A stretch of 64,000 nt of DNA from Vibrio artabrorum (lineage in GTDB: Bacteria > Pseudomonadota > Gammaproteobacteria > Enterobacterales > Vibrionaceae), in contig NZ_AP025459.1 of NCBI RefSeq assembly GCF_024347295.1, positions 186,001 through 250,000 on the forward strand. The letters are read 5' to 3'. Positions within the stretch are counted from its first letter, which is position 1; each line of letters opens with the position of its first letter. Under the pieces are notes generated by a model. It ran no database searches, was not told the DNA's origin, and saw only the letters and a program-made list of their open reading frames with translations. Shown here one piece after another: positions 1 through 64,000 of the stretch. The translations under genes and the position numbers were made by a program.

Positions 1-633
1 GGTAAAGCGGCAGCAATCATGGGCTCTATCGGTATCTCTGAAGGGGCTATCCCATTCGCAGCCAATGACCCAATGCGCGTTCTTCCTTCAATCGTTGCCG
101 GTGGTATCGTTGGTTGTGTGTTTGGCTTCATGACAGACGTTCTACTGCACGCACCTTGGGGCGGCCTAATCACGGCACCAGTATCAAGCAACATTCCAAT
201 GTACGTGGTTGGTATTGCACTTGGCTCGCTAACCACAGCGGTTATCGTAGGACTCTGGAAGCCTGTTGTGGTTGAAACGGAAGAAAATATGGTTGAAGCG
301 CCAGTACAAGCTCAAACGGCTCCTGTAGCAGGCGAAGGCGAGTACGACATCGTCGCTGTAACATGTTGCCCTTCAGGCGTTGCACACACCTTCATGGCAG
401 CAAAAGCACTCGAGAAAGCAGGCTTAGCCGCTGGCCTTAAGATCAAGGTAGAAACACAAGGTCAAAACGGTATTCAGAACCGCATCACCGACCTAGATGT
501 AGCGAACGCAAGACTGGTTATCTTGGCTCACGATATTCAAGTGAAAGACGCTCACCGCTTTGCTAACGCGAACGTGATTGAGTGTTCAACCAAGGAAGCA
601 ATGAAGAAAGCCGCAACTATGGTGGCTATCTAA
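1..633 (+). CDS. PTS fructose-type permease, EIIC-EIIB (3' part)
   Basis: The reading frame is open from base 1, so the gene begins outside the window and only its last 210 residues are seen. The first ~95 residues are the hydrophobic end of an EIIC sugar channel. After an Ala/Pro/Glu-rich linker comes a fructose-type EIIB domain with the phosphocysteine motif VTCCPSGVAHTFMAAKAL near residue 120. The protein would phosphorylate a sugar (fructose or a mannose-like hexose) while importing it. The order EIIC then EIIB differs from E. coli FruA, where EIIB domains precede EIIC. Domain family is clear; the substrate is not. Confidence 0.88.
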   Translation, partial: GKAAAIMGSIGISEGAIPFAANDPMRVLPSIVAGGIVGCVFGFMTDVLLHAPWGGLITAPVSSNIPMYVVGIALGSLTTAVIVGLWKPVVVETEENMVEAPVQAQTAPVAGEGEYDIVAVTCCPSGVAHTFMAAKALEKAGLAAGLKIKVETQGQNGIQNRITDLDVANARLVILAHDIQVKDAHRFANANVIECSTKEAMKKAATMVAI

Positions 634-727
634 AACCTAAGGTTATTTAAAGCCAAAGGCTATCTAAAAGAATCCATAAATTAGTGAATGCTCACTATTG
701 ATAAAGTCACGACCCCCTAGTAACCAA

Positions 728-765
728 AATCCCCATTCGTCAGTCAACGAATGGGGATTTCTTTG
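728..765 (+). terminator. Rho-independent terminator after the PTS gene
   Basis: A perfect 13-bp stem (728-740 with 747-759, core ATCCCCATTCGT) with a 6-base loop is followed by a T-rich tail. It lies 95 bases after the PTS stop codon and should end that transcript. Confidence 0.8.
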
Positions 766-824
766 TCCTTAAATCGTCACAAAAAATCTTCTCGATACAC
801 GTTATTTATGTGTTGAAGGTTGAA

Positions 825-2333
825 TTATGCTATTGAACATGGTTCTGTTTCAGAAGTAAGACTTTCTCTTAACTGTTGCGATGGCATCGGGTAGCCAAGA
901 TAATAACCTTGGGCTTGTTCGCAATTTAATGTTTCCAAAATTGCCAATTGTTGAGCATTTTCAACCCCTTCCGCCACAGCATGAATACCAAAACCACGCG
1001 CGATATCAATGATACCCGAGGTAATCGCCCGCGAACGGTAATTGGTCTCTAAGTCTTTAATATAACTACGATCGACTTTGATTTCATCTACGTCCAATTT
1101 ATTAAATATACTAAAGGAAGTGTAGCCAACACCAAAGTCATCGATCGAAAAAGACACTCCTTGCTTTTTCAATTTCTGAACCGCACGCGCACATTGGTCT
1201 ATATCTTTTAAAATCGCCGTTTCTGTGATTTCGAGGCACAACAAACGTGCAAAATCGGGATCCCTTCGTAGATAATTATCAAGGTAATCCATGTCATCAA
1301 CGCTATTTAGCTCAACCGCTGAAATATTAACCGAAACGCTGTTCAACTCTTTTCCCAGCAAACCGCAAGTTCTAAGTTGTTGCGAAGTCTTTTCTAGAAC
1401 TAGCATGGTTAAATCTCGGCAAAATTGATGCTCTTCAGCTAGCGCAATAAATACCTCAGGTGAGACAACCCCATAACGTTCATGTGTCCAACGAGACAAT
1501 ACTTCCACACCCACAACGAGTTTACTCTTAATGTTGTATTTTGGCTGGAACACGACCTCAAGTGTTTTTTCATCAATCGCTTTACGCAGTTCAAGCACCA
1601 TTTCTTGTCGATGACGTTCAAGTTCAGTCAGTTTTGGGTCATGAAACTCAATTGCATTTTTACTTTTCTTTGCTTGGCCCAACGCATGGGTCGCCGAGGC
1701 CATCAGTTGCTTTGCGTTATTGCCATCAGAGGGAAATAGAGCAGCACCAATACAACAGGTCGCTGCAATATCATAGCGATAAGCACATTCACTGAATCTG
1801 CGATGAACAAGCGCAATGTGAGATTCAATTTGCTCAGTATCATTGAGTTTGATTAAGGATGCGAATCCGTCTGAATGCACTCGGGACGAGAGCAGTTGAT
1901 GTTCAACGGGAAGTTCAATGGATCGTGCGACATCTTTTAAAAATGCATGGGTGTTTTCGAAACCAATTTGGTCAGCGATAGTTTTGAAATCATCAATGTC
2001 GAGTAAGAAGAGGATATAACGGTCACTGGTATCAGAGCTTTTTAGTCTTTTTTTTAAATATCTAAAAAAGACCGAGGGGCTGTGGAGTCCTGTCACACTA
2101 TCAAGGTCGTTGGCACTCTCTAAGTCTCGATTGTTTTTTTTAACTAATACCCACAATAAAAAAGACGTCATAACAATAAAGACAAGACCTTTAAACGTTT
2201 GGAAAAAGGCATGTTCCTGTAAGTCATTTGATAATGCCTCCACCGCAAGATCAGAAAACAAAATCCATGATGATGAAAGCATTAAGTAACTGAATACTAT
2301 ATTTACAGGGTACCGCTTTGTCTTATCCATCAT
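825..2333 (-). CDS. Membrane EAL-domain protein with degenerate GGDEF domain
   Basis: 502 residues. Two hydrophobic segments (about residues 10-32 and 44-64) anchor it in the inner membrane. A GGDEF-like domain (about 75-240) follows, but the signature is HSDGF at 153-157, so cyclase activity is unlikely. The EAL domain (about 245-490) has EVLSRW in the EAL position, DDFGVGYTSF and QGYYLGYP, and keeps the acidic metal-binding and catalytic pattern. It probably hydrolyses c-di-GMP to pGpG, with the dead GGDEF domain perhaps a GTP sensor. It stands alone; the next c-di-GMP gene upstream is 203 bases away on the same strand. Confidence 0.88.
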   Translation of the reverse strand: MMDKTKRYPVNIVFSYLMLSSSWILFSDLAVEALSNDLQEHAFFQTFKGLVFIVMTSFLLWVLVKKNNRDLESANDLDSVTGLHSPSVFFRYLKKRLKSSDTSDRYILFLLDIDDFKTIADQIGFENTHAFLKDVARSIELPVEHQLLSSRVHSDGFASLIKLNDTEQIESHIALVHRRFSECAYRYDIAATCCIGAALFPSDGNNAKQLMASATHALGQAKKSKNAIEFHDPKLTELERHRQEMVLELRKAIDEKTLEVVFQPKYNIKSKLVVGVEVLSRWTHERYGVVSPEVFIALAEEHQFCRDLTMLVLEKTSQQLRTCGLLGKELNSVSVNISAVELNSVDDMDYLDNYLRRDPDFARLLCLEITETAILKDIDQCARAVQKLKKQGVSFSIDDFGVGYTSFSIFNKLDVDEIKVDRSYIKDLETNYRSRAITSGIIDIARGFGIHAVAEGVENAQQLAILETLNCEQAQGYYLGYPMPSQQLRESLTSETEPCSIA

Positions 2334-2536
2334 GAGTTGTTATCTCTCAATCTAATCTATTTTGTTCATGTTTTATAAACGACCAACAACATACCATTAA
2401 CACGAGTAACACTCTACTGTTCGAGGGCTTTCTTGTTAATCCTCGCCTATCAATTTATGACTCTGTACGACGCTTGCCTTTTATGATTAAAGGATGCCCA
2501 CAATAGAGTGAGTGTCCACAACTCGACCGACCCAAA

Positions 2537-3745
2537 TTAAGGGTTACTGCTACCTATAGCCTTGGTTGAGAACGAACCGTTTTCGAGTGATTCTTCAGCC
2601 ACTATCGTATTTCGCCCTTTAAGCTTTGCTTGATAAAGTGCCTGATCGGCACGGTCGACACAATCCTTCCATCTTTCATTTCCTGAAAATAGACTCAAAC
2701 CAAAACTCGACGTGATTTGTAGTGACGGATGCTGTGCAAATTTGAGCTTTTGGATAGCGACTCGCAAGTTCTCTGAAAGAGCGGAGGCTTTGTCTAGATT
2801 CGAATAGGGTAGCCAGATAAGGATTTCATCACCTCCAAGTCGAAAAACTTTATTGGGTGGTTCAACTAAACTCACCACTGTTTTAGCGATCGCTTTTATT
2901 ACGTCGTCACCGACGAGATGCCCATACCGATCATTCACTTGTTTAAACTTATCGATATCCAATAATGCAATACAAACAGGTTTGCTATTCTCTAGGGCTT
3001 TATGCCTTTGTACCGCTTCATCTAAAGCTCGGCGATTCTGTAACGTAGTAAGTGGATCTTGTTGCGAAATACGTTGAAGTGAATAGACAAGCCTAGCATT
3101 GATAAGCCAAAGCATTGAAAAGGACATAGAGACAATAAGGATAATACTTAAAATATACGTATATTCATTCAAGTAGTTAACGTTAATAAAACGATTAAGC
3201 TCATTCAATATGAAATGGGTTTTTACCGCTCGAAAAATCATAAAGAGACTATAAATAACGAAGGGTAATGCCATCATATTGACAGCGAGTGAAAGGTCAT
3301 TCTTTTTTCCATTCAATATGACGATTGCAGAGCTTGCGGTTGAGAAAGCCAAGTACAGGCTAATAACAATAATCCGATTTTGTACCGAATGTTCGTAATA
3401 CGTAAAATAGATAAAACTCACTAACACTAAAAGCAACGCTATTCGACTGTAATGAATAATATGACGTGAATGGCAACGAAAAAGAGTCAAACTATGCAGC
3501 ACTATATGGAAACCATAAGCAATAGTAACATTTGCAACAATAATACTCATAAAGTCGGGAATGATCCCTCTCAGGCTCAACAAAGTCGTGCCGATGCCGA
3601 TGACGAACATGGATAACGAAAAAAGAGAAAGACCCAATACTTGCTTTTGAGCCGACTGAAATAATAAAAGACCAATACTAAAAATCAGTGAGAAGATAAT
3701 AAAAATTATACTTAGGGTTCTTATGTCTAGCGGGAAAGTATCCAT
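2537..3745 (-). CDS. Membrane diguanylate cyclase (GGDEF domain)
   Basis: 402 residues. About six or seven hydrophobic helices fill residues 10-215, followed by one GGDEF domain from about 225 to 385. The signature reads RLGGDEI (304-308), with Ile in place of the final Phe; the catalytic acidic pair is kept, so c-di-GMP synthesis is plausible. No RxxD inhibitory site is seen just before the signature. The membrane part is presumably the sensor; its ligand cannot be told. It is on the same strand as the EAL protein downstream and the two may balance each other, but a 203-base gap argues against a tight operon. Confidence 0.88.
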   Translation of the reverse strand: MDTFPLDIRTLSIIFIIFSLIFSIGLLLFQSAQKQVLGLSLFSLSMFVIGIGTTLLSLRGIIPDFMSIIVANVTIAYGFHIVLHSLTLFRCHSRHIIHYSRIALLLVLVSFIYFTYYEHSVQNRIIVISLYLAFSTASSAIVILNGKKNDLSLAVNMMALPFVIYSLFMIFRAVKTHFILNELNRFINVNYLNEYTYILSIILIVSMSFSMLWLINARLVYSLQRISQQDPLTTLQNRRALDEAVQRHKALENSKPVCIALLDIDKFKQVNDRYGHLVGDDVIKAIAKTVVSLVEPPNKVFRLGGDEILIWLPYSNLDKASALSENLRVAIQKLKFAQHPSLQITSSFGLSLFSGNERWKDCVDRADQALYQAKLKGRNTIVAEESLENGSFSTKAIGSSNP

Positions 3746-4005
3746 ATTCTTCCTTAAATCGGACAGACAATCACATCATCTAACTTTTTCTGAGCTTGAG
3801 ATGTTTTTCTATCTTCCTTCTCTCATTTTAATTTCCAAGCAATCAAACTACACAATCAAACCTGTTGCATATCAAAAAGAGCAACATTAAGGTCGAACTA
3901 TAGCAAATACTAATTAAAAATACATCTCACTATCGTGTTTGTTCTTGATGATGCGATATCAGGCGAGAGAAGTACTGATCTGCTCCAGTCAGACTGGACA
4001 CCGCA

Positions 4006-4857
4006 TTAAGCGACATATTGTTTTTCAAAGTTAACTGGGCTTAGATACCCAAGAGCACTGTGCCTTCTTGTTCGATTATAATCAACTTCGATATATTCAA
4101 AAAGCGCTTGGCGCATCTCTTCTCGCGTCATTATCGGCTCGTATTGGATGGCTTCTACTTTCATTGTGTGGAAAAAGCTTTCAACACAGGCGTTATCCCA
4201 GCAATTTCCCTTCCTACTCATACTTTGTTTTAAATTATGAGCTGCGATTAAGTCTCGGTAGTCTTTTGAGCAATATTGGCTGCCTCTATCACTATGGATA
4301 ATCATTCCTTCTGGCATGCCTCTGCGGAACAAAGCCATTGATAGCGCATCACAGACAAGAGTTGCGGTCATTCTTGTACTCATTGACCAACCAACGACTT
4401 GCCGTGAATACAGGTCGATAATAACAGCTAAATACATCCAGCCTTCGCTAGTCGCGAGATAGGTGATATCTCCAGCCCATTTTTGATTTGGGGCTGTCGC
4501 ATTAAAGTCTTGGTCAAGCAAGTTCGGGGCAACGGGAAGCCTATGCTTACTGTCTGTCGTGCTTTTGAACTTACGGGCGGCCTTCGCAACGAGTCCCTGA
4601 CGCTTCATGCTCGCGGCGATGGTTTTTACATCGTGCTTATTACCATTTTCTTCAAGTTCTTTTTGAATACGCCTTGCACCATCACGTTCCTTTTTATCAT
4701 CAAAGACTTCGCGAACTTTGATATCAAGTTGCTTGCGGTGCTCGTTTCGTTGAGTGACTTTATTGCGATTATCAATCCAGTAATAAAACCCACTTCGAGA
4801 AACCCCAAACACCTTAGCCATACGGACAATCCTATATTGCATAAGGTGTTTGAGCAT
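4006..4857 (-). CDS. IS3-family transposase OrfB (DDE integrase)
   Basis: The visible ATG-initiated part is 283 residues. The rve integrase core has the DDE residues in GDITYLATSEGW, IIHSDRGSQYCS and NACVESFFHTMKVE. In the frame used after slippage, OrfB is open further upstream to about 4906 and encodes ..EKSKVDCYEF.. before the annotated Met, as in family members. The active product is therefore probably the OrfAB fusion, which cuts and joins the element ends. No internal stop or frameshift is seen, so the element may still be mobile. Confidence 0.93.
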   Translation of the reverse strand: MLKHLMQYRIVRMAKVFGVSRSGFYYWIDNRNKVTQRNEHRKQLDIKVREVFDDKKERDGARRIQKELEENGNKHDVKTIAASMKRQGLVAKAARKFKSTTDSKHRLPVAPNLLDQDFNATAPNQKWAGDITYLATSEGWMYLAVIIDLYSRQVVGWSMSTRMTATLVCDALSMALFRRGMPEGMIIHSDRGSQYCSKDYRDLIAAHNLKQSMSRKGNCWDNACVESFFHTMKVEAIQYEPIMTREEMRQALFEYIEVDYNRTRRHSALGYLSPVNFEKQYVA

Positions 4858-4871
4858 AAACTCATAGCAAT

Positions 4872-5156
4872 CTACTTTAGATTTTTCGCGAAGTAGGTGG
4901 CGGCCTTTTTTACGATATCTAGCTCTTCAGCTTGCTCTGCCAATAATCGTTTGAGTTTGGCATTTTCGGTGGCGAGCTCTCTTTCTCTATCACTGACTTT
5001 CGCGTCTTTTTTGACGGCTTTACGCCATCCATAGATCTGGGATTCATATAACGATAGCTGCCGTGCAGCCGCAGCGACCCCCACTTTCTCTGCTAACTTA
5101 AGTGCTTCAGCTTTAAATTCAGGAGCATGTTTGATTCGTATTTTCTTAGTTGTCAT
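4872..5156 (-). CDS. IS3-family transposase OrfA (helix-turn-helix)
   Basis: 94 residues with an N-terminal helix-turn-helix (VGVAAAARQL through the YGWRKAV segment) that should recognise the element ends, and a C-terminal heptad-like helix (ATENAKLKRLLAEQAEEL) for multimer formation. It ends just after the slippage run that leads into orfB. On its own OrfA usually represses or modulates transposition. Confidence 0.92.
   Translation of the reverse strand: MTTKKIRIKHAPEFKAEALKLAEKVGVAAAARQLSLYESQIYGWRKAVKKDAKVSDRERELATENAKLKRLLAEQAEELDIVKKAATYFAKNLK
4905..4911 (-). other. Programmed -1 frameshift heptamer A AAA AAG
   Basis: On the minus strand orfA reads GTA AAA AAG GCC, which contains the slippery heptamer A-AAA-AAG in the right phase. 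A -1 slip passes straight into the orfB frame. This is the standard way IS3-family elements make OrfAB. Confidence 0.8.
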
Positions 5157-5477
5157 TGTTCACCTCGTTAGTGATTGTACTCACTTAACTCAGTGTCCAA
5201 AACTTTTGGTGCGGATCATACCATTATGATCGGTGATTACACTCAACAAAATTTAAGGGAGGGGAAGAAAGAATTAGTATAAGGAAGCGATAAGAAAACA
5301 CCCTAATTAGGGGCTAACGGCTCTTTCGCTGTATGAAGAGTTTTAATGAGCTTTTGCTAGCGTCTTATCATTAACGTCCACAGTCATGCTCTTCCTGATC
5401 AATAAGCAAAGTGAACACCTTTATTGGATAGAAATAAATCATATTTCTTTACTGTCTCGTTATAGATTAACGATAAA

Positions 5478-5515
5478 GGACGTTGATCAGATATTTATGA
5501 TCAACGTCCCTTTTC
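5478..5515. terminator. Bidirectional hairpin terminator after the peptide-binding protein gene
   Basis: A perfect 12-bp stem (GGACGTTGATCA at 5478-5489, complement at 5498-5509) with an 8-base loop lies 56 bases beyond the stop of the minus-strand binding protein gene. It has T-rich sequence on the plus side and a short T stretch on the minus side. The rest of 5219-5564, the gap between the IS and this gene, shows nothing else I can support. Confidence 0.7.
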
Positions 5516-5564
5516 TTCTATCTCTTATATCTATGCGTTAGGCCTGAACTCGCATTTAGCCTAT

Positions 5565-7190
5565 CTATTCTTTGATATAGAGGTCCTTAGAATAGATACG
5601 CCCTTCCACGTTGTTCTTCGCAAAGCCGCCAACACTTGGTCGCACTAGGCGAGCCTGCATGTAGTAATAGATGGGTGCGATAGGCATATCCTCAGCAAGG
5701 AATTGTTCTGCTTGGTCGTAGAGCCCTTGGCGCGCTTGCTCATTGGTTGCTGACAACGCGTTGTTCATCACTGAATCGTACTTTTCATTACTGTAGCGAG
5801 CAAAATTACCGGAAGTGCCTGAACGCAATAAGCTCAAAAAGGTTGATGCTTCGTTGTAATCACCACACCAAGAAGCTCGCATCACATCAAAATCCCCTTG
5901 TCGACGTGATACTAGGTAAGACTTCCATTCTTGGTTTTCTAAATCAACGTTCGCACCGAGATTGCCCTTCAACATTGAAGCAATAGCCACCGCTATCGAT
6001 TTGTTCGATTCACTGGTGTTATAAAGCAGTTGAAAACTCAGCGGGTTAGCAGCGTCATATCCGGCTTCTTTTAACAGCTCTTGCGCTTTTTGGTCGCGCT
6101 CCTTTTGTGTCCACTTACTGTATGCTGGTTGAGTAGCCTCAAAACCTGACGTGTACTTATGAACAAAGGTATAAGCCGGTAAATTACCCACCTGAGTAAC
6201 CCCATTAGTAATCACATCACGCATTATCGAATAAGACACCGCTTTGCGCACTCGAGCATCGTTAAACGGAGGACGCGTGGTGTTAAACGCGTAGTAATAC
6301 GTACACAGTAAAGGCACTGCGGTATACGCATTTTTGTATTTTTCTTTAAGTTGCGGTGCCAGGCTTGTTGGCACATCGGAAGTGATGTCGACCTCACCTG
6401 CCGCATATCGATTAATCGAAGCATTTTGGTTTTCAAACGGAATATAGGTTACTTGGGTTAAATGCGTATTTGAGCTGTCCCAATATTGAGGATTCTTCTT
6501 AAGTTCAATGCGCTCATTCACCACCCATTTATCCAATACAAATGCACCATTACCAACAAACTGCTTAGGATCGCTCCACGGCTTATCGCTGTTCTCCAGT
6601 GTCGCCTTGTGTACTGGCATCATTGAAGTATGTCCCGTCATCGCCACAAAATATGGGACCTTACTGTCAAGTTCAAACTTCACCGTGTATTTATCGACAG
6701 CGGAGACCCCCAGATCTTCAATGGGCTTGTTACCTTGTGCTACATCGGCAACGTTTTTAATTTTAGTTAACTTGAGATACCACACGTTGGGTGATGCTAA
6801 TTTAGGATCAACCGCACGTCTTATTGCATAAACAAAATCATTCGCCGTCACAGGATCGCCATTCGACCATTTCGCATCTTTGCGTAGATGAAATACAAAG
6901 GTTTTGTTATCTTTGGTTTCCCATGATTCAGCCACGCCGGGCTTGATATTGCCATCACGATCTTGAATGACAAGACCTTCAAACAGGTCTCGTAAAATGT
7001 GCATTTCAGGCATCCCTTCAGCCTTCGCAGGATCTAATGTTGCGGCTTCTGCATCATTCGCTCGCACCAAATGTTGATCTTTCGCCAGAGTCACTCCAGC
7101 CGGCAATGTTTCTGCAGCAGCGGTTAATGCTATAAAAGGGGTCAGTAGAGATGAAATGAGTAAAGCCATTGAATGTTTCTTAAAGTCCAT
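5565..7190 (-). CDS. Periplasmic oligopeptide-binding protein (OppA/MppA family)
   Basis: 541 residues, the usual length for OppA/MppA (SBP_bac_5 family). The N-terminus is a Sec signal peptide (Met, Lys, a hydrophobic stretch, then LTAAAETLPAG with cleavage near residue 26). The family pattern DPAKAEGMPEMHILRDLFEG follows. It would bind peptides in the periplasm for an Opp-type ABC importer; no permease or ATPase genes are next to it, so it must borrow those of another locus. Its divergent neighbour is mpaA, which cuts murein tripeptide, so I infer an MppA-like role in recycling cell-wall peptide. Plain OppA function remains possible. Confidence 0.85.
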   Translation of the reverse strand: MDFKKHSMALLISSLLTPFIALTAAAETLPAGVTLAKDQHLVRANDAEAATLDPAKAEGMPEMHILRDLFEGLVIQDRDGNIKPGVAESWETKDNKTFVFHLRKDAKWSNGDPVTANDFVYAIRRAVDPKLASPNVWYLKLTKIKNVADVAQGNKPIEDLGVSAVDKYTVKFELDSKVPYFVAMTGHTSMMPVHKATLENSDKPWSDPKQFVGNGAFVLDKWVVNERIELKKNPQYWDSSNTHLTQVTYIPFENQNASINRYAAGEVDITSDVPTSLAPQLKEKYKNAYTAVPLLCTYYYAFNTTRPPFNDARVRKAVSYSIMRDVITNGVTQVGNLPAYTFVHKYTSGFEATQPAYSKWTQKERDQKAQELLKEAGYDAANPLSFQLLYNTSESNKSIAVAIASMLKGNLGANVDLENQEWKSYLVSRRQGDFDVMRASWCGDYNEASTFLSLLRSGTSGNFARYSNEKYDSVMNNALSATNEQARQGLYDQAEQFLAEDMPIAPIYYYMQARLVRPSVGGFAKNNVEGRIYSKDLYIKE

Positions 7191-7324
7191 ATTTTTGCTC
7201 TCTTAGCCTATCTTCAAAAATAATAAAAATAATAAAAATAACACTACAACTATTGACGAATTTAGCCGTTCAGTTTATCTAATTAGTGAATAGTTAACAG
7301 CACTTTATCAATAAGGGTACTCAT

Positions 7325-8035
7325 GTGAGTTTAATTCCAAGAACGGAAAGAGCAGCATTTTCATTAAAACCTATCCCATTCGGATGCTCAGTATTAGGCG
7401 CACCATTGCTCTACTTTCCTGCGCAGCGACAAAGCGAATCTCGCGGACTCATTTTAGCTGGCACACACGGCGATGAAACCGCGTCTATAGCGGGGCTGTC
7501 TTGCGCGCTAAGAAGCTTGCCCGCCGCCAACTTACAACACGATGTGATTCTATCGATGAACCCAGACGGTAACCAGTTAGGTACACGAGCCAACGCCAAT
7601 CAGGTTGATTTAAACCGTGCGTTTCCGACTCAAAATTGGACAGAAAAAGGCACCGTCTATCGTTGGAGTTCTCACATCCCCGTAAGAGACGTTAAAGTGA
7701 AAACTGGCCAAACCGATAAACTTGAGCCTGAAGTCCAATCACTGATCAACCTTATAGAGCAACGTAAACCCCAGTTTGTGGTCTCTTTTCACGAGCCACT
7801 GGCGATGGTCGACGATCCCGCTCAATCCGAACTTGCGACTTGGCTAGGCAAACAATTCAACCTACCACTCGTCGAAGACGTCGATTACGACACCCCAGGT
7901 TCATTTGGCACATGGTGCAGCGAAAGAAAACTACCTTGTATTACCGTTGAGCTGCCACCCGTTTCAGCCGATCTGACGATAGAGCAGTATTTAGATGCAT
8001 TCATTTCGATATTGCAGCATGATCCTGTCATCTGA
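7325..8035 (+). CDS. mpaA: Murein peptide amidase MpaA (M14 zinc carboxypeptidase-like)
   Basis: 236 residues. Zinc-binding motifs of the M14 family are visible: AGTHGDET near residue 48, SFHEP near 159, and the catalytic Glu in ITVELPP near 210. MpaA acts in the cytoplasm, cutting the gamma-D-Glu to diaminopimelate bond of imported murein tripeptide. I chose the GTG at 7325 because AAGGG (7313-7317) sits 7 bases upstream; the ATG overlapping it is out of frame. It diverges from a peptide-binding protein gene with 134 bases between them, which fits a shared peptide-recycling role. Confidence 0.87.
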   Translation: MSLIPRTERAAFSLKPIPFGCSVLGAPLLYFPAQRQSESRGLILAGTHGDETASIAGLSCALRSLPAANLQHDVILSMNPDGNQLGTRANANQVDLNRAFPTQNWTEKGTVYRWSSHIPVRDVKVKTGQTDKLEPEVQSLINLIEQRKPQFVVSFHEPLAMVDDPAQSELATWLGKQFNLPLVEDVDYDTPGSFGTWCSERKLPCITVELPPVSADLTIEQYLDAFISILQHDPVI

Positions 8036-8193
8036 TTAAACAATAGAGAATGAAAAAATTGACATGCTATTAGCACTGAGTATTTCATTAAACAACATGT
8101 CCGTTTTCTCTATTAATTTACAGAAGAGGTTGAGCTTTTAACCAATAATACTCAACCATTGTTCATCATATCGTCAACCTTTAATTCTGACTC

Positions 8194-9201
8194 ATGAAGT
8201 ATCGCACTTATTCTCTAAATTGGAGTATAATGGGAGTTTTCAGTAGAAAAACATTCATTCCATTTCCCAGGTCAATTGTATTATTTATGAGCTATTTAAA
8301 AAAGATATATACCTTGTCAAATAAAGTTCATCCTCACAGCTCTGGGGTTGATTACTTACGTAAAAACATTCGATTTATGATGTGGGGAATATTGAGTCCA
8401 CATGTTATCCGTGCCATGGATAATCTGCACGAGAATGAAAATCTAACCACCATCTTTGAGCTGAACTATAAGCTTTTTGAAAAGCCGTTAAAGCCTTTTA
8501 TTTCACCTCGCTTCTCATCCAAGCAACGCGTCAATCTTATCCAATCTCATTTTGATATATTAGCGTCTAAATTTGGTAAAAATGTTATCAATATTTACGC
8601 TCAACCCTTTGAGATAACGACCTTTATTGACCGCAATGGTAGCGCCTATCGGATTGAGTTATTCTCTGGTGAAGTAAGAGAGGGGTCTATCGGTATCAGA
8701 CTTGTAGAATGTGATACTGGTTATTCAATATACTCAATTACCTTTAATCTATCCGAGCAATCAGGGGAAAGAGTATTACACATCGGGTGTTTGCAAGGTT
8801 CGAATCGGCATGTGGTTGATAGTAATAGTAAAATAAAAGAGATCACTCGAACATTGCACGGCCTTCGCCCGAAAGCCTTAATGTTGAATTTAAGCTTGAG
8901 CTTTGCTAGATATTTTAATGTGAATAAAGTTGTTGCGGTATCAAATAAAGGCCATGTATATCAAGCACTTAGGTATTGGGGCTCAAAGAAAAATGCGATA
9001 AAAAGTGATTATGACTCCTTATGGAAAGAGAATGGTGGGGAACAGATAAATAAACATTTCTATCAAATCCCAACCAATCTCGAACGAAAGGAGCTTGCCG
9101 GATTAAAAAGAAGTAAACGCAGTCTTTACACAAAAAGATACGCACTACTTGATGATCTCGAAGCAGACCTTATCTCCTCATTGAACAGTCTCATTCAATA
9201 A
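8194..9201 (+). CDS. DUF535 family protein (VirK/YbjX-like)
   Basis: Up to 335 residues. The body from about residue 50 matches the VirK/YbjX (DUF535) pattern, including HIGCLQGS, the TRTLHGLRPK segment, and NKVVAVSNKGHVYQ. Members are cytoplasmic or membrane-linked proteins tied to envelope stress or virulence in enterobacteria, with no known chemistry. The start is unsure: ATG 8230 has GGAG 4 bases upstream, and ATG 8287 would give the more usual ~300 residues. No operon partner. Confidence 0.8.
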   Translation: MKYRTYSLNWSIMGVFSRKTFIPFPRSIVLFMSYLKKIYTLSNKVHPHSSGVDYLRKNIRFMMWGILSPHVIRAMDNLHENENLTTIFELNYKLFEKPLKPFISPRFSSKQRVNLIQSHFDILASKFGKNVINIYAQPFEITTFIDRNGSAYRIELFSGEVREGSIGIRLVECDTGYSIYSITFNLSEQSGERVLHIGCLQGSNRHVVDSNSKIKEITRTLHGLRPKALMLNLSLSFARYFNVNKVVAVSNKGHVYQALRYWGSKKNAIKSDYDSLWKENGGEQINKHFYQIPTNLERKELAGLKRSKRSLYTKRYALLDDLEADLISSLNSLIQ

Positions 9202-10718
<1,517 letters not shown>

Positions 10719-10740
10719 TACCAGTCGTAATTAAAACGGG

Positions 10741-10829
10741 TTGTCCTCGATTCTTTGAGTATCGAGGACAAAGCTATGAATAAAAAGCAACAAACTGTCT
10801 TCACCACCTCCTGCCCGGTGGGTGGTGAA
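10741..10829 (+). other. Two tandem hairpins between frmA and fghA
   Basis: First hairpin: TTGTCCTCGAT (10741-10751) pairs with 10761-10771 around a 9-base loop. Second: TTCACCACC (10800-10808) pairs with GGTGGTGAA (10821-10829). Neither has a terminator-type T run. They could stabilise the frmA part of a shared transcript, act as partial terminators, or regulate fghA translation, since the second ends 34 bases before its ribosome binding site. Confidence 0.5.
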
Positions 10830-10878
10830 ACTTAAAATGCTATAGACAAAAAACCATCAACCTAACGGAGCACCATAG

Positions 10879-11718
10879 ATGACAATCGAAAACATTAGCC
10901 AAGCAAAGGTTGCTGGTGGTTGGCACAAACAATACACCCACTTTTCTGCAACGCTTGACTGCAACATGCGTTTCGCGATTTTCTTGCCACCAAATGCAAG
11001 CAAAGAAAACCCAGTTCCTGTTTTGTATTGGTTGTCAGGCTTAACCTGTACCGATGAAAACTTCATGCAAAAAGCCGGCGCATTTAAAGCTGCGGCTGAA
11101 CAAGGCATCGCGATTGTTGCACCAGATACAAGCCCACGAGGTGAGAACGTTGCTGACAATGAAAGCTACGACTTAGGCCAAGGTGCAGGCTTCTACGTAA
11201 ATGCCACTCAAGCACCATGGGGCAGCCATTACCACATGTACGATTACGTGGTAACCGAGCTTCCTGCATTGATTGAGTCTTTCTTCCCAGTAACTTCGGT
11301 GAAGTCGATTTCTGGCCACAGCATGGGCGGACACGGTGCCCTAACGATTGGCATCAAAAACGAAGATAGCTACCGTTCTATCTCGGCATTCAGCCCAATT
11401 ACCAACCCAATGCAATGCCCTTGGGGACAAAAAGCCTTCAACCAATACCTAGGCTTAGATATTGAAGAGTGGAAACACTACGACGCTTCTGAGCTTCTAA
11501 AAACCAAAGGCACTAAACTGCCAATGTTGGTTGATCAAGGTGAAGCCGATAACTTCCTGATTGAGCAGCTTAAGCCTGAGCAATTAATCGAAGCCGCGAA
11601 GGTAACCAATGCCGAATTAGAGCTACGTATGCAGCCAGGTTACGACCACAGCTACTACTTCATCTCTAGCTTTATTGATGAACACATTGAGTTCCACGCT
11701 GCTTACTTAAACAAGTAG
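10879..11718 (+). CDS. fghA: S-formylglutathione hydrolase
   Basis: 279 residues, the family length. Esterase-D-type alpha/beta hydrolase with the nucleophile elbow SGHSMGGHGAL near residue 147, acid residues in VDQGEADNFL and the catalytic His in PGYDHSYYF. It splits S-formylglutathione into formate and glutathione, finishing the pathway begun by frmA. ATG 10879 has ACGGAG (10865-10870) 8 bases upstream. A strong terminator follows. Confidence 0.95.
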   Translation: MTIENISQAKVAGGWHKQYTHFSATLDCNMRFAIFLPPNASKENPVPVLYWLSGLTCTDENFMQKAGAFKAAAEQGIAIVAPDTSPRGENVADNESYDLGQGAGFYVNATQAPWGSHYHMYDYVVTELPALIESFFPVTSVKSISGHSMGGHGALTIGIKNEDSYRSISAFSPITNPMQCPWGQKAFNQYLGLDIEEWKHYDASELLKTKGTKLPMLVDQGEADNFLIEQLKPEQLIEAAKVTNAELELRMQPGYDHSYYFISSFIDEHIEFHAAYLNK

Positions 11719-11730
11719 CCAGATGAATTT

Positions 11731-11768
11731 AGCCCGCACCTTGTAAGCGCAAGGTGTGGGCTTTTTTG
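11731..11768 (+). terminator. Rho-independent terminator after fghA
   Basis: A 13-bp stem with one mismatch (AGCCCGCACCTTG at 11731-11743, partner 11750-11762) with a 6-base loop and a six-T tail, 13 bases after the fghA stop. Confidence 0.9.
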
Positions 11769-11981
11769 TGCCTGCTTTTACTCATACTCATCGATATAAA
11801 TCAAAGGATGTAGGCAGAGAATCGTAAGCAAAGATTTAAGATCAAAAAGTTGTGAACAGTGAGTCAACTCATTCAAACTTTCTAACAGACTGGTGCCACC
11901 TTCACTTATTCATACTCTTACAATCAGCAAATCAAACCTGTTACCATAGCGTCTTCAACATCACTTATTTTGAAGGTTGCA

Positions 11982-12383
11982 ATGAAAGTAATTAAGACTC
12001 TTTTCTTTCTGATGGTTTTATTAAGCGGCCTATTTACCGCCTGGTTGTTTATACCGATCCCTGCGACCATGGACAAACAAACACTTAATGTGCCACTAAC
12101 GGAACCGTTCAAGCTTGTGGCATATCGCAGCAATCCGAATGATGCAAGCAAACCACTCACTTACCACTACTATGTGATTTCAGATGTGGTTGGTGTGGAC
12201 GATATGGATCCGTTTCTAATTACTACAGACCAATTCGTGAAGCTTGGCGAATTCGACGAGAACACATTCAACCTTACGGTTAACGGCAAGATTGAGCGCT
12301 ACACCAACGATTTGTGGGTCAAAAAGGCCGACGGCAAGCTGCAGCACTGGTACGTGAGTATTGATGCGAACTATATTCGCTAA
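11982..12383 (+). CDS. Small membrane-anchored protein of unknown function
   Basis: 133 residues from ATG 11982, chosen over the in-frame TTG at 11970 because AAGG (11973-11976) sits just before it. One hydrophobic segment (about residues 5-24, TLFFLMVLLSGLFTAWLF) is an uncleaved anchor or signal peptide. The rest is a polar domain rich in Thr, Tyr and Asp that should lie in the periplasm. I do not recognise a family. It is monocistronic, with its own terminator. Confidence 0.7.
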   Translation: MKVIKTLFFLMVLLSGLFTAWLFIPIPATMDKQTLNVPLTEPFKLVAYRSNPNDASKPLTYHYYVISDVVGVDDMDPFLITTDQFVKLGEFDENTFNLTVNGKIERYTNDLWVKKADGKLQHWYVSIDANYIR

Positions 12384-12408
12384 AATCGAACGGCAATAGA
12401 CCTCATTC

Positions 12409-12443
12409 AAAAACTGCGCTTTGGCTTCCAAGCGCAGTTTTTG
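12409..12443 (+). terminator. Rho-independent terminator
   Basis: AAAAACTGCGCTT (12409-12421) pairs perfectly with 12430-12442 around an 8-base loop and ends in five Ts, 25 bases after the small membrane protein. The remaining 280 bases to the next gene are AT-rich and show only a likely promoter zone. Confidence 0.85.
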
Positions 12444-12723
12444 TTCCCACTCATATTAAGAAACTTTCTTAAGAGCCTATGCTCGGCTCCAAATAAATTA
12501 AAAACAATAAAAGGTCACCCATGGAATGTTGACTCTACAGACTTCAAATTATTTGGTAAATAGAATAGCATCAGGAAAAATACAACCTTAACGGAAGCGA
12601 AGTAGGGAAAACCTAACGCCTCAATTAAACGATAATTTTCAGTATCTAAATTGGTACCGTCAAGCTAATTGGGTGTAGAATGATATAAAAATCATTAACC
12701 GTTATTATTTTTTCGAGGTCACA

Positions 12724-14277
12724 ATGAAAATATTAAAGCTATTACTCGCAGGACTTATATCTATAACCATAGTGGCGTGTGGTGGCGAATCAGATTCAAG
12801 TCCGGTTCCAGCACTCAATAAAACATCTAAAGTCGTCATCCAACCTGAATCTGATACAGGGTATTCAAAGAATGCAGTGACCTCATCCTCTCTCCATTTA
12901 GGCACTACATTAAATCTCAGGGCTTATGAATTCGATTCGACGGGTGACGATGACCCAGGTCTAATGCCAGATAAGACTGCGTGGAAATCTAGTAATGAAA
13001 ATGTTGCAACCGTTAGCCAAAATGGAGAGCTGACTACTCACAACGAAGGTCATGCCGAAATAACAGCAGTCATTAATGGTGTAAGTAGCAAAGCTTATAT
13101 TATCGAAGTCAATCCTGCGGCGTTAGCTGAGATCAACCTCACCAACAACAACTATATGAACCTTCCTCAGGGCACAACTATTCACTACCGCGCTATCGCT
13201 ACTTATACTGATGGTACTTTACAAGACATAACCTCAAACGCAACTTGGGAAACCGATAATAATTCAGTGGCTAATTTCGTTGAAAAAGGCGTCTTAAAAG
13301 GGTTATCTACTGGAGAAACGGAGGTTATCGCATCATTTAAAGGGATCTATTCAAATGTGAACAGTAATAGCTGGGGCTGGGGACATACATATATCAACGT
13401 CGTTTCGGCTAAAATTAAGAATATCACACTCACAAACAATACCGAGCTAACCGTAGCTGTGGGTGAAGCGTTTAGACCGACAGTAATAGCTACATATACT
13501 GATCTAACCCAGCAAGACGTTACTATCAATACTGACTGGAAAATTTCAGATGAAACAATAGCCAAAAGTGGAAATAAAATTCAAGCCTTATCTGCTGGCA
13601 ACACCACAGCCACAGCCACTTATGCAGGGAAAAGCGTCACATTAAACTTAAAAGTAACCCCTGCGAAACTGACCAAAATAGACATAACGGAAAATGACCT
13701 TAGAAATGGTTATACTGTAGCAAAAGGTTATAGTTTACAGTTACATGCATTGGGTACCTATGGTGATGGCAGCAAACGTGATATAACCTCTATGGTTAAC
13801 TGGAACACGACTGGAAATTCGACCTATTTTACCTATCAATACAATGAGTCAGGGCTAGTTCATAGCGCAATACCAGGGTTTTCTGATATCACCGCAACCC
13901 TTGGTGATGTACAAAGCCAGCCTCAACGCATTCAAGTCAAAGATAAAGTCATTGAGTCTCTTAGGATTGCTCAACCAAAGGATAAGCTTACCCTAACAAT
14001 GACTGACCAAGATGGAAATACAGATGATCAGCGTTTCACTCCTCGTCACTTTAGTGTTGTAGCCATTGCAACCTATAGTGACAATACGGAAGGTTTCGTT
14101 CAGGATAGGATTCATTTCAAGATAGCGGATCAATCAATAGTACAACCTAGCAGGGCTAGCTACACGACAGATATTTTTTATCAAACACTTAAACCTGGCA
14201 CTACCACGCTTACGGCATGTACATATCAAGAACAACCCGTTTGTACTGCTCCGGTTGAAATTGAAGTCATCAACTAA
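12724..14277 (+). CDS. Lipoprotein with about five bacterial Ig-like (BIG2) repeats
   Basis: 517 residues. A lipoprotein signal peptide ends in the lipobox IVAC (Cys19), so it is acylated and sits on the inner or outer membrane. The rest looks like five Ig-like BIG2/invasin-type repeats starting near residues 35, 125, 220, 305 and 400. They show the repeated pattern ATYTDGT..DIT...W. Such proteins are often surface adhesins or scaffold modules; no enzyme or ligand-binding domain is seen. The function is an inference from repeat type only. A long terminator follows 57 bases later. Confidence 0.8.
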   Translation: MKILKLLLAGLISITIVACGGESDSSPVPALNKTSKVVIQPESDTGYSKNAVTSSSLHLGTTLNLRAYEFDSTGDDDPGLMPDKTAWKSSNENVATVSQNGELTTHNEGHAEITAVINGVSSKAYIIEVNPAALAEINLTNNNYMNLPQGTTIHYRAIATYTDGTLQDITSNATWETDNNSVANFVEKGVLKGLSTGETEVIASFKGIYSNVNSNSWGWGHTYINVVSAKIKNITLTNNTELTVAVGEAFRPTVIATYTDLTQQDVTINTDWKISDETIAKSGNKIQALSAGNTTATATYAGKSVTLNLKVTPAKLTKIDITENDLRNGYTVAKGYSLQLHALGTYGDGSKRDITSMVNWNTTGNSTYFTYQYNESGLVHSAIPGFSDITATLGDVQSQPQRIQVKDKVIESLRIAQPKDKLTLTMTDQDGNTDDQRFTPRHFSVVAIATYSDNTEGFVQDRIHFKIADQSIVQPSRASYTTDIFYQTLKPGTTTLTACTYQEQPVCTAPVEIEVIN

Positions 14278-14334
14278 GTAATAAACATAAAAATAGCCAC
14301 TTAGCTTAATTCAGTTAAGACGCTATATACCTTT

Positions 14335-14385
14335 AAAAAGATAAAAATCCGAGAGTATTCTATACACTCGGATTTTTATCTTTTT
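14335..14385. terminator. Long bidirectional terminator
   Basis: A perfect 19-bp stem, AAAAAGATAAAAATCCGAG (14335-14353) with 14367-14385, and a 13-base loop. Runs of A and T on both sides let it work in either direction; it ends the Ig-like lipoprotein transcript. Confidence 0.88.
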
Positions 14386-14387
14386 AA

Positions 14388-14404
14388 GAGCTTTGTTGCG
14401 TAAA
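14388..14404. repeat. Solo IS5-type end
   Basis: GCTTTGTTGCGTAAAT (14389-14404) matches the left end of the intact IS5-family element at 42596 nearly base for base. No transposase sequence follows. A second, worse match (GGGCTTTGTTACAG, 14880-14893) lies beyond the small lipoprotein gene in the same orientation. They may be scars of old insertions. Confidence 0.5.
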
Positions 14405-14490
14405 TCGATGGGCTCTTTACTTGTCATGGCTCGACTCATCAAGGCTCTTGAACTATTGTTAAACATATCAGTCGTTCGAGAGGGTCAAAT

Positions 14491-14871
14491 ATGGCAAAGT
14501 TCATATTACTACTATTTTTTATGGTTATTTCTACGGGCTGCGGAACAAGCGACAGTACCCTAATTGAAAGCGGACATAACATGGCTTATGTGCAAGGTTT
14601 TCATGATGGCAGACACAGTGGTATACAAGAAGCTGGCAATAACTTTGAAACCTATATTAAGGACCAAAAGCGTTATGAATCCGATGTTGATTATCAGCAA
14701 GGTTGGATCGCAGGTGAGTCTGAGGGGAAAAGACTACAAGATAATGCAAGATCATTCGGTAAAAGCGTCGCGACTAGCTATCATCCAAAGTCTGAAGTGA
14801 CCAATCCTGACAATGAGGCAAAAAAAGCATTAAAGAGTGTCGATACATCGGACTTAAAAAACCTAGAATAA
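14491..14871 (+). CDS. Small lipoprotein with two YxxG-type repeats
   Basis: 126 residues. The signal ends in the lipobox ISTGC (Cys17). Two related units follow: YVQGFHDGRHSGI near residue 34 and YQQGWIAGESEGK near residue 69, each spaced by Gly and aromatic residues. The C-terminal third is polar and probably unstructured. I do not recognise a function. It lies between two IS5-end-like scars, so it may have come with mobile DNA. Confidence 0.65.
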   Translation: MAKFILLLFFMVISTGCGTSDSTLIESGHNMAYVQGFHDGRHSGIQEAGNNFETYIKDQKRYESDVDYQQGWIAGESEGKRLQDNARSFGKSVATSYHPKSEVTNPDNEAKKALKSVDTSDLKNLE

Positions 14872-15346
14872 CAATTCAAAGGGCTTTGTTACAGTGCTCA
14901 GAGACTTTGTTTTTTGACGTCATTAAGCCACTCGTTAGCTATTGTATATTCTCAAGGTGAGCAAGTCGGTTTAATTCTGATGCGCCAAGCATCACTTCTT
15001 GCTGTCGATTCGTAAAATATCTGCTGTATTATTTAAGACTAATAGTTGTTTTGTAACGTTATATCGCGTTTTTCGAGACATTCCTTTTTCCATATTGCTT
15101 TCCCTTTTCCACCGAGTGCTACTCAATGCCGAATAAACCATCAAATGATTCATTCTTTGTATGGAGTGTTGCTCGTCAGCATACAAATTTTTTGGGAAAG
15201 AATGACTATCTCAGCGTTTAGACAGTGCTGCTGACAAAGTATCGTAAAATTTGGTTAGGGAAGAGGAAGAAAGTCTCAGCTCCGAATTGACTTGGGGCAC
15301 GGATAAGCTCGGAAAGCCTACACAATACGATGCAACAGACTCAAAC
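14872..15346. other. Gene-free stretch with possible IS5 debris
   Basis: 475 bases without a convincing gene. It opens with an IS5-end-like sequence (14880-14893). At 15044-15060 a 17-base match, TAGTTGTTTTGTAACGT, repeats the start region of the IS5 transposase gene seen at 43545-43561. Short minus-strand frames here have no ribosome binding site and no family likeness. Heavily decayed insertion sequence is the best guess. Confidence 0.35.
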
Positions 15347-15377
15347 AAAAGCCGCTGTTGATGAGCAGCGGCTTTTT
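15347..15377 (-). terminator. Terminator of the scrA-scrK-scrB operon
   Basis: AAAAGCCGCTG (15347-15357) pairs with CAGCGGCTTTT (15366-15376) around an 8-base loop. On the minus strand the stem ends in TTTTGTTTG. It lies 18 bases after the scrB stop. Confidence 0.85.
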
Positions 15378-15394
15378 GGTGAAACAAAGAGGGC

Positions 15395-16840
15395 TTAATC
15401 ATCTAGCCCTGTCATTGGGCTCATCGAATGGTAAACGGTTTTTACGTCACCTTTGATGGACAGCACACTTAAATCATCAATGAAGAAACGGCTGGTCATG
15501 GTATGTTTACCGCCATTGATGAAGATTTCGATGACCGACTTGTCGACATAAACCTCGATGGTTTGCTTGATGCTCAACCTCGGCGCTTTTCTCACACACC
15601 CAAAGTCTTCAGCGTAGAGTTTAGACATCTTGCTACGATCGAGAGTGAACGCCTTATTTGTCGCACTGAACACGATGTTATCACCCGCAACGTTGGCAAG
15701 TGTAAACTCAAACTCGTCCGCATCCGTTTCGATCTCAACCATGAAGCTGGTCGTATCCAGTTCAAGAACATTTTCAACCGTAACCGCTTCACCCTGTAGC
15801 ACTTTCAATTCAGGTAAAGCAGACTGAACAAGATAGCCATCTTGGATGTGAAGTTCGCGAGGTAACGACAACATACCCGCCCACTGATGTTCGTTAGATG
15901 GTGTGTCAATCTCTGGCAGACCAATCCAAGCAATCATAATACGGCGACCTTTATCATCTAAATAAGTCTGTGGGGCGTAGAAATCAAAGCCGTAATCCGG
16001 CTGCGCGATGTCTTGATGATTTTCCAATTCCGCCGTATCTAGGTTCAGGCGATCACCCACAATGTAAGCCACAGAATAGATATTTTTGAAGTCGTATGGG
16101 TTTTTGCTCGACACGCCTTGCGGAGAAAACAGCATCACCGACTGATTGTCTATTGCAAAGAAATCGGGACACTCCCACATATAGCCAAGGTTGTTGTAAC
16201 GAGTTTGAATTGGGCCTTTGTGCTGCCAATTCATCAGGTCACGGCTGCGATATAGCGCCATTGAACCTGTTTCCTGAGGTGTTTGAGCCCCCACAACCAT
16301 CAGGTAATCGTCACCCTGCTTCCACACTTTTGGGTCGCGGAAATGTTCAGTGTAGTGCTCGTTTTCAATAACCACGCCGTGCTTTTCTATTTTGCCGTCG
16401 GCAGACATCTTGGCAAAACATTGAGTTGGAATTCGTTGCCAGTTTTCATCACGTTTATTTCCCGTAAAGAACAACAGTGCCTTACCGTTTTCAACCAATG
16501 CGCCACCAGAATAAACACCGTGAGAATCGTAATCTTGGTCTGGGTGTAGGCCAATGCCGTGGTCTTCGAAATGAACGAAGTCTTTGGTTGAAAGGTGGTA
16601 CCAATACTTCATGCCATGGACAGGACCAACCGGCGTCCACTGATAAAATAAGTGGTGCTCTCCATTAAAGAAACACAAGCCATTTGGGTCATTGAGCAGG
16701 CCAAACTTAGGCGCAACATGGTAGCTTGGATAGCCAGAGTCTTGTTTGCGAAGCTCTACCATCGCATCAATACTCTCTTGAGAAATATCTTCTATACGGC
16801 GATATCTTTGCTCTACTGTCCAGTTCGAGTTCAAACTCAT
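15395..16840 (-). CDS. scrB: Sucrose-6-phosphate hydrolase (GH32)
   Basis: 481 residues from ATG 16840; a longer frame exists but a strong AGGAGAG site sits just before this ATG and overlaps the scrK end. GH32 motifs are intact: nucleophile LNDPNG near residue 47, FRDPKVW, and acid/base WECPDFF. It splits sucrose-6-phosphate, made by the ScrA permease, into glucose-6-phosphate and fructose in the cytoplasm. The start overlaps the scrK stop by 4 bases (ATGA), so the two are translationally coupled. Confidence 0.95.
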   Translation of the reverse strand: MSLNSNWTVEQRYRRIEDISQESIDAMVELRKQDSGYPSYHVAPKFGLLNDPNGLCFFNGEHHLFYQWTPVGPVHGMKYWYHLSTKDFVHFEDHGIGLHPDQDYDSHGVYSGGALVENGKALLFFTGNKRDENWQRIPTQCFAKMSADGKIEKHGVVIENEHYTEHFRDPKVWKQGDDYLMVVGAQTPQETGSMALYRSRDLMNWQHKGPIQTRYNNLGYMWECPDFFAIDNQSVMLFSPQGVSSKNPYDFKNIYSVAYIVGDRLNLDTAELENHQDIAQPDYGFDFYAPQTYLDDKGRRIMIAWIGLPEIDTPSNEHQWAGMLSLPRELHIQDGYLVQSALPELKVLQGEAVTVENVLELDTTSFMVEIETDADEFEFTLANVAGDNIVFSATNKAFTLDRSKMSKLYAEDFGCVRKAPRLSIKQTIEVYVDKSVIEIFINGGKHTMTSRFFIDDLSVLSIKGDVKTVYHSMSPMTGLDD

Positions 16841-17796
16841 ACACTCTCCTCTACGGCATTCGTATTTGAAGAGTTTTTTTGAATAAACTGAGTTAGAGCT
16901 TCTTGCGTTGGAAGTGCGGTCATTGCGCCTTTTTGCGTTGTCGCCAGTGCACCACAACCATTCGCCCACTGAATTGCAGAATCGACGACTTGTTGATTGT
17001 TCCACTCATCATGTTGAGAAAGTTTTGCAAGCAAGCCACCAACAAAAGCATCGCCTGCCCCTGTAGTATCCACTGGCGTCACTGAACGACCTGACATCAA
17101 CACACCTTGCGTTTCAAATACTCGCCATACGCCTTTCGCACCCTGTGTAACCAGAACAAGCGTGTTGTTAAGATCTGCAATATGAGCCAAACCTTGCTCC
17201 ATCGACGTTGAACAGGTTAAGAAATCCAACTCTTCTTCCGAGAATTTAACCACATCCGCCAACGCTACCGCTTGCATGACCACAGACTTGATTGCTGAGG
17301 GATCTTGCCACACTTCATCACGAAGGTTTGGATCGAAGCTGATGTAACCACCAGCCGCTTTCATGCGTCGGATGGCTTCAAAGGTACTGCTTCGACTTGG
17401 CTCATTAGCCAGAGAGATTGAGCAGACGTGTAGCCACTCGTTTTTCTTAAACTTAGGAATGTCATCCACAGACATAAACTGATCGGCACTTGGCTTCACC
17501 ATAAACGTAAAGCTGCGTTCACCTTGGTCATCAAGGTCCACCACCACCGTTGACGTTCGCTGTTCAGGATCCTTCACCAAACGTTCGGTATTCACACCTT
17601 CGTTTTGCAGAGTCACTTCCATAAAGGTGCCAAACGGGTCGTTACCCACTCGGCCGAAAAAGGCGCTTTTGCCTAAAAGACGAGTAATAGCAACCGCGAC
17701 ATTGGCAGGAGCACCACCCGGACATTTCAACAATGTCTTATCTGTCTCCGGAATGAGGTCGACGACAGCGTCTCCCGTTACCCAAACTTGATTCAT
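16837..17796 (-). CDS. scrK: Fructokinase (PfkB family)
   Basis: 319 residues from ATG 17796 (MNQVWVTGDAVVDLIPE), which is preceded by AAGGTAAG. PfkB sugar-kinase motifs are seen: GGAPANVAVA near residue 35 and the ATP/anion-hole motif DTTGAGDAFVGG near 250. It phosphorylates the fructose released by ScrB. Middle gene of the sucrose operon, between scrA and scrB; it ends in the 4-base overlap with scrB. Confidence 0.94.
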   Translation of the reverse strand: MNQVWVTGDAVVDLIPETDKTLLKCPGGAPANVAVAITRLLGKSAFFGRVGNDPFGTFMEVTLQNEGVNTERLVKDPEQRTSTVVVDLDDQGERSFTFMVKPSADQFMSVDDIPKFKKNEWLHVCSISLANEPSRSSTFEAIRRMKAAGGYISFDPNLRDEVWQDPSAIKSVVMQAVALADVVKFSEEELDFLTCSTSMEQGLAHIADLNNTLVLVTQGAKGVWRVFETQGVLMSGRSVTPVDTTGAGDAFVGGLLAKLSQHDEWNNQQVVDSAIQWANGCGALATTQKGAMTALPTQEALTQFIQKNSSNTNAVEESV

Positions 17797-17921
17797 CTTT
17801 CTTACCTTAAAACTGAAAATCATGACAAGTGAATGGATATAACGGTTCACATTGTCATGTAAAAATATAAAAAGGCTAGCTAAGCCAAATCACCTAGCTA
17901 GCACCCTAAAGCTTAGGAAAT

Positions 17922-17946
17922 GAAGTGAAAAGGGGGACTTCACTTC
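17922..17946 (-). other. Hairpin between scrA and scrK
   Basis: GAAGTGAA (17922-17929) pairs with TTCACTTC (17939-17946) 12 bases after the scrA stop, with no T run. It may be a partial terminator or RNA-processing point that sets the ratio of permease to enzymes. Confidence 0.45.
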
Positions 17947-17958
17947 TAGGGAGAAACG

Positions 17959-19398
17959 TTAAGCCGTTGCTTTAATGTTTTGTTTATTACGCTCGCGCAG
18001 CCCTAAAACAACGGTCAGTGCAAAGGCCGTGACGAACGCGATAATCATACCGACCACGTAGTAACCGATTTTTTCCGGCGATATTGAGATAATACCGGGA
18101 ATACCAGCCGCACCAAGCGCTTGTGCTTTCACATGAAACATGGTGATGAAAGCACTTGAAACCGCAGCGGCACAAACCGCAGCAATGAATGGATAGCGAA
18201 GCTTTAGATTCACACCGAACATGGCTGGCTCTGTAATACCGAGTAAACCAGTGACGCCTGAAGGAATCGCAATACTCTTCATTTTGGTATCGCGAGTCAT
18301 GAAACCAACAGCCAGCGCCGCCGCCCCTTGTGACACGTTAGACATCGCTGCGATAGGGAAAATGAACGTGCCCCCCGTTGTTGCAATATCCGCAAGCAAC
18401 TGAGTTTCGATAGCGATAAAGCTATGATGCATGCCTGTGATAACGAATGGCGCATAAATCAAACCAAATACCGCCCCACCAATGAAACCAGCACTGTTAT
18501 ATAGCCAATTTAGGCCGTCACCCAGTAGGAAGCCAATATCACGTGTAAATGGACCCACTACCGTGAATGTCAGTAGGCCAGTCACAAAGATAGCCAATAG
18601 CGGTGTTAGCAGGTTGTCCAGAACTGAAGGCACGACTTTACGTAGACCAAGTTCTACTTTCGCAAGAATAAACGCAGAAACGAGCACTGGCAGCACTGAA
18701 CCTTGATAGCCCACTTTCTCAATTTCGAAGCCCAGAATGTTCCAAACCGGAATATTGCCTGTCACCGATGCACTGCCGAAGCCCCAACCATTCAGAAGAT
18801 CTGGGTGAACCATTAACATCCCTAAAGCCGCACCAAGGTATGGGTTACCACCAAACTTCTTACTCGCTGAAAATGCCAATAAAATAGGTAAGTAAACAAA
18901 AGGAGCATTAGCAAATGTGTTGATCATGTTTGCTAAGTCAGTCAAGCTCGGATTCGCGTCGATCAAAGATTTGCCATCAATGAACAAGCCTTGAGCCGTC
19001 AATAGGTTGTAGATACCCATCAACAAACCACCAGCAACAATCGCAGGAATAATTGGGACAAATATATCAGACAGGCCTTTCACTGCGCGCTGCACGATAT
19101 TTTGGTTGTCAGCCCCTGCCGCCGCCACATCATTGGTCGACATTTCCGTCATCTCAGTCAGTTTTGCCATCTCTGCATAAACTTGGTTGACGATGCCTGA
19201 ACCAAAGATGATCTGATATTGACCCGCGACTTTAAACTGGCCTTTGACCCCTTCTAGGTTATCAATTGCCTGTTCGTCAATTTTGTCTTGATCAGCAACG
19301 GCAAGACGCAGACGAGTCGCACAGTGCGCGAGTGCCGTGATATTACTTTTACCACCTAATAGAGTGAGCAGCTCTTTTGCTATTTTTGGATAATTCAT
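17959..19398 (-). CDS. scrA: PTS sucrose permease EIIBC
   Basis: 479 residues from ATG 19398 (MNYPKIAKELL), preceded by a GGGG-containing site. The N-terminal EIIB domain has the phosphocysteine at residue 26 in ALAHCATRLRL; a linker near 90-110 leads to a ten-helix EIIC domain. No EIIA domain is present, so phosphate must come from the cell's glucose-type EIIA. It imports sucrose as sucrose-6-phosphate. First gene of the scrA-scrK-scrB operon, divergent from scrR, with a repressor-like site 40-60 bases upstream. Confidence 0.94.
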   Translation of the reverse strand: MNYPKIAKELLTLLGGKSNITALAHCATRLRLAVADQDKIDEQAIDNLEGVKGQFKVAGQYQIIFGSGIVNQVYAEMAKLTEMTEMSTNDVAAAGADNQNIVQRAVKGLSDIFVPIIPAIVAGGLLMGIYNLLTAQGLFIDGKSLIDANPSLTDLANMINTFANAPFVYLPILLAFSASKKFGGNPYLGAALGMLMVHPDLLNGWGFGSASVTGNIPVWNILGFEIEKVGYQGSVLPVLVSAFILAKVELGLRKVVPSVLDNLLTPLLAIFVTGLLTFTVVGPFTRDIGFLLGDGLNWLYNSAGFIGGAVFGLIYAPFVITGMHHSFIAIETQLLADIATTGGTFIFPIAAMSNVSQGAAALAVGFMTRDTKMKSIAIPSGVTGLLGITEPAMFGVNLKLRYPFIAAVCAAAVSSAFITMFHVKAQALGAAGIPGIISISPEKIGYYVVGMIIAFVTAFALTVVLGLRERNKQNIKATA

Positions 19399-19435
19399 TA
19401 CATACCCCATTGGATTATCATTTGTGCCTTTGAAC

Positions 19436-19455
19436 TTTCGGGAACGTTTGCAAAA
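19436..19455. promoter_or_regulatory. ScrR-type operator upstream of scrA
   Basis: TTTCGGGAACGTTTGCAAAA lies 38 bases upstream of the scrA start. The core TTTCGGGAACGTT recurs twice before scrY, which points to one LacI-type repressor, most likely ScrR. Confidence 0.72.
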
Positions 19456-19587
19456 CAAATTTTTGCTTAGAAATAACAAATGATCAAAGATAACTGCTCA
19501 ATAGTGTGAGGATGATCTTTAAATTATCTCCCCTGGATGAGGCGAGAGGGTTAAAATCTCCGAATAAACAGGGAAATTTGATGGCTC

Positions 19588-19597
19588 GTTTGCAAAC
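19588..19597. promoter_or_regulatory. Possible second operator near scrR
   Basis: The perfect 10-bp palindrome GTTTGCAAAC lies 36 bases before the scrR start and shares GTTTGCAAA with the scrA operator. It may mediate autorepression of scrR. Confidence 0.45.
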
Positions 19598-19632
19598 AAT
19601 CCCAAAACTAAAATGATAATGGATAATTTATA

Positions 19633-20619
19633 ATGGCTAGTCTTCATGATGTCGCTCGTCTCGCTGGAGTTTCCAAGTCGACGGTCTCAAGAGTAATCAA
19701 TGATGAGTATGGCGTAAAAGACGCGACCAAGATTAAAGTGCGCAAAGCGGTTGAAGAGTGTGGCTATCTCCCAAACCAAGTCGCTAAAGACTTAAAGTCT
19801 CAGAAAACCAACCTCGTTGGCGTGATTGTTCCTAGGGTTTCTTCCCATGCCACCGCTCAAGGTGTCGACGGTTTAACCGCAGTATTAGAGCAAGCAGGCA
19901 AGCATGTTTTATTAGCGAGCACGCACCAAACACACCACAAAGAACTTGAATACATTCAGATATTTAACCAGAAGCGTGTTGAAGGCATCATCCTGTACGC
20001 GACCCACCTCGACAACCAATTGGTCAAAGCGATTCAAAGCTCTGCCGTACCCGTGGTGTTGGTTGGTCAAGACGGTTCAATGTTTAACATCCCAAGCATT
20101 GTGCACGACGATACTCGTGTAGGGTTTGAAGCAGGCAACCGCCTTATCTCGAAGGGTTGTCAATACATGGGGTTCATAGGCGTACAAGGCGATGATATTG
20201 CGGTGGATAAGATGAGATCGGAAGGCTTTGCTCAATCACTTCAATTTAGCGACCTCGCACTGCAATTTCACGCCCGTGGCGACTTCACCATCGATTCTGG
20301 CTACAAACTGGCTAAGCATTATCTCAAGGAGCACACCAAGCTCGACGGCCTATTCTGCGCTACTGACCGTATCGCAATCGGTGCGATCAGAGCGATTCAG
20401 GAAGCGGGGCTTGTTCCTGGAAAAGACATATTGGTGCTCGGTGTGGGTGACGATGAGCTGGCTTCTGTCTGTACGCCAACGCTGTCTACGTTTAACTATG
20501 CGTTTGATAAAGCGGGAGAAAATGGAGCCAAGCTGCTACTCGACCGTATTGAGAAAAAAGGTTTTGAAATGAGTAAAATGGTGCTGACCTTCACCACCAT
20601 TGATCGAGAATCTTGCTAG
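19633..20619 (+). CDS. scrR: Sucrose operon repressor, LacI family
   Basis: 328 residues. The N-terminal helix-turn-helix (DVARLAGVSKSTVSRVIN) and hinge are followed by a periplasmic-binding-protein-like sensor domain (about 60-328). It diverges from scrA and lies among scrA, scrB, scrK and scrY, so it should repress these genes and release on fructose or a fructose phosphate, as known for ScrR. The effector is inferred. Confidence 0.92.
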   Translation: MASLHDVARLAGVSKSTVSRVINDEYGVKDATKIKVRKAVEECGYLPNQVAKDLKSQKTNLVGVIVPRVSSHATAQGVDGLTAVLEQAGKHVLLASTHQTHHKELEYIQIFNQKRVEGIILYATHLDNQLVKAIQSSAVPVVLVGQDGSMFNIPSIVHDDTRVGFEAGNRLISKGCQYMGFIGVQGDDIAVDKMRSEGFAQSLQFSDLALQFHARGDFTIDSGYKLAKHYLKEHTKLDGLFCATDRIAIGAIRAIQEAGLVPGKDILVLGVGDDELASVCTPTLSTFNYAFDKAGENGAKLLLDRIEKKGFEMSKMVLTFTTIDRESC

Positions 20620-20654
20620 CGATTTATTTCAGAGATCAAGTGCTCCCAAAATAA

Positions 20655-20695
20655 AAATGCCAACCCTCGAGTTAACAACGATAAGGTTGGCATTT
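20655..20695. terminator. Terminator between convergent scrR and scrY
   Basis: AAATGCCAACC (20655-20665) pairs perfectly with GGTTGGCATTT (20685-20695) around a 19-base loop, between two convergent genes. Confidence 0.65.
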
Positions 20696-20753
20696 GACGA
20701 TGTGAATCTCACATCATGATTAACACTCTCTACCTAAACGATATATCGAGCCA

Positions 20754-22142
<1,389 letters not shown>

Positions 22143-22162
22143 TTAATTATTTTGGATAAAAC

Positions 22163-22179
22163 TGCAAACGTTCCCGAAA
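22163..22179. promoter_or_regulatory. ScrR-type operator near scrY start
   Basis: TGCAAACGTTCCCGAAA, 36 bases upstream of the scrY start, is the reverse complement of the scrA operator core. Confidence 0.7.
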
Positions 22180-22300
22180 TAATTCGTAAGCGCACTTAAA
22201 CTCATACTTTTGATGCACAAGCTTAATATCGAAGAAGAAATAGAAATCAGTTGTATTGATTTCTACAGATTTTGTATCTAGCTGGATGATAGATCGATAC

Positions 22301-22317
22301 TTTCGGGAACGTTACCG
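22301..22317. promoter_or_regulatory. Second ScrR-type operator upstream of scrY
   Basis: TTTCGGGAACGTTACCG lies 174 bases upstream of the scrY start. It shares 14 bases with the scrA site. Two sites about 138 bases apart would allow looping. Confidence 0.6.
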
Positions 22318-22426
22318 AGAATGCATAATTCTGATAACTTTGTCACAAGTGAAGTGAATGAATGAACGAAAAACGGTGTCTCGCGCACATTGATGTACTT
22401 TAGCGAAACCTAAGAAAAATAAATTT

Positions 22427-22440
22427 TTCAAACGTTTGAA
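22427..22440. promoter_or_regulatory. Perfect palindrome TTCAAACGTTTGAA
   Basis: A 14-bp perfect palindrome of the LacI-operator shape, 300 bases upstream of scrY. It differs from the scr sites and may be bound by another LacI-family protein (Cra/FruR-like). The rest of 22128-22540 is promoter-like AT-rich sequence. Confidence 0.4.
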
Positions 22441-22540
22441 ATGCCATTGAATGATGTTGATTGATAGGGGGTTAAAATGAGTATATGAACAACTGAAACT
22501 TATCGAACCTTAGATTAGAAAGCATAAGGCATGGCGAAAA

Positions 22541-22948
22541 TTACTTCTTTTTGTTCTGCTCAACCAACTTTTCATTCCATGCATCGTTGCCGTCTCGCTT
22601 GCTAACATCATACTCAGAACAAAACTGCGATATGGTCATGTTGTTATCACCAGTGGCTAGCTTTAACGCTAACTGCACTTGCTGGAGCTTACTTTGAAGA
22701 CGAAGGTTTTGACCTGCCTTTGGGCTTTTCTCTTTGGCGAACTTTAAAGCAGCATGTTTGCGCTCTGCAGCACCCGCACGGCGATCCGCTTCTGATAATA
22801 GATATTTTAGCTGCGCGACACTTTTTCCCTTTTTGAAAGCAGGTTCAAGCAGTTCAACACATTCATCAAATGATGGATTTATAACATACGGATCAATTTT
22901 GTGCGCTTGTTGGCGCATCCACTCTAGCGCGAGCTTTTCATCTGACAT
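22541..22948 (-). CDS. Uncharacterised cytoplasmic protein
   Basis: 135 residues from ATG 22948 (MSDEKLALEWMRQQ); the frame extends 17 codons further but those look non-coding. It is highly charged and helical, with Lys/Arg/Glu-rich segments and no signal or membrane helix. The C-terminal part (MTISQFCSEYDVSKRDGNDAW) resembles a small helix-turn-helix, but I do not recognise a family. No operon partner. Confidence 0.6.
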   Translation of the reverse strand: MSDEKLALEWMRQQAHKIDPYVINPSFDECVELLEPAFKKGKSVAQLKYLLSEADRRAGAAERKHAALKFAKEKSPKAGQNLRLQSKLQQVQLALKLATGDNNMTISQFCSEYDVSKRDGNDAWNEKLVEQNKKK

Positions 22949-23221
22949 TGTATAATCTTTATCGATAAAACAGTCGTATATGGTATCGCTCAATAGCAAA
23001 CCACTGCAATAACAAATTTAGCGACTTCGTATCTTTGTACTACTGCTAATTCATCATTCCTTTGCTAGGACGCTAACCAAGTATCCTAAGATCCCTTCCT
23101 TTCTTAAACATCCAAGCACTTTCTCAAACATCCAAGCATGTAGCCGCAGACTCTTTGATCGATAAAAGCGGATTCTTCGTATATTTAAGTTCTTTAGTGA
23201 GCATGCTCGAAGATAACAAAA

Positions 23222-23841
23222 ATGAGAAGAAAAGAAGATATGAAGGACATGACCCTTTCAAGGCAAGACATCCAAGCAATGGATCAACGTGAGCGCGCTC
23301 GCCTAATTAACTCCTTATCAGGATTCAAAAGCGCAAACCTAATTGGTACGCGTGATAAACAAGGGCTAGAAAATCTTGCTGTGGTAAGTTCTGTCATTCA
23401 CCTAGGGTCTGCTCCCGCGCTGGTCGGTTTTATTGTTCGCCCCGACAAAAGCCGCCGTCATACGCTAGAAAACATTCTAGACACTAAGTACTTCACCATT
23501 AACAGCATTGGTGCTGACTTTGTTAAAAAGGCCCATCAAACCTCGGCTCGCTACCCTAAACCGGTATCAGAATTCAACGCGGTCGGCTTAACGGCCTATT
23601 ATGACGACATGTTCCCCGCTCCATTCGTCTTGGAGAGCAGTTTAAAGATAGGGTTAGCGTTCAAAGAACAGATCACAATCGAAAGCAATCAAACGCAAAT
23701 ATTGATCGGTGAAGTTATAACGATCCACGCACCCAAAGGCTACACCGTCTAAGCTATGCCAAGTCAAATAAGTCTCTGTTTCCGCTAACTCGTGAAGGAA
23801 ACCCAACATCATGGGACGCTCGTGAGCTGAATTTAGGGTAA
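23222..23841 (+). pseudogene. Flavin reductase-like protein, broken near its 3' end
   Basis: The first 175 codons encode the FMN-binding split barrel of the flavin reductase-like family (SVIHLGSAPALVGFIVRPD, TINSIGADF, HQTSARYPKPVSEF). The frame then stops at 23750. In another frame, 23746-23841 encodes RLSYAKSNKSLFPLTREG and ends NLG, which looks like the normal C-terminus of such proteins. A deletion of roughly 20-30 codons with a frame change would explain both. The product probably lacks its last strand region and may be inactive. Confidence 0.65.
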
Positions 23842-23944
23842 TTTTGTTCGGTAATTTACTCACAAAGGTGCTAATTTTCACATCAGCACCTAATACGCAC
23901 ACAACAGAGCTAAATTAAATCTACGCCCATTTCCAAGGAATCCT

Positions 23945-24736
23945 TTGAAGTTAACCCACTTTAAATACAAAACGCGCAAAGGCCCTGATTATCGGCATGG
24001 CGATCAGGTGTCTTTCATGGACATCAAACAGACCTTCGGTATGGGCAGCATTCGTGTGGGCGCTTGGGTCACTAAAGAAGAGAAAGAGCTCGCCGCGAAT
24101 CTGATATTCGATTCGCTAGCAGATTTGGCTTACATCTTGGCTCTGCCGCCAGAAGCAATTGGCTTGCGTGGCACATTAGGTTTAGCGTTCGGCAGTGGTG
24201 GCAGAAAAGGCGTACAAGCACACTATGCGCCAAACCAAAGAGAGTTAGCCCTCGCTAAAAACGCAGGTGCAGGTGCATTAGCGCATGAGTTCTGGCATGC
24301 ATTTGACCACTACATTGCCGAAAAGGCGTTTGAGATTGGTGACACCTCCGGTCCACGCAAGCAAATCTTGTTCGCCAGTGATTGTTGGCTACACGATAGA
24401 AAGGTAAGGCCTCATCCATTAAACGAAAGTTTGATGTCTGTGTTCGACGCCACACTACTCAGTGACAACAACCTAGATAAACACGACTACGTTGCGCGCA
24501 GCGTTATTGCAGACAAGGCAACGTCGGCTCGTTACTTTTCACTACCAACAGAAATGATGGCGCGAGCCTTTGAAGCTACGATTGAATCCTGTTCAGATAT
24601 CGAGAATTCTTACTTAGTCGATGGCACGACCAAGCCGGATATGTTCCCTCTCTATCCAGACCTCACGCATCGCAAAGAGATTTATGAAGCGCTTCAAGGT
24701 TATTTCGCGCCGTTAGGTCGATCTTTAAGTAAGTAA
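23945..24736 (+). CDS. Putative zinc metallopeptidase-like protein (HEFWH motif)
   Basis: 263 residues starting at TTG 23945, with AAGGA (23933-23937) 7 bases upstream. No signal peptide or membrane helix. The motif AHEFWHAFDHY near residue 120 fits HExxH zinc peptidases, and conserved-looking TEMMARAFEA follows near 213. It resembles CLCA_X-type conserved proteins of Vibrio and Shewanella, which I recall only loosely. Cytoplasmic; substrate unknown. Confidence 0.65.
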   Translation: MKLTHFKYKTRKGPDYRHGDQVSFMDIKQTFGMGSIRVGAWVTKEEKELAANLIFDSLADLAYILALPPEAIGLRGTLGLAFGSGGRKGVQAHYAPNQRELALAKNAGAGALAHEFWHAFDHYIAEKAFEIGDTSGPRKQILFASDCWLHDRKVRPHPLNESLMSVFDATLLSDNNLDKHDYVARSVIADKATSARYFSLPTEMMARAFEATIESCSDIENSYLVDGTTKPDMFPLYPDLTHRKEIYEALQGYFAPLGRSLSK

Positions 24737-24828
24737 CGTTCGAGTCGTTAGAGGTAAGAGATGATCCATCAGCGAAAAGTGTTTATAGTCCAGACATACA
24801 CTTCAACATCCATGATTTAGAGGCAGTA

Positions 24829-25152
24829 ATGATCAGTTGGCCATCTTAGGTAAAACTCGACGGTGATGATGAGCTTATTTACGTCGCATCCGAGAACGAT
24901 TTTCAAGCAAAATGCTCAGATATGATCTTGGGTGAAGAGGATTATCTCATAGATTCAGTTGGCGACAGCTACTCGCTACAATCAAACTCAAACCAACTGG
25001 GTTTAGCTAAACGAGCCGAGCAGTATTCGGTTGAAAGCGTGACTAAACTGATTCGAAATCATGAGTTCCAGAAGGCCGAAGTGTGCCTGATGAAGATCCA
25101 CTTCCTAACGATTGAAGAAGCAATTCAATCTTTGGCATTTGAGCCTCGTTAA
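24829..25152 (+). pseudogene. DUF4144-like protein with an in-frame amber stop
   Basis: From ATG 24829 the frame reads MISWPS, then TAG (24847-24849), then continues in frame as VKLDGDDELIYVASENDF through to 25152 with no further stop. The whole ~107-codon product looks like a small DUF4144-type protein. A downstream ATG (24922) could give a 76-residue piece. One base change appears to have silenced it. Confidence 0.65.
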
Positions 25153-25195
25153 GATTGGTTATTAATTCAAAACCTAGATTCGAATCAGAACAAAC

Positions 25196-25225
25196 AAAAA
25201 CAGCGCCAATTTAGGCGCTGTTTTC
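25196..25225. terminator. Bidirectional terminator
   Basis: AAAACAGCGCC (25197-25207) pairs with GGCGCTGTTTT (25214-25224), 6-base loop, with A and T runs on both sides. It separates the DUF4144 remnant from the minus-strand symporter gene. The same stem sequence recurs at 30238-30265. Confidence 0.85.
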
Positions 25226-25257
25226 TAGGATGCAATGAGTGGTAATAACCTCAACAA

Positions 25258-26646
25258 CTAAGACGTCGCTTTGTGCGTAATTCCTGACTTATCAACAACC
25301 CCTTCAGCAAACTCACCACGCTCAAGTTTTTCGCGTAAAATTGCATGCTGGTCTTCAGTAAAGGTATAACGAGACATAATAAATATACGTACCAAAGCCC
25401 CTAAAGCCGGCAGTAAAGCAATACAAAAGAACATGCCATTCAATGCTGTTTCTGTTTGGTCCGCATTTGGAACATAACCAATAGTTGTCAGGATCAGACC
25501 TGTTAAACCACCTGCTACCGCAACGGATAATTTACCTGTAAATGTTTGGCCAGAGAAAGTTATCGCTGCTGTACGCTTACCACTATGGTAGTAAGAGTAT
25601 TCAACGGTATCTGCAATCATCGCTGAAATAAGCGGGTTAGTCATCATAAAGAGCCCCGTTACTACTGCCAGCCACATCATCACCACCGTTGTGTTGTCAT
25701 AACCTGTTAGATAAAAACCAACACGTGCGATAATTTCCAACACACATAGAGCAATAAAGATATCTCTCTTCTTGAACCGTTTAGTTAGGATTGGCGTCGC
25801 TAAACACGCGATAGCACTGACTAAAGTGATAGTACCAATCAATGAAACTAAACCTGCATCGCCCATGTTGTAGGTGAAAAAGAAAATGTATAAACCATTA
25901 ACTAGATTAAAGAACACATTCATAAAGAATGCAGCCAAGATGAAGAATAATGGCTTGTTTTTACGTACCGCTTGAAAAGTATCTTTCAGTGTTACTTTTT
26001 CACAGCTCGCCGTCGAAATACGCTCTTTGGTATTGTAAAAACCGTTCAGCATAAACAGCAGACCTGCCACCATCAATACGATAACAGCAGGTAAGTAACC
26101 TTGATCAGCACGACCATCAGCAAAAAATGCGCTTAATTTAGGAAAAATAACCAGCGTTGCGCCAATACCAGCATTAACACCTAACATGGCACACGTTGCT
26201 GCTTTGGCACGCTCTTGAGGCTCATCAGTCATCACCGACGACATTGACCAAAATGGCACATCAGAGATGGTGTAAAGGGTACCCCACAGAATATAAGTGA
26301 TACCCGCATACATCACTTTAGTCGACATGTCCGCATCGATATTATAGAAGGCAGCGATGGTCACCAATACAATCAAAAACGGAGTAAACAACATGTAGGG
26401 ACGGAACTTACCGAAGCGAGATTCTAACGTATCCATATAGCCAGCAATCAACGGATCATTAACAGCATCCCACACTCGTGCAATAAGAAATATGGTACTC
26501 GCAGCAATCGGCGAAATACCGAGAATATCGGTGTAGAAGTATAAGATGAACGAGCCAACCAAGCCAAAACTAAAGCATTGGCCCACGCCATAGCCGAAAT
26601 AAGAAATCAGCTCTCTATTGTTTAATCTATTTTTTATAGTAGTCAT
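25258..26646 (-). CDS. GPH-family glycoside/pentoside/hexuronide:cation symporter
   Basis: 462 residues with about 12 membrane helices. The N-terminal block (YGVGQCFSFGLVGSFI, ARVWDAVNDPLIAGYMD) is typical of the GPH (MelB-like) family, which brings sugars or glycosides in with Na+ or H+. It is followed, in gene order on the minus strand, the GH5-like hydrolase located 70 bases upstream, so both are likely one operon under the LacI regulator at 28000. The substrate is probably a short beta-glycoside or oligosaccharide, an inference from the neighbour. Confidence 0.88.
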   Translation of the reverse strand: MTTIKNRLNNRELISYFGYGVGQCFSFGLVGSFILYFYTDILGISPIAASTIFLIARVWDAVNDPLIAGYMDTLESRFGKFRPYMLFTPFLIVLVTIAAFYNIDADMSTKVMYAGITYILWGTLYTISDVPFWSMSSVMTDEPQERAKAATCAMLGVNAGIGATLVIFPKLSAFFADGRADQGYLPAVIVLMVAGLLFMLNGFYNTKERISTASCEKVTLKDTFQAVRKNKPLFFILAAFFMNVFFNLVNGLYIFFFTYNMGDAGLVSLIGTITLVSAIACLATPILTKRFKKRDIFIALCVLEIIARVGFYLTGYDNTTVVMMWLAVVTGLFMMTNPLISAMIADTVEYSYYHSGKRTAAITFSGQTFTGKLSVAVAGGLTGLILTTIGYVPNADQTETALNGMFFCIALLPALGALVRIFIMSRYTFTEDQHAILREKLERGEFAEGVVDKSGITHKATS

Positions 26647-26716
26647 TGTTCACGTCTCGATTGATTTGATTCTAGTTTAGAAGCCGACCTTTTTCTCTAG
26701 GCCGGCTAAATGACAG

Positions 26717-27787
26717 TTATTCCACCTCTGCGAGTGTTTGAATCAACTGTACTTCGCTTGCATCATATGGCTGTCCTTGCTCATCAAGCAGATCGTGGAA
26801 CCACTGACTGGCATAGTTAGCGTCATTGCGTTTAATTTCAGGCCAAGGAAGGTGCGTTTGTGTTTTACCTTTCACTAATCCCCATTGATAGCAGCCAATA
26901 TTCTTAGCTTTAAAAATTGGCAGCTGTTCATGTAAGGAAGATTGTGCATGACGTGCTAACCACTCGGTACACATCATCGGACGGTTGTGCGCTTGCACAA
27001 CTTCCAGCGCTTCATGGAACAAATCCAACGGAAGATAAGCATGAAAAGTGATAATGTCTGATAGCTCCATCGCTCGACGATCGGTTGGATGTTCAAAAAT
27101 AGGCAAACTACGGTCGAGAATACTAGGGCAATGCCATGCACCCACCGTTAGCGGCTGAGTCGGGTTCACATCGCGCGCCCACTCAAACGCTTTTTCCATC
27201 AACTCGTGGCTGAACGTCTCCATTTCTTCATCGTAAGCTAGCTCACCAGTGGGTGTAAAAATCATACGGTTGGTTGGCTCGTTGTACAGATCCCAAATCG
27301 CAATACGCGGGTCGTTTTTATAAGTCGAGAGAATGTCACGGATGTAAGTTTCAACGTCACCCCACTGTGACTTATCCATCACAACATTACGACCTGGGCT
27401 GGCCGCAGCTTGGCTATTATGCAGGTCAGGGACGGGGGCTTTTTGTTGACCTAGATACGGATGGTCACCGGAGAATCCACAATCATCCATTGGCGTTAGC
27501 ATGACTTTGATATTGTTACGTTCACAGATATCTAAAAATCGATCGATACGAGCATGTAACCCCTCACGGTCTGCTTGCCAAACGATAAAAGGCAGGTTGG
27601 TACGAAGGGTGTTGTAACCTACCTGTTTTGCCCATGCTAATTCTTCTTCCATGATCTCTGGAGCGAAACTGTCTGCTTGCCACATTTCGTTCCAGTTTAC
27701 AGCCGTCCTTGGTAAGTAATTAAATCCACGTAGCCATCCATGTTGTTGTTGCCATTGCCACGCTTTGTCTTCAGACCATCTTTTCAT
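26717..27787 (-). CDS. Cytoplasmic GH5-like glycoside hydrolase
   Basis: 356 residues from ATG 27787 with AAGG 8 bases upstream; an upstream GTG overlaps that site. A TIM-barrel glycosidase of clan A: the acid/base Glu in DLYNEPTN near residue 170 and the nucleophile Glu in MCTEWLAR near residue 275. There is no signal peptide, so it works on imported sugar rather than polymer outside. First gene of the operon with the GPH symporter; a palindromic operator lies 36-47 bases upstream of its start. Beta-mannosidase, beta-glucosidase or xylosidase activity cannot be told apart. Confidence 0.82.
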
Positions 27788-27822
27788 ATTACTCACCTTG
27801 AAACTAAATTATTAACTAATAA

Positions 27823-27834
27823 TATTAGCTAATA
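27823..27834. promoter_or_regulatory. Operator TATTAGCTAATA before the GH5-like gene
   Basis: A perfect 12-bp palindrome within AACTAATAATATTAGCTAAT. An identical longer block occurs upstream of galM at 30161-30182, so the two operons should share one regulator, most likely the LacI protein at 28000. Confidence 0.75.
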
Positions 27835-27955
27835 TAATGAGCTGAATTTTTAGCGCTACTATCTAAAATTAAAAACGCGTGAACGATCACAACTATCAGA
27901 CTGCTCGGACAACTTTTCGTGATCCCCATCTTTAACAGGTGATCGAAAGTTGATA

Positions 27956-27978
27956 ATTAGCTAATATCTTTAGCTAAC
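27956..27978. promoter_or_regulatory. Paired TTAGCTAA operators before the LacI gene
   Basis: ATTAGCTAAT (27956-27965) and TTTAGCTAAC (27969-27978) lie 13 bases apart, 22 bases before the regulator start. They match the operator core of the GH5-like gene and galM and suggest autoregulation. Confidence 0.65.
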
Positions 27979-27999
27979 TAAGTTGAGTTGAAATTTACG

Positions 28000-29025
28000 A
28001 TGGCTAAAAAAATCACTATGAGTGACATTGCTGCAGCGGCAGGTGTGTCTCAATCAACGGTATCACTGGTACTTAATGGTTCAACGTCTGTAAAAATTGC
28101 AGACACCACAAAAAGTAAAGTGCTCGATACCGCCGAATCACTTGGCTACAAAAATAAGAAAGTCGCTCATGCGCTGGGTCGACCTAATAAAATAGCACTG
28201 GTTGTCAACGGGTTATCGAGTTATGACCCTTTTATTGATGCTATAAACTCAGCGCGTGAAGAGGCTTGGGCGAACGACTTTATTTTAGTGATCTTCAATT
28301 ACAGCCACGATGAAGTACTAGCGAGTAAGATTGAGGCGGAAATCAACAGCGGTGATTACGCAGGTTTGGTTTATGCATCGAGTATGACTCGAGACCTTGA
28401 ACAACAAAGAGTTAATACGACGCTACCAACAGTGCTCTTAAATTGCACCAATGAAAGCCTTAGTGATACACCAAGTATTTTGCCTGCCGATATGATTGGT
28501 GCTTACAAAGCCGTTTCTCACCTCACGCAGCAAGGCTATCGTCGCATTGCTATGCTCACAGGCGAGAATTGGATGCTGGCAAGTCAACAGCGAAGCGAAG
28601 GCTACCGTCAGGCGCTAATTGATGCGGACATTATCCCAAATAGTGATTACTTAGCTGAAGCTAGTTGGTCTTTAAAAGAAGCACATCAACAGACATTAGC
28701 ATTGTTTAAGTTGCCTCAAACACCCGAAGCCATCTTTTGCGGAAGTGATTACATGGCAATGGGCTGTTACCAAGCCTTAGCTGAACTAGGACTTAAGATC
28801 CCTCGAGATGTCGCGGTCGTTGGCTACGATAACCAACAAATCGCATCGGAAAGTTTTCCTGCGTTAACATCCGTTGAATTACCTTACTCAGATATGGGCA
28901 AGCTAGCGGTTGAGTCCTTAATGGCGCAAATTGAGGATCAGCCTTTGTTGTCCAGTAGACGAAAAGTGGAAGGAGAATTGATTATTCGTACATCCTCAAC
29001 ACCATCGGATAAGGTGGGCACATAG
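28000..29025 (+). CDS. LacI-family repressor of the glycoside module
   Basis: 341 residues from ATG 28000; an upstream in-frame TTG has no better site. N-terminal helix-turn-helix TMSDIAAAAGVSQSTVSLVLNG, then a periplasmic-binding-like sensor domain with the usual end (VAVVGYDNQQIASESFPALTSVE). It diverges from the GH5/GPH operon and is convergent with galM. Shared TTAGCTAA palindromes at all three promoters make it the likely local regulator. The inducing sugar is unknown. Confidence 0.88.
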   Translation: MAKKITMSDIAAAAGVSQSTVSLVLNGSTSVKIADTTKSKVLDTAESLGYKNKKVAHALGRPNKIALVVNGLSSYDPFIDAINSAREEAWANDFILVIFNYSHDEVLASKIEAEINSGDYAGLVYASSMTRDLEQQRVNTTLPTVLLNCTNESLSDTPSILPADMIGAYKAVSHLTQQGYRRIAMLTGENWMLASQQRSEGYRQALIDADIIPNSDYLAEASWSLKEAHQQTLALFKLPQTPEAIFCGSDYMAMGCYQALAELGLKIPRDVAVVGYDNQQIASESFPALTSVELPYSDMGKLAVESLMAQIEDQPLLSSRRKVEGELIIRTSSTPSDKVGT

Positions 29026-29031
29026 CCCACC
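29013..29031. terminator. Hairpin between the LacI gene and galM
   Basis: GGTGGGC (29013-29019) pairs with GCCCACC (29025-29031), overlapping the stop codon of the regulator gene. No T run follows, so a terminator role between these convergent genes is only a guess. Confidence 0.4.
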
Positions 29032-29043
29032 GATAGTTAGGGC

Positions 29044-30108
29044 CTAAAACTCAAACTGATAAACCGTCTGATGTTGATAAAGCTCTCCAGACTTCAGGAG
29101 CCCGCGGTTAGCTCCCCACTCTGGTTTATTAGGACCATCTGGAAAATATTGGGTTTCTAAGCAAAGACCATCGTACAACTCATAATTTTTACTCTTACCA
29201 GGCGTCCCTGCAAGAAAGTTACCCGAATAAAACTGAATAGCAGGCTTCGTCGTTTTTACCTTCATCACGACTTCTTTTGCAGGTGCAACCAGAACCGCTG
29301 CAACCGACTCTCCATCGGTCACTTCAGGCTGAAACACAAACGCATGATCATAACCACCAGCCATTTTCTGGTCCGACTCAGTCAGAAAATCCCGCCCAAT
29401 GAGCTTTGCGTGTGAAAAATCAAAACTCGTATCCTTAACCGCCTTTATTTCTCCCGTTGGTATTAAGCCTTGATCTGTCGGTAAATAATGGCCTGAACTC
29501 AACTGTAATACATGATCCAAGCTTTTCGAACCAGAAGCCTCACCAGCCAAATTAAAGTAAGCATGATTGGTTAAATTAACGGGGCAAGTCTTATCAGTAT
29601 TGGCTTCATAAGAAATAGATACTTGGTTGTCATCCGTTAGAGAATAGGTAACTTTGACACCAAGATTACCCGGATACCCTTGATCACCATCTTTGGTATG
29701 AAGAGTAAACACTACCTTTTGTGCACTTTGTTCAACAATGCTCCAACGCTTTTTATCAAAGCCCTCTACTCCACCATGTAATGAGTTTTCACCATTATTA
29801 ACCCCGAGTTGGTAGCGCTTCCCTTCAAGTTCGAATTGGCCTTTAGCGATACGGTTTGCAAAACGCCCAACAATCGCCCCGAAATAAGCGTTCTGCTCCA
29901 TATGTTCAGCCATATTGGGCGAGCGAAGTAACACCTCTCGAGCTTCTTCATTCACTGGTATAGAACAACTCAGCCAAGTAGCTCCAATATCCATGAAGGA
30001 TACACTCATTCCATTGCTGTTCGTAAGGTGAACCAGTTTAGCTAACTGACCATCAAACGATGGCGTGGATGCCATGTCTTGCTCTAATTGCTCAAAGTTA
30101 GTAATCAT
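29044..30108 (-). CDS. galM: Aldose 1-epimerase (mutarotase)
   Basis: 354 residues. Mutarotase motifs: NAYFGAIVGRFANRIAKG near residue 73, catalytic His in NLTNHAYFNLAG near 180, GGYDHAF near 250, and the base Glu region GLCLETQYFPDGPN near 317. It speeds the change between alpha and beta forms of glucose, galactose or related sugars in the cytoplasm. The promoter carries the same operator as the GH5/GPH operon, so it probably serves the sugar that operon releases. Confidence 0.92.
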   Translation of the reverse strand: MITNFEQLEQDMASTPSFDGQLAKLVHLTNSNGMSVSFMDIGATWLSCSIPVNEEAREVLLRSPNMAEHMEQNAYFGAIVGRFANRIAKGQFELEGKRYQLGVNNGENSLHGGVEGFDKKRWSIVEQSAQKVVFTLHTKDGDQGYPGNLGVKVTYSLTDDNQVSISYEANTDKTCPVNLTNHAYFNLAGEASGSKSLDHVLQLSSGHYLPTDQGLIPTGEIKAVKDTSFDFSHAKLIGRDFLTESDQKMAGGYDHAFVFQPEVTDGESVAAVLVAPAKEVVMKVKTTKPAIQFYSGNFLAGTPGKSKNYELYDGLCLETQYFPDGPNKPEWGANRGLLKSGELYQHQTVYQFEF

Positions 30109-30169
30109 TAGTGCCTCTTCGTCTCACAAAAATAGCGTTATATCACCACTACTCATCTGCAACTAATAA

Positions 30170-30181
30170 TATTAGCTAATA
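30170..30181. promoter_or_regulatory. Operator TATTAGCTAATA before galM
   Basis: The 12-bp palindrome is 62 bases upstream of the galM start, in the shared block AACTAATAATATTAGCTAAT also found upstream of the GH5-like gene. Confidence 0.72.
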
Positions 30182-30231
30182 TTTTGACCTAGATTGCCTT
30201 TTGCTTAATTCACATAACTTTTCAAGCGTCA

Positions 30232-30271
30232 GAAACAAAAACAGCGCCTCAGTAGGCGCTGTTTTCGTTTC
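30232..30271. terminator. Terminator with the stem shared with 25196
   Basis: GAAACAAAAACAGCGCC (30232-30248) pairs with 30255-30271 around a 6-base loop (one mismatch). It follows the minus-strand Dcu gene by 64 bases. Confidence 0.8.
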
Positions 30272-30334
30272 TTATCTCGTTATCGCTGGTTTAATTAAGC
30301 GTCAAAAAGTAAGATTAAGTGATAAAGAGCTAGA

Positions 30335-31663
30335 TTAAGCGATAAAAATCTGTGCCAGTGCGTAGCCTAAACAACATGCGCCGACCACACCGATTAAACC
30401 CACCGACATGAATGAGTGATTGAAGTACCACTTACCAATCTTAGTGGTGCCAGACACATCAAAGTTAACCGTTGCGATATCTGATGGGTAATTCGGGATG
30501 AAGAAGTAACCGTACACCGCTGGCATCAAGCCGATAAGCAGTGCTGGGTCTAATCCTAAGCCAAGGCCAACCGGTAACATCATACGTGCTGTTGCAGCTT
30601 GAGAGTTCACCACAACCGATACGATAAATAGCGCTAGCGCAAACGTCCATGGGTAGTTGGTCACCATTTCCACGATGCCAGATTTAAACTGAGGCATTGC
30701 GTATTGAAAGTAGGTATCCGACATCCAAGCGATACCGAAGATAGCAATCGCTGCTACCATACCCGATTTGAATACCACACCATTTGGCACGTCACGCGGG
30801 TCTGTTTTGGTTGCCAACAAAATGATACCGCCGAAACAGAGCATCATCATTTGGATGATCACTGACATCTTAATGGGCTTGTCGCCATCTACGATGGTTC
30901 TGATTTCAGGCACCATCGCCACGATAACAATCACGACAATCGACAATAGAAAAATCAATACTGCATTACGAGCCGACGTTGGCAGCTTTTCATCCAAAGA
31001 CGTCGCGGTGGTGCTTTCAATGCGCTTTTTCCACTCAGGATCTTTTAAACGTGCTTGATAATCGGGATCGTCATTCAACTCTTTACCACGCTTTAAACTG
31101 TATAAAGAAAGTAAAAATGTGCCAAACAGCGTTGCAGGAACTGTCACCATCAAGATAGAGAGTAGTGTAATAGAATGTTGAACATCTGACAGTTGCGCGA
31201 GGTAATAGACCACTGCGGCAGAGATTGGCGAAGCCGTGATGGCTAATTGTGAAGCCACTGATGCCGCTGCCATTGGGCGCTCAGGACGAATCCCGTTCTT
31301 CAATGCGACATCACCAATGATAGGCATGATTGAGTATACCGCGTGGCCAGTACCCAATAAGAACGTCATCGAGTACGTAACAAAAGGGGCTATCAATGTA
31401 ACCCGTTTCGGGTTCTTTCTCAGCACCCTTTCCGCGACTTGCAGCATATATTTCAAGCCACCAGCCGCTTCGAGGATCGAAGCACAGGTCACAACCGCGA
31501 GGATGATCAGCATTACGGTAACGGGTGGAGACGTTGGCGGCATCTTGAAGACAAACACCTCGATCACCAGACCAATTCCAGAAACAACCCCTAAGCCAAT
31601 ACCGCCATACCGAGAACCGATATAAAGGACGACTAATAAAAATAAAAACTCGAAATACAACAT
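30335..31663 (-). CDS. Anaerobic C4-dicarboxylate transporter (DcuA/DcuB family)
   Basis: 442 residues from ATG 31663, preceded by AGGG at a good distance. About 11-12 helices; family blocks APFVTYSMTFLLGTGHAVYS, RPERPMAAASVASQLAITAS and NSQAATARMMLPVG are plain. Such carriers swap or take up fumarate, malate, aspartate and succinate in anaerobic cells. It sits alone. Sequence does not let me choose between DcuA and DcuB roles. Confidence 0.88.
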   Translation of the reverse strand: MLYFEFLFLLVVLYIGSRYGGIGLGVVSGIGLVIEVFVFKMPPTSPPVTVMLIILAVVTCASILEAAGGLKYMLQVAERVLRKNPKRVTLIAPFVTYSMTFLLGTGHAVYSIMPIIGDVALKNGIRPERPMAAASVASQLAITASPISAAVVYYLAQLSDVQHSITLLSILMVTVPATLFGTFLLSLYSLKRGKELNDDPDYQARLKDPEWKKRIESTTATSLDEKLPTSARNAVLIFLLSIVVIVIVAMVPEIRTIVDGDKPIKMSVIIQMMMLCFGGIILLATKTDPRDVPNGVVFKSGMVAAIAIFGIAWMSDTYFQYAMPQFKSGIVEMVTNYPWTFALALFIVSVVVNSQAATARMMLPVGLGLGLDPALLIGLMPAVYGYFFIPNYPSDIATVNFDVSGTTKIGKWYFNHSFMSVGLIGVVGACCLGYALAQIFIA

Positions 31664-32073
31664 AAGCAACCCTGCTAAAAATATGGACTAATGATATTTT
31701 GTCCCTAAGTCGCAACATTTACTTTTTGCTTGGTCACACTATGATTGCAAGCTTCTGCAAATTACTTTTTATCAGATTATGGTCACGCTACCAAGCCTGT
31801 TCGTTTATGAATTGTAATGGTGAGCTGAAGGTTTAACCGAAATTTGTTATCTATGATAATCAGTATTGTATCTGTTAGATCACGATGCTCTATAAAACAC
31901 AAAACTCATAACCTAAGGATATTATTAAGGCGAAAACCAATTGTATTGCCAATCATTCAATGGCCTCCCCCATAGACAACTTGTTAGGTTTTGCTCAACA
32001 CTCGCTCGCCTATCCCTGATACACTATGCCAAAATACTTCCCCTACCACGACACTAGATAAAGAACCACGAAT
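31664..32073. other. Divergent promoter region, no gene seen
   Basis: 410 bases between the Dcu carrier and the HAD gene. I see no open frame with a ribosome site, no strong hairpin and no confident FNR or CRP site. It should hold both promoters. Confidence 0.4.
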
Positions 32074-32733
32074 ATGAATTTTCAAGCGGCTATTTTTGAT
32101 ATGGATGGATTATTGCTCGATACAGAGCGACTTTGCATGCAGGTTTTTGAAGAAGCGTGTCGCGCGCAAGGCGTTCCTTTTTTGCAAGATGTTTACCTCA
32201 GAATCATTGGTTGTAACGCAAAAACCGTCGAACAGATTTTTAGAAATGGCTACGGTGAAGGCTTAGATTACCCAGCGCTGAACAAAGAATGGCGCACTCG
32301 CTACAGTGCAATCGTTAAGCACCAAGCCATTCCAGTAAAAGATGGCGTGATTGAGCTGCTTGAATGGCTAAAATCGAATGACATTCCAATCGCGGTGGCG
32401 ACCTCCACTCAGCTTGATATCGCGAAGAAGAAGCTTGAACTGGCTGGCCTAGATTCTTACTTCACCTCGTTAAGCACGGGTTGTGAAGTCACCAATGGTA
32501 AACCCCACCCAGAAATCTACCTGCTTGCGGCAAAGCGCCTAGGGGTTGCTCCGGAGACTTGCCTAGCGTTTGAAGATTCGAATAACGGTATTCGCGCATC
32601 AGTGGCAGCCAACATGATCAGTTTTCAGATCCCAGATTTGGTCGAGCCCTGTGAAGAAGTAAGAGCGCTTGGGCATACGATCAGCCCATCGCTGCATCAT
32701 GTATTGGCGCTGCTGCAACAAGCCGCAGCATAA
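32074..32733 (+). CDS. HAD-superfamily phosphatase (beta-phosphoglucomutase-like)
   Basis: 219 residues. HAD motif I FDMDGLLLDTE at residue 8, motif II AVATST near 109, motif III Lys in NGKPHPEIYL, motif IV FEDSNNGIRA near 170. The small alpha-helical cap places it in subclass I with phosphoglycolate-phosphatase and beta-PGM-like enzymes. It removes phosphate from a small sugar or nucleotide in the cytoplasm; the true substrate cannot be read. Followed by a terminator. Confidence 0.88.
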   Translation: MNFQAAIFDMDGLLLDTERLCMQVFEEACRAQGVPFLQDVYLRIIGCNAKTVEQIFRNGYGEGLDYPALNKEWRTRYSAIVKHQAIPVKDGVIELLEWLKSNDIPIAVATSTQLDIAKKKLELAGLDSYFTSLSTGCEVTNGKPHPEIYLLAAKRLGVAPETCLAFEDSNNGIRASVAANMISFQIPDLVEPCEEVRALGHTISPSLHHVLALLQQAAA

Positions 32734-32764
32734 AAGCACATCACATCCAATAAAAACCAATATT

Positions 32765-32790
32765 AAACCGACTTACTGAGTCGGTTTTTT
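32765..32790 (+). terminator. Rho-independent terminator after the HAD gene
   Basis: AAACCGACT (32765-32773) pairs with AGTCGGTTT (32779-32787), 5-base loop, six Ts. Confidence 0.88.
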
Positions 32791-32907
32791 GTGGTTATTC
32801 CTTTTATAAAAGCTAAAAACGCACACTAGAAACTGTTACAGTCGATGTAAAACAGAGGCTAAGTGACAGGCAACATTGATAACGTCTAGAGATGGAGAAA
32901 AGGACGC

Positions 32908-33534
32908 GTGATTGAAAAATTTGAAAGTCAACTGCTTGATTTTGCACAACAAGAAATGACCCAAGATGCGGCGCACGACATCAGCCACATCAAGCGCGTC
33001 GTCAAAACTGCTAAGGTTTTATGTACTCAAGAACAAGCGAAGCTTGAAGTCGTTCTGCCTGCCGCTTACCTTCATGATTGTTTCACCTTTCCCAAGAACC
33101 ACCCAGACCAAGCCAAAAGCTCGACAATGGCGGCAGACAAGGCGATCTCTTTCCTCAAATCCATCGAGTATCCCGCGCCTTATCTCGACGAGATTCACCA
33201 CGCGATTGTTACTCACAGCTACAGCGCTAACATCACACCAGAAACCTTAGAAGCTCAAATCGTCCAAGATGCCGATCGGCTCGATTCTCTCGGTGCGATA
33301 GGCATTGCTCGCTGCCTATACGTGGGCCAAAGCTTCGAGGCCGAGCTCTATAACCACGAAGACCCGTTCGCGAAGCAGCGTGACTTAGATGATCAACATT
33401 ACAGCGTCGACCATTTCTACGTAAAGCTGTTCAAGCTCGCTGAAAGCATGAATACAGAATCCGCCAAGTTAGAAGCCAACAAGCGCACCGACTACATGCG
33501 TGGTTTTGTTGATAGACTGGCCTCAGAAATTTAA
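32908..33534 (+). CDS. HD-domain phosphohydrolase (YedJ-like)
   Basis: 208 residues from GTG 32908, with AAGGA (32900-32904) just upstream. HD-family metal ligands are visible: DISHIKRV near residue 24, YLHDC near 54, and QDADRLDSLGAIG near 125. It is probably a cytoplasmic metal-dependent phosphohydrolase of nucleotides or similar. The next gene has its own site 196 bases on, so no clear operon. Confidence 0.85.
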   Translation: MIEKFESQLLDFAQQEMTQDAAHDISHIKRVVKTAKVLCTQEQAKLEVVLPAAYLHDCFTFPKNHPDQAKSSTMAADKAISFLKSIEYPAPYLDEIHHAIVTHSYSANITPETLEAQIVQDADRLDSLGAIGIARCLYVGQSFEAELYNHEDPFAKQRDLDDQHYSVDHFYVKLFKLAESMNTESAKLEANKRTDYMRGFVDRLASEI

Positions 33535-33730
33535 CAAGAAGAGCCGAACGTGAAAGAGTTCAATGATAAAACATGGCCCTTGTATCAGATGGCATTAAAG
33601 CTCTGCTAGCTTGTTTTAATTAACAGGCTGGTTTTAACAGAATCGCTTTAGTTAACAGAATCGTTTTAATTGCCAAATTTGACCCCATATCATTAAGCAT
33701 TGGCTACACAGATGTAATTTGGAACCTCCA

Positions 33731-34417
33731 ATGACCCAAGAAAAATTCGATACCATTTATCAACGTGCGGCTCACCGTAAAGGTGGAGCGGCCGAGCTCG
33801 AAAAGATTGTTCGTGCGCCCCTTTCCCAAGCCGAGTTATCGCAAACCACCGACGACCGTTGGCTAGCCGCCTTTACCGAAAAGGTATTCCAGTGTGGTAT
33901 TTCATGGAATGTGGTGAGAAAGAAGTGGCCGCAATTTGAAGAAGTGTTCTTTGAATTCGACATCGAAAAGATGCTTATGCTGCCGAACGAGATGTGGGAG
34001 CAGAAAGCGCAAGACCCGCGCATTATTCGTCACCTTACTAAGGTGATGACCATCCCTGCCAATGCCACTATGATTCATAATGCCAAGCGTGACGCTGATT
34101 CGTTCTCACAAATGGTTGCCGACTGGCCATCAGAACGCATCACAGAACTTTGGGATTACCTGAAAAAACACGGCAAGCGATTAGGTGGCAACACGGGCGC
34201 TTACACCTTGCGTCAAATGGGTAAAGACACCTTCATCTTGTCCTCGGATGTTGAAGCGCACCTGCGCAGTACAGAGGTCGTCGATAGCGGTCGTAACACT
34301 AAGCGAGCACAACTCGCGGCAAGTAAGGCTTTCAACGAATGGCAGCAACAGTCGGGGCGTAGCCTGAGCGAAATCAGCCAGATCGTGGCATACAGTTGTG
34401 GCGATAATCGCGTTTAA
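33731..34417 (+). CDS. DNA-3-methyladenine glycosylase I-like protein
   Basis: 228 residues from ATG 33731 (MTQEKFDTIYQRAA), preferred to a frame opening 12 bases earlier. The block VFQCGISWNVVRKKWPQFEE resembles the helix-hairpin core of Tag glycosylases (FQAGLSW..), but the zinc-binding Cys and His of true Tag are not evident. It may excise alkylated bases, or be a diverged relative. Cytoplasmic, single gene. Confidence 0.72.
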   Translation: MTQEKFDTIYQRAAHRKGGAAELEKIVRAPLSQAELSQTTDDRWLAAFTEKVFQCGISWNVVRKKWPQFEEVFFEFDIEKMLMLPNEMWEQKAQDPRIIRHLTKVMTIPANATMIHNAKRDADSFSQMVADWPSERITELWDYLKKHGKRLGGNTGAYTLRQMGKDTFILSSDVEAHLRSTEVVDSGRNTKRAQLAASKAFNEWQQQSGRSLSEISQIVAYSCGDNRV

Positions 34418-34632
34418 TTGAATTGAATATGGCTTAAAGCTAAAGATTGCAGACCGTTCCCTGCAAACTGCATGTTATAAATCATTAACAAATCAGGGCG
34501 CATCGCACTTTCATCCGGTGGTATTGTATAGATAACACAGTACAAAGTTTGATATCCAAATCCAAGACGTAAGTGTCTTGCGCGTCTGTCGCATAGAAAG
34601 TATTGAACCCGTCCAGATTTGCTTTGCTTTTC

Positions 34633-34666
34633 AAGACCAGCTGTTAACTCAGCTGGTCTTTGTCTT
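34633..34666 (+). terminator. Strong terminator 216 bases past the glycosylase gene
   Basis: AAGACCAGCTG (34633-34643) pairs with CAGCTGGTCTT (34650-34660), loop TTAACT, tail TTTGTCTTT. It is far from the preceding stop (34417) and has no gene of its own before it, so the 34440-34660 segment may be a small RNA or a long 3' UTR. Confidence 0.75.
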
Positions 34667-34722
34667 TAATGCAAACAGGTAAAGTGGCTGTGTGCTTTTT
34701 ATTTCATAAATAGACGCAAAAC

Positions 34723-36087
34723 TTAGCTATAAAATGCGTATACGATAATAAAATGGAACACGAAACCGACCAACACAGGTACAGATGTCCGCTTAACCAC
34801 ATCAAAAGGGCTTAACTTCGCCCCGGTAGCTGAAGCAATGACAACCGCGGATACTGGAGACATCGCACGACCAATTGCGGACGCTTGTTGCATTGGCATT
34901 AACATTGCTGCCGTATTCGCTCCCATACTTGTTGCGATCGTTGGAATTAACTCAACAAACGCTAAGAATGGTGCATTACCTGACCCCATAATGACTGCCG
35001 CCATTAAAGTGACAACAGCAAAAACCAAAGTCATAGCGACACTTGGCAAACCAACCGATTGAGCAAGCATGATTAAGTTAGAAATCGCACCAGTCGCTTG
35101 AATACCATACGCAAAAACACCCGCAGCGACTAATAAAACGACGACGCTGCTAAACGCACTTCCCATCCCTTTCGAAAAGACTCCAAAGCCATCAAAAACA
35201 GCCTTTAAGCTTTTTTTCGTTATGCATTCGCACAGCATGGCGATAAACATAGAGACGAAGACTATCGTCGTTACGTCCATATTAATCGTTGAAACAACCA
35301 ATTTAGAGAAAGCGATCGCCATCATTATAGGGAGTAGAGGCAACATAACATAATAGCTCGGCGCAGATCCTTCCACTTTTGACTCCGCCATTGCTGTCGC
35401 TTCAAACTGCTCGGGGTGTTTTTTGTCGACATGCGTTTGCCAAATAACATGCATAATACCAATAACGACCATTGTCGCTATGGATGTTGGCGCTTGATAA
35501 TGAGAAACGTAACTCATTAAATCCATTCCTAGCGCCTCACTAGCACGGATAGCATCGACACCGGTTGGCGTAAAACTTACCGCCAATGAGCTAGCAATAA
35601 CAGCCGCAGCACTACCACGAGAAAGCCCTAAACCCAACATAACAGGAAACAAAGTACCCATTAACAACACGCCTAATCCCGTTGCTGATGGAATCGCGAG
35701 CTGAAGGATACTCGCCATACAATAAGCGAAAAAGAGCATGATATTTTTGTTTTTAATGCGACTTAATGGTTTGGTGGCTAAACGAACGACAACATCATTC
35801 GCTCCTATATGGCTCATATAATCAGCAAAACCGACTAATGCCATGATCATTAAACCCAACGAACCAGCACGGTATCCCATTAAAAATTGAACGTATTTAA
35901 ACGGCTCAAATCCTGAAAAGTTTGTTGATGCTACAGAAGCTGGTAGCATCGGTCCCCAGCCAAATATCCCTGTGGCAAAGATTAAACCTATTCCTGACAT
36001 TAATAAGGTAGGCTCTGCTCGATACCCTTTTAAAATCATTCTGGCAACAATAACAACAATAATAAGAACTAATATTAACTGAGCCAT
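34723..36087 (-). CDS. dcuC: C4-dicarboxylate transporter DcuC
   Basis: 454 residues, close to the ~460 of E. coli DcuC. Matching blocks: FADYMSHIGANDVVVRLA, PSATGLGVLLMGTLFPVM, VVLLVAAGVFAYG, MGSGNAPFLAFVELIP and SPFDVVKRTSVPVLVG. About 12 membrane helices. It exports succinate or exchanges C4-dicarboxylates during fermentation. It starts 2 bases after the pepT stop, so the two form an operon. Confidence 0.92.
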   Translation of the reverse strand: MAQLILVLIIVVIVARMILKGYRAEPTLLMSGIGLIFATGIFGWGPMLPASVASTNFSGFEPFKYVQFLMGYRAGSLGLMIMALVGFADYMSHIGANDVVVRLATKPLSRIKNKNIMLFFAYCMASILQLAIPSATGLGVLLMGTLFPVMLGLGLSRGSAAAVIASSLAVSFTPTGVDAIRASEALGMDLMSYVSHYQAPTSIATMVVIGIMHVIWQTHVDKKHPEQFEATAMAESKVEGSAPSYYVMLPLLPIMMAIAFSKLVVSTINMDVTTIVFVSMFIAMLCECITKKSLKAVFDGFGVFSKGMGSAFSSVVVLLVAAGVFAYGIQATGAISNLIMLAQSVGLPSVAMTLVFAVVTLMAAVIMGSGNAPFLAFVELIPTIATSMGANTAAMLMPMQQASAIGRAMSPVSAVVIASATGAKLSPFDVVKRTSVPVLVGFVFHFIIVYAFYS

Positions 36088-36089
36088 AT

Positions 36090-37319
36090 TTATAAACCTT
36101 CATGCTCTGTCAAGTTAATAATAATGCTCTTAACCACATTACTTGCCGCCACGAGTGATGGAACCGGCAAATATTCAAATATCGAATGGAAGTTGTGAGC
36201 ACCAGTAAATATATTCGGACATGGTAACCCCTTTTCTGAAAGCACAGCCCCATCATAACCGCCACGCATAGGGATCACTTTTGGTTCTATACCATTCTCT
36301 TTATAGGCCGTCATTGCGAGATCAACAGGCAACATAGAATCTTTTAGATAATTGTGCACATTGCTATAACGATCCGTCAATTCAAGAACAGCTCTATTAT
36401 TGTTCCTTTCATTGAATATTCTAACTTGTTCCGCAATAAAGGCTTTACGATACGCATAGCCTTCTTCCGTAAAGTCGCGAATATCCATATTAAGAACCGT
36501 TTTCGCTGAGTTACCTGCCAGTTTCTTCATCCAATAGTAACCTTCGCGCCCCTCAGTATGCTCTGGCGTTTCTTTTGCTGGAAATTGGGTCATAAATGAA
36601 TTGGCCAACAGTAAAGAGTTGATCAAATTACCTTTTGAGTTCATAGGGTGCGCAGATTGTCCTGTGAATGTAACCACGGCATTACCTGCGTTCCAGTTTT
36701 CACAAACAAACTCACCAATTCCACAACAATCGAGTGTGTAAGCAAAATCGGCACCAAACTCATTCACATCAAATGCATTTGCTCCAAGAAGCCCTTGCTC
36801 TTCATCAGGAACAAAACCTACCTTTACCGTCCCGTGTTCGACGTCTTGATTTTCTTTAAAAAACTGCAACGCATTTAAAATAGCAGCGATAGCGGCTTTA
36901 TCATCGGCACCGAGTAATGATTGCCCGTCACTCACGATGATTTCTTGCCCAATATAATTTGCGAGTTCAGGCTGTTCTGCTAAAGAGAGAATTGGGCCTG
37001 TCGATAATGGAATGTCTCCGCCCTGATAATGAACCACTTCTGCATGCGTGTCTTCAGTGCGTTCTGAGCTAGTATCAAGATGCCCAAAGAAAGCAACGGT
37101 TGGTAATTTTTTTTCAGAGTTAGAGGGTAAAGTAGCGGTCAGAATAGCGGTATCTCGAAGAACGATATCAACACAACCTAGCTCTTCTAATTGCTTTTTA
37201 ACCAAACACGCTAATTCGTATTGTCCAGTGCTTGAAGGCATGATGCCTGCGGCACCGTTTGCTTGGTTTGTGGTTGTATTAATCTCTGTGTAACCTAAAA
37301 AGCGCTCCACTATATTCAT
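36090..37319 (-). CDS. pepT: Peptidase T (tripeptide aminopeptidase, M20B)
   Basis: 409 residues. M20 metal ligands: His in FFGHLDTS near residue 77, Asp in LLGADDKAAI near 138, catalytic Glu pair in PDEEQG near 171, Asp in TLDCCG, and His in FTGAHNFHS near 376. It removes the N-terminal residue of tripeptides in the cytoplasm. First gene of a two-gene operon with dcuC, which suggests that amino acids such as aspartate from peptides feed C4-dicarboxylate exchange. Confidence 0.94.
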   Translation of the reverse strand: MNIVERFLGYTEINTTTNQANGAAGIMPSSTGQYELACLVKKQLEELGCVDIVLRDTAILTATLPSNSEKKLPTVAFFGHLDTSSERTEDTHAEVVHYQGGDIPLSTGPILSLAEQPELANYIGQEIIVSDGQSLLGADDKAAIAAILNALQFFKENQDVEHGTVKVGFVPDEEQGLLGANAFDVNEFGADFAYTLDCCGIGEFVCENWNAGNAVVTFTGQSAHPMNSKGNLINSLLLANSFMTQFPAKETPEHTEGREGYYWMKKLAGNSAKTVLNMDIRDFTEEGYAYRKAFIAEQVRIFNERNNNRAVLELTDRYSNVHNYLKDSMLPVDLAMTAYKENGIEPKVIPMRGGYDGAVLSEKGLPCPNIFTGAHNFHSIFEYLPVPSLVAASNVVKSIIINLTEHEGL

Positions 37320-37790
37320 TGCTTAAATCCAAGTTTTAATAAAACGAAGATATTACAATTTTTACCACTTGATTGAGTGACTATTATCTCAATAAACCTA
37401 ATCTAAAAGTGATAATTTAACTTTCAAAAATAGCTATACCCAACTCGAGATTTTGAATGTTTAAATATTGTTTTTTATTTGAAAATAAAATGAATCAATT
37501 ACTCAATGTATATTGTATTGAATTATTCGTGAATAAATAACTTACTGCCGAACAATCGATCAATAAATAAGCACTTCTCATACTGCCTTTTTATCTCTTA
37601 ACCAGGCAACCCCCTTATATTTCAGCTGAGTTAATCATATTCGTTTCCATAGTAGCTCACTTACTGGTCAGTTTAATTCATCCAACTGAACGAGAATATT
37701 CCGTTCAATGCTGTGAAAAAATACAAGACTAATAACAATCTCCTGGAAAATAGGAGGGCGTTTGGCGCTAGACGATGAGTTGTCGAAAAA
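37320..37790. other. Gene-free stretch before pepT
   Basis: 471 AT-rich bases between the pepT start and the MarR gene end. It should hold the pepT-dcuC promoter. I looked for an FNR site (TTGATNNNNATCAA), expected for pepT, and found only a poor partial match at 37370-37392. A weak CTCCT/AGGAG stem lies near 37742-37758. Confidence 0.35.
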
Positions 37791-38279
37791 CTACTCGAAC
37801 GCACTCAACCATGTTTTCAAAAGTTGGTTGGTGTTCTTCTTCTGACTCGCAGACAATGATTTAACCAGTTTTTTCTGCATTTCGACATGTTCAGTTATCA
37901 TTTGGTCAATCAGAATCAGCCCCTTTTGGGTTAACTGAACACTCACGCTGCGTCTGTCTTCTTTGCTGTGCTCACGACTGATCAACCCTTTCGCTGCTAG
38001 CTTATCAAGACGATTGGTCATCGCGCCAGAGGTCAGCATCATAGAGCCAATCAGTTCAGATGGCGTCAATCGGTAAGGTTTTCCAGACCGGCGCAACGTC
38101 GCCAGCACATCAAACTCACCCAGTTTCAGGTCGTATTTTTTATGAAGCACGGCAACTTCCGTCTCCATATACTTGGCAATACGCATAATCCGACCCATCA
38201 TTGCCATCGGTTCAGTTTCTAGTTCGGGCTTTTCCTTTGCCCATTGCTCTACTACGCGGTCGATAGCATCCATTTGCAA
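37791..38279 (-). CDS. MarR-family transcriptional regulator
   Basis: 162 residues. The winged helix-turn-helix spans about residues 55-125 (LTPSELIGSMMLTSGAMTNRLDKLAAKGLI, then the wing SKEDRRSVSVQLTQKG). It diverges from a DMT exporter gene with 117 bases between, and repeated operator-like boxes lie there, so it should repress the exporter and itself until a small ligand binds. Confidence 0.9.
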   Translation of the reverse strand: MQMDAIDRVVEQWAKEKPELETEPMAMMGRIMRIAKYMETEVAVLHKKYDLKLGEFDVLATLRRSGKPYRLTPSELIGSMMLTSGAMTNRLDKLAAKGLISREHSKEDRRSVSVQLTQKGLILIDQMITEHVEMQKKLVKSLSASQKKNTNQLLKTWLSAFE

Positions 38280-38306
38280 TCTCGCTCCGTTGTTAGTCTG
38301 ATTACT

Positions 38307-38390
38307 TTAAACTAGTTTAACATAAAGATACTTTACAACCACTAGTGCTCAGTATACAGTTCACACAATAGTTATCTTAACGTAAAGATA
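38307..38390. promoter_or_regulatory. MarR-type operator region with direct repeats and a palindrome
   Basis: TTAACATAAAGATA (38317-38330) and TTAACGTAAAGATA (38377-38390) are 13/14 identical and exactly 60 bases apart. The first overlaps the perfect palindrome TTAAACTAGTTTAA (38307-38320); the second lies in the near-palindrome TATCTTAACGTAAAGATA, six bases before the exporter start. Confidence 0.65.
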
Positions 38391-38396
38391 TTTCAG

Positions 38397-39275
38397 ATGA
38401 ACATATTATTAGCAATGATCCCCGCGTTTTTTTGGGGAACAACCTATGCAGTGACGCAATTTACGCTACATGAGTGGCCACCATTATTATTGGGTGCTTT
38501 GCGTGCGTTGCCTGCTGGCTTGTTATTGCTAGCGGTCAAGCCAACACTGCCTAAAAAAGGCGAATGGCTAACTATTTTCACACTGGGCTTTATCAATATC
38601 GCGACCTTCTTTAGCTTGATCTTTATGATGGCGCTAACCCTGCCTTCGGCAATCTCTGGCGTGGGTATGATCTCAGTGCCTGTATTCGCAATGATCTTCC
38701 ACTGGCTAGTGAAAAAACAACGCCCACATTTGATTCAAGCACTGTCTGGTATTGGCTTGATCACCTTAGCGTGGTTCCTGTTCAACCCAAGTCAGATCGC
38801 ACTCAACCCAATCGGTTTAAGCGCCATGTTTGCTGCGATCATGTGTATCGTTATCGGCAGCAGCATTACTAAGTCACTGGGTAATCGCATGCACTGGTGG
38901 AAGGTGTTAACGTGGCAACTGATTTTGGGCGGTACGATTTTATCTGTCGCGTCTGGCGTTCATGCATTTATCGACCCGCAGCCTTATGTTAACGCTGTGA
39001 CGCATTTCGATACTCGTAATGCTATCGGACTCGTGTGGGTGATTGTGCTCAACACAGCGCTGGGTTACGGCATGTATGTGTGGTTACTGCAACGTATGTC
39101 TGTGGTTGATTTCACCTTTGGTGGTATCGCCAACCCAGTAGCCGGCATCGTGACAGGCATGGCGTTAATGGGCGAATCCTTTACCGCAATTCAGTATTCA
39201 TTAATGGCAGGCATGATCGTGATGTCACTGCTACCGCAACTTATTCTAGCCATAAGACAGCCCAAAAAAAGTTGA
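38397..39275 (+). CDS. EamA/DMT-family transporter
   Basis: 292 residues with about ten hydrophobic helices in two EamA repeats (residues ~1-135 and ~145-285). The start PAFFWGTTYAVTQFTL and the end GGIANPVAGIVTGMALMGESF are typical of drug/metabolite exporters. It exports an unknown small molecule from the cytoplasm. Its divergent MarR neighbour suggests induction by a toxic or signalling compound. Confidence 0.88.
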   Translation: MNILLAMIPAFFWGTTYAVTQFTLHEWPPLLLGALRALPAGLLLLAVKPTLPKKGEWLTIFTLGFINIATFFSLIFMMALTLPSAISGVGMISVPVFAMIFHWLVKKQRPHLIQALSGIGLITLAWFLFNPSQIALNPIGLSAMFAAIMCIVIGSSITKSLGNRMHWWKVLTWQLILGGTILSVASGVHAFIDPQPYVNAVTHFDTRNAIGLVWVIVLNTALGYGMYVWLLQRMSVVDFTFGGIANPVAGIVTGMALMGESFTAIQYSLMAGMIVMSLLPQLILAIRQPKKS

Positions 39276-39364
39276 GCCTGCTACGCAGTTGCTGGTGCAG
39301 TGTAGGAAATATCTATTCCAGAAACCCGTTTTGTGGCCTTTAGAAACAGAGCGGTCATGAACAA

Positions 39365-39934
39365 TCAATCCCTAAGCCATTGATAGCTACCACTGGCTCC
39401 TCTTTGCTTCTCAAAAAAATTAGAATGTTGTTGCTTGAACTGGTCGGCTTTGAGTTTAGAAATGGGCCACTGAGTGAAGTCCTCTCGGAAATTGTGATTA
39501 TTAAAACTAAATTCTACCGATTTTAATCTCTTATTAATCGCTCGATATATATAGCTTTCACCCGAGCTTTCACAGGTCATGAAGGAATGCGATATAGGCT
39601 GATGATTAAAAGAGATGAATATCGATTTATTCGATTTCGGTTCACAGGTCTCTTTATTCACAATATCAACTTCAAGCTTATTATCGAATGTCGTCAAAAC
39701 AAAGATGACGATGTTTTCCTCTAAATACACTCGCCGAAGCAAAAGCTGTTTTGTGTCCTGAGTACGGGTAACTTGAAGACCATTCGAAAATGGCAAATAG
39801 TATTCCCAGAGCCAACTCCAGTCCAATCCCTTCTCTACAAAGTGTAATTGCTTAAAGCCTCTCCATAGGGCTGTGCTCCCAAGAGCGAAAGTAAAAATAG
39901 TTAAGATGAGAAAAATTCGGATTAATAATTTCAT
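39365..39934 (-). CDS. Membrane-anchored protein of unknown function
   Basis: 189 residues from ATG 39934. One N-terminal hydrophobic helix (LLIRIFLILTIFTFALGSTA) anchors it; the rest is polar and probably periplasmic, with two Cys (in KETCEPK and FMTCESS) that could form a disulphide. I do not recognise a family. It ends close to the DMT exporter end (convergent). Confidence 0.62.
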   Translation of the reverse strand: MKLLIRIFLILTIFTFALGSTALWRGFKQLHFVEKGLDWSWLWEYYLPFSNGLQVTRTQDTKQLLLRRVYLEENIVIFVLTTFDNKLEVDIVNKETCEPKSNKSIFISFNHQPISHSFMTCESSGESYIYRAINKRLKSVEFSFNNHNFREDFTQWPISKLKADQFKQQHSNFFEKQRGASGSYQWLRD

Positions 39935-40049
39935 GGTATTGATCAACTCGCGGCCATACCGACTCTTTCATGCATGGCAGAGCGAGTGCAGCGTAAGCCT
40001 GTAAAGCCTAGATTTAAGTGTAAGCCTTCTTTTTCATAAAGCAGGCCTT

Positions 40050-40195
40050 TGATCGGTTCCTGTTAGGCTGGACTCGCCATTAACCCCAGTTTACTTTTCA
40101 ACGTTAGCTGAAGTTAAATGCCAAAGAACACTGTGCCTTCTCGTCCGATTATAATCAACCCCAATCTATTCGAGGAACACCTGGCGTGTTATACC
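40050..40195 (-). mobile_element. Relic of the right end of an IS3-like element
   Basis: 40050 onward reads TGATCGGTTCCTGTTAGG and then CTGGACTCGCCATTAA, aligning with the right inverted repeat of the intact IS3 at 3976. Further on, GAACACTGTGCCTTCTCGTC and GATTATAATCAAC match the end of orfB. Similarity fades near 40195. Only the last ~40 codons of orfB remain, with changes. Confidence 0.8.
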
Positions 40196-40556
40196 CAAAT
40201 AGCCGTTTAGCGGGGCTGGGATATTTTGATGGTGTTGAACAACGGTAAACGGCTCTGGTTCAAGTTCAACGGTGAAGTCACTTTCTTCTTACCCCTATTT
40301 TGTCGCCTTCATACTCAACTTCAATAAATAATTGATAGCAAAAATAATAAATGTTTGAACTATTATCTCCTTATAAATAGACTATCGTATGCGCAACTAA
40401 ATACAACGAAGTACTTATAGACAAGTTCAATATTGAACACTGTTGAGTTTAATTAAAAGTCTCTACAGACAAAAACTAAGGTACACCAATTAAAAGTTGC
40501 AAATCACTTGTTTAGTCAGAACAAATTACCGCATGTTGGCACATGGAGAGTACAAA
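40196..40556. other. Gene-free stretch before the PilZ gene
   Basis: 361 bases that hold the PilZ promoter. The part just after the IS relic is GC-rich and then turns AT-rich; I see no gene or strong hairpin. Confidence 0.35.
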
Positions 40557-41303
40557 ATGAACGCACCATTAAAAAGATCTTTGGAGCATAATAAAACGCT
40601 TAACGACCCTCGTAATCGCACCGTATCCACAATAAATAGTACCGATGCTCTGGCGATGATTGAGCACGGCAGTGAGTTAACCTTAAACGTCTTGACTCCT
40701 GTTGGGACTAAGTTTCTCGCGACCACTAAATTTATTGGCACGCACAGCGATAATTGCATTGTGGTTGAGGTTCCTGAAGTATCCCATGAAGATCTAAACT
40801 TTTTCTTTCAAGAAGGTTTTTGGATGACCGTTCGCGCCTATTCTCTAAGAGGTGAAGGTGCACTTATCCATTTTAAATGTCAGATTTATCATAAAATTGG
40901 CGAACCGTTTCCTATTCTTGTACTTTCAACACCAAGTACGATGAAAGTGACTCAATTGCGTAAAGAAACACGCTATGAAGTGAACTTACCTTCAAGAATC
41001 ATCTTCAACGATCAACGAACAGATTGTGAGATAAGAGACTTATCCAAAAGTGGTTGTCGCTTTGTCACATCCCCCACTTCTCGGGCGATTCAAATTGCGG
41101 AACGCGTCTCTATTGAAATCACGCCTCATAACTACAATGGTCCACTGATTCCACCACTGAAAGGCGTCGTCTGCAACCTACAAAAATCGACGCACTATGC
41201 TCGATACGGTGTAGAGTTCGACGACATTGGTCGAGCTAACGCCAAGCACTTACTGGCAAAACTAAAGTTCAATGGGACCAAGCTCTGCTTGAGAAACGCG
41301 TAA
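40557..41303 (+). CDS. PilZ-domain c-di-GMP receptor, YcgR-like
   Basis: 248 residues from ATG 40557, with GGAGAG (40545-40550) upstream; a longer frame lacks such a site. The N-terminal half (about 20-125) looks like the YcgR flagellar-brake N domain. The PilZ domain follows: RKETRYEVNLPSRI near 140 has the Arg motif and DLSKSGCRF near 165 has the DxSxxG motif, so c-di-GMP binding is likely. It probably slows motility or affects surface life. Confidence 0.88.
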   Translation: MNAPLKRSLEHNKTLNDPRNRTVSTINSTDALAMIEHGSELTLNVLTPVGTKFLATTKFIGTHSDNCIVVEVPEVSHEDLNFFFQEGFWMTVRAYSLRGEGALIHFKCQIYHKIGEPFPILVLSTPSTMKVTQLRKETRYEVNLPSRIIFNDQRTDCEIRDLSKSGCRFVTSPTSRAIQIAERVSIEITPHNYNGPLIPPLKGVVCNLQKSTHYARYGVEFDDIGRANAKHLLAKLKFNGTKLCLRNA

Positions 41304-41376
41304 ACGCGTTGAGACCTTAACCTCATCCCATACCGTGTACAGCACACTAAGAGGTAGGTAAAAGATCAATAAATAA

Positions 41377-41409
41377 AAAAGCCATCGACTCTACAATCGA
41401 TGGCTTTTG
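41377..41409. terminator. Bidirectional terminator
   Basis: AAAAGCCATCGA (41377-41388) pairs with TCGATGGCTTTT (41397-41408), 8-base loop, T-rich on both strands. It separates the PilZ gene from the convergent protease gene. Confidence 0.88.
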
Positions 41410-42595
41410 CGTTGTATCTCTTTATCACTCTATTTACGCAAGGCGTTCAACTTGGCCTGAGCGATACCAAAAACCGTATCAATTGGGTAACTTCCCTCAT
41501 CACTCGCCTCACCCGCAGCTTTGCCGGTAAACAGCTTAATCGCTTCAGTAACATGATCGATGGCCCAGATATGGAACTCACCCTTTTCAACCGCTTTAAC
41601 GATATCACTGCGCAACATTAAGTTATGAATATTCGAGCGTGGAATGATGACTCCTTGCTCCTTTGAACGTCCTTTAATTTCACACACATCAAAGAAGCCT
41701 TCAATTTTCTCGTTCACACCACCGATGGGCTGAGACTCGCCAAACTGGTTCATTGATCCTGTAATTGCAATGTCTTGACGATTTGGCTGTTTGGAAAATG
41801 CAGACACTACCGCACAGAATTCAGCCATACTCGCACTGTCCCCATCAACCCCTCCATACGATTGCTCAAAGGTAATATGAGTAGTCAGTGGGACTTTTGC
41901 TGTCTTACCAAACACCGAAGAGAGATAAGCAGATAAGATCATCACACCTTTAGAGTGAATACTGCCTCCTAGGTCTACATTTCTTTCGATATCAATGACC
42001 TCACCATCACCATAAGCGGTGGTGGCAGTGATTCGGTTTGGCGCGCCAAACATGTGGTCCGTTGTACTGAGTACCGACAATGCATTGACTTGACCCACCG
42101 CCTGACCGTCCACATGGATCAGCGTTGTTCCATTGGTGAAAGTCTCCATAACACTGTCTTGTAATCGGCCGACACGCATCTGTTGATTAGACAGTGCTTG
42201 GTCAACATGGGTAGCACGAATCAGGTTCGATTTCGATCCTCTTGCTACATAGTTTGATTCACGCAGCAGATTCGCAATATGTGCCGAGTGTAGTGATAGT
42301 TTGCCTTGGTCTCCTGCTTGACGAGAGCTGTGCTCAATGATCCGAGCAATCGCTTTTCGGTCACAATGCAACATGTTGTTGTCGTGTATGATGCTTGAAA
42401 TGAAGCGTGCATAATGCATTTCAGAATCCGCAGTACGCTTCATCTCATCTTCAAAATCAGCTGTCACACGGAACAGTTCAGCAAACTCTGCATCGTAATG
42501 CTGCAATAGTTGATAAGTACGATAATCACCAAACAGAATGATCTTCACATCTAATGGGATTGGCTCAGGATCGAGTGAAACAGCCCCAGTTAACG

Positions 42596-43649
42596 GGCTT
42601 TGTTGCGTAATTAAATTTAGAGATAGAGCCAACCCGTTTCGCTTGTTTCTTAGTCAATGCGACAAGTTTCAGGCATACCTAACCCAGTAAGCTTGTTCAA
42701 CGCTTTTATCATCGCGTAAGTTTCACCCACCTGGGCATTGTAATTTCTTAAGCTCAGTTTCCCTCCTAGCAACTGTTTAACTCGATACATCGCTGTTTCT
42801 GAGAGTGAACGTTTGTGGTATCCATACCGCTCTTTCCAATACTTATTTGAGCCGTATAATTTCTGGCAACCCACGGCGAGATTTCGAGGGTGACCACGCT
42901 CCCAAAAGGCAGCCCCTTCTCTTGGGGGAATAAGCGCAATAGCTCCCTTAATCTTAATAGCAGCGTGACACGCTCTCGTGTCGTAAGCGCCATCACCAGA
43001 CACCTTAAGGATACTTCGGCGTGTTTGTTTCAGTAAGTTCGGGAGTACTTCTCCATCTGTAACCGTCGATAAACTTAGCTCGGCGGCAATGATCTCATGA
43101 GTGTTGGTATCGACTGCAATATGCAGCTTTCGCCAGACTCTACGCTTGCCATCCGTCCCATGTTTTTTGACTTTCCATTCACCTTCGCCATAAACCTTAA
43201 GGCCAGTAGCATCAATAGCTAGGTGCTGTATCGCTCCTCTCGTTTTAGTCTTAAATGAAACCTCAACTTGCTTGGCTCTACGACTGATGCAGGTGTAATG
43301 CGGACAACTTAACGGTACATGGGCTAACCTAAATATCGAGTCGATAAATCCTTGCAGCGCTCTCAATGGCATAGAAAAAACTCGTTTGACCATGAGTGCT
43401 GTCGTGATAGCTAAATCACTGAACCGACGCGGCCTCCCGCGCTTATTCTGTTTGCTTTGCGCCCATCCGCTTATTGCTTCTTCATCAATCCAAAAGGTCA
43501 GAGAACCACGGTTAATGAGTGATTGGTTGTATTGCTTCCAGTTAGTTGTTTTGTAACGTGGTTTAGGCATAGGGCTACGAGATAGAGTGGACGTAGCTGC
43601 TCAGATCGTAGGTTCTTGATTTAGTTCCATTGAATTACGCAACAACGCC
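42596..43649 (-). mobile_element. Intact IS5-family insertion sequence, 1,054 bp, in the Lon-like gene
   Basis: Terminal inverted repeats: left GGCTTTGTTGCGTAATT, right end read inward GGCGTTGTTGCGTAATT. The 9-bp sequence CAGTTAACG occurs at both flanks (42587-42595 and 43650-43658), the target duplication length of the IS903 group. The identical duplication and intact transposase show a recent insertion. Confidence 0.95.
42650..43570 (-). CDS. IS5-family transposase
   Basis: 306 residues. DDE residues lie in LAIDATGLKVYG (near 120), GDGAYDT (near 195) and the Y-R-E signature YGYHKRSLSETAMYRVK (near 260), giving an intact IS4/IS5-type catalytic core. The N-terminus MPKPRYKTTNWKQY is shared with the relic at 46630. 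It should cut and paste or copy the element. Confidence 0.95.
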   Translation of the reverse strand: MPKPRYKTTNWKQYNQSLINRGSLTFWIDEEAISGWAQSKQNKRGRPRRFSDLAITTALMVKRVFSMPLRALQGFIDSIFRLAHVPLSCPHYTCISRRAKQVEVSFKTKTRGAIQHLAIDATGLKVYGEGEWKVKKHGTDGKRRVWRKLHIAVDTNTHEIIAAELSLSTVTDGEVLPNLLKQTRRSILKVSGDGAYDTRACHAAIKIKGAIALIPPREGAAFWERGHPRNLAVGCQKLYGSNKYWKERYGYHKRSLSETAMYRVKQLLGGKLSLRNYNAQVGETYAMIKALNKLTGLGMPETCRID

Positions 43650-44853
43650 CAGTTAACGTCACCTCCTTCTCTAATGAAGTGAAACTCAACTGACGGGAAC
43701 GTAATGCACGCTTCAAGCCTTCCCAAACATAGGGCTGTTCAAGCACTTTCACCGCATCCATTAACAATACACCGCCATTGGCTCGGTGTAAGCTACCTGC
43801 ACGAATCAATGAGAAGTCCGTGAATACCGTTCCCTTGAACGTCGCCGTTTCTACATAGCCAAACAGAGAGTGATAATTTGGGTTCTCTTCAACCACAATC
43901 GGCAGAGACTGTTCTTTTTGGCTAACAATAACGTTCACCATATAACGACGGGGCATTTTCTTATCCAAAGAGGCGGTCGCAACTTCTGCCTGATCGGCGC
44001 TCTCTTCAAGGAAAATATCGGCATTATCAACAATATCCTTGCGCAGTGCAGTGAGGTATTTTTTTATCTCTGGATATTGGCTGTAATCCAACTTCAACTG
44101 CTTGATGAAGTGAGTAATCACATCTCGTGCCGTGTCATCATTCAGCTTTTGGATTTTCTCTGTGTAGGTCTCTTCAAGTTCCGTCAATTCACGAGAAATG
44201 GTTCGTAACCCCACTTCCAATGCATCGATGGTTTTATCGAACTGATCTTGCTCTTCAGCAGAGAGCAGATCAAAGCTCTCTTCGGTATGAAGCTCATCAC
44301 CATTCATTGCGACAAACTGATAATCACCTTGTGTAGTAATCGTCAGGTTAATGCCTTTATCTTTTGCTTCTTGGCTAATCGTTTCCAATGCTGCTTGTTG
44401 CTTTGCAGCCAATTGATTTTTAAGCCTATCAGCACGGCTAAAGTACATCTCATTGTCGAATGCGAGCGGCATGGCTTTAAGCAATTTACGCATTAGCTTT
44501 TCAATATCTTGCTTTAAGCTACTGCCGACACCACTCGGTAACTTAAGCACCTTAGGTGTACGAATATCTTCAAAGTTCGCGATATAACACCAATCAAAAA
44601 GCTCCTCAACGTCTTGTGGGTGACGGTTAAGATAACGCAAAATCATGGTGCGCTTGCCTAAACCATTGCGCCCTATCGCATAAATGTTGTAACCCTTTTC
44701 CTTAATTGACATCGCGAACTCAACGGCTTTTTGTGCCCGCTCCTGTCCAACAATTTCATCAATTGGAGCCAGTTCTTTGGTCGACTTACAAGGCAGTTTC
44801 TCTAGGTCTGCTACCTGATACAGCTGTTCTGTATTGAGTCTTTGTATCGCCAT

Positions 44854-45938
44854 CGCCGCCTCCTTAGCATTACTTGGGTATAGATAAAATCAGTGTAGAT
44901 GTAATTACCTATAAATTTAGTGACTTACGCTGCACGGCTGCTCAACCGAACAAATAACACACAATTTAAGCCAATTATTCACAATAGAAAGTCATTTTCT
45001 TACCCATATAACGCATAATTAATTTCAATTTATACTTAATAAATATCTCTAAGGTTTTCTTGATCACTTTTTCTGTATTCAGCACAGCTCAAGTTTGATG
45101 CTGCAACTAGAATAAATTCAACGTGCCGATCACCTTTTGGGACAGCTTAAAACCACGCCAACGATGCCATCTTGATCTATGTTTCTTAAATTGATAAAGC
45201 GATAACATATTGGATCGGTCATTGTTAAAGTTAAGTGCTGATTAGATATGGTTAGTGATGCTAAAGGGTAAAGTGATGGAAGAATGAACTGCAAACAACA
45301 CTTTCAATGCGCCGAAAAATGACGACACCAAGAAATGAATCGCAGCGTAATTCGACTTAGAAAATAAATCGAAAAAAAACACGACGTAAAGGGAACTAAT
45401 CAAGATTAACCGCGTCTTATTAGTACATTCTGAATATTTATCGATACTCAAAATAATTGGAATTGCAGCTAGGCAACAAATAAGTTCAGCCCGATGAGCA
45501 TAGGGGTTCTACCTGATTAGGGTGAACTAGGCAGTTAACAACGCTGCAGCTTCAAGTATGAAGAGTAGAATGGATTGCACTCTAGAATGGATATAGCAAA
45601 ACTGGTTTGGCCGCCAAAAGAAAAATGTCGCATGGATGCGGCATTTTTCGTTTCTAGTGTATATGAAAAATCAACTCAGTGATTATAAAGGTTTGCTAAA
45701 ACTGACGGACTTTAAACAGGGTTAGCTAGTAGTCGGGTCACAGTAGCAGAGCGGCTTCGCTCAACTCGTTTTTGGACAGAAATGAGTTGGGAGCTTTAGC
45801 CTGGATCTACCCTTCGCATAACTTTTGGTATTGTAAAATGCAGCACGGCACCAATTGATATGGTGCCACCCGCGCACAGAAATGGACATTTTCTTTCATC
45901 TTCTAACAGTGGTATCAGACCAGATTTATGGAGAACTT
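44854..45938. other. Long gene-free stretch with a possible small RNA
   Basis: 1,085 bases. A 69-codon minus-strand frame (45242-45451) has no ribosome site and looks accidental. A terminator-like stem, AAAAATGTCGCAT (45621-45633) with ATGCGGCATTTTT (45636-45648), one mismatch, ends a segment (about 45455-45620) that carries no frame and could be a small RNA. GGCACCA/TGGTGCC (45847-45867) forms another short hairpin. Confidence 0.4.
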
Positions 45939-46710
45939 GGCTTTGTTGCATAATTCAGATAGCAAACCAACCAGCCTGAAATTGAATGATTATTAAACAG
46001 CATAGTGAGTGTCAGGCATACCAAGCCCTGTAAGTTCATTTAGCGCTTTGAACATGGCGTAAGTCTCACCAACCTGAGCGTTGTATTTTCTCAGGCTTAG
46101 TGTTCCTCCCAACAATTGTTTCACTTGATACATGGCTGCTTCGGAGAGCAAACGCTTGTGATAGCCATATCGCTTTTTCCACTTCTTATTGGATCCGTAG
46201 AGCTTTTGGCAACCTACAGCTAAGTTCCGAGGATGACCATCCTCTCAAAACGCCGCCCCCTCTCTTGGAGGGATGAGCGCAATGGATCGTTTTAGCCGTA
46301 TGGTATCGTGACAATCCCTTGTGTCGTAAGCTCCATACCCAGATATATCAATGATTCTTCGGTGTTTCTGCTTGAGTAAGTTGGGCTCTGCATCAGTGAC
46401 ATTAGATTAGCTCAGTTCTGCGGCAATTACTTCGTGGATGCTGGTGTCTAGATATGCAGCTTTCTCCAAACTCTACGTTTCTCGTCGGTACTATGCTTTT
46501 TAACTTTCCATTCACCTTCTCCATAAACCTTGAGGTCTGTTGCATCAATCCAGAAGGTCACAGGAGCACGGTTGCTTAAGGCTTTATTGTACTGCTTCCA
46601 GTTAGTTGTTTTGTAATGAATTTTCGGCATGAGACTACAATGATTAACGGATATAACCGATCAGATCGTAATTTTCTGATTTAGCTCCATAGAATTACGC
46701 AACAAAGTCC
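45939..46710 (-). mobile_element. Decayed IS5-family copy with an internal deletion
   Basis: The ends GGCTTTGTTGCATAATT (45939) and ..ATTACGCAACAAAG near 46710 match the intact IS. The transposase begins MPKIHYKTTNWKQYNKAL and then jumps from TFWID to ATDLKVYGEGEW, skipping about 90 residues (~280 bp), with further stops and frame breaks. It is in the same orientation as the intact copy and lies just left of the AT-rich metabolic cluster. Confidence 0.88.
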
Positions 46711-46839
46711 GGGTGGGGGTCAAGATCAGAAATAACGCCTTCGGTGTTTAAAATTAGTAAACGATTTGTTTAATGCTAAACATATTCCTCTTATTAATTA
46801 GCAGGACTATTATGTGGGAAATTTTTACGGAGAATAATT

Positions 46840-48060
46840 TTGAAAAATAAAGTGTCTTTTATATTGGCATTATTAATATGTTTCTTATCTTTAGGTGGAT
46901 TAATATCTACAGATATTTTTCTTCCTGCATTAAAAAGTATGGGTGAATTTTATGATGCAACTCCACAGGACATGCAAAGTTCTATAGCTATATTTTTACT
47001 TGGAATATCAATAGCGCAACTTATTTATGGACCAATTACAGATAGTCTTGGAAGAAAGAAAGTTCTGTTATTTGGATTATTAGTTTGGTTCCTTTCGACG
47101 GTTGGAGTCTATTTATCTCAAGATTTTCGGTCTTTAATGATATTAAGATTGCTACAAGGTATTGGGGCATGTGCGGGGATAACAATTAGTAGAGCTATAA
47201 TCAGTGATTTACTTGATAAAGAGAGCGCAGGTCTTTTCTATTTAACAATATTTCCATTTGTTGGTATGTCACCTGCGATAGCTCCAATGATAGGAGGTGT
47301 TCTAAGTGATAATTTTGGATGGAAATCGTGCTTTCTATTTTTGACGATATTCATCTTTGTTACGATAATTCTTAGCTTATTTGTATTAAAGGAAACACTA
47401 CCTAAAGAGAAAAGAATTCCATTTAACTTCAAGTCCCTATCACTAAATACTGTCAAGGTATTGAAGTTCGGCCCATTTTTATACTACTCGGCAATTCCGT
47501 GTTTTGCTTACGCAATATATTTTGCCTACATCGTTGAGTCGCCATTCATACTTACATCCCTAGGGTTAGGTGGCGAGTTGGTTGGATACTCATATTTTAC
47601 TTTGTCTCTGACTTATGTTTTAGGAAATATTACAGCCAAAAAATTGGCAAAAAAACAAGGCGTAAACGCGACTATAGACCTTGGCTATAAGATATTTTTT
47701 ATTGGTGGCCTTTTATTCGGATTGCAAACATACATCAGTCCATTTCCAGTTTTCACAAGTATTCTGACTATTTCTATTCTGACATTCGGTAATGGTTTCT
47801 TATTACCTCTAGGAACAGCTAGCGCAATCGGTTCAGTTCCTGATTTATCTGGTATTGCCTCTGGAATTATGGGATGTATGCAAATAGGAAGTGCAGCAGC
47901 CTCATCATACTTTATTGGGATTTTGTCAAACCACGATAATTTAAAAACAGGTGTGATAATCGCAATTTCATCTTTCATTGGAATTACAATTTATACACTT
48001 GGTAAAAAAGAAGAAAAGAAATTTAGCAGCGCAATTAATAAAGGTGTGCAAAATGAATAA
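46840..48060 (+). CDS. MFS transporter, Bcr/CflA-like
   Basis: 406 residues from TTG 46840 with GGAG (46829-46832) upstream. Twelve hydrophobic helices; the start SLGGLISTDIFLPALKSMGE and the motif DSLGRKKVLLFGLLV resemble Bcr/CflA-type drug:H+ exporters. First gene of the AT-rich cluster (parts near 22-35% G+C, against about 45% in neighbours). Its last 8 bases overlap the next gene. It may export the product of the cluster or carry its substrate; family precedent favours export. Confidence 0.88.
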   Translation: MKNKVSFILALLICFLSLGGLISTDIFLPALKSMGEFYDATPQDMQSSIAIFLLGISIAQLIYGPITDSLGRKKVLLFGLLVWFLSTVGVYLSQDFRSLMILRLLQGIGACAGITISRAIISDLLDKESAGLFYLTIFPFVGMSPAIAPMIGGVLSDNFGWKSCFLFLTIFIFVTIILSLFVLKETLPKEKRIPFNFKSLSLNTVKVLKFGPFLYYSAIPCFAYAIYFAYIVESPFILTSLGLGGELVGYSYFTLSLTYVLGNITAKKLAKKQGVNATIDLGYKIFFIGGLLFGLQTYISPFPVFTSILTISILTFGNGFLLPLGTASAIGSVPDLSGIASGIMGCMQIGSAAASSYFIGILSNHDNLKTGVIIAISSFIGITIYTLGKKEEKKFSSAINKGVQNE

Positions 48061-49018
48061 TTTACAAAATGTAGATGTGACGTTACGTGACGGCGGGTAT
48101 TTAAATAATTTCAACTTTACCTTGGAATATGCTATCGAACATGTAAGAAATATGACGCTAAGTAACATAGAATGGATTGAAATTGGTTATAAAAATGGTT
48201 CATTTAAGCCAATTAATAACATTGGAATTACAGGTGTGTGTAGTAACCAATATGTATCAAAGATCCATCAAGCAGTACCAGAAGCAAACCTTTGTGTTAT
48301 TTGTCATACCAAGAATATCTCAAAATCTGATATTACGCATCTCTTTGAAAATGGCGTTGGATTCTTAAGATTGTGTTTAAACATTGACACTTGTACTGAT
48401 GAATATTTCCATCAAACATTAAGTTATGCTGAATATGCGAAAAGTCTTGGCATGTTGGTTAGTATTAATGCAGTTCGTGTAAGTCAGACCAAGCTGAATA
48501 AATTGATAAACCTTGTTTGGGCTGCAGAGAAATGTGGAGTAGATATCATATATCTTGCTGATTCCAATGGGAGCTTGACACCAAGACTTGTAAATAAATA
48601 CATCTCTACACTCGCAAATACCAGCGATTCGATGAGAATAGGCTTTCATGCTCATGACAACATTAATATGGCTATGGCTAATAGCATTGAAGCGCACCTA
48701 GCCGGAGCTGAATTCATTGATAGCTCCATATCGGGAATGGGTAAAGGCTCTGGCAACTTAAACATTGAAAGTTGGATCAGTTATGTAACTAATAATTTAG
48801 GCTCCGACAAGTATCGACTTGGTCATTTATTCAAGCAATGCGACATCCTTAGCGCTCAATCTTTCTTTATAAAACCTGAGAGAAAAGTCTTAGACATGAT
48901 TCTTGCCGTTAGTAACCTAAGTGTCGAATACAAGGAAAACCCACTATTCGCTAACATGGATGATGTCGATAAAGTACTTGAAGGGGCGCTAAGTTTAAGT
49001 GGGGGGATTCCTGCTTGA
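48053..49018 (+). CDS. HMGL-like DRE-TIM aldolase/lyase family enzyme
   Basis: 321 residues from ATG 48053, with AAGGTG upstream; overlaps the MFS gene by 8 bases. DRE-TIM metallolyase motifs: DVTLRDGGY (8-16) and the metal-binding HAHDN near 200, with GMGKGSGNLNIE near 235. Relatives are 4-hydroxy-2-oxovalerate aldolase, HMG-CoA lyase, homocitrate and isopropylmalate synthases; LRDGGY is nearest to the aldolase-like members. It should join or split a C-C bond next to a 2-oxo acid. The exact reaction is unknown. Confidence 0.82.
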   Translation: MNNLQNVDVTLRDGGYLNNFNFTLEYAIEHVRNMTLSNIEWIEIGYKNGSFKPINNIGITGVCSNQYVSKIHQAVPEANLCVICHTKNISKSDITHLFENGVGFLRLCLNIDTCTDEYFHQTLSYAEYAKSLGMLVSINAVRVSQTKLNKLINLVWAAEKCGVDIIYLADSNGSLTPRLVNKYISTLANTSDSMRIGFHAHDNINMAMANSIEAHLAGAEFIDSSISGMGKGSGNLNIESWISYVTNNLGSDKYRLGHLFKQCDILSAQSFFIKPERKVLDMILAVSNLSVEYKENPLFANMDDVDKVLEGALSLSGGIPA

Positions 49019-49764
49019 ATTCAATTTCGTTTCCAGCCACCAGTATATTAGGACTAGATAAAAAAATTGCCGTCATATTGGCACCCGTAATGCCAGTATG
49101 GGACTGCGGCCAATTTTGTGAGCCATTGATATCCTTGCTTACTCGTCGTGGCTTCGACGTGACAGTTATTGATACGCTGTCAATCACAACCACCCCCGAT
49201 TTAGGTGTTTCACTGCAGCAATTAAAGGGAGCTCTTAGCTTTATAACAAATGGCAGGCCATTTTTAATAGGTGGGGTGGCTCTGGGCGGAGCATTAGCGC
49301 AAAAACTTTCTTGTGAGCTACCTAATATTGATAGGGTGATTTCTATTTCTGGCCCGACATTTCCTAACCAGGAACTAGATACAAAACTCTCGACGCTAGT
49401 TGATAGTTTGGAAGCCAAAAATTTAGATGTTGCAATGAATCAATTGTACGACTGGTTACCTCCTAAAAACAGTTATGAACAGAGAGCTCCGAGAATCGAT
49501 AAAAACGCGTTTAGTGATGCTATAAATAGGATGAAAGCTGGCTTCTCTATTCTTAGGCAAATCGACGCCAGAGAGTCCATTAAGGAATTTAAAGGTAAGA
49601 CACTTTTAATGGTTGGTGAGCTCTCTCAGATGGTCAGTAAAGAAAACCTTTTAGAGAACTATCACAGTCCAACATACACCGCTTCAATTATTAGAAATGC
49701 CGGGATGCGTCCTTGGCAAGACAATGAGAAGCTATCCTATAAAACAGTCGAAAATTGGTTATAA
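49015..49764 (+). CDS. Alpha/beta-hydrolase-like protein lacking the nucleophile Ser
   Basis: 249 residues from TTG 49015, which overlaps the stop of the aldolase gene; a G-run (49001-49006) serves as ribosome site. The fold pattern is that of a small alpha/beta hydrolase, but the nucleophile elbow reads G87-V-A-L-G91, with Ala where Ser, Cys or Asp is needed. It may be a non-catalytic partner or use another chemistry. Third gene of the cluster, 1 base from the next gene. Confidence 0.62.
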   Translation: MNSISFPATSILGLDKKIAVILAPVMPVWDCGQFCEPLISLLTRRGFDVTVIDTLSITTTPDLGVSLQQLKGALSFITNGRPFLIGGVALGGALAQKLSCELPNIDRVISISGPTFPNQELDTKLSTLVDSLEAKNLDVAMNQLYDWLPPKNSYEQRAPRIDKNAFSDAINRMKAGFSILRQIDARESIKEFKGKTLLMVGELSQMVSKENLLENYHSPTYTASIIRNAGMRPWQDNEKLSYKTVENWL

Positions 49765-49765
49765 A

Positions 49766-51952
49766 ATGGAAAAGAAAAAAGTCCTAGTCCTTCCTGGGGA
49801 CGGTATTGGTGTGGATGTCTGTAACGCTGCGTTACCAATATTTGATGTTTTAGCACTGCCTATTGAATTGTCATTTGGAGATATTGGTTGGTCTTGTTGG
49901 GAAAACGAAGGCACTCCAATACCAGTGAGAACCTGGGATCAAATATCAAAATCGGATGCAGTACTGCTAGGTGCCATTACCAGCAAAGGTAAAGATGAAG
50001 CCGAGAAGGCACTTCCGAAAGAACTTCAAAATAAAAATTGGCAATATGTGTCACCTGTCATTCAACTGCGACAACAACTTGGTCTCTTCGCTAATATTCG
50101 ACCAGCACATTATATTAACGGAGACCGGGAACCGTTTGATCTATGCGTTATAAGGGAAAATACAGAAGGATTGTATGCTGGTTTTGATTTCAAGGGGATT
50201 CCCGAGAATCTAGATAACTTTCTGACTCACCCTAATATCGGTGTTTACGGCCCTAAAGAAGTAGCCTGGTCTGTTCGCCTACAAACGAAGCACGGACTTT
50301 CTAGATTATTTAAGAAAGCGTTCATTTATGCCGAAGACCACGGTCTTAAAAGAGTAACCTTTGCAGATAAGCCAAACGTAATGCGTGAAAGCGGTAAATT
50401 TGCAAAAGACATATTTTTTGATATTGCGAGTAACTATCCTGATATCACAGCTGACATACACAACGTTGATGCAGTTGCCTTATGGTTAGTTAAGAAACCA
50501 CATGAGTTTGGTGTAATTGTCGCTGAGAATATGTTCGGAGATATCTTATCGGATTTGGTTGCTGGTGTAATGGGTGGCTTAGGTGTAGCTCCTAGCGCGA
50601 ATATAGGCTCAGATATTGCGTACTTTGAACCAGTTCATGGCAGTGCACCCAAAATGGCTGGAAAGGGAAAGGCGAACCCTTGTGCGTTATTTATGTCTAT
50701 TGCATTAATGCTGGATTACTTGGGATATCCAGATCACGCATCTCGTCTAGAAGTTGCCGTAAAGCATGTCATAAAATCTCGTGTAGCCCTTAGTTATGAT
50801 TTTGGAGGAGACGCTACAACTGTTGAAGTCGCTAAAGCGATTATCGATGCATATCGAAATCAAACCGAAGGTAGGACAGTGGCCATATTAACTATCGGTG
50901 ACGAATTACTTTCGGGAAAATCAATAAATACTAATTTATCTGATTTATCCCAAATTGCCGAGCACAAGGGCTATTCAGTGGTTAGGCAGATAGTTTGTAG
51001 CGATTCCGTTGGAGACATTGAACAAACCATTTCAAAACTAGCTGGTGATGTTGACTACCTGGTGCTCTCCGGTGGTTTAGGGCCTACAAGTGATGACCGA
51101 ACCAGATTTGCAGTAGCTGAAGTGGCCAAAGAAAGCTTAGTCTTTAACGACTGTTCCTGGAGACATATAGAGTCACGTTTGACAAATTTCAACGTAGCTG
51201 TAGATGAGTCAAATCGAGTTCAAGCTATGTTCCCTGAAACCGCAGCTATTTTAAGTAACCCAATTGGCACTGCTAATGGCTTCTCTTTAAACATTTATGG
51301 AACAAAAGTACTTGTCTTGCCTGGTCCACCAGCCGAAGCAAAATATTTACTTGACAAGTACTTAGCCGAAATCGTAAATGCTTCAAATTCTACCAATAGC
51401 TACAAATGGAGCATTATGGGCGTAAGCGAAGGAGAGGTAGGGACTTTTTTTGAAACAACGCTCAAGAAATATGATTTAAAACTCCATTACCTTTGGAAGT
51501 ACCCATATGTGCAGGTCGAAGCAATTCTTCCTAAAGGGCATACTGTTGCTGACTCAACACTTCGAACCATAAGAAAGGAATTTGGAAAACTTCTCATTAG
51601 TGAAAGTGGCGAAAAAGCATCGGAGATAGTATCTAGACAAAATCTCGGTATTAACTGGGAATCCAATAGTGAATCAATTAGTAAAAACATTTCGAAGGAA
51701 CTGTCTGCTATTACTAGCAACAAAAATATCAATACAACTATTCATTTTGAAATTTACCCTTCGTTAAGTGAATTACTGAATAATAAGATTTTCACAGGCG
51801 ATTGTTGGTTAGTTTGTCACGACGATAACGGAAATAAGGACTCAATCTCATTCCCGTGCCGTGGGTCAGAAATCCAAGTGTTTATAAAAGAATATCTATG
51901 TAATTTCGTGCTCAGATTATCAGAGAGTAATATAAAGGATGCTGTATGCTAA
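49766..51952 (+). CDS. Isopropylmalate/isocitrate-dehydrogenase-like enzyme fused to a CinA-type domain
   Basis: 728 residues from ATG 49766. Residues 1-365 form a beta-decarboxylating dehydrogenase: LPGDGIGVDV, RENTEGLYAG, DKPNVMRESG, AENMFGDILSD and EPVHGSAPKMAGKGKANP. Residues ~370-620 are a CinA N-domain (MoCF-like): LTIGDELLSGKSINTN, SGGLGPTSDDRT and LPGPPAEAKYLL. The last ~110 residues match nothing I know and are not the CinA deamidase. The first part should oxidise and decarboxylate a 2-hydroxy acid using NAD(P); the CinA part is of a family linked to pyridine nucleotide repair. I know of no described protein with this fusion. Confidence 0.85.
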   Translation: MEKKKVLVLPGDGIGVDVCNAALPIFDVLALPIELSFGDIGWSCWENEGTPIPVRTWDQISKSDAVLLGAITSKGKDEAEKALPKELQNKNWQYVSPVIQLRQQLGLFANIRPAHYINGDREPFDLCVIRENTEGLYAGFDFKGIPENLDNFLTHPNIGVYGPKEVAWSVRLQTKHGLSRLFKKAFIYAEDHGLKRVTFADKPNVMRESGKFAKDIFFDIASNYPDITADIHNVDAVALWLVKKPHEFGVIVAENMFGDILSDLVAGVMGGLGVAPSANIGSDIAYFEPVHGSAPKMAGKGKANPCALFMSIALMLDYLGYPDHASRLEVAVKHVIKSRVALSYDFGGDATTVEVAKAIIDAYRNQTEGRTVAILTIGDELLSGKSINTNLSDLSQIAEHKGYSVVRQIVCSDSVGDIEQTISKLAGDVDYLVLSGGLGPTSDDRTRFAVAEVAKESLVFNDCSWRHIESRLTNFNVAVDESNRVQAMFPETAAILSNPIGTANGFSLNIYGTKVLVLPGPPAEAKYLLDKYLAEIVNASNSTNSYKWSIMGVSEGEVGTFFETTLKKYDLKLHYLWKYPYVQVEAILPKGHTVADSTLRTIRKEFGKLLISESGEKASEIVSRQNLGINWESNSESISKNISKELSAITSNKNINTTIHFEIYPSLSELLNNKIFTGDCWLVCHDDNGNKDSISFPCRGSEIQVFIKEYLCNFVLRLSESNIKDAVC

Positions 51953-52617
51953 CTAACAAACAAAAAGAACTCCGAGCAAGACTACTTGCCTTAGATACAC
52001 CGGCGATTTCTGATGCATTGGATAGTTTATCAATAAACGGTGGTCTGCTAGGTATTCAGTGTAGAATTAACGGCCTGAAAATGGCTGGTCCGGCATTTAC
52101 CGTTAAATACAAACCAATACAGTTTGATTCGCAGCATTTTAAAAACGCAGGAAACTACATCGACAACGTACCTGAGTGCAGTGTGGTTTTAGTTGATAAC
52201 CAAGGACGTACGGACTGTACTAGCTGGGGCGGCATACTAACCACAAAAGCCAAACTAAAAAATTTAGCTGGAACTGTCATTTTTGGCTCAGTTCGCGATC
52301 TACAGGAAATCAATGAAAAAGAATACCCTTTGTTCTCAGCAGGGGTGTACATGGTTTCGGGAAAAAACCGAGCAGTAGTTGAAGCGACTAACGTACCACT
52401 GAACATCAATGGAACAACTGTTAAAGACTCGGACTGGCTGTTTGGTGACATGAATGGTGTTCTGGCGATCCCCGCTGAACACTTGGAAGAAGTGATTTAT
52501 AGGGCAGAAAAAACCGAACAAACCGAGTTAAATATTCTCGGTGCAATTTCTGGTGGCCAAAATCTCGAAGAAGCCAGAGTACAACACGGCTATAGTGAGC
52601 CCTGGAAGGAAAAGTAG
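51946..52617 (+). CDS. RraA-family protein (HMG/CHA aldolase-like)
   Basis: 223 residues; its start overlaps the fusion gene by 7 bases. RraA fold marks: TPAISDALDSL near residue 17, GPAFTVKY, a GGILTTKAKLKNLAG block near 95 and SVRDLQEI near 113 with the metal/substrate Arg-Asp. Relatives are 4-hydroxy-4-methyl-2-oxoglutarate and 4-carboxy-4-hydroxy-2-oxoadipate aldolases that also decarboxylate oxaloacetate; others are RNase E inhibitors. In this operon an aldolase role on a carboxylated 2-oxo acid is more likely. Confidence 0.82.
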   Translation: MLTNKQKELRARLLALDTPAISDALDSLSINGGLLGIQCRINGLKMAGPAFTVKYKPIQFDSQHFKNAGNYIDNVPECSVVLVDNQGRTDCTSWGGILTTKAKLKNLAGTVIFGSVRDLQEINEKEYPLFSAGVYMVSGKNRAVVEATNVPLNINGTTVKDSDWLFGDMNGVLAIPAEHLEEVIYRAEKTEQTELNILGAISGGQNLEEARVQHGYSEPWKEK

Positions 52618-52618
52618 C

Positions 52619-53500
52619 GTGTCAGAATTTTCCAGTTATTGGAGTGAGCGTCTTGAGTTTCTAGACGTTCATTACCATGCAGATGTAGACCAATTCAAAA
52701 GGCGCTATAACGTTATACAAGCGGGGGAAATGTACCAAAAGCTAAAAGGAGGCGTGGTACTTAAGAATCATCTTGGTAATTGTGCATCTTTAGCTAGTTT
52801 GGCTCAAAGTTTTGATTTACCCGTTTTTGGTTCCACCGTTCTAAATGATATATCGGGAGGCCTTAGCGTCCAGCCAATAAAGAATGCTCTTTGCCAATAT
52901 GAGTTTAAGCTCAAAGGAAGAATGTTGGTCCACTTGCCAACCATTGTTCCTAATAAGCATAAGAGTAAGCTAACTCGTTCATACACTAATGAACAGGTGG
53001 TTAAATTTGCCACTAAGTCTATAAAAATAACCGACGATGATGGCAAGCTACTCGATAGTGTAAAAGAGATCATCGAGTTTGCCGAAAAGCAAAACATCGT
53101 TATTTCTACGGGCCACGCAGCAAAGCATGAAATATTCGCTTTGGTGGAATACATTCATGGTCATAGTAAAAAAGTTAAGCTGATGCTCAATCAGCCAGCA
53201 AATCCTATTACTGGCCTTTCTGCAAAGGAGCTAAGACAGTTTGAAGGGTTTGACTGGTTGTATACTGAACAAACAGCACTAACACTTTTATTAGGCTACC
53301 AATCGATTGAAGACTTTGCGGATGTAGTAACTAACCAAAAAAATGTAGTATATAGCTCAGATTTAGGTCAGATCAGTCAAATAGATATTCCCGAATGGAG
53401 GGCTCAATCAGCGACTTGGTTTGAAACCATAGGATTAACTAAATCCAGAGTGCAGGAAATATCATTAGAAACGCCACTCAAAATGTTGGACCCTGATTGA
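52619..53500 (+). CDS. Amidohydrolase-like metal-dependent hydrolase (DUF6282-like)
   Basis: 293 residues from GTG 52619 with GGAAGGA (52603-52609) upstream, 1 base after the RraA stop. A TIM-barrel amidohydrolase pattern: LDVHYHAD near residue 18 gives the HxH metal pair, STGHAAKHEI near 165 another His, and SSDLGQ near 250 the catalytic Asp. It likely opens a lactone, lactam or amide in the cytoplasm. Last gene of the cluster operon, ending 1 base from the convergent LysR gene. Confidence 0.72.
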   Translation: MSEFSSYWSERLEFLDVHYHADVDQFKRRYNVIQAGEMYQKLKGGVVLKNHLGNCASLASLAQSFDLPVFGSTVLNDISGGLSVQPIKNALCQYEFKLKGRMLVHLPTIVPNKHKSKLTRSYTNEQVVKFATKSIKITDDDGKLLDSVKEIIEFAEKQNIVISTGHAAKHEIFALVEYIHGHSKKVKLMLNQPANPITGLSAKELRQFEGFDWLYTEQTALTLLLGYQSIEDFADVVTNQKNVVYSSDLGQISQIDIPEWRAQSATWFETIGLTKSRVQEISLETPLKMLDPD

Positions 53501-53501
53501 T

Positions 53502-54380
53502 TTAGCACGAGCATATCTTCAGAGACTTAATGAATTCGACAAAAGCTTTCTCTTTTGGTGATAAGTTTCTGTTTATATGCACGAGGTATATAGGAAGAGG
53601 TGGGGGCATAAACTCATCGAGAACTGTAATAAGCTCACCTCTTTCTAATTCTTGGGAAACAGTGAAATCTGGAAGATAACAGATACCTAAATTTTCACTA
53701 GTAAACTTTAAAATATCTAAGCTGTTATTAATAGTCGTATTTCCCCTAACCGCCACATCAACTTCTAGTTTGTTAACGACATATTTCCATGTTGCCGTTC
53801 TGTTGGCAAAATGAACAATGCAATTGTGGTTTTCTAAATCAGCTGGTATTTTAGGTGTTCCATATTTTTCCATGTATTTTCTGGTGAGACAGGTCTTTTT
53901 TCTCCAGTATCCTAATTTAGTAAAATATAAGTTAGAGTCAGGCAGATTGCCGCAGTGAAAAGCTAAATCGTATCCATGACTGAATAATTCCAGGGAATGA
54001 TTGCCTGATATTAATTCCAAATTTATATTAGGGTGTTTTTCAATAAATTTATTTAATCTCGGTAAAAGGTGAAGGTTGTTTATTGAATGTGGAACACCAA
54101 CTTTGAGTTTCCCGTTTATATCGCTAAGAACGCTCATCTGTTGATGCATACAGAGGTCATAATCTTTAAGTAGATTAATCACATTGTCATAGAAGACCTT
54201 ACCTTCGGTCGTCATAGTAATGTTTCTTGAGTTTCTTTTTAACAAAGCAGTATTAAGCTTCTGTTCTAGGGCGTTTATGTGTTTAGTCACTAACGATGGC
54301 GATATATTCAGTTCCATGGCGGCAGCTCTGAATCCACCTTTAGTAACCACCATTCTAAAGGATTTCATTTCTTTAATCAT
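53502..54380 (-). CDS. LysR-family transcriptional regulator
   Basis: 292 residues. N-terminal winged helix-turn-helix (FRAAAMELNISPSLVTKHINALEQKL) and a LysR substrate-binding domain (about 90-290). It is convergent with the cluster operon and shares its low G+C. LysR proteins usually regulate a divergent neighbour; here the operon lies tail to tail, so it would act on the promoter near 46.8 kb at a distance or control other genes. Confidence 0.88.
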   Translation of the reverse strand: MIKEMKSFRMVVTKGGFRAAAMELNISPSLVTKHINALEQKLNTALLKRNSRNITMTTEGKVFYDNVINLLKDYDLCMHQQMSVLSDINGKLKVGVPHSINNLHLLPRLNKFIEKHPNINLELISGNHSLELFSHGYDLAFHCGNLPDSNLYFTKLGYWRKKTCLTRKYMEKYGTPKIPADLENHNCIVHFANRTATWKYVVNKLEVDVAVRGNTTINNSLDILKFTSENLGICYLPDFTVSQELERGELITVLDEFMPPPLPIYLVHINRNLSPKEKAFVEFIKSLKICSC

Positions 54381-54507
54381 TTTCGTTTTGTTTTTTTATA
54401 TGCTATGTAATATATGAATACACCATGAAACAAAAGGATTTGTCAAACCTCTAAGTTGTTAAAAACAATCTCACACGTCAGCGTCATTAACAACGAGTGC
54501 ACCAAAT

Positions 54508-54976
54508 ATTCACCTTCGCCATAAACCTTGAGACCTGTAGCATAAATGGCTAGGTGCTGTATTGCTCCTCTGGTTTTTGCCTTAAATGAGACCTTAACTT
54601 GCTTAGCTCTTCGGCTGATACGGGTGTAGTCTGGGTAGGTTAGGGGGATGTTAGCCAGTTTGAACAGTGAATCGATAAATCCTTGTTGCGCTTTCATTGA
54701 CATAGAAAAGACTCGTATCACCATCAGGGCAGTAGTAACGGCTAAGTCGCTGAACCCGATGCCTACCGCGCTTTATCTGCTTGCTTTGCTTCCACTCGCT
54801 TATCTTCCTCATCAATCTAGAACGTCAGAAAACCACGGTTGATTAAGGCTTTGTTGTACTGCTTCCAATTGGTTGTTTTATAACAAGGTTTCGGCATAAG
54901 GCTACGATGATTAACGGATATAGCCGATCAGATCGTAAGTTTCTGATTTAGCTCCATCGAATTGCGCAACAAAACC
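54508..54976 (-). mobile_element. Truncated IS5-family relic
   Basis: The right end (rc GGTTTTGTTGCGCAATTC at 54976) and the first ~130 codons of the transposase remain, with stops and frameshifts; a 93-codon frame (54443-54724) still reads VFSMSMKAQQGFIDS and LKVYGEGE. The rest was lost at about 54508, where the sequence joins the DNA next to the LysR gene. Same orientation as the copy at 45939. Confidence 0.85.
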
Positions 54977-55122
54977 AGGTACTGCAAAACTTTCTAAAAA
55001 TTACTACATAACGTCAGTCTAGGGCTAAAGAGCTTTGGTGACAGGTTTTGTCCATAACCGTTCACGCCCCGGTTCTGGCCCGACATTAGGAAATGTAGGG
55101 CAAATTCTGACGGGATTTATCG

Positions 55123-55152
55123 GCCCCAAATCAAGCTGACACGCTTTGGGGC
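55123..55152. other. Hairpin in the gene-free stretch 54977-55384
   Basis: GCCCCAAA (55123-55130) pairs with TTTGGGGC (55145-55152), 14-base loop. The stretch around it, 54977-55384, otherwise holds an IS3 end relic and a terminator; I see no gene. Confidence 0.4.
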
Positions 55153-55253
55153 ATTTCTGTGTTACACACTCCGTCAGCACACCTTTGGACATAAATGAGT
55201 TTCGGAGATTGGAGTATTAGTATTTCATGAATTACTTAAAGTATAAAAAAGTC

Positions 55254-55289
55254 GCTTAACTCACTGTCCAAACTTTATGGTACAGATCA
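55254..55289 (-). mobile_element. Relic of the left end of an IS3-like element
   Basis: CTTAACTCACTGTCCAAAC and then TTTATGGTACAGATCA match the left terminal repeat of the intact IS3 at 5185-5218 with a few changes. Orientation agrees with the right-end relic at 40050. Confidence 0.7.
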
Positions 55290-55317
55290 CTGACCAAGGC
55301 TGGCCTAAAAACCAACA

Positions 55318-55345
55318 AAATGGCAGCCCAATCAGGCTGCCATTT
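55318..55345 (-). terminator. Terminator of the 80-residue protein gene
   Basis: AAATGGCAGCC (55318-55328) pairs with GGCTGCCATTT (55335-55345), 6-base loop; on the minus strand a T-rich tail follows (TTTTGTTGGTTTTTA). It is 39 bases past the gene end. Confidence 0.85.
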
Positions 55346-55384
55346 CTTTATTCGGTTATTTGAAAGATGCGACTTGGCGAGGTA

Positions 55385-55627
55385 TTACGAAGCAAAACGC
55401 ATCAGCTCTTCTGGCGAGTAGTGTTCTGCTTCTGCGCCTTTGGCGATTAAGTCGATCACTTGGAACTCGCTCATGTCACCAAACTCCTTGGTTAAATAAT
55501 CACGGAACGCTTTCTCGTTCGGCCATTTACCTCGCACAATATAGCCTTCTTCTTTGTCAAAATCTTCCGTTTCAAAAAAGGAAAAGTCTGTCATACCAAT
55601 ATTGTGACAATACAAAACGAGATACAT
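55385..55627 (-). CDS. Small acidic protein of unknown function
   Basis: 80 residues; AAGGA lies just upstream of ATG 55627 and a terminator follows, so it is a real gene. Acidic, soluble, no signal: the middle has EGYIVRGKWPNEKAFRDYL. No family recognised. It starts 20 bases after the AraC-type gene stops and may be its operon partner. Confidence 0.72.
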   Translation of the reverse strand: MYLVLYCHNIGMTDFSFFETEDFDKEEGYIVRGKWPNEKAFRDYLTKEFGDMSEFQVIDLIAKGAEAEHYSPEELMRFAS

Positions 55628-55647
55628 GTTGAATCCTTAAACTGCTA

Positions 55648-56517
55648 TTAATAAAAACTCACCGGGAGATGAAAATCAAGTTCAAACACCTCGTCACTAT
55701 TGAGAAAATGATTTTGAAAATAGTGAACATAAGCGGGGGTTGAGCGTTGCTTGAAGCCAGATGTCGGTAGCCATTTTTCCAATACCATACTGATCTGTGG
55801 TAACAGTTCACCATAGCGCCCCTTAAGTCGAAATACAGCGTGTAAGCCACCCGGAATCACCATTTGGTTAACCACGCCACGATACTTAATCGGCTCATCA
55901 ATTGCGATACACGCCACATAGCGACACTGATCCATTTCAACCCAAGCAGGGTTTGAGTGGTGCAAACCAAATTGGCGCGAAAAGTCACGCTGTTCGGAGT
56001 TAGCCCAAGCCTTCAGTATCAACCACGCATTGCGAATGGAACGATTATACCCCGTATGTCGAACATAAGCCGCCATGCGTTCCGACACTTCAATAATCTT
56101 CGGCTCTGGTAATGCGTGTTGCGCCACATTTAAATAGCCCGCAGCAACTTCAGGGTCTTTCAAATAGGGCTTCTCTGCGACTTGTAAATCATGCTTACGC
56201 CATTCTCCGGGCGACATATTAAAGGTCGCTTTGAACGCTCGACTGAACGAAGAGGCAGAACTAAAACCACACTTACTCGCAATTTCTACCACGGATGACG
56301 TGGTGTCAAACATCAATTGATTGGCTGCATATTCCATTCGAGTACGTCGAATATATTGATGTAACGACTCCCCAACCACACTTTTAAATGTGCGATGAAA
56401 GTGTTGCTCAGAATAAGCCGCAATCTCAGAGAGCGCTTTAGCCGATAAAGGCTGGCTAATATCTTGATGAATATGGAACAGAACATCATTGATTCGGGAT
56501 ATGTGTTGACGTGACAT
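55648..56517 (-). CDS. AraC-family regulator with GyrI-like effector domain
   Basis: 289 residues. Two helix-turn-helices at the N-terminus (residues ~8-105: LSAKALSEIAAYSEQHFHRTFK, split as LSAKALSEIA and YSEQHFHRTFK; second IASKCGFSSASSFSRAFKA) and a GyrI/Rob-type ligand domain (~130-289). Such proteins activate genes after binding a small compound, often a drug. It diverges from the aminotransferase gene, 115 bases apart, and may control it. Confidence 0.9.
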   Translation of the reverse strand: MSRQHISRINDVLFHIHQDISQPLSAKALSEIAAYSEQHFHRTFKSVVGESLHQYIRRTRMEYAANQLMFDTTSSVVEIASKCGFSSASSFSRAFKATFNMSPGEWRKHDLQVAEKPYLKDPEVAAGYLNVAQHALPEPKIIEVSERMAAYVRHTGYNRSIRNAWLILKAWANSEQRDFSRQFGLHHSNPAWVEMDQCRYVACIAIDEPIKYRGVVNQMVIPGGLHAVFRLKGRYGELLPQISMVLEKWLPTSGFKQRSTPAYVHYFQNHFLNSDEVFELDFHLPVSFY

Positions 56518-56632
56518 CGTTTAAATAGCATAAATGGACATGTTTAAGAGCATAAACGGACACGCTTATTTTTACAATTGCCGTGTAATATCAAATGATA
56601 AAATAAAAACGACAAACGACGAGACACAACAC

Positions 56633-57781
56633 ATGGAAATCGCACAGTCATTACAACAAATTCAATCTTCATACATTCGAGAAATCCTCGCAGCCGCAAG
56701 CGATCCAAATGTCATCTCATTGGCTGGCGGTTTACCGGACGAGAAGACATTCCCTATCGATTTGATGAAGCCAACGTTAGAAAACCTAGCGAACATGCCT
56801 GAAGTTTTCCAATATGGTTCCACGGCTGGTTATGGCCCACTACTTGAGCACCTAACCCAAAGCTTCCAGTTACCAGAAACTCACACCGTCATGATTTGTA
56901 CGGGCTCCCAACAAGGCTTGGATTTGATTGCACGTGCGTATGTCGATCCGGGAGATGTGATTGTGATGGAAGCGCCAAGCTACTTGGGTGCGATGCAAGT
57001 GTTTGGCTTGGTTCAAGCAAACATTGTGACCGTTTCTCAAACCGAATTTGGCCCGAACCTTGAAGAGCTGAAAACCTGTTTTGCGCAACAAGCGCCGAAA
57101 ATGTTCTACGCGGTGCCCGATTTCCATAACCCAACAGGGGTATGCTGGACAAAAGAGACTCGTCAAAAAGTCGCAGAGTTGTGCATCCAATACGACGTAG
57201 CATTCATTGAAGATGCCCCATACCGTGAACTACGCTTCTCGGGGTCTGAGCTACCTATGGTTTCTTCATTCTGCCCGGACAACTCTATCGTTCTTCGTTC
57301 ATTCTCGAAGATTGCATCACCAGGGCTACGCATTGGCGCAGTAACAGGCAAACGCAGCTACCTTGAGCCATTGATCAAAGTGAAACAAGGCGCGGATTTG
57401 CACTCAAGTGTACCGATGCAAGCACTGCTCGTTGGCCTTCTGAAACATGACGATTTCAACCTGCACATGGAAAACATTCGTACTCTGTACAAGTCTCGCT
57501 ATGAAGTGCTGTTTTCAGAACTAGAGAAACAACTGCCAGCAGACTGCGTGTTAAAATCCGTTGATGGCGGGATGTTCATTTGGGTAGAAATTCCAGAGTG
57601 CGACACCTTCGAACTGGCTAGAACTCTGCTTGCTAACGGCGTTGCTGTCGTGCCAAGCCCTGTGTTCTATCCAAAAGCTGACGAAGCAAAAGCCGCACTG
57701 CGCCTAAACTTCACCAACGCCAACCCAGAAGAATTAACGGAAGCGGTGAAACGCCTAACACAAGTGCTGAACCAAGCGTAA
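56633..57781 (+). CDS. PLP-dependent aminotransferase, class I/II (LysN/MocR-like)
   Basis: 382 residues from ATG 56633; a longer upstream frame is not needed. Motifs: SLAGGLPDEKTFP near residue 28, TGSQQGLDLIARAY near 88, PDFHNPTG near 160, EDAPYRELRF near 190 and the PLP lysine in RSFSKIASPGLRIG near 225. Fold-type I, like alpha-aminoadipate or valine-pyruvate aminotransferases. Amino donor is not clear. Followed by a terminator. Confidence 0.9.
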   Translation: MEIAQSLQQIQSSYIREILAAASDPNVISLAGGLPDEKTFPIDLMKPTLENLANMPEVFQYGSTAGYGPLLEHLTQSFQLPETHTVMICTGSQQGLDLIARAYVDPGDVIVMEAPSYLGAMQVFGLVQANIVTVSQTEFGPNLEELKTCFAQQAPKMFYAVPDFHNPTGVCWTKETRQKVAELCIQYDVAFIEDAPYRELRFSGSELPMVSSFCPDNSIVLRSFSKIASPGLRIGAVTGKRSYLEPLIKVKQGADLHSSVPMQALLVGLLKHDDFNLHMENIRTLYKSRYEVLFSELEKQLPADCVLKSVDGGMFIWVEIPECDTFELARTLLANGVAVVPSPVFYPKADEAKAALRLNFTNANPEELTEAVKRLTQVLNQA

Positions 57782-57824
57782 TCGTTTTTACTATTTACCG
57801 TAACGCAGTAACCATTCAGCATTA

Positions 57825-57877
57825 AAGGCCAACGTTGATTCTCAATAAAAGAATCACATTGGCCTTATTTTTTTGTC
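57825..57877 (+). terminator. Terminator after the aminotransferase gene
   Basis: AAGGCCAA..GATTCT pairs with AGAATC..TTGGCCTT with a few unpaired bases in the middle, then a seven-T tail near 57867-57874. Confidence 0.75.
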
Positions 57878-57910
57878 GAATTTGATGTGTATTTATAATG
57901 GAACAATGAA

Positions 57911-58357
57911 ATGAAAGTGATCGTTGGCAACAACCCAGAGCTGATACTTAAAGCGCAATCTATTCGCCACCAAGTGTTTGTCGTTGAACAACAAATCCCT
58001 CAAACTTTAGATCTTGATGGGTTAGATCTCAAATCACACCATGTGTTAGTTACCGACGCCGACAATCTGGTCGCAACTGCTCGCTTATACATTGATGACA
58101 ACGGCCACGCGATTATGGCTCGTGTAGCCGTTTTACAAGCGTATCGAGGTTTAGGTATCGCCTCTAAAGTGGTGTCCACCGTTCTTGAACATGCCCGCCA
58201 GCAATGTGCCAAAGTCATTGAAATTCATGCCCATCAATACTTAAGACATTACTACGAAAGATTTGGCTTTGATTTTATTCGTGAAGTAGAAATCGTCGGA
58301 GAGCATCAACTCATTGAAATGAGATACGACATCGCGCCTTCAACCCACATTCAGTAA
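57911..58357 (+). CDS. GNAT-family N-acetyltransferase
   Basis: 148 residues. Acetyl-CoA motif VLQAYRGLGIASKVV near residue 75 (R/Q-x-x-G-x-G/A type) and the end YERFGFDFIREV are typical. It acetylates an amine in the cytoplasm; its substrate is unknown. Single gene. Confidence 0.86.
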   Translation: MKVIVGNNPELILKAQSIRHQVFVVEQQIPQTLDLDGLDLKSHHVLVTDADNLVATARLYIDDNGHAIMARVAVLQAYRGLGIASKVVSTVLEHARQQCAKVIEIHAHQYLRHYYERFGFDFIREVEIVGEHQLIEMRYDIAPSTHIQ

Positions 58358-58505
58358 GACAAGAGGGCGTTGGCGAACCCAGATAGACAAGATAGAAACG
58401 ATAATGCCCTTTTTTGAGCCCCTTTCCCGCTTTGTGTATCGAACCACATTTATCGACTAAAATAGATTCTATACTGGGGTTCATTCGACTAGAGAGGAAG
58501 TGCCA

Positions 58506-58763
58506 ATGCTCAATGAAAACCATGCCTTTATCTTAGATTTCCCAGATCTTAAATTAGACATTGTTCAGCTCAACCACGACGACGAAAGATTCAAAGCAGA
58601 CATGCAGAAGTACCACCAACTCGACTACGACATCCGTCAGCTAGAGATTTCTGGCAGCCCTATCGATGACGACAGCATGCACAATCTCAAAGTAGAACGC
58701 ATGGAGCTAAAAGACTCGCTACACAAACAGCTCATGCGCCATCACGCGCTCAAGATCGTATAA
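58506..58763 (+). CDS. DUF465 (YdcH-like) small protein
   Basis: 85 residues from ATG 58506, with GAGGAAG just upstream. A short helical hairpin with many charged residues; HNLKVERMELKDSLHKQL is the usual DUF465 end. Cytoplasmic, function unknown. Confidence 0.78.
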   Translation: MLNENHAFILDFPDLKLDIVQLNHDDERFKADMQKYHQLDYDIRQLEISGSPIDDDSMHNLKVERMELKDSLHKQLMRHHALKIV

Positions 58764-58776
58764 ATACTCATTATGC

Positions 58777-58801
58777 TAGTGTGGCTAACTTGGCCACACT
58801 A
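58777..58801. terminator. Hairpin between DUF465 and DUF1840 genes
   Basis: TAGTGTGGC (58777-58785) pairs with GCCACACTA (58793-58801), 7-base loop, but no T run, between convergent genes. Confidence 0.45.
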
Positions 58802-58875
58802 ATGCCCTTCTCAATGGGTACTTTGTTTGTCATTGAAATGATCGATTGTCCAACCAACCTATAACCTCAACCAAC

Positions 58876-59214
58876 CTATAATCGTTTACCGCTACCATCT
58901 TCCCACATCACTTCGCACTCTTCTCTGATCGCTGATTTCAACAGTTCAACCAAAGGGAAAGCTCGGCTACCAATACTGATAGGAACTTCAACAATCTCTT
59001 CTTCACGGCCATCATCGGCATTCTCTTGCTCGACAGGTTGACTCTGTTCAGCGTCAATCGCAGACCGTAAATGATTCAGCGCCTGAGAGACTTCTGAAGC
59101 ATCAATCGCTCCAGGTACAGTGCCACTGTGTCCCAGCATTTTAATCAGCTGAAGACCGACCTCTCCTAACATCGTGACATTCGCATGTGCCTTGCAACTA
59201 AACGTAATTAACAT
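58876..59214 (-). CDS. DUF1840 family protein
   Basis: 112 residues. The start TFSCKAHANVTMLGEV, then LIKMLGHSGTVPGAI, and the C-terminal SRAFPLVELLKSA match DUF1840. An acidic linker sits in the middle (about 58-76). Cytoplasmic, function unknown, single gene. Confidence 0.82.
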   Translation of the reverse strand: MLITFSCKAHANVTMLGEVGLQLIKMLGHSGTVPGAIDASEVSQALNHLRSAIDAEQSQPVEQENADDGREEEIVEVPISIGSRAFPLVELLKSAIREECEVMWEDGSGKRL

Positions 59215-59484
59215 AATGAGATTCTCTTCAATTTGATTGTTTGCAAACTATGTTGAGTAAATCATTAGAAAGCAAGTCGATCATCAAAGAATCATGAAGA
59301 ACCAGAATCTCTAATTCGCTATTTCTGAATGGCTATAGGTACCGTCAGTGATACCGTTCACCGTTTACAATCTCAGATAAGTCTTTAATTAATATCCTTG
59401 ATAGTCGTCACACAAAATCGACAACCGCCAATGATTATTTAATCTACTATTAACATCATCATTAAACTTTGTGGCACAAATCAC

Positions 59485-60699
59485 ATGAATAGGCTAGTAG
59501 GCAGACACCTCGAAGAGATGGCGGACATACGCTCGACTCGTAAACAAAAAATTGTCTATTCCTTTTCACTGACTTCTGCTGCAATTTTTACCTTCTACAC
59601 TTGGGCTTATATTCAGGAACAGTTTTATGCGTTGTCGACTCTCGAGTTGTGTTTTACGCTTATCGTAGTCTTAAACGCCATTTCTATAAAAAAAGCCACC
59701 ACACCAAAGTACCCAGAGCTGATATTAAGCGCAGTGCTACTTGCGCAAGGGGTTACTTTATTCTTGTACAACCAGACTATTCCCGAGCGAATACTCTGGT
59801 TGTATCCTATTTTAGCCGCCGTGATTTTTATCAATAATTTCAGAATGGGCATGATATTCAGTGTTTCGTTTTGTCTGTTTATTTTAGCCTTGGTTCTCAC
59901 CTTCCCTAACCAATTTTCTGTGCCCTTTAACAGCACGCATCGCTTTATTCTTAGCTTGTTTACTATGAGTTTGGTGTGCCACACCGGCGCTTATTACTAC
60001 ACACAAGCCGTGAGTTATATTCAACGACTTTACCAAGAAGGGATTGAAGACTTAGCCTATCGAGACCAACTCACAGGATTAGCCAATCGTTGGAGTTTTG
60101 AACGTTGGGCAACAGAAAAACTCACGAAAGTTGAGAGCAAACCGTCACTGACCGCGCTGGTATTTTTAGATATTGATAACTTTAAAGACATCAACGACAA
60201 CTATGGGCATGCCGTTGGCGACAATGTTTTACAGCATTTCGCTAATCGCTTGAGCAATAATATCCGCACCAAAGACAGAGACAGTCAAAAATACGATTAT
60301 TCCATCGCTCGGTTTGCCGGAGATGAATTTGTTTTGATGCTCTACGACATTCCAACTAAAAAAAACCTGGATGACATTTTAACGCGTATATGTGGATTGT
60401 TCGCAAGCGATTACCAAATCAATGAACGAATCAACGAACTCACTCTTAGTGTTGGCGTCTCTTTATACCCTCAAGATGGTACAGACCTACACGAGTTAAC
60501 GAGATGCGCCGATAAAGCCATGTATGTCGCCAAGCGCTCTGGAAAAAATAGATATGCCTATTATCACGATAATCCAGTAGTGCCCCTGATTGAAGAGCGA
60601 GCAGCTCGCTCACAGTCTGATTCATCTGACTTTGAACATTGCCGTGAAGGAAAGGCTGAAGGGAACAATATTACACGGCTAAATATACGTCAGCGTTAA
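59485..60699 (+). CDS. Membrane diguanylate cyclase (AGDEF)
   Basis: 404 residues. Five or six hydrophobic helices (about 27-175) and a GGDEF domain (about 190-350). The signature is AGDEF at 278-282, a variant known to be active in other cyclases; no RxxD site is apparent before it. It should make c-di-GMP from GTP. A ~50-residue polar tail follows the domain. Single gene. Confidence 0.88.
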   Translation: MNRLVGRHLEEMADIRSTRKQKIVYSFSLTSAAIFTFYTWAYIQEQFYALSTLELCFTLIVVLNAISIKKATTPKYPELILSAVLLAQGVTLFLYNQTIPERILWLYPILAAVIFINNFRMGMIFSVSFCLFILALVLTFPNQFSVPFNSTHRFILSLFTMSLVCHTGAYYYTQAVSYIQRLYQEGIEDLAYRDQLTGLANRWSFERWATEKLTKVESKPSLTALVFLDIDNFKDINDNYGHAVGDNVLQHFANRLSNNIRTKDRDSQKYDYSIARFAGDEFVLMLYDIPTKKNLDDILTRICGLFASDYQINERINELTLSVGVSLYPQDGTDLHELTRCADKAMYVAKRSGKNRYAYYHDNPVVPLIEERAARSQSDSSDFEHCREGKAEGNNITRLNIRQR

Positions 60700-60727
60700 G
60701 TGTGACTGTCGCTGACATCTAAGCGCA

Positions 60728-61009
60728 CTAGCCTGCCATATACATCAACCACAGGCTGACTAACCCTATCACAATGATCCAAATAACTTGTCGTGTGGTA
60801 TTCAGATTATCGCGTTTAGATTTCATTACTGTCTTATAAGCCGCTTGCTTAGCAGAATGAATAAAAGGGCCATTAACACTGCGTCTTTTTAGGCGACGTT
60901 TACATGCACTGTTTGCGACAGCGGTAAAGCGGTGGCTCTGCTCTGTTGTAAAATCGTTATCAAAGTCGAGCCGACCTTGACTATCGCCATGCTTTGGTTG
61001 TATTGCCAT
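60728..61009 (-). CDS. Small tail-anchored protein of unknown function
   Basis: 93 residues. A basic, polar N-terminal two thirds and one C-terminal hydrophobic helix (VIWIIVIGLVSLWLMYMAG) suggest a protein anchored by its tail in the inner membrane. AGGACGC precedes ATG 61009. No family recognised. Confidence 0.65.
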   Translation of the reverse strand: MAIQPKHGDSQGRLDFDNDFTTEQSHRFTAVANSACKRRLKRRSVNGPFIHSAKQAAYKTVMKSKRDNLNTTRQVIWIIVIGLVSLWLMYMAG

Positions 61010-61166
61010 AGCGTCCTCCTCAGCGATTTACTCCCTCTTGAGTATAGGCCTAATCTTATATTGTTGCCTGTTCAATATTTTCGAATAAGTCACTCAATAC
61101 CGTGCCATCTTCTTTTTTAATCAAATCACATAAACTATCGCTATTCCCGTTAATGAGGTTTTCATT

Positions 61167-62033
61167 ATGATCAATACAAGAGCAGTCGAGCATGTCATGT
61201 CTACGCATGCCACCTCGGATGGTGATGGTGTCAAAATTCAAAGGATCGCTGGTTTTAATAACCCGCGTTTTTCTCCCTTTTTGATGATTGATGAGCTGAG
61301 ATCAGAGACAAGTAAAGACTACATTGGTGGCTTTCCCCCACACCCTCATCGTGGGATAGAAACGCTCACTTACATGCTACAAGGCCACTTCCAACATAAA
61401 GACCATATGGGTAACGTTGGAGAACTGCGTAGCGGAGGTGCACAGTGGATGGCCGCAGGTCGCGGTGTGATCCACAGTGAAATGCCAATGATGGAACAAG
61501 GCGCGTTGCATGGGTTCCAGATTTGGATAAACCAACCCGCGACACACAAAATGCAACCCGCTCAATATCATGATTTCCAGCGTAAAAGTATTACGGAGCA
61601 TCAAAATGAACAAGTGGGGTTGCTGAGAATGATTGCGGGTGAGTTTGAACTAGACACAACATCCAGCGCAGCGGCTATACAAATTCAAGGTCCATTGCAA
61701 AAGACAGGTGTGCCACTAAGCGTTGCAGACTGGCAGGCTGATGCCGGACAAAAAGTCGTATTAGGGACGAATGTTAACCACCATTCTATGGCGTACGTGT
61801 ACCGAGGCAGTGTTCAGATCGACGGCAAAGTGATCAAGCAAGGTCAACTGGCACTGCTCACCCAAGCTGAATGGCTGTCTTTGGATAGCATAGAAAATTC
61901 AGGTGTACTGGTTTTTTCTGGTGAACCGATTAATGAGCCTGTGGTGCACTATGGTCCGTTTGTGATGAATTCGATGGAAGAGATTGAACAGACGGTTGAG
62001 GATTACAACAACGGCGTATTTGAAACTTACTGA
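61167..62033 (+). CDS. Pirin family protein
   Basis: 288 residues of two cupin domains. The N-terminal cupin keeps the metal ligands: HPHRGIETLTYML near residue 55 and GRGVIHSEMP near 105. Pirins include quercetin dioxygenases and redox-linked regulators in bacteria. Cytoplasmic. A terminator follows after a heptamer repeat. Confidence 0.92.
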   Translation: MINTRAVEHVMSTHATSDGDGVKIQRIAGFNNPRFSPFLMIDELRSETSKDYIGGFPPHPHRGIETLTYMLQGHFQHKDHMGNVGELRSGGAQWMAAGRGVIHSEMPMMEQGALHGFQIWINQPATHKMQPAQYHDFQRKSITEHQNEQVGLLRMIAGEFELDTTSSAAAIQIQGPLQKTGVPLSVADWQADAGQKVVLGTNVNHHSMAYVYRGSVQIDGKVIKQGQLALLTQAEWLSLDSIENSGVLVFSGEPINEPVVHYGPFVMNSMEEIEQTVEDYNNGVFETY

Positions 62034-62050
62034 TTTACGATACGTTAATG

Positions 62051-62092
62051 AGCTTTGAGCTTTGAGCTTTGAGCTTTGAGCTTTGAGCTTTG
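62051..62092. repeat. Tandem heptamer (AGCTTTG) x6
   Basis: Six perfect head-to-tail copies of AGCTTTG, beginning 18 bases after the pirin stop. Such short repeats change copy number by slippage; here it lies in a 3' UTR. Confidence 0.95.
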
Positions 62093-62185
62093 AAGAGACA
62101 TTACAACCAACAACGAATTTGGTCATCCATTTGATGACTACAAAAACAAGTGACACTATCCACTGCCGGTTATTATCACTTATTC

Positions 62186-62213
62186 AACCACGCTCTTAGA
62201 GCGTGGTTTTTTC
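62186..62213 (+). terminator. Rho-independent terminator after the pirin gene
   Basis: AACCACGCTC (62186-62195) pairs with GAGCGTGGTT (62199-62208), tight loop, six-T tail. Confidence 0.88.
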
Positions 62214-62262
62214 TATTAAATCAGAGACAAACAATATCCTGATTGAACAAATTTAGATCAGG

Positions 62263-62544
62263 TTACAAATACTCACACAGGTAAGCCGTCGCTTCTTTTA
62301 CCTGTAGGTCGAATGAAGAGTCACCCGCAACATCAAAAGATTCACCAGATTGGTATGTTGTCCAATCATCATCCCCAACCCGCTTGACTATCAAAGCACC
62401 TTTAACAACGGTCATCTTTTCTGGAGCCGCAGTCCCAAATGTGTACTCGCCCGTCGCCATTACACCAACACTCATGTCAGCCCCAGACTGGTTAAACGCT
62501 AACGACTTAACGTTCCCTTCAAAGTATGTGTTTTCTTTAATCAT
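62263..62544 (-). CDS. ppnP: Pyrimidine/purine nucleoside phosphorylase PpnP (DUF1255)
   Basis: 93 residues, the family length. The cupin-like barrel pattern NVKSLAFNQSGADMSVGVM, TFGTAAPEKMTVVKGA and SGESFDVAGDSSFDL is complete. PpnP splits nucleosides with phosphate to free base and pentose-1-phosphate. Single gene. Confidence 0.93.
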   Translation of the reverse strand: MIKENTYFEGNVKSLAFNQSGADMSVGVMATGEYTFGTAAPEKMTVVKGALIVKRVGDDDWTTYQSGESFDVAGDSSFDLQVKEATAYLCEYL

Positions 62545-62852
62545 TGTACTTCCTTGTTATCTTCAAATTGCAATTATTGAGCTCACCGAGTAAGCCTATG
62601 CGTAAATTTAGGTGATAATTGTTTTAACCAATTCAAGACTTTCCTACAAGAAATAAATACGCATAGCTTAAACCTTTTCGAGAATAGAGATTGATTGACG
62701 GAATAAATACTTTTAGACATCGCTAAAACGCCACGAAAGCAATTCATATATCGACAACATTTGAACCTGCTTCTAACTCTTGCAACCATCTTTGCAAACT
62801 ATAATTTTAGTTTGTAGCATTTAATGCGGTATGAGTGACGGACGGATAAAAC

Positions 62853-63317
62853 ATGGCAAAAAAGATTACCAAAGCAACAACTTTAGTTGCTACCTCAATA
62901 CGCTACCTTTTGTCATTGATGGTGATTATCATTGCTCTGTCTGTCGGTTATGTTACCTACCAAGCCCAACAACAATCAGACAGCAAAAGTAATGTGCATG
63001 GCACATGGATAGAGATTGGCTCTCCACCTTACAAAACGGATACCCTCACTCTGTCAGATAATGGCGTACTGATGAATCATCGCTTAATCAGCACCTCGTT
63101 TGATTTTGATGGCAAACTTATCACCATCAATACAGGTTCAGGAACAACGGTTTATACCATCAGTGGCAGCGCCGATTCACCTCGCTTAAAACGACTGATT
63201 CCAAGTGTCCCGGCACAACAGTTCGTCAAAGAGGGCTACGAACATACGGCTGCTGGTGATAACCATGGTGTTATGCAGCAACGACGCGCTTCTTTAACAG
63301 AACACTTCCAAAAATAA
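62853..63317 (+). CDS. DUF2850 family membrane-anchored protein
   Basis: 154 residues. One N-terminal helix (about 20-38, LSLMVIIIALSVGYVTY) anchors it; the periplasmic part begins NVHGTWIEIGSPPYKTD, a mark of the Vibrio DUF2850 proteins. Function unknown. Single gene. Confidence 0.8.
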   Translation: MAKKITKATTLVATSIRYLLSLMVIIIALSVGYVTYQAQQQSDSKSNVHGTWIEIGSPPYKTDTLTLSDNGVLMNHRLISTSFDFDGKLITINTGSGTTVYTISGSADSPRLKRLIPSVPAQQFVKEGYEHTAAGDNHGVMQQRRASLTEHFQK

Positions 63318-63701
63318 CCCCTTCCTTTGCAGAACACCCACAGTATTGCGCGCATAACCTATCACAGCTTCCTACATCCTACTCTGTGACCGCCCTTCAA
63401 ATAACAATATTTCCTTTCGTTTGTCGCATTTTTCCATCACTTAATATCGCCTAATTTTACTTATAAGACTCTCATTCTAAAGACGGTTTTATTCTCGATA
63501 ACATGGACTCAGCCTCTCACCAATTAAGCAACAAAGTTGCAACAAAATACAATTTTTTAGTTGTCCATCGAAAACGCGTTTATTTTCAATCATGAAATTA
63601 AAACTATCTTGAATACTGATTAGGAAGCTCCTTTAAAAACGACGGGAGCCACTTATGGAACCATTTGGTTCTCGTAACCTTCAAGGAATGAGAGAAATAG
63701 T
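63318..63701. other. chiA upstream region
   Basis: 384 bases before the chitinase gene without a frame of note. It should hold the chiA promoter and its control sites; I do not see a clear hairpin or repeated box. Confidence 0.4.
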
Positions 63702-64000
63702 ATGATTCGTATTAATACCTGTGCTGCGAGCATCGCGCTAGCGCTATCTGGTACAGCCCTAGCTGCTCCAACAGCACCTAGCATTGACATGTACGGTTCT
63801 AACAACCTACAGTTTTCTAAAATTGAACTCGAGATGGATACCACTTCTGGTTACAACCAAATGGTGACCTATCACGACAAAGCAAAGATCGCGGTCAAAT
63901 TCAATCAATGGAGCGGAACATCAGGAGACACATACAACATCTATTTTGATGGCGTTAAAGTCGCTACAGGCCCAATCAGTGGCAGTCAAACTACCGCAGC
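63702..64000 (+). CDS. chiA: Chitinase A, GH18 (5' part only)
   Basis: The first 99 codons are present; the gene runs off the right edge. A signal peptide of about 22 residues (..SIALALSGTALA-APTAP) marks secretion. The mature start SIDMYGSNNLQFSKIELEMD and FNQWSGTSGDTYNIYFDGV is that of the N-terminal ChiN domain of Vibrio chitinase A. The GH18 domain is outside the window, so catalytic residues cannot be checked. A weak GAGAG lies before ATG 63702. Confidence 0.88.
   Translation, partial: MIRINTCAASIALALSGTALAAPTAPSIDMYGSNNLQFSKIELEMDTTSGYNQMVTYHDKAKIAVKFNQWSGTSGDTYNIYFDGVKVATGPISGSQTTA

Follow-up and report, generated by a model that had tools for sequence, protein, structure and literature searches.

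What pathway is encoded by six tightly packed genes and a LysR regulator gene that lie between two insertion sequence (IS) relics in Vibrio artabrorum? The 64,000-base stretch of DNA analysed here (the window) contains this cluster, whose enzyme set the original prediction regarded as suited to a branched carboxylic acid. Our favoured but tentative reading is that it is a horizontally acquired, intact-looking operon of a widespread undescribed pathway, in which a branched hydroxy/oxo-polycarboxylic acid would be synthesised and exported.

Organisation of the cluster

The six genes form a compact run from 46840 to 53500, followed by the convergent LysR gene (Table 1). The spacings within the run are -8, -4, +1, -7 and +1 bases, in agreement with the prediction of one- to two-base gaps or overlaps, and the coordinates and IS alignments confirm the arrangement as a whole. 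The reading frames of all seven genes are open. The start of the HMGL-like gene was taken as the ATG at 48053, the ORF list giving an upstream TTG at 47978. Neither promoter-like sites (13, against a shuffle mean of 25.9) nor terminator-like sites (7, against 6.6) were in excess over shuffled sequences.

Table 1. Features of the cluster and its flanks. The z-score compares the G+C content of each gene with that of 40 other window ORFs of at least 150 aa (mean 45.1%, sd 3.2).
Feature	Position	Strand	Protein	G+C (%)	z	Evidence
Left IS relic, internal deletion	46008..46706	-				blastn against intact copy: 74.6% over 552 and 76.8% over 164 columns
MFS carrier, Bcr/CflA subfamily	46840..48060	+	406 aa	34.2	-3.4	TIGR00710 221.2 bits (cut-off 200.9)
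DRE-TIM (HMGL-like) aldolase	48053..49018	+	321 aa, ATG start	36.0 (ORF)	-2.8	PF00682 110.1 bits (cut-off 29)
Alpha/beta-hydrolase-fold protein	49015..49764	+	249 aa, TTG start	41.2	-1.2	Ala at nucleophile place, without conserved His
Isocitrate/isopropylmalate-type decarboxylating dehydrogenase fused to CinA-type MoCF (COG1058-like) domain	49766..51952	+	728 aa	40.3	-1.5	PF00180 274 bits, PF00994 94 bits
RraA/aldolase-family protein	51946..52617	+	223 aa	43.2	-0.6	PF03737 111 bits
DUF6282, amidohydrolase-fold protein	52619..53500	+	293 aa, GTG start	40.3	-1.5	
LysR regulator, convergent to operon	53502..54380	-		35.5	-3.0	PF03466, PF00126
Right IS relic, one end only	54508..54973	-				77.9% over 470 columns against intact copy; PF13737 in ORF 54443-54724

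Base composition and acquisition

The cluster has a G+C content of 38.5%, compared with 43.3% for the rest of the window (46-55 kb left out). It had been described as far more AT-rich than its neighbours; this is clear for the MFS, HMGL-like and LysR genes, but the other genes have z-scores of -0.6 to -1.5 and codon use in the cluster deviates by z-scores of +0.2 to -2.1 from the other window ORFs, so that the AT-richness is moderate and uneven. The figure of about 22% G+C given for parts of the MFS gene is near the minimum of its 100-base stretches (23%); a value of 20% is reached outside the cluster, near 37.4 kb.

An intact IS copy is present in the window near 42650-43645, and its near relatives in Vibrio plasmid records carry the name IS5. 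Each relic is 75-78% identical to this copy, and the two are 87-88% identical to one another, in a shared orientation, which bears out the predicted pair of IS5-family flanks. Both are truncated, and we therefore rejected a composite transposon as a demonstrated fact. The genome is rich in such elements, with IS matches at 28 places (query included). Among 196 genomes of the genus only this one matches (E<=1e-20), and the insertion site of the cluster is variable among relatives. Together with the IS relics, these observations support recent acquisition of the gene unit.

Protein families

The carrier belongs to the Bcr/CflA family and the HMGL-like protein to the DRE-TIM superfamily, each scoring above the family cut-off. 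In the latter the motifs RDGG, HxH[DN]N and GMGKGxGN are kept in 13 of 13 aligned rows, and its relatives by sequence in the PDB are 3dxi and 4-hydroxy-2-oxovalerate aldolases. With 109.4 bits it falls short of the 4-hydroxy-2-oxovalerate aldolase model (TIGR03217, cut-off 286).

The third protein had been called hydrolase-like. The fold stands, with RutD as top structural match, but this is not a canonical alpha/beta-hydrolase: across 17 aligned rows the nucleophile place holds Ser in ten and Ala in seven, and His is absent from the invariant and 90% columns.

The dehydrogenase half of the fusion is complete and of the decarboxylating type, and in a tree its clade is split from four plain relatives with support 100/100. 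The best substrate-specific NCBIfam model (NF040626) scores 291.8 bits against a cut-off of 540. The MoCF half belongs to the CinA/COG1058 domain group; GG[LI]GPTxDD is present in 28 of 28 aligned rows and the closest PDB sequences are CinA proteins. The fusion is not a full CinA, as the Pfam search yields only PF00180 and PF00994, with no PncC deamidase domain, and NF001813 scores 131.4 bits (cut-off 379). Searching with the fusion gave 2,656 matches at E<=0.001, and many carriers among the best 120 of these are host-associated (Bartonella, Photorhabdus, Xenorhabdus and Lonsdalea).

RraA-type class II aldolases have the motif G-X20-R-D-X2-E/D. The RD of the fifth protein is found in 15 of 15 aligned rows, with E three residues downstream of D in nine, including the window's own protein. 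Its closest PDB sequence, 3k4i, is uncharacterized. A score of 45.3 bits against NF006875 (cut-off 136) rules it out as an RNase E regulator, and it is also below the LigK/CHA aldolase model (TIGR02798, 57.5 bits, cut-off 304.5). Substrate-specific names were ruled out for both aldolase-like proteins and the fusion, all best scores to characterised families being below curated cut-offs.

The DUF6282 protein has a TIM-barrel fold with HxH, which places it in the amidohydrolase superfamily; this is the fold of lactone and cyclic-amide hydrolases. No paper on DUF6282 was found in the literature searched.

Conservation and distribution

The original prediction called for a search for conserved neighbourhoods, and the gene order recurs across phyla. 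In one locus (L109), from a genome of the order of Photorhabdus, the seven genes are identical in order and orientation to those of the window, including the convergent LysR gene. Identities to the window are 56% (MFS), 46% (HMGL-like), 40% (hydrolase fold), 66% (dehydrogenase), 31% (MoCF), 58% (RraA), 48% (DUF6282) and 48% (LysR). Homologs of the five genes from the HMGL-like gene to DUF6282, the core, are found together in 34 of the 50 loci examined, in Proteobacteria and Streptomyces; L109, L110-118 and L129-136 were picked for having DUF6282 and the others mostly for the dehydrogenase. Gene order was taken from tblastn, because spurious antisense ORFs arose when genes of G+C-rich loci were called in a first pass. 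This order, conserved between phyla, supports the view that the genes form a coherent unit.

The cluster includes Streptomyces, Pseudomonas, Burkholderia, Photorhabdus and Xenorhabdus in its range and is sparse in four further groups (2/345, 11/249, 10/295 and 1/249 genomes), where loci carry the kinship of the centre genome used for the search. One locus search gave at least 80 loci; 49 of the 80 listed lack a further cluster gene, save weak single matches. Most of 12 Bartonella loci keep only the carrier, the hydrolase-fold protein or the fusion (E<=1e-10), so the parts of the cluster are not kept together there. One plasmid record contains the fusion and 12 contain DUF6282, only that of Legionella adelaidensis being near. 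No match was found in phages with the fusion (E<=1e-40) or in E. coli genomes by blastn with 3,549 bases of L109, and the 32 pattern matches of alignment A5 in viral contigs include no relative.

Of the 24 loci that have the MoCF half, 21 also have the Bcr/CflA carrier, as against none of the 26 that lack this half (Fisher's test p 3e-11, a value which ignores kinship and is not usable as a probability). The dehydrogenase tree needs three changes between the states with and without MoCF and carrier, so the pairing does not reflect one inheritance; this tree omits eight of the 50 loci (L011, L013, L015, L022, L024, L034, L042 and L136) where the gene call was lacking, broken or short, or where no locus was given. 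The core without MoCF half and carrier occurs in soil pseudomonads and Legionella. ATP-grasp genes are found at six of eight Legionella-type loci, and many MoCF-less loci contain LysR, two-component flavin monooxygenase, ABM and NMO genes. Six Streptomyces loci contain a TcuA-like FAD dehydrogenase (348 bits against a cut-off of 369), which points to tricarboxylates.

Relationship to known systems

In the lower pathway of protocatechuate 4,5-cleavage (LigI-LigJ-LigK), an amidohydrolase-fold lactonase and an RraA-family class II aldolase act on oxo/hydroxy tricarboxylates. The cluster likewise pairs an amidohydrolase-fold protein with an RraA-family protein, but a ring-cleavage dioxygenase is absent from the seven genes, its RraA-family protein is far from LigK, and DUF6282 presumably differs from the Pfam family of LigI. 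The 2-oxo-acid elongation pathways of leucine, lysine and coenzyme B (synthase, isomerase, dehydrogenase) also combine a DRE-TIM enzyme with a homoisocitrate-type dehydrogenase; here, however, the DRE-TIM protein lies nearer the hydroxy-oxovalerate aldolases than the acyl-CoA synthases, and the seven proteins include no aconitase-type isomerase. With the meta-cleavage pathway the cluster shares the superfamily of 4-hydroxy-2-oxovalerate aldolase, but not acetaldehyde dehydrogenase or hydratase. The MoCF half resembles the CinA/COG1058 pyrophosphatase, whereas it is fused behind a dehydrogenase. Pyrimidine utilisation (Rut) is echoed in the RutD match of the hydrolase-fold protein and in RutA- and RutF-like genes of MoCF-less relatives, but the scores of these genes are far under cut-offs and they are absent from the window's cluster.

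The literature searched contains no description of the cluster and no name for a pathway with this recurring order. The statement that no described system has this composition agrees with these searches, although the composition itself is not unique; the neighbourhoods are related rather than random. Each protein family is known, whereas their combination and the chemistry it performs are undescribed within the reach of these searches. The earlier interpretation is therefore partly supported: a coherent unit and the fit to a branched carboxylic acid stand, while the AT-richness, the hydrolase and the uniqueness are tempered.

Possible function of the cluster

We propose that the two aldolases would join or split pyruvate-type units to give a tertiary hydroxy acid like citrate, and that DUF6282 would close or open a lactone. 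The NAD-dependent half of the fusion would oxidise and decarboxylate a 2-hydroxy-3-carboxy acid, and its CinA-type half may cleave a dinucleotide, perhaps an NAD adduct. The hydrolase-fold protein, which has no usual His, might bind substrate or act as a non-hydrolytic lyase. The carrier would export the product and LysR would sense a pathway intermediate. Two predicted class II aldolase families, a complete decarboxylating dehydrogenase and the fold of DUF6282 speak for this scheme, as do the recurring core, the shared order in L109, the TcuA-like gene of Streptomyces loci and the pairing of carrier and MoCF half. The ATP-grasp genes, the genera of occurrence and the sparseness resemble those of biosynthetic clusters, and we infer that synthesis and export of a branched acid are more probable than its degradation. 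In an unlikely variant, the compound would be made via an NAD adduct: the dehydrogenase half would let an enolate attack NAD and the CinA-type half would cut the dinucleotide, in synthesis or as built-in repair, before export by the carrier that accompanies this half.

Degradation is somewhat less likely. The carrier would then import a branched polycarboxylate or lactone, DUF6282 would open it, the dehydrogenase would remove CO2 and the aldolases would release pyruvate and other central acids, with the oxygenases and FAD enzymes seen in other lineages serving as upper-pathway modules. The LysR, flavin monooxygenase, ABM and NMO genes of MoCF-less loci would also suit catabolism, cleavage is the usual direction of RraA-type and hydroxy-oxo-acid aldolases, and the Bcr/CflA family has importers by NCBIfam names, for example FslD. 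The window's own cluster holds no aminotransferase, ligase or oxygenase, and the Bartonella parts are scattered, which count against synthesis; it equally holds no oxygenase, hydratase or CoA enzyme, which counts against catabolism, as do a carrier family mainly named for efflux, the pairing of carrier and MoCF half, and the ATP-grasp genes.

It is distinctly unlikely that the operon is a detoxification or metabolite-repair island, removing a reactive host- or plant-derived acid that the carrier would pump out, NAD adducts being dealt with by the MoCF half. PMC9033802 describes cleavage of drug-NAD adducts by the CinA COG1058 domain in M. tuberculosis, and the invariant motif and the host-associated carriers are in keeping with such a role; detoxification would need less than two aldolases and a dehydrogenase, however, and the core persists in soil pseudomonads and Legionella without MoCF half and carrier. 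That unrelated genes were gathered by IS elements, or form a decaying functionless island, is very improbable. The flanking relics, the IS-rich genome and the decaying Bartonella copies would fit, but all seven genes are open, and their co-occurrence in L109 and that of the core in 34 loci led us to reject chance assembly.

The proposed pathway links five enzyme families, including DUF6282 and the dehydrogenase-CinA fusion, in one testable scheme common to Proteobacteria and Streptomyces. Its product, once solved, would account for hundreds of unassigned genes together and could give the CinA-type domain its first role within a metabolic enzyme. If the NAD adduct route is true, an undescribed, phylum-crossing pathway would centre on a dehydrogenase that carries an adduct-cleaving domain of its own.

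Gene content and genomic setting

The genome carrying the window comprises 4,443,332 bases in two contigs. The cluster contains six co-directional genes, spaced by -8, -4, +1, -7 and +1 bases. One base past the final stop of this run lies an opposing LysR gene. Pfam and NCBIfam confirmed the gene list of the original prediction, their assignments are given in the table.

Features of the cluster, its surroundings and two compared loci (L numbers)
Feature	Position	Strand	Description
g1-g6	46840-53500	+	six-gene run
g1			Bcr/CflA-type MFS carrier
g2			HMGL-like (DRE-TIM) enzyme
g3			no family assigned
g4			isocitrate/isopropylmalate-type dehydrogenase fused to MoCF domain
g5			RraA-like protein
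g6			DUF6282
g7	53502-54380	-	LysR
LonB-like protease gene	41430-44853		interrupted by the intact IS copy
IS copy	42650-43570		intact
AT-richest stretch of the window	37301-37600		outside the cluster; as low as 20% G+C per 100 bases
L152 (same-genus genome)	8207-14769		about 6.5 kb between LonB-like side and AraC neighbour; no match to the window
L026 (Legionella)	59-7169		four ATP-grasp (RimK-like) genes preceding a MoCF-less cluster

The IS relics described from the sequence are present on both sides of the cluster, both copies are truncated and they have the same orientation. The LonB-like gene is intact in L152, and the stretch preceding the AraC-type neighbour is unlike that of the window in five relatives. 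The interval from the LonB-like side to the AraC neighbour is a variable site. The cluster had also been described as AT-richer than its neighbours, which is true overall (38.5% G+C versus 43.3% for the remainder of the window) and for three of the seven genes (z about -3), but not for the other four, which are unremarkable.

Conservation and distribution

At least one further cluster gene is present in 31 of 80 named loci, among the matches listed. These loci, together with loci of other genomes and one Legionella plasmid, gave 50 loci for comparison. The proposed search for a conserved neighbourhood found the five-gene core (homologs of g2-g6) in 34 of them. L109, from the order of Photorhabdus, has all seven genes in identical order, with LysR likewise convergent. 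The other 16 loci are mainly from Bartonella, whose loci retain the carrier, g3 or the fusion (g4). RraA and DUF6282 homologs (E<=1e-10) were detected in one of the 12 Bartonella loci (L010, L012-L017, L022-L024, L034, L038); in B. tribocorum C635 (L034) every core gene was detected, several of them broken. The Bartonella copies look decayed. DUF6282 proteins occur in other Bartonella in the protein database.

Within its own genus DUF6282 (E<=1e-20) was found in one of 196 genomes, that of the window, and within the order the full-length fusion was found in one of 295, six more matching by the dehydrogenase part alone. Relatives among the protein database matches listed speak against a simple absence from the genus; they come from Vibrio apostichopi (fusion 56%, DUF6282 55%), Aliivibrio fischeri (fusion 81%) and a Photobacterium halotolerans MAG (fusion 91%). 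The cluster is therefore rare and scattered, not unique. Full-length fusion relatives among the matches listed also come from Enterobacter, Salmonella, Photorhabdus, Xenorhabdus, Lonsdalea, Bartonella, Pseudomonas, Chromobacterium, Pseudoalteromonas and Liberibacter crescens. At E<=1e-40, counting the centre genome, DUF6282 is present in 2/345 genomes of the order of Photorhabdus, 11/249 of the genus of P. chlororaphis PCL1601, 10/295 of the genus of S. griseofuscus and 1/249 of the family of Burkholderia paludis.

Full-text literature searches, with subscription journals mostly outside their scope, found no paper on DUF6282 and, in agreement with the original prediction, none on this gene set; the set may carry a name elsewhere.

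Clusters with and without the MoCF half

The Bcr/CflA-type carrier is present in 21 of 24 loci whose dehydrogenase has the MoCF half (the CinA-type domain), one of the three exceptions (L020) starting at the end of its contig, versus none of 26 loci without it. MoCF-less loci contain NMO and ABM genes (17/26) and LLM genes (14/26); those of Legionella type instead contain DLH (eight loci) and ATP-grasp genes (six loci). Three Pseudomonas loci (L116-L118) also have, opposite the cluster, an MFS gene and a second luciferase-like monooxygenase.

A tree of 43 cluster dehydrogenases, with four plain relatives as outgroup, joins the window to Photorhabdus and L109 (support 98/94). Three changes between fused and separate dehydrogenase are needed on this tree. 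The association of the carrier with the MoCF half is thus found on either side of the proteobacterial and Streptomyces branches, but few independent changes underlie it.

Possible function

The cluster combines two families of pyruvate-type aldolase with a decarboxylating dehydrogenase for hydroxy acids and a lactonase-like barrel, and Streptomyces loci add a TcuA-like enzyme (348 bits, cut-off 369). Together these point to a chemistry of branched hydroxy/oxo-polycarboxylates. Such compounds might be broken down, a somewhat less likely reading that the oxygenase genes and LysR regulators in loci of other lineages would suit. We tentatively favour synthesis and export over catabolism, given which hosts carry the cluster, how sparsely it occurs, its carrier and the ATP-grasp genes, and the cluster may serve to make and release a branched polycarboxylate.
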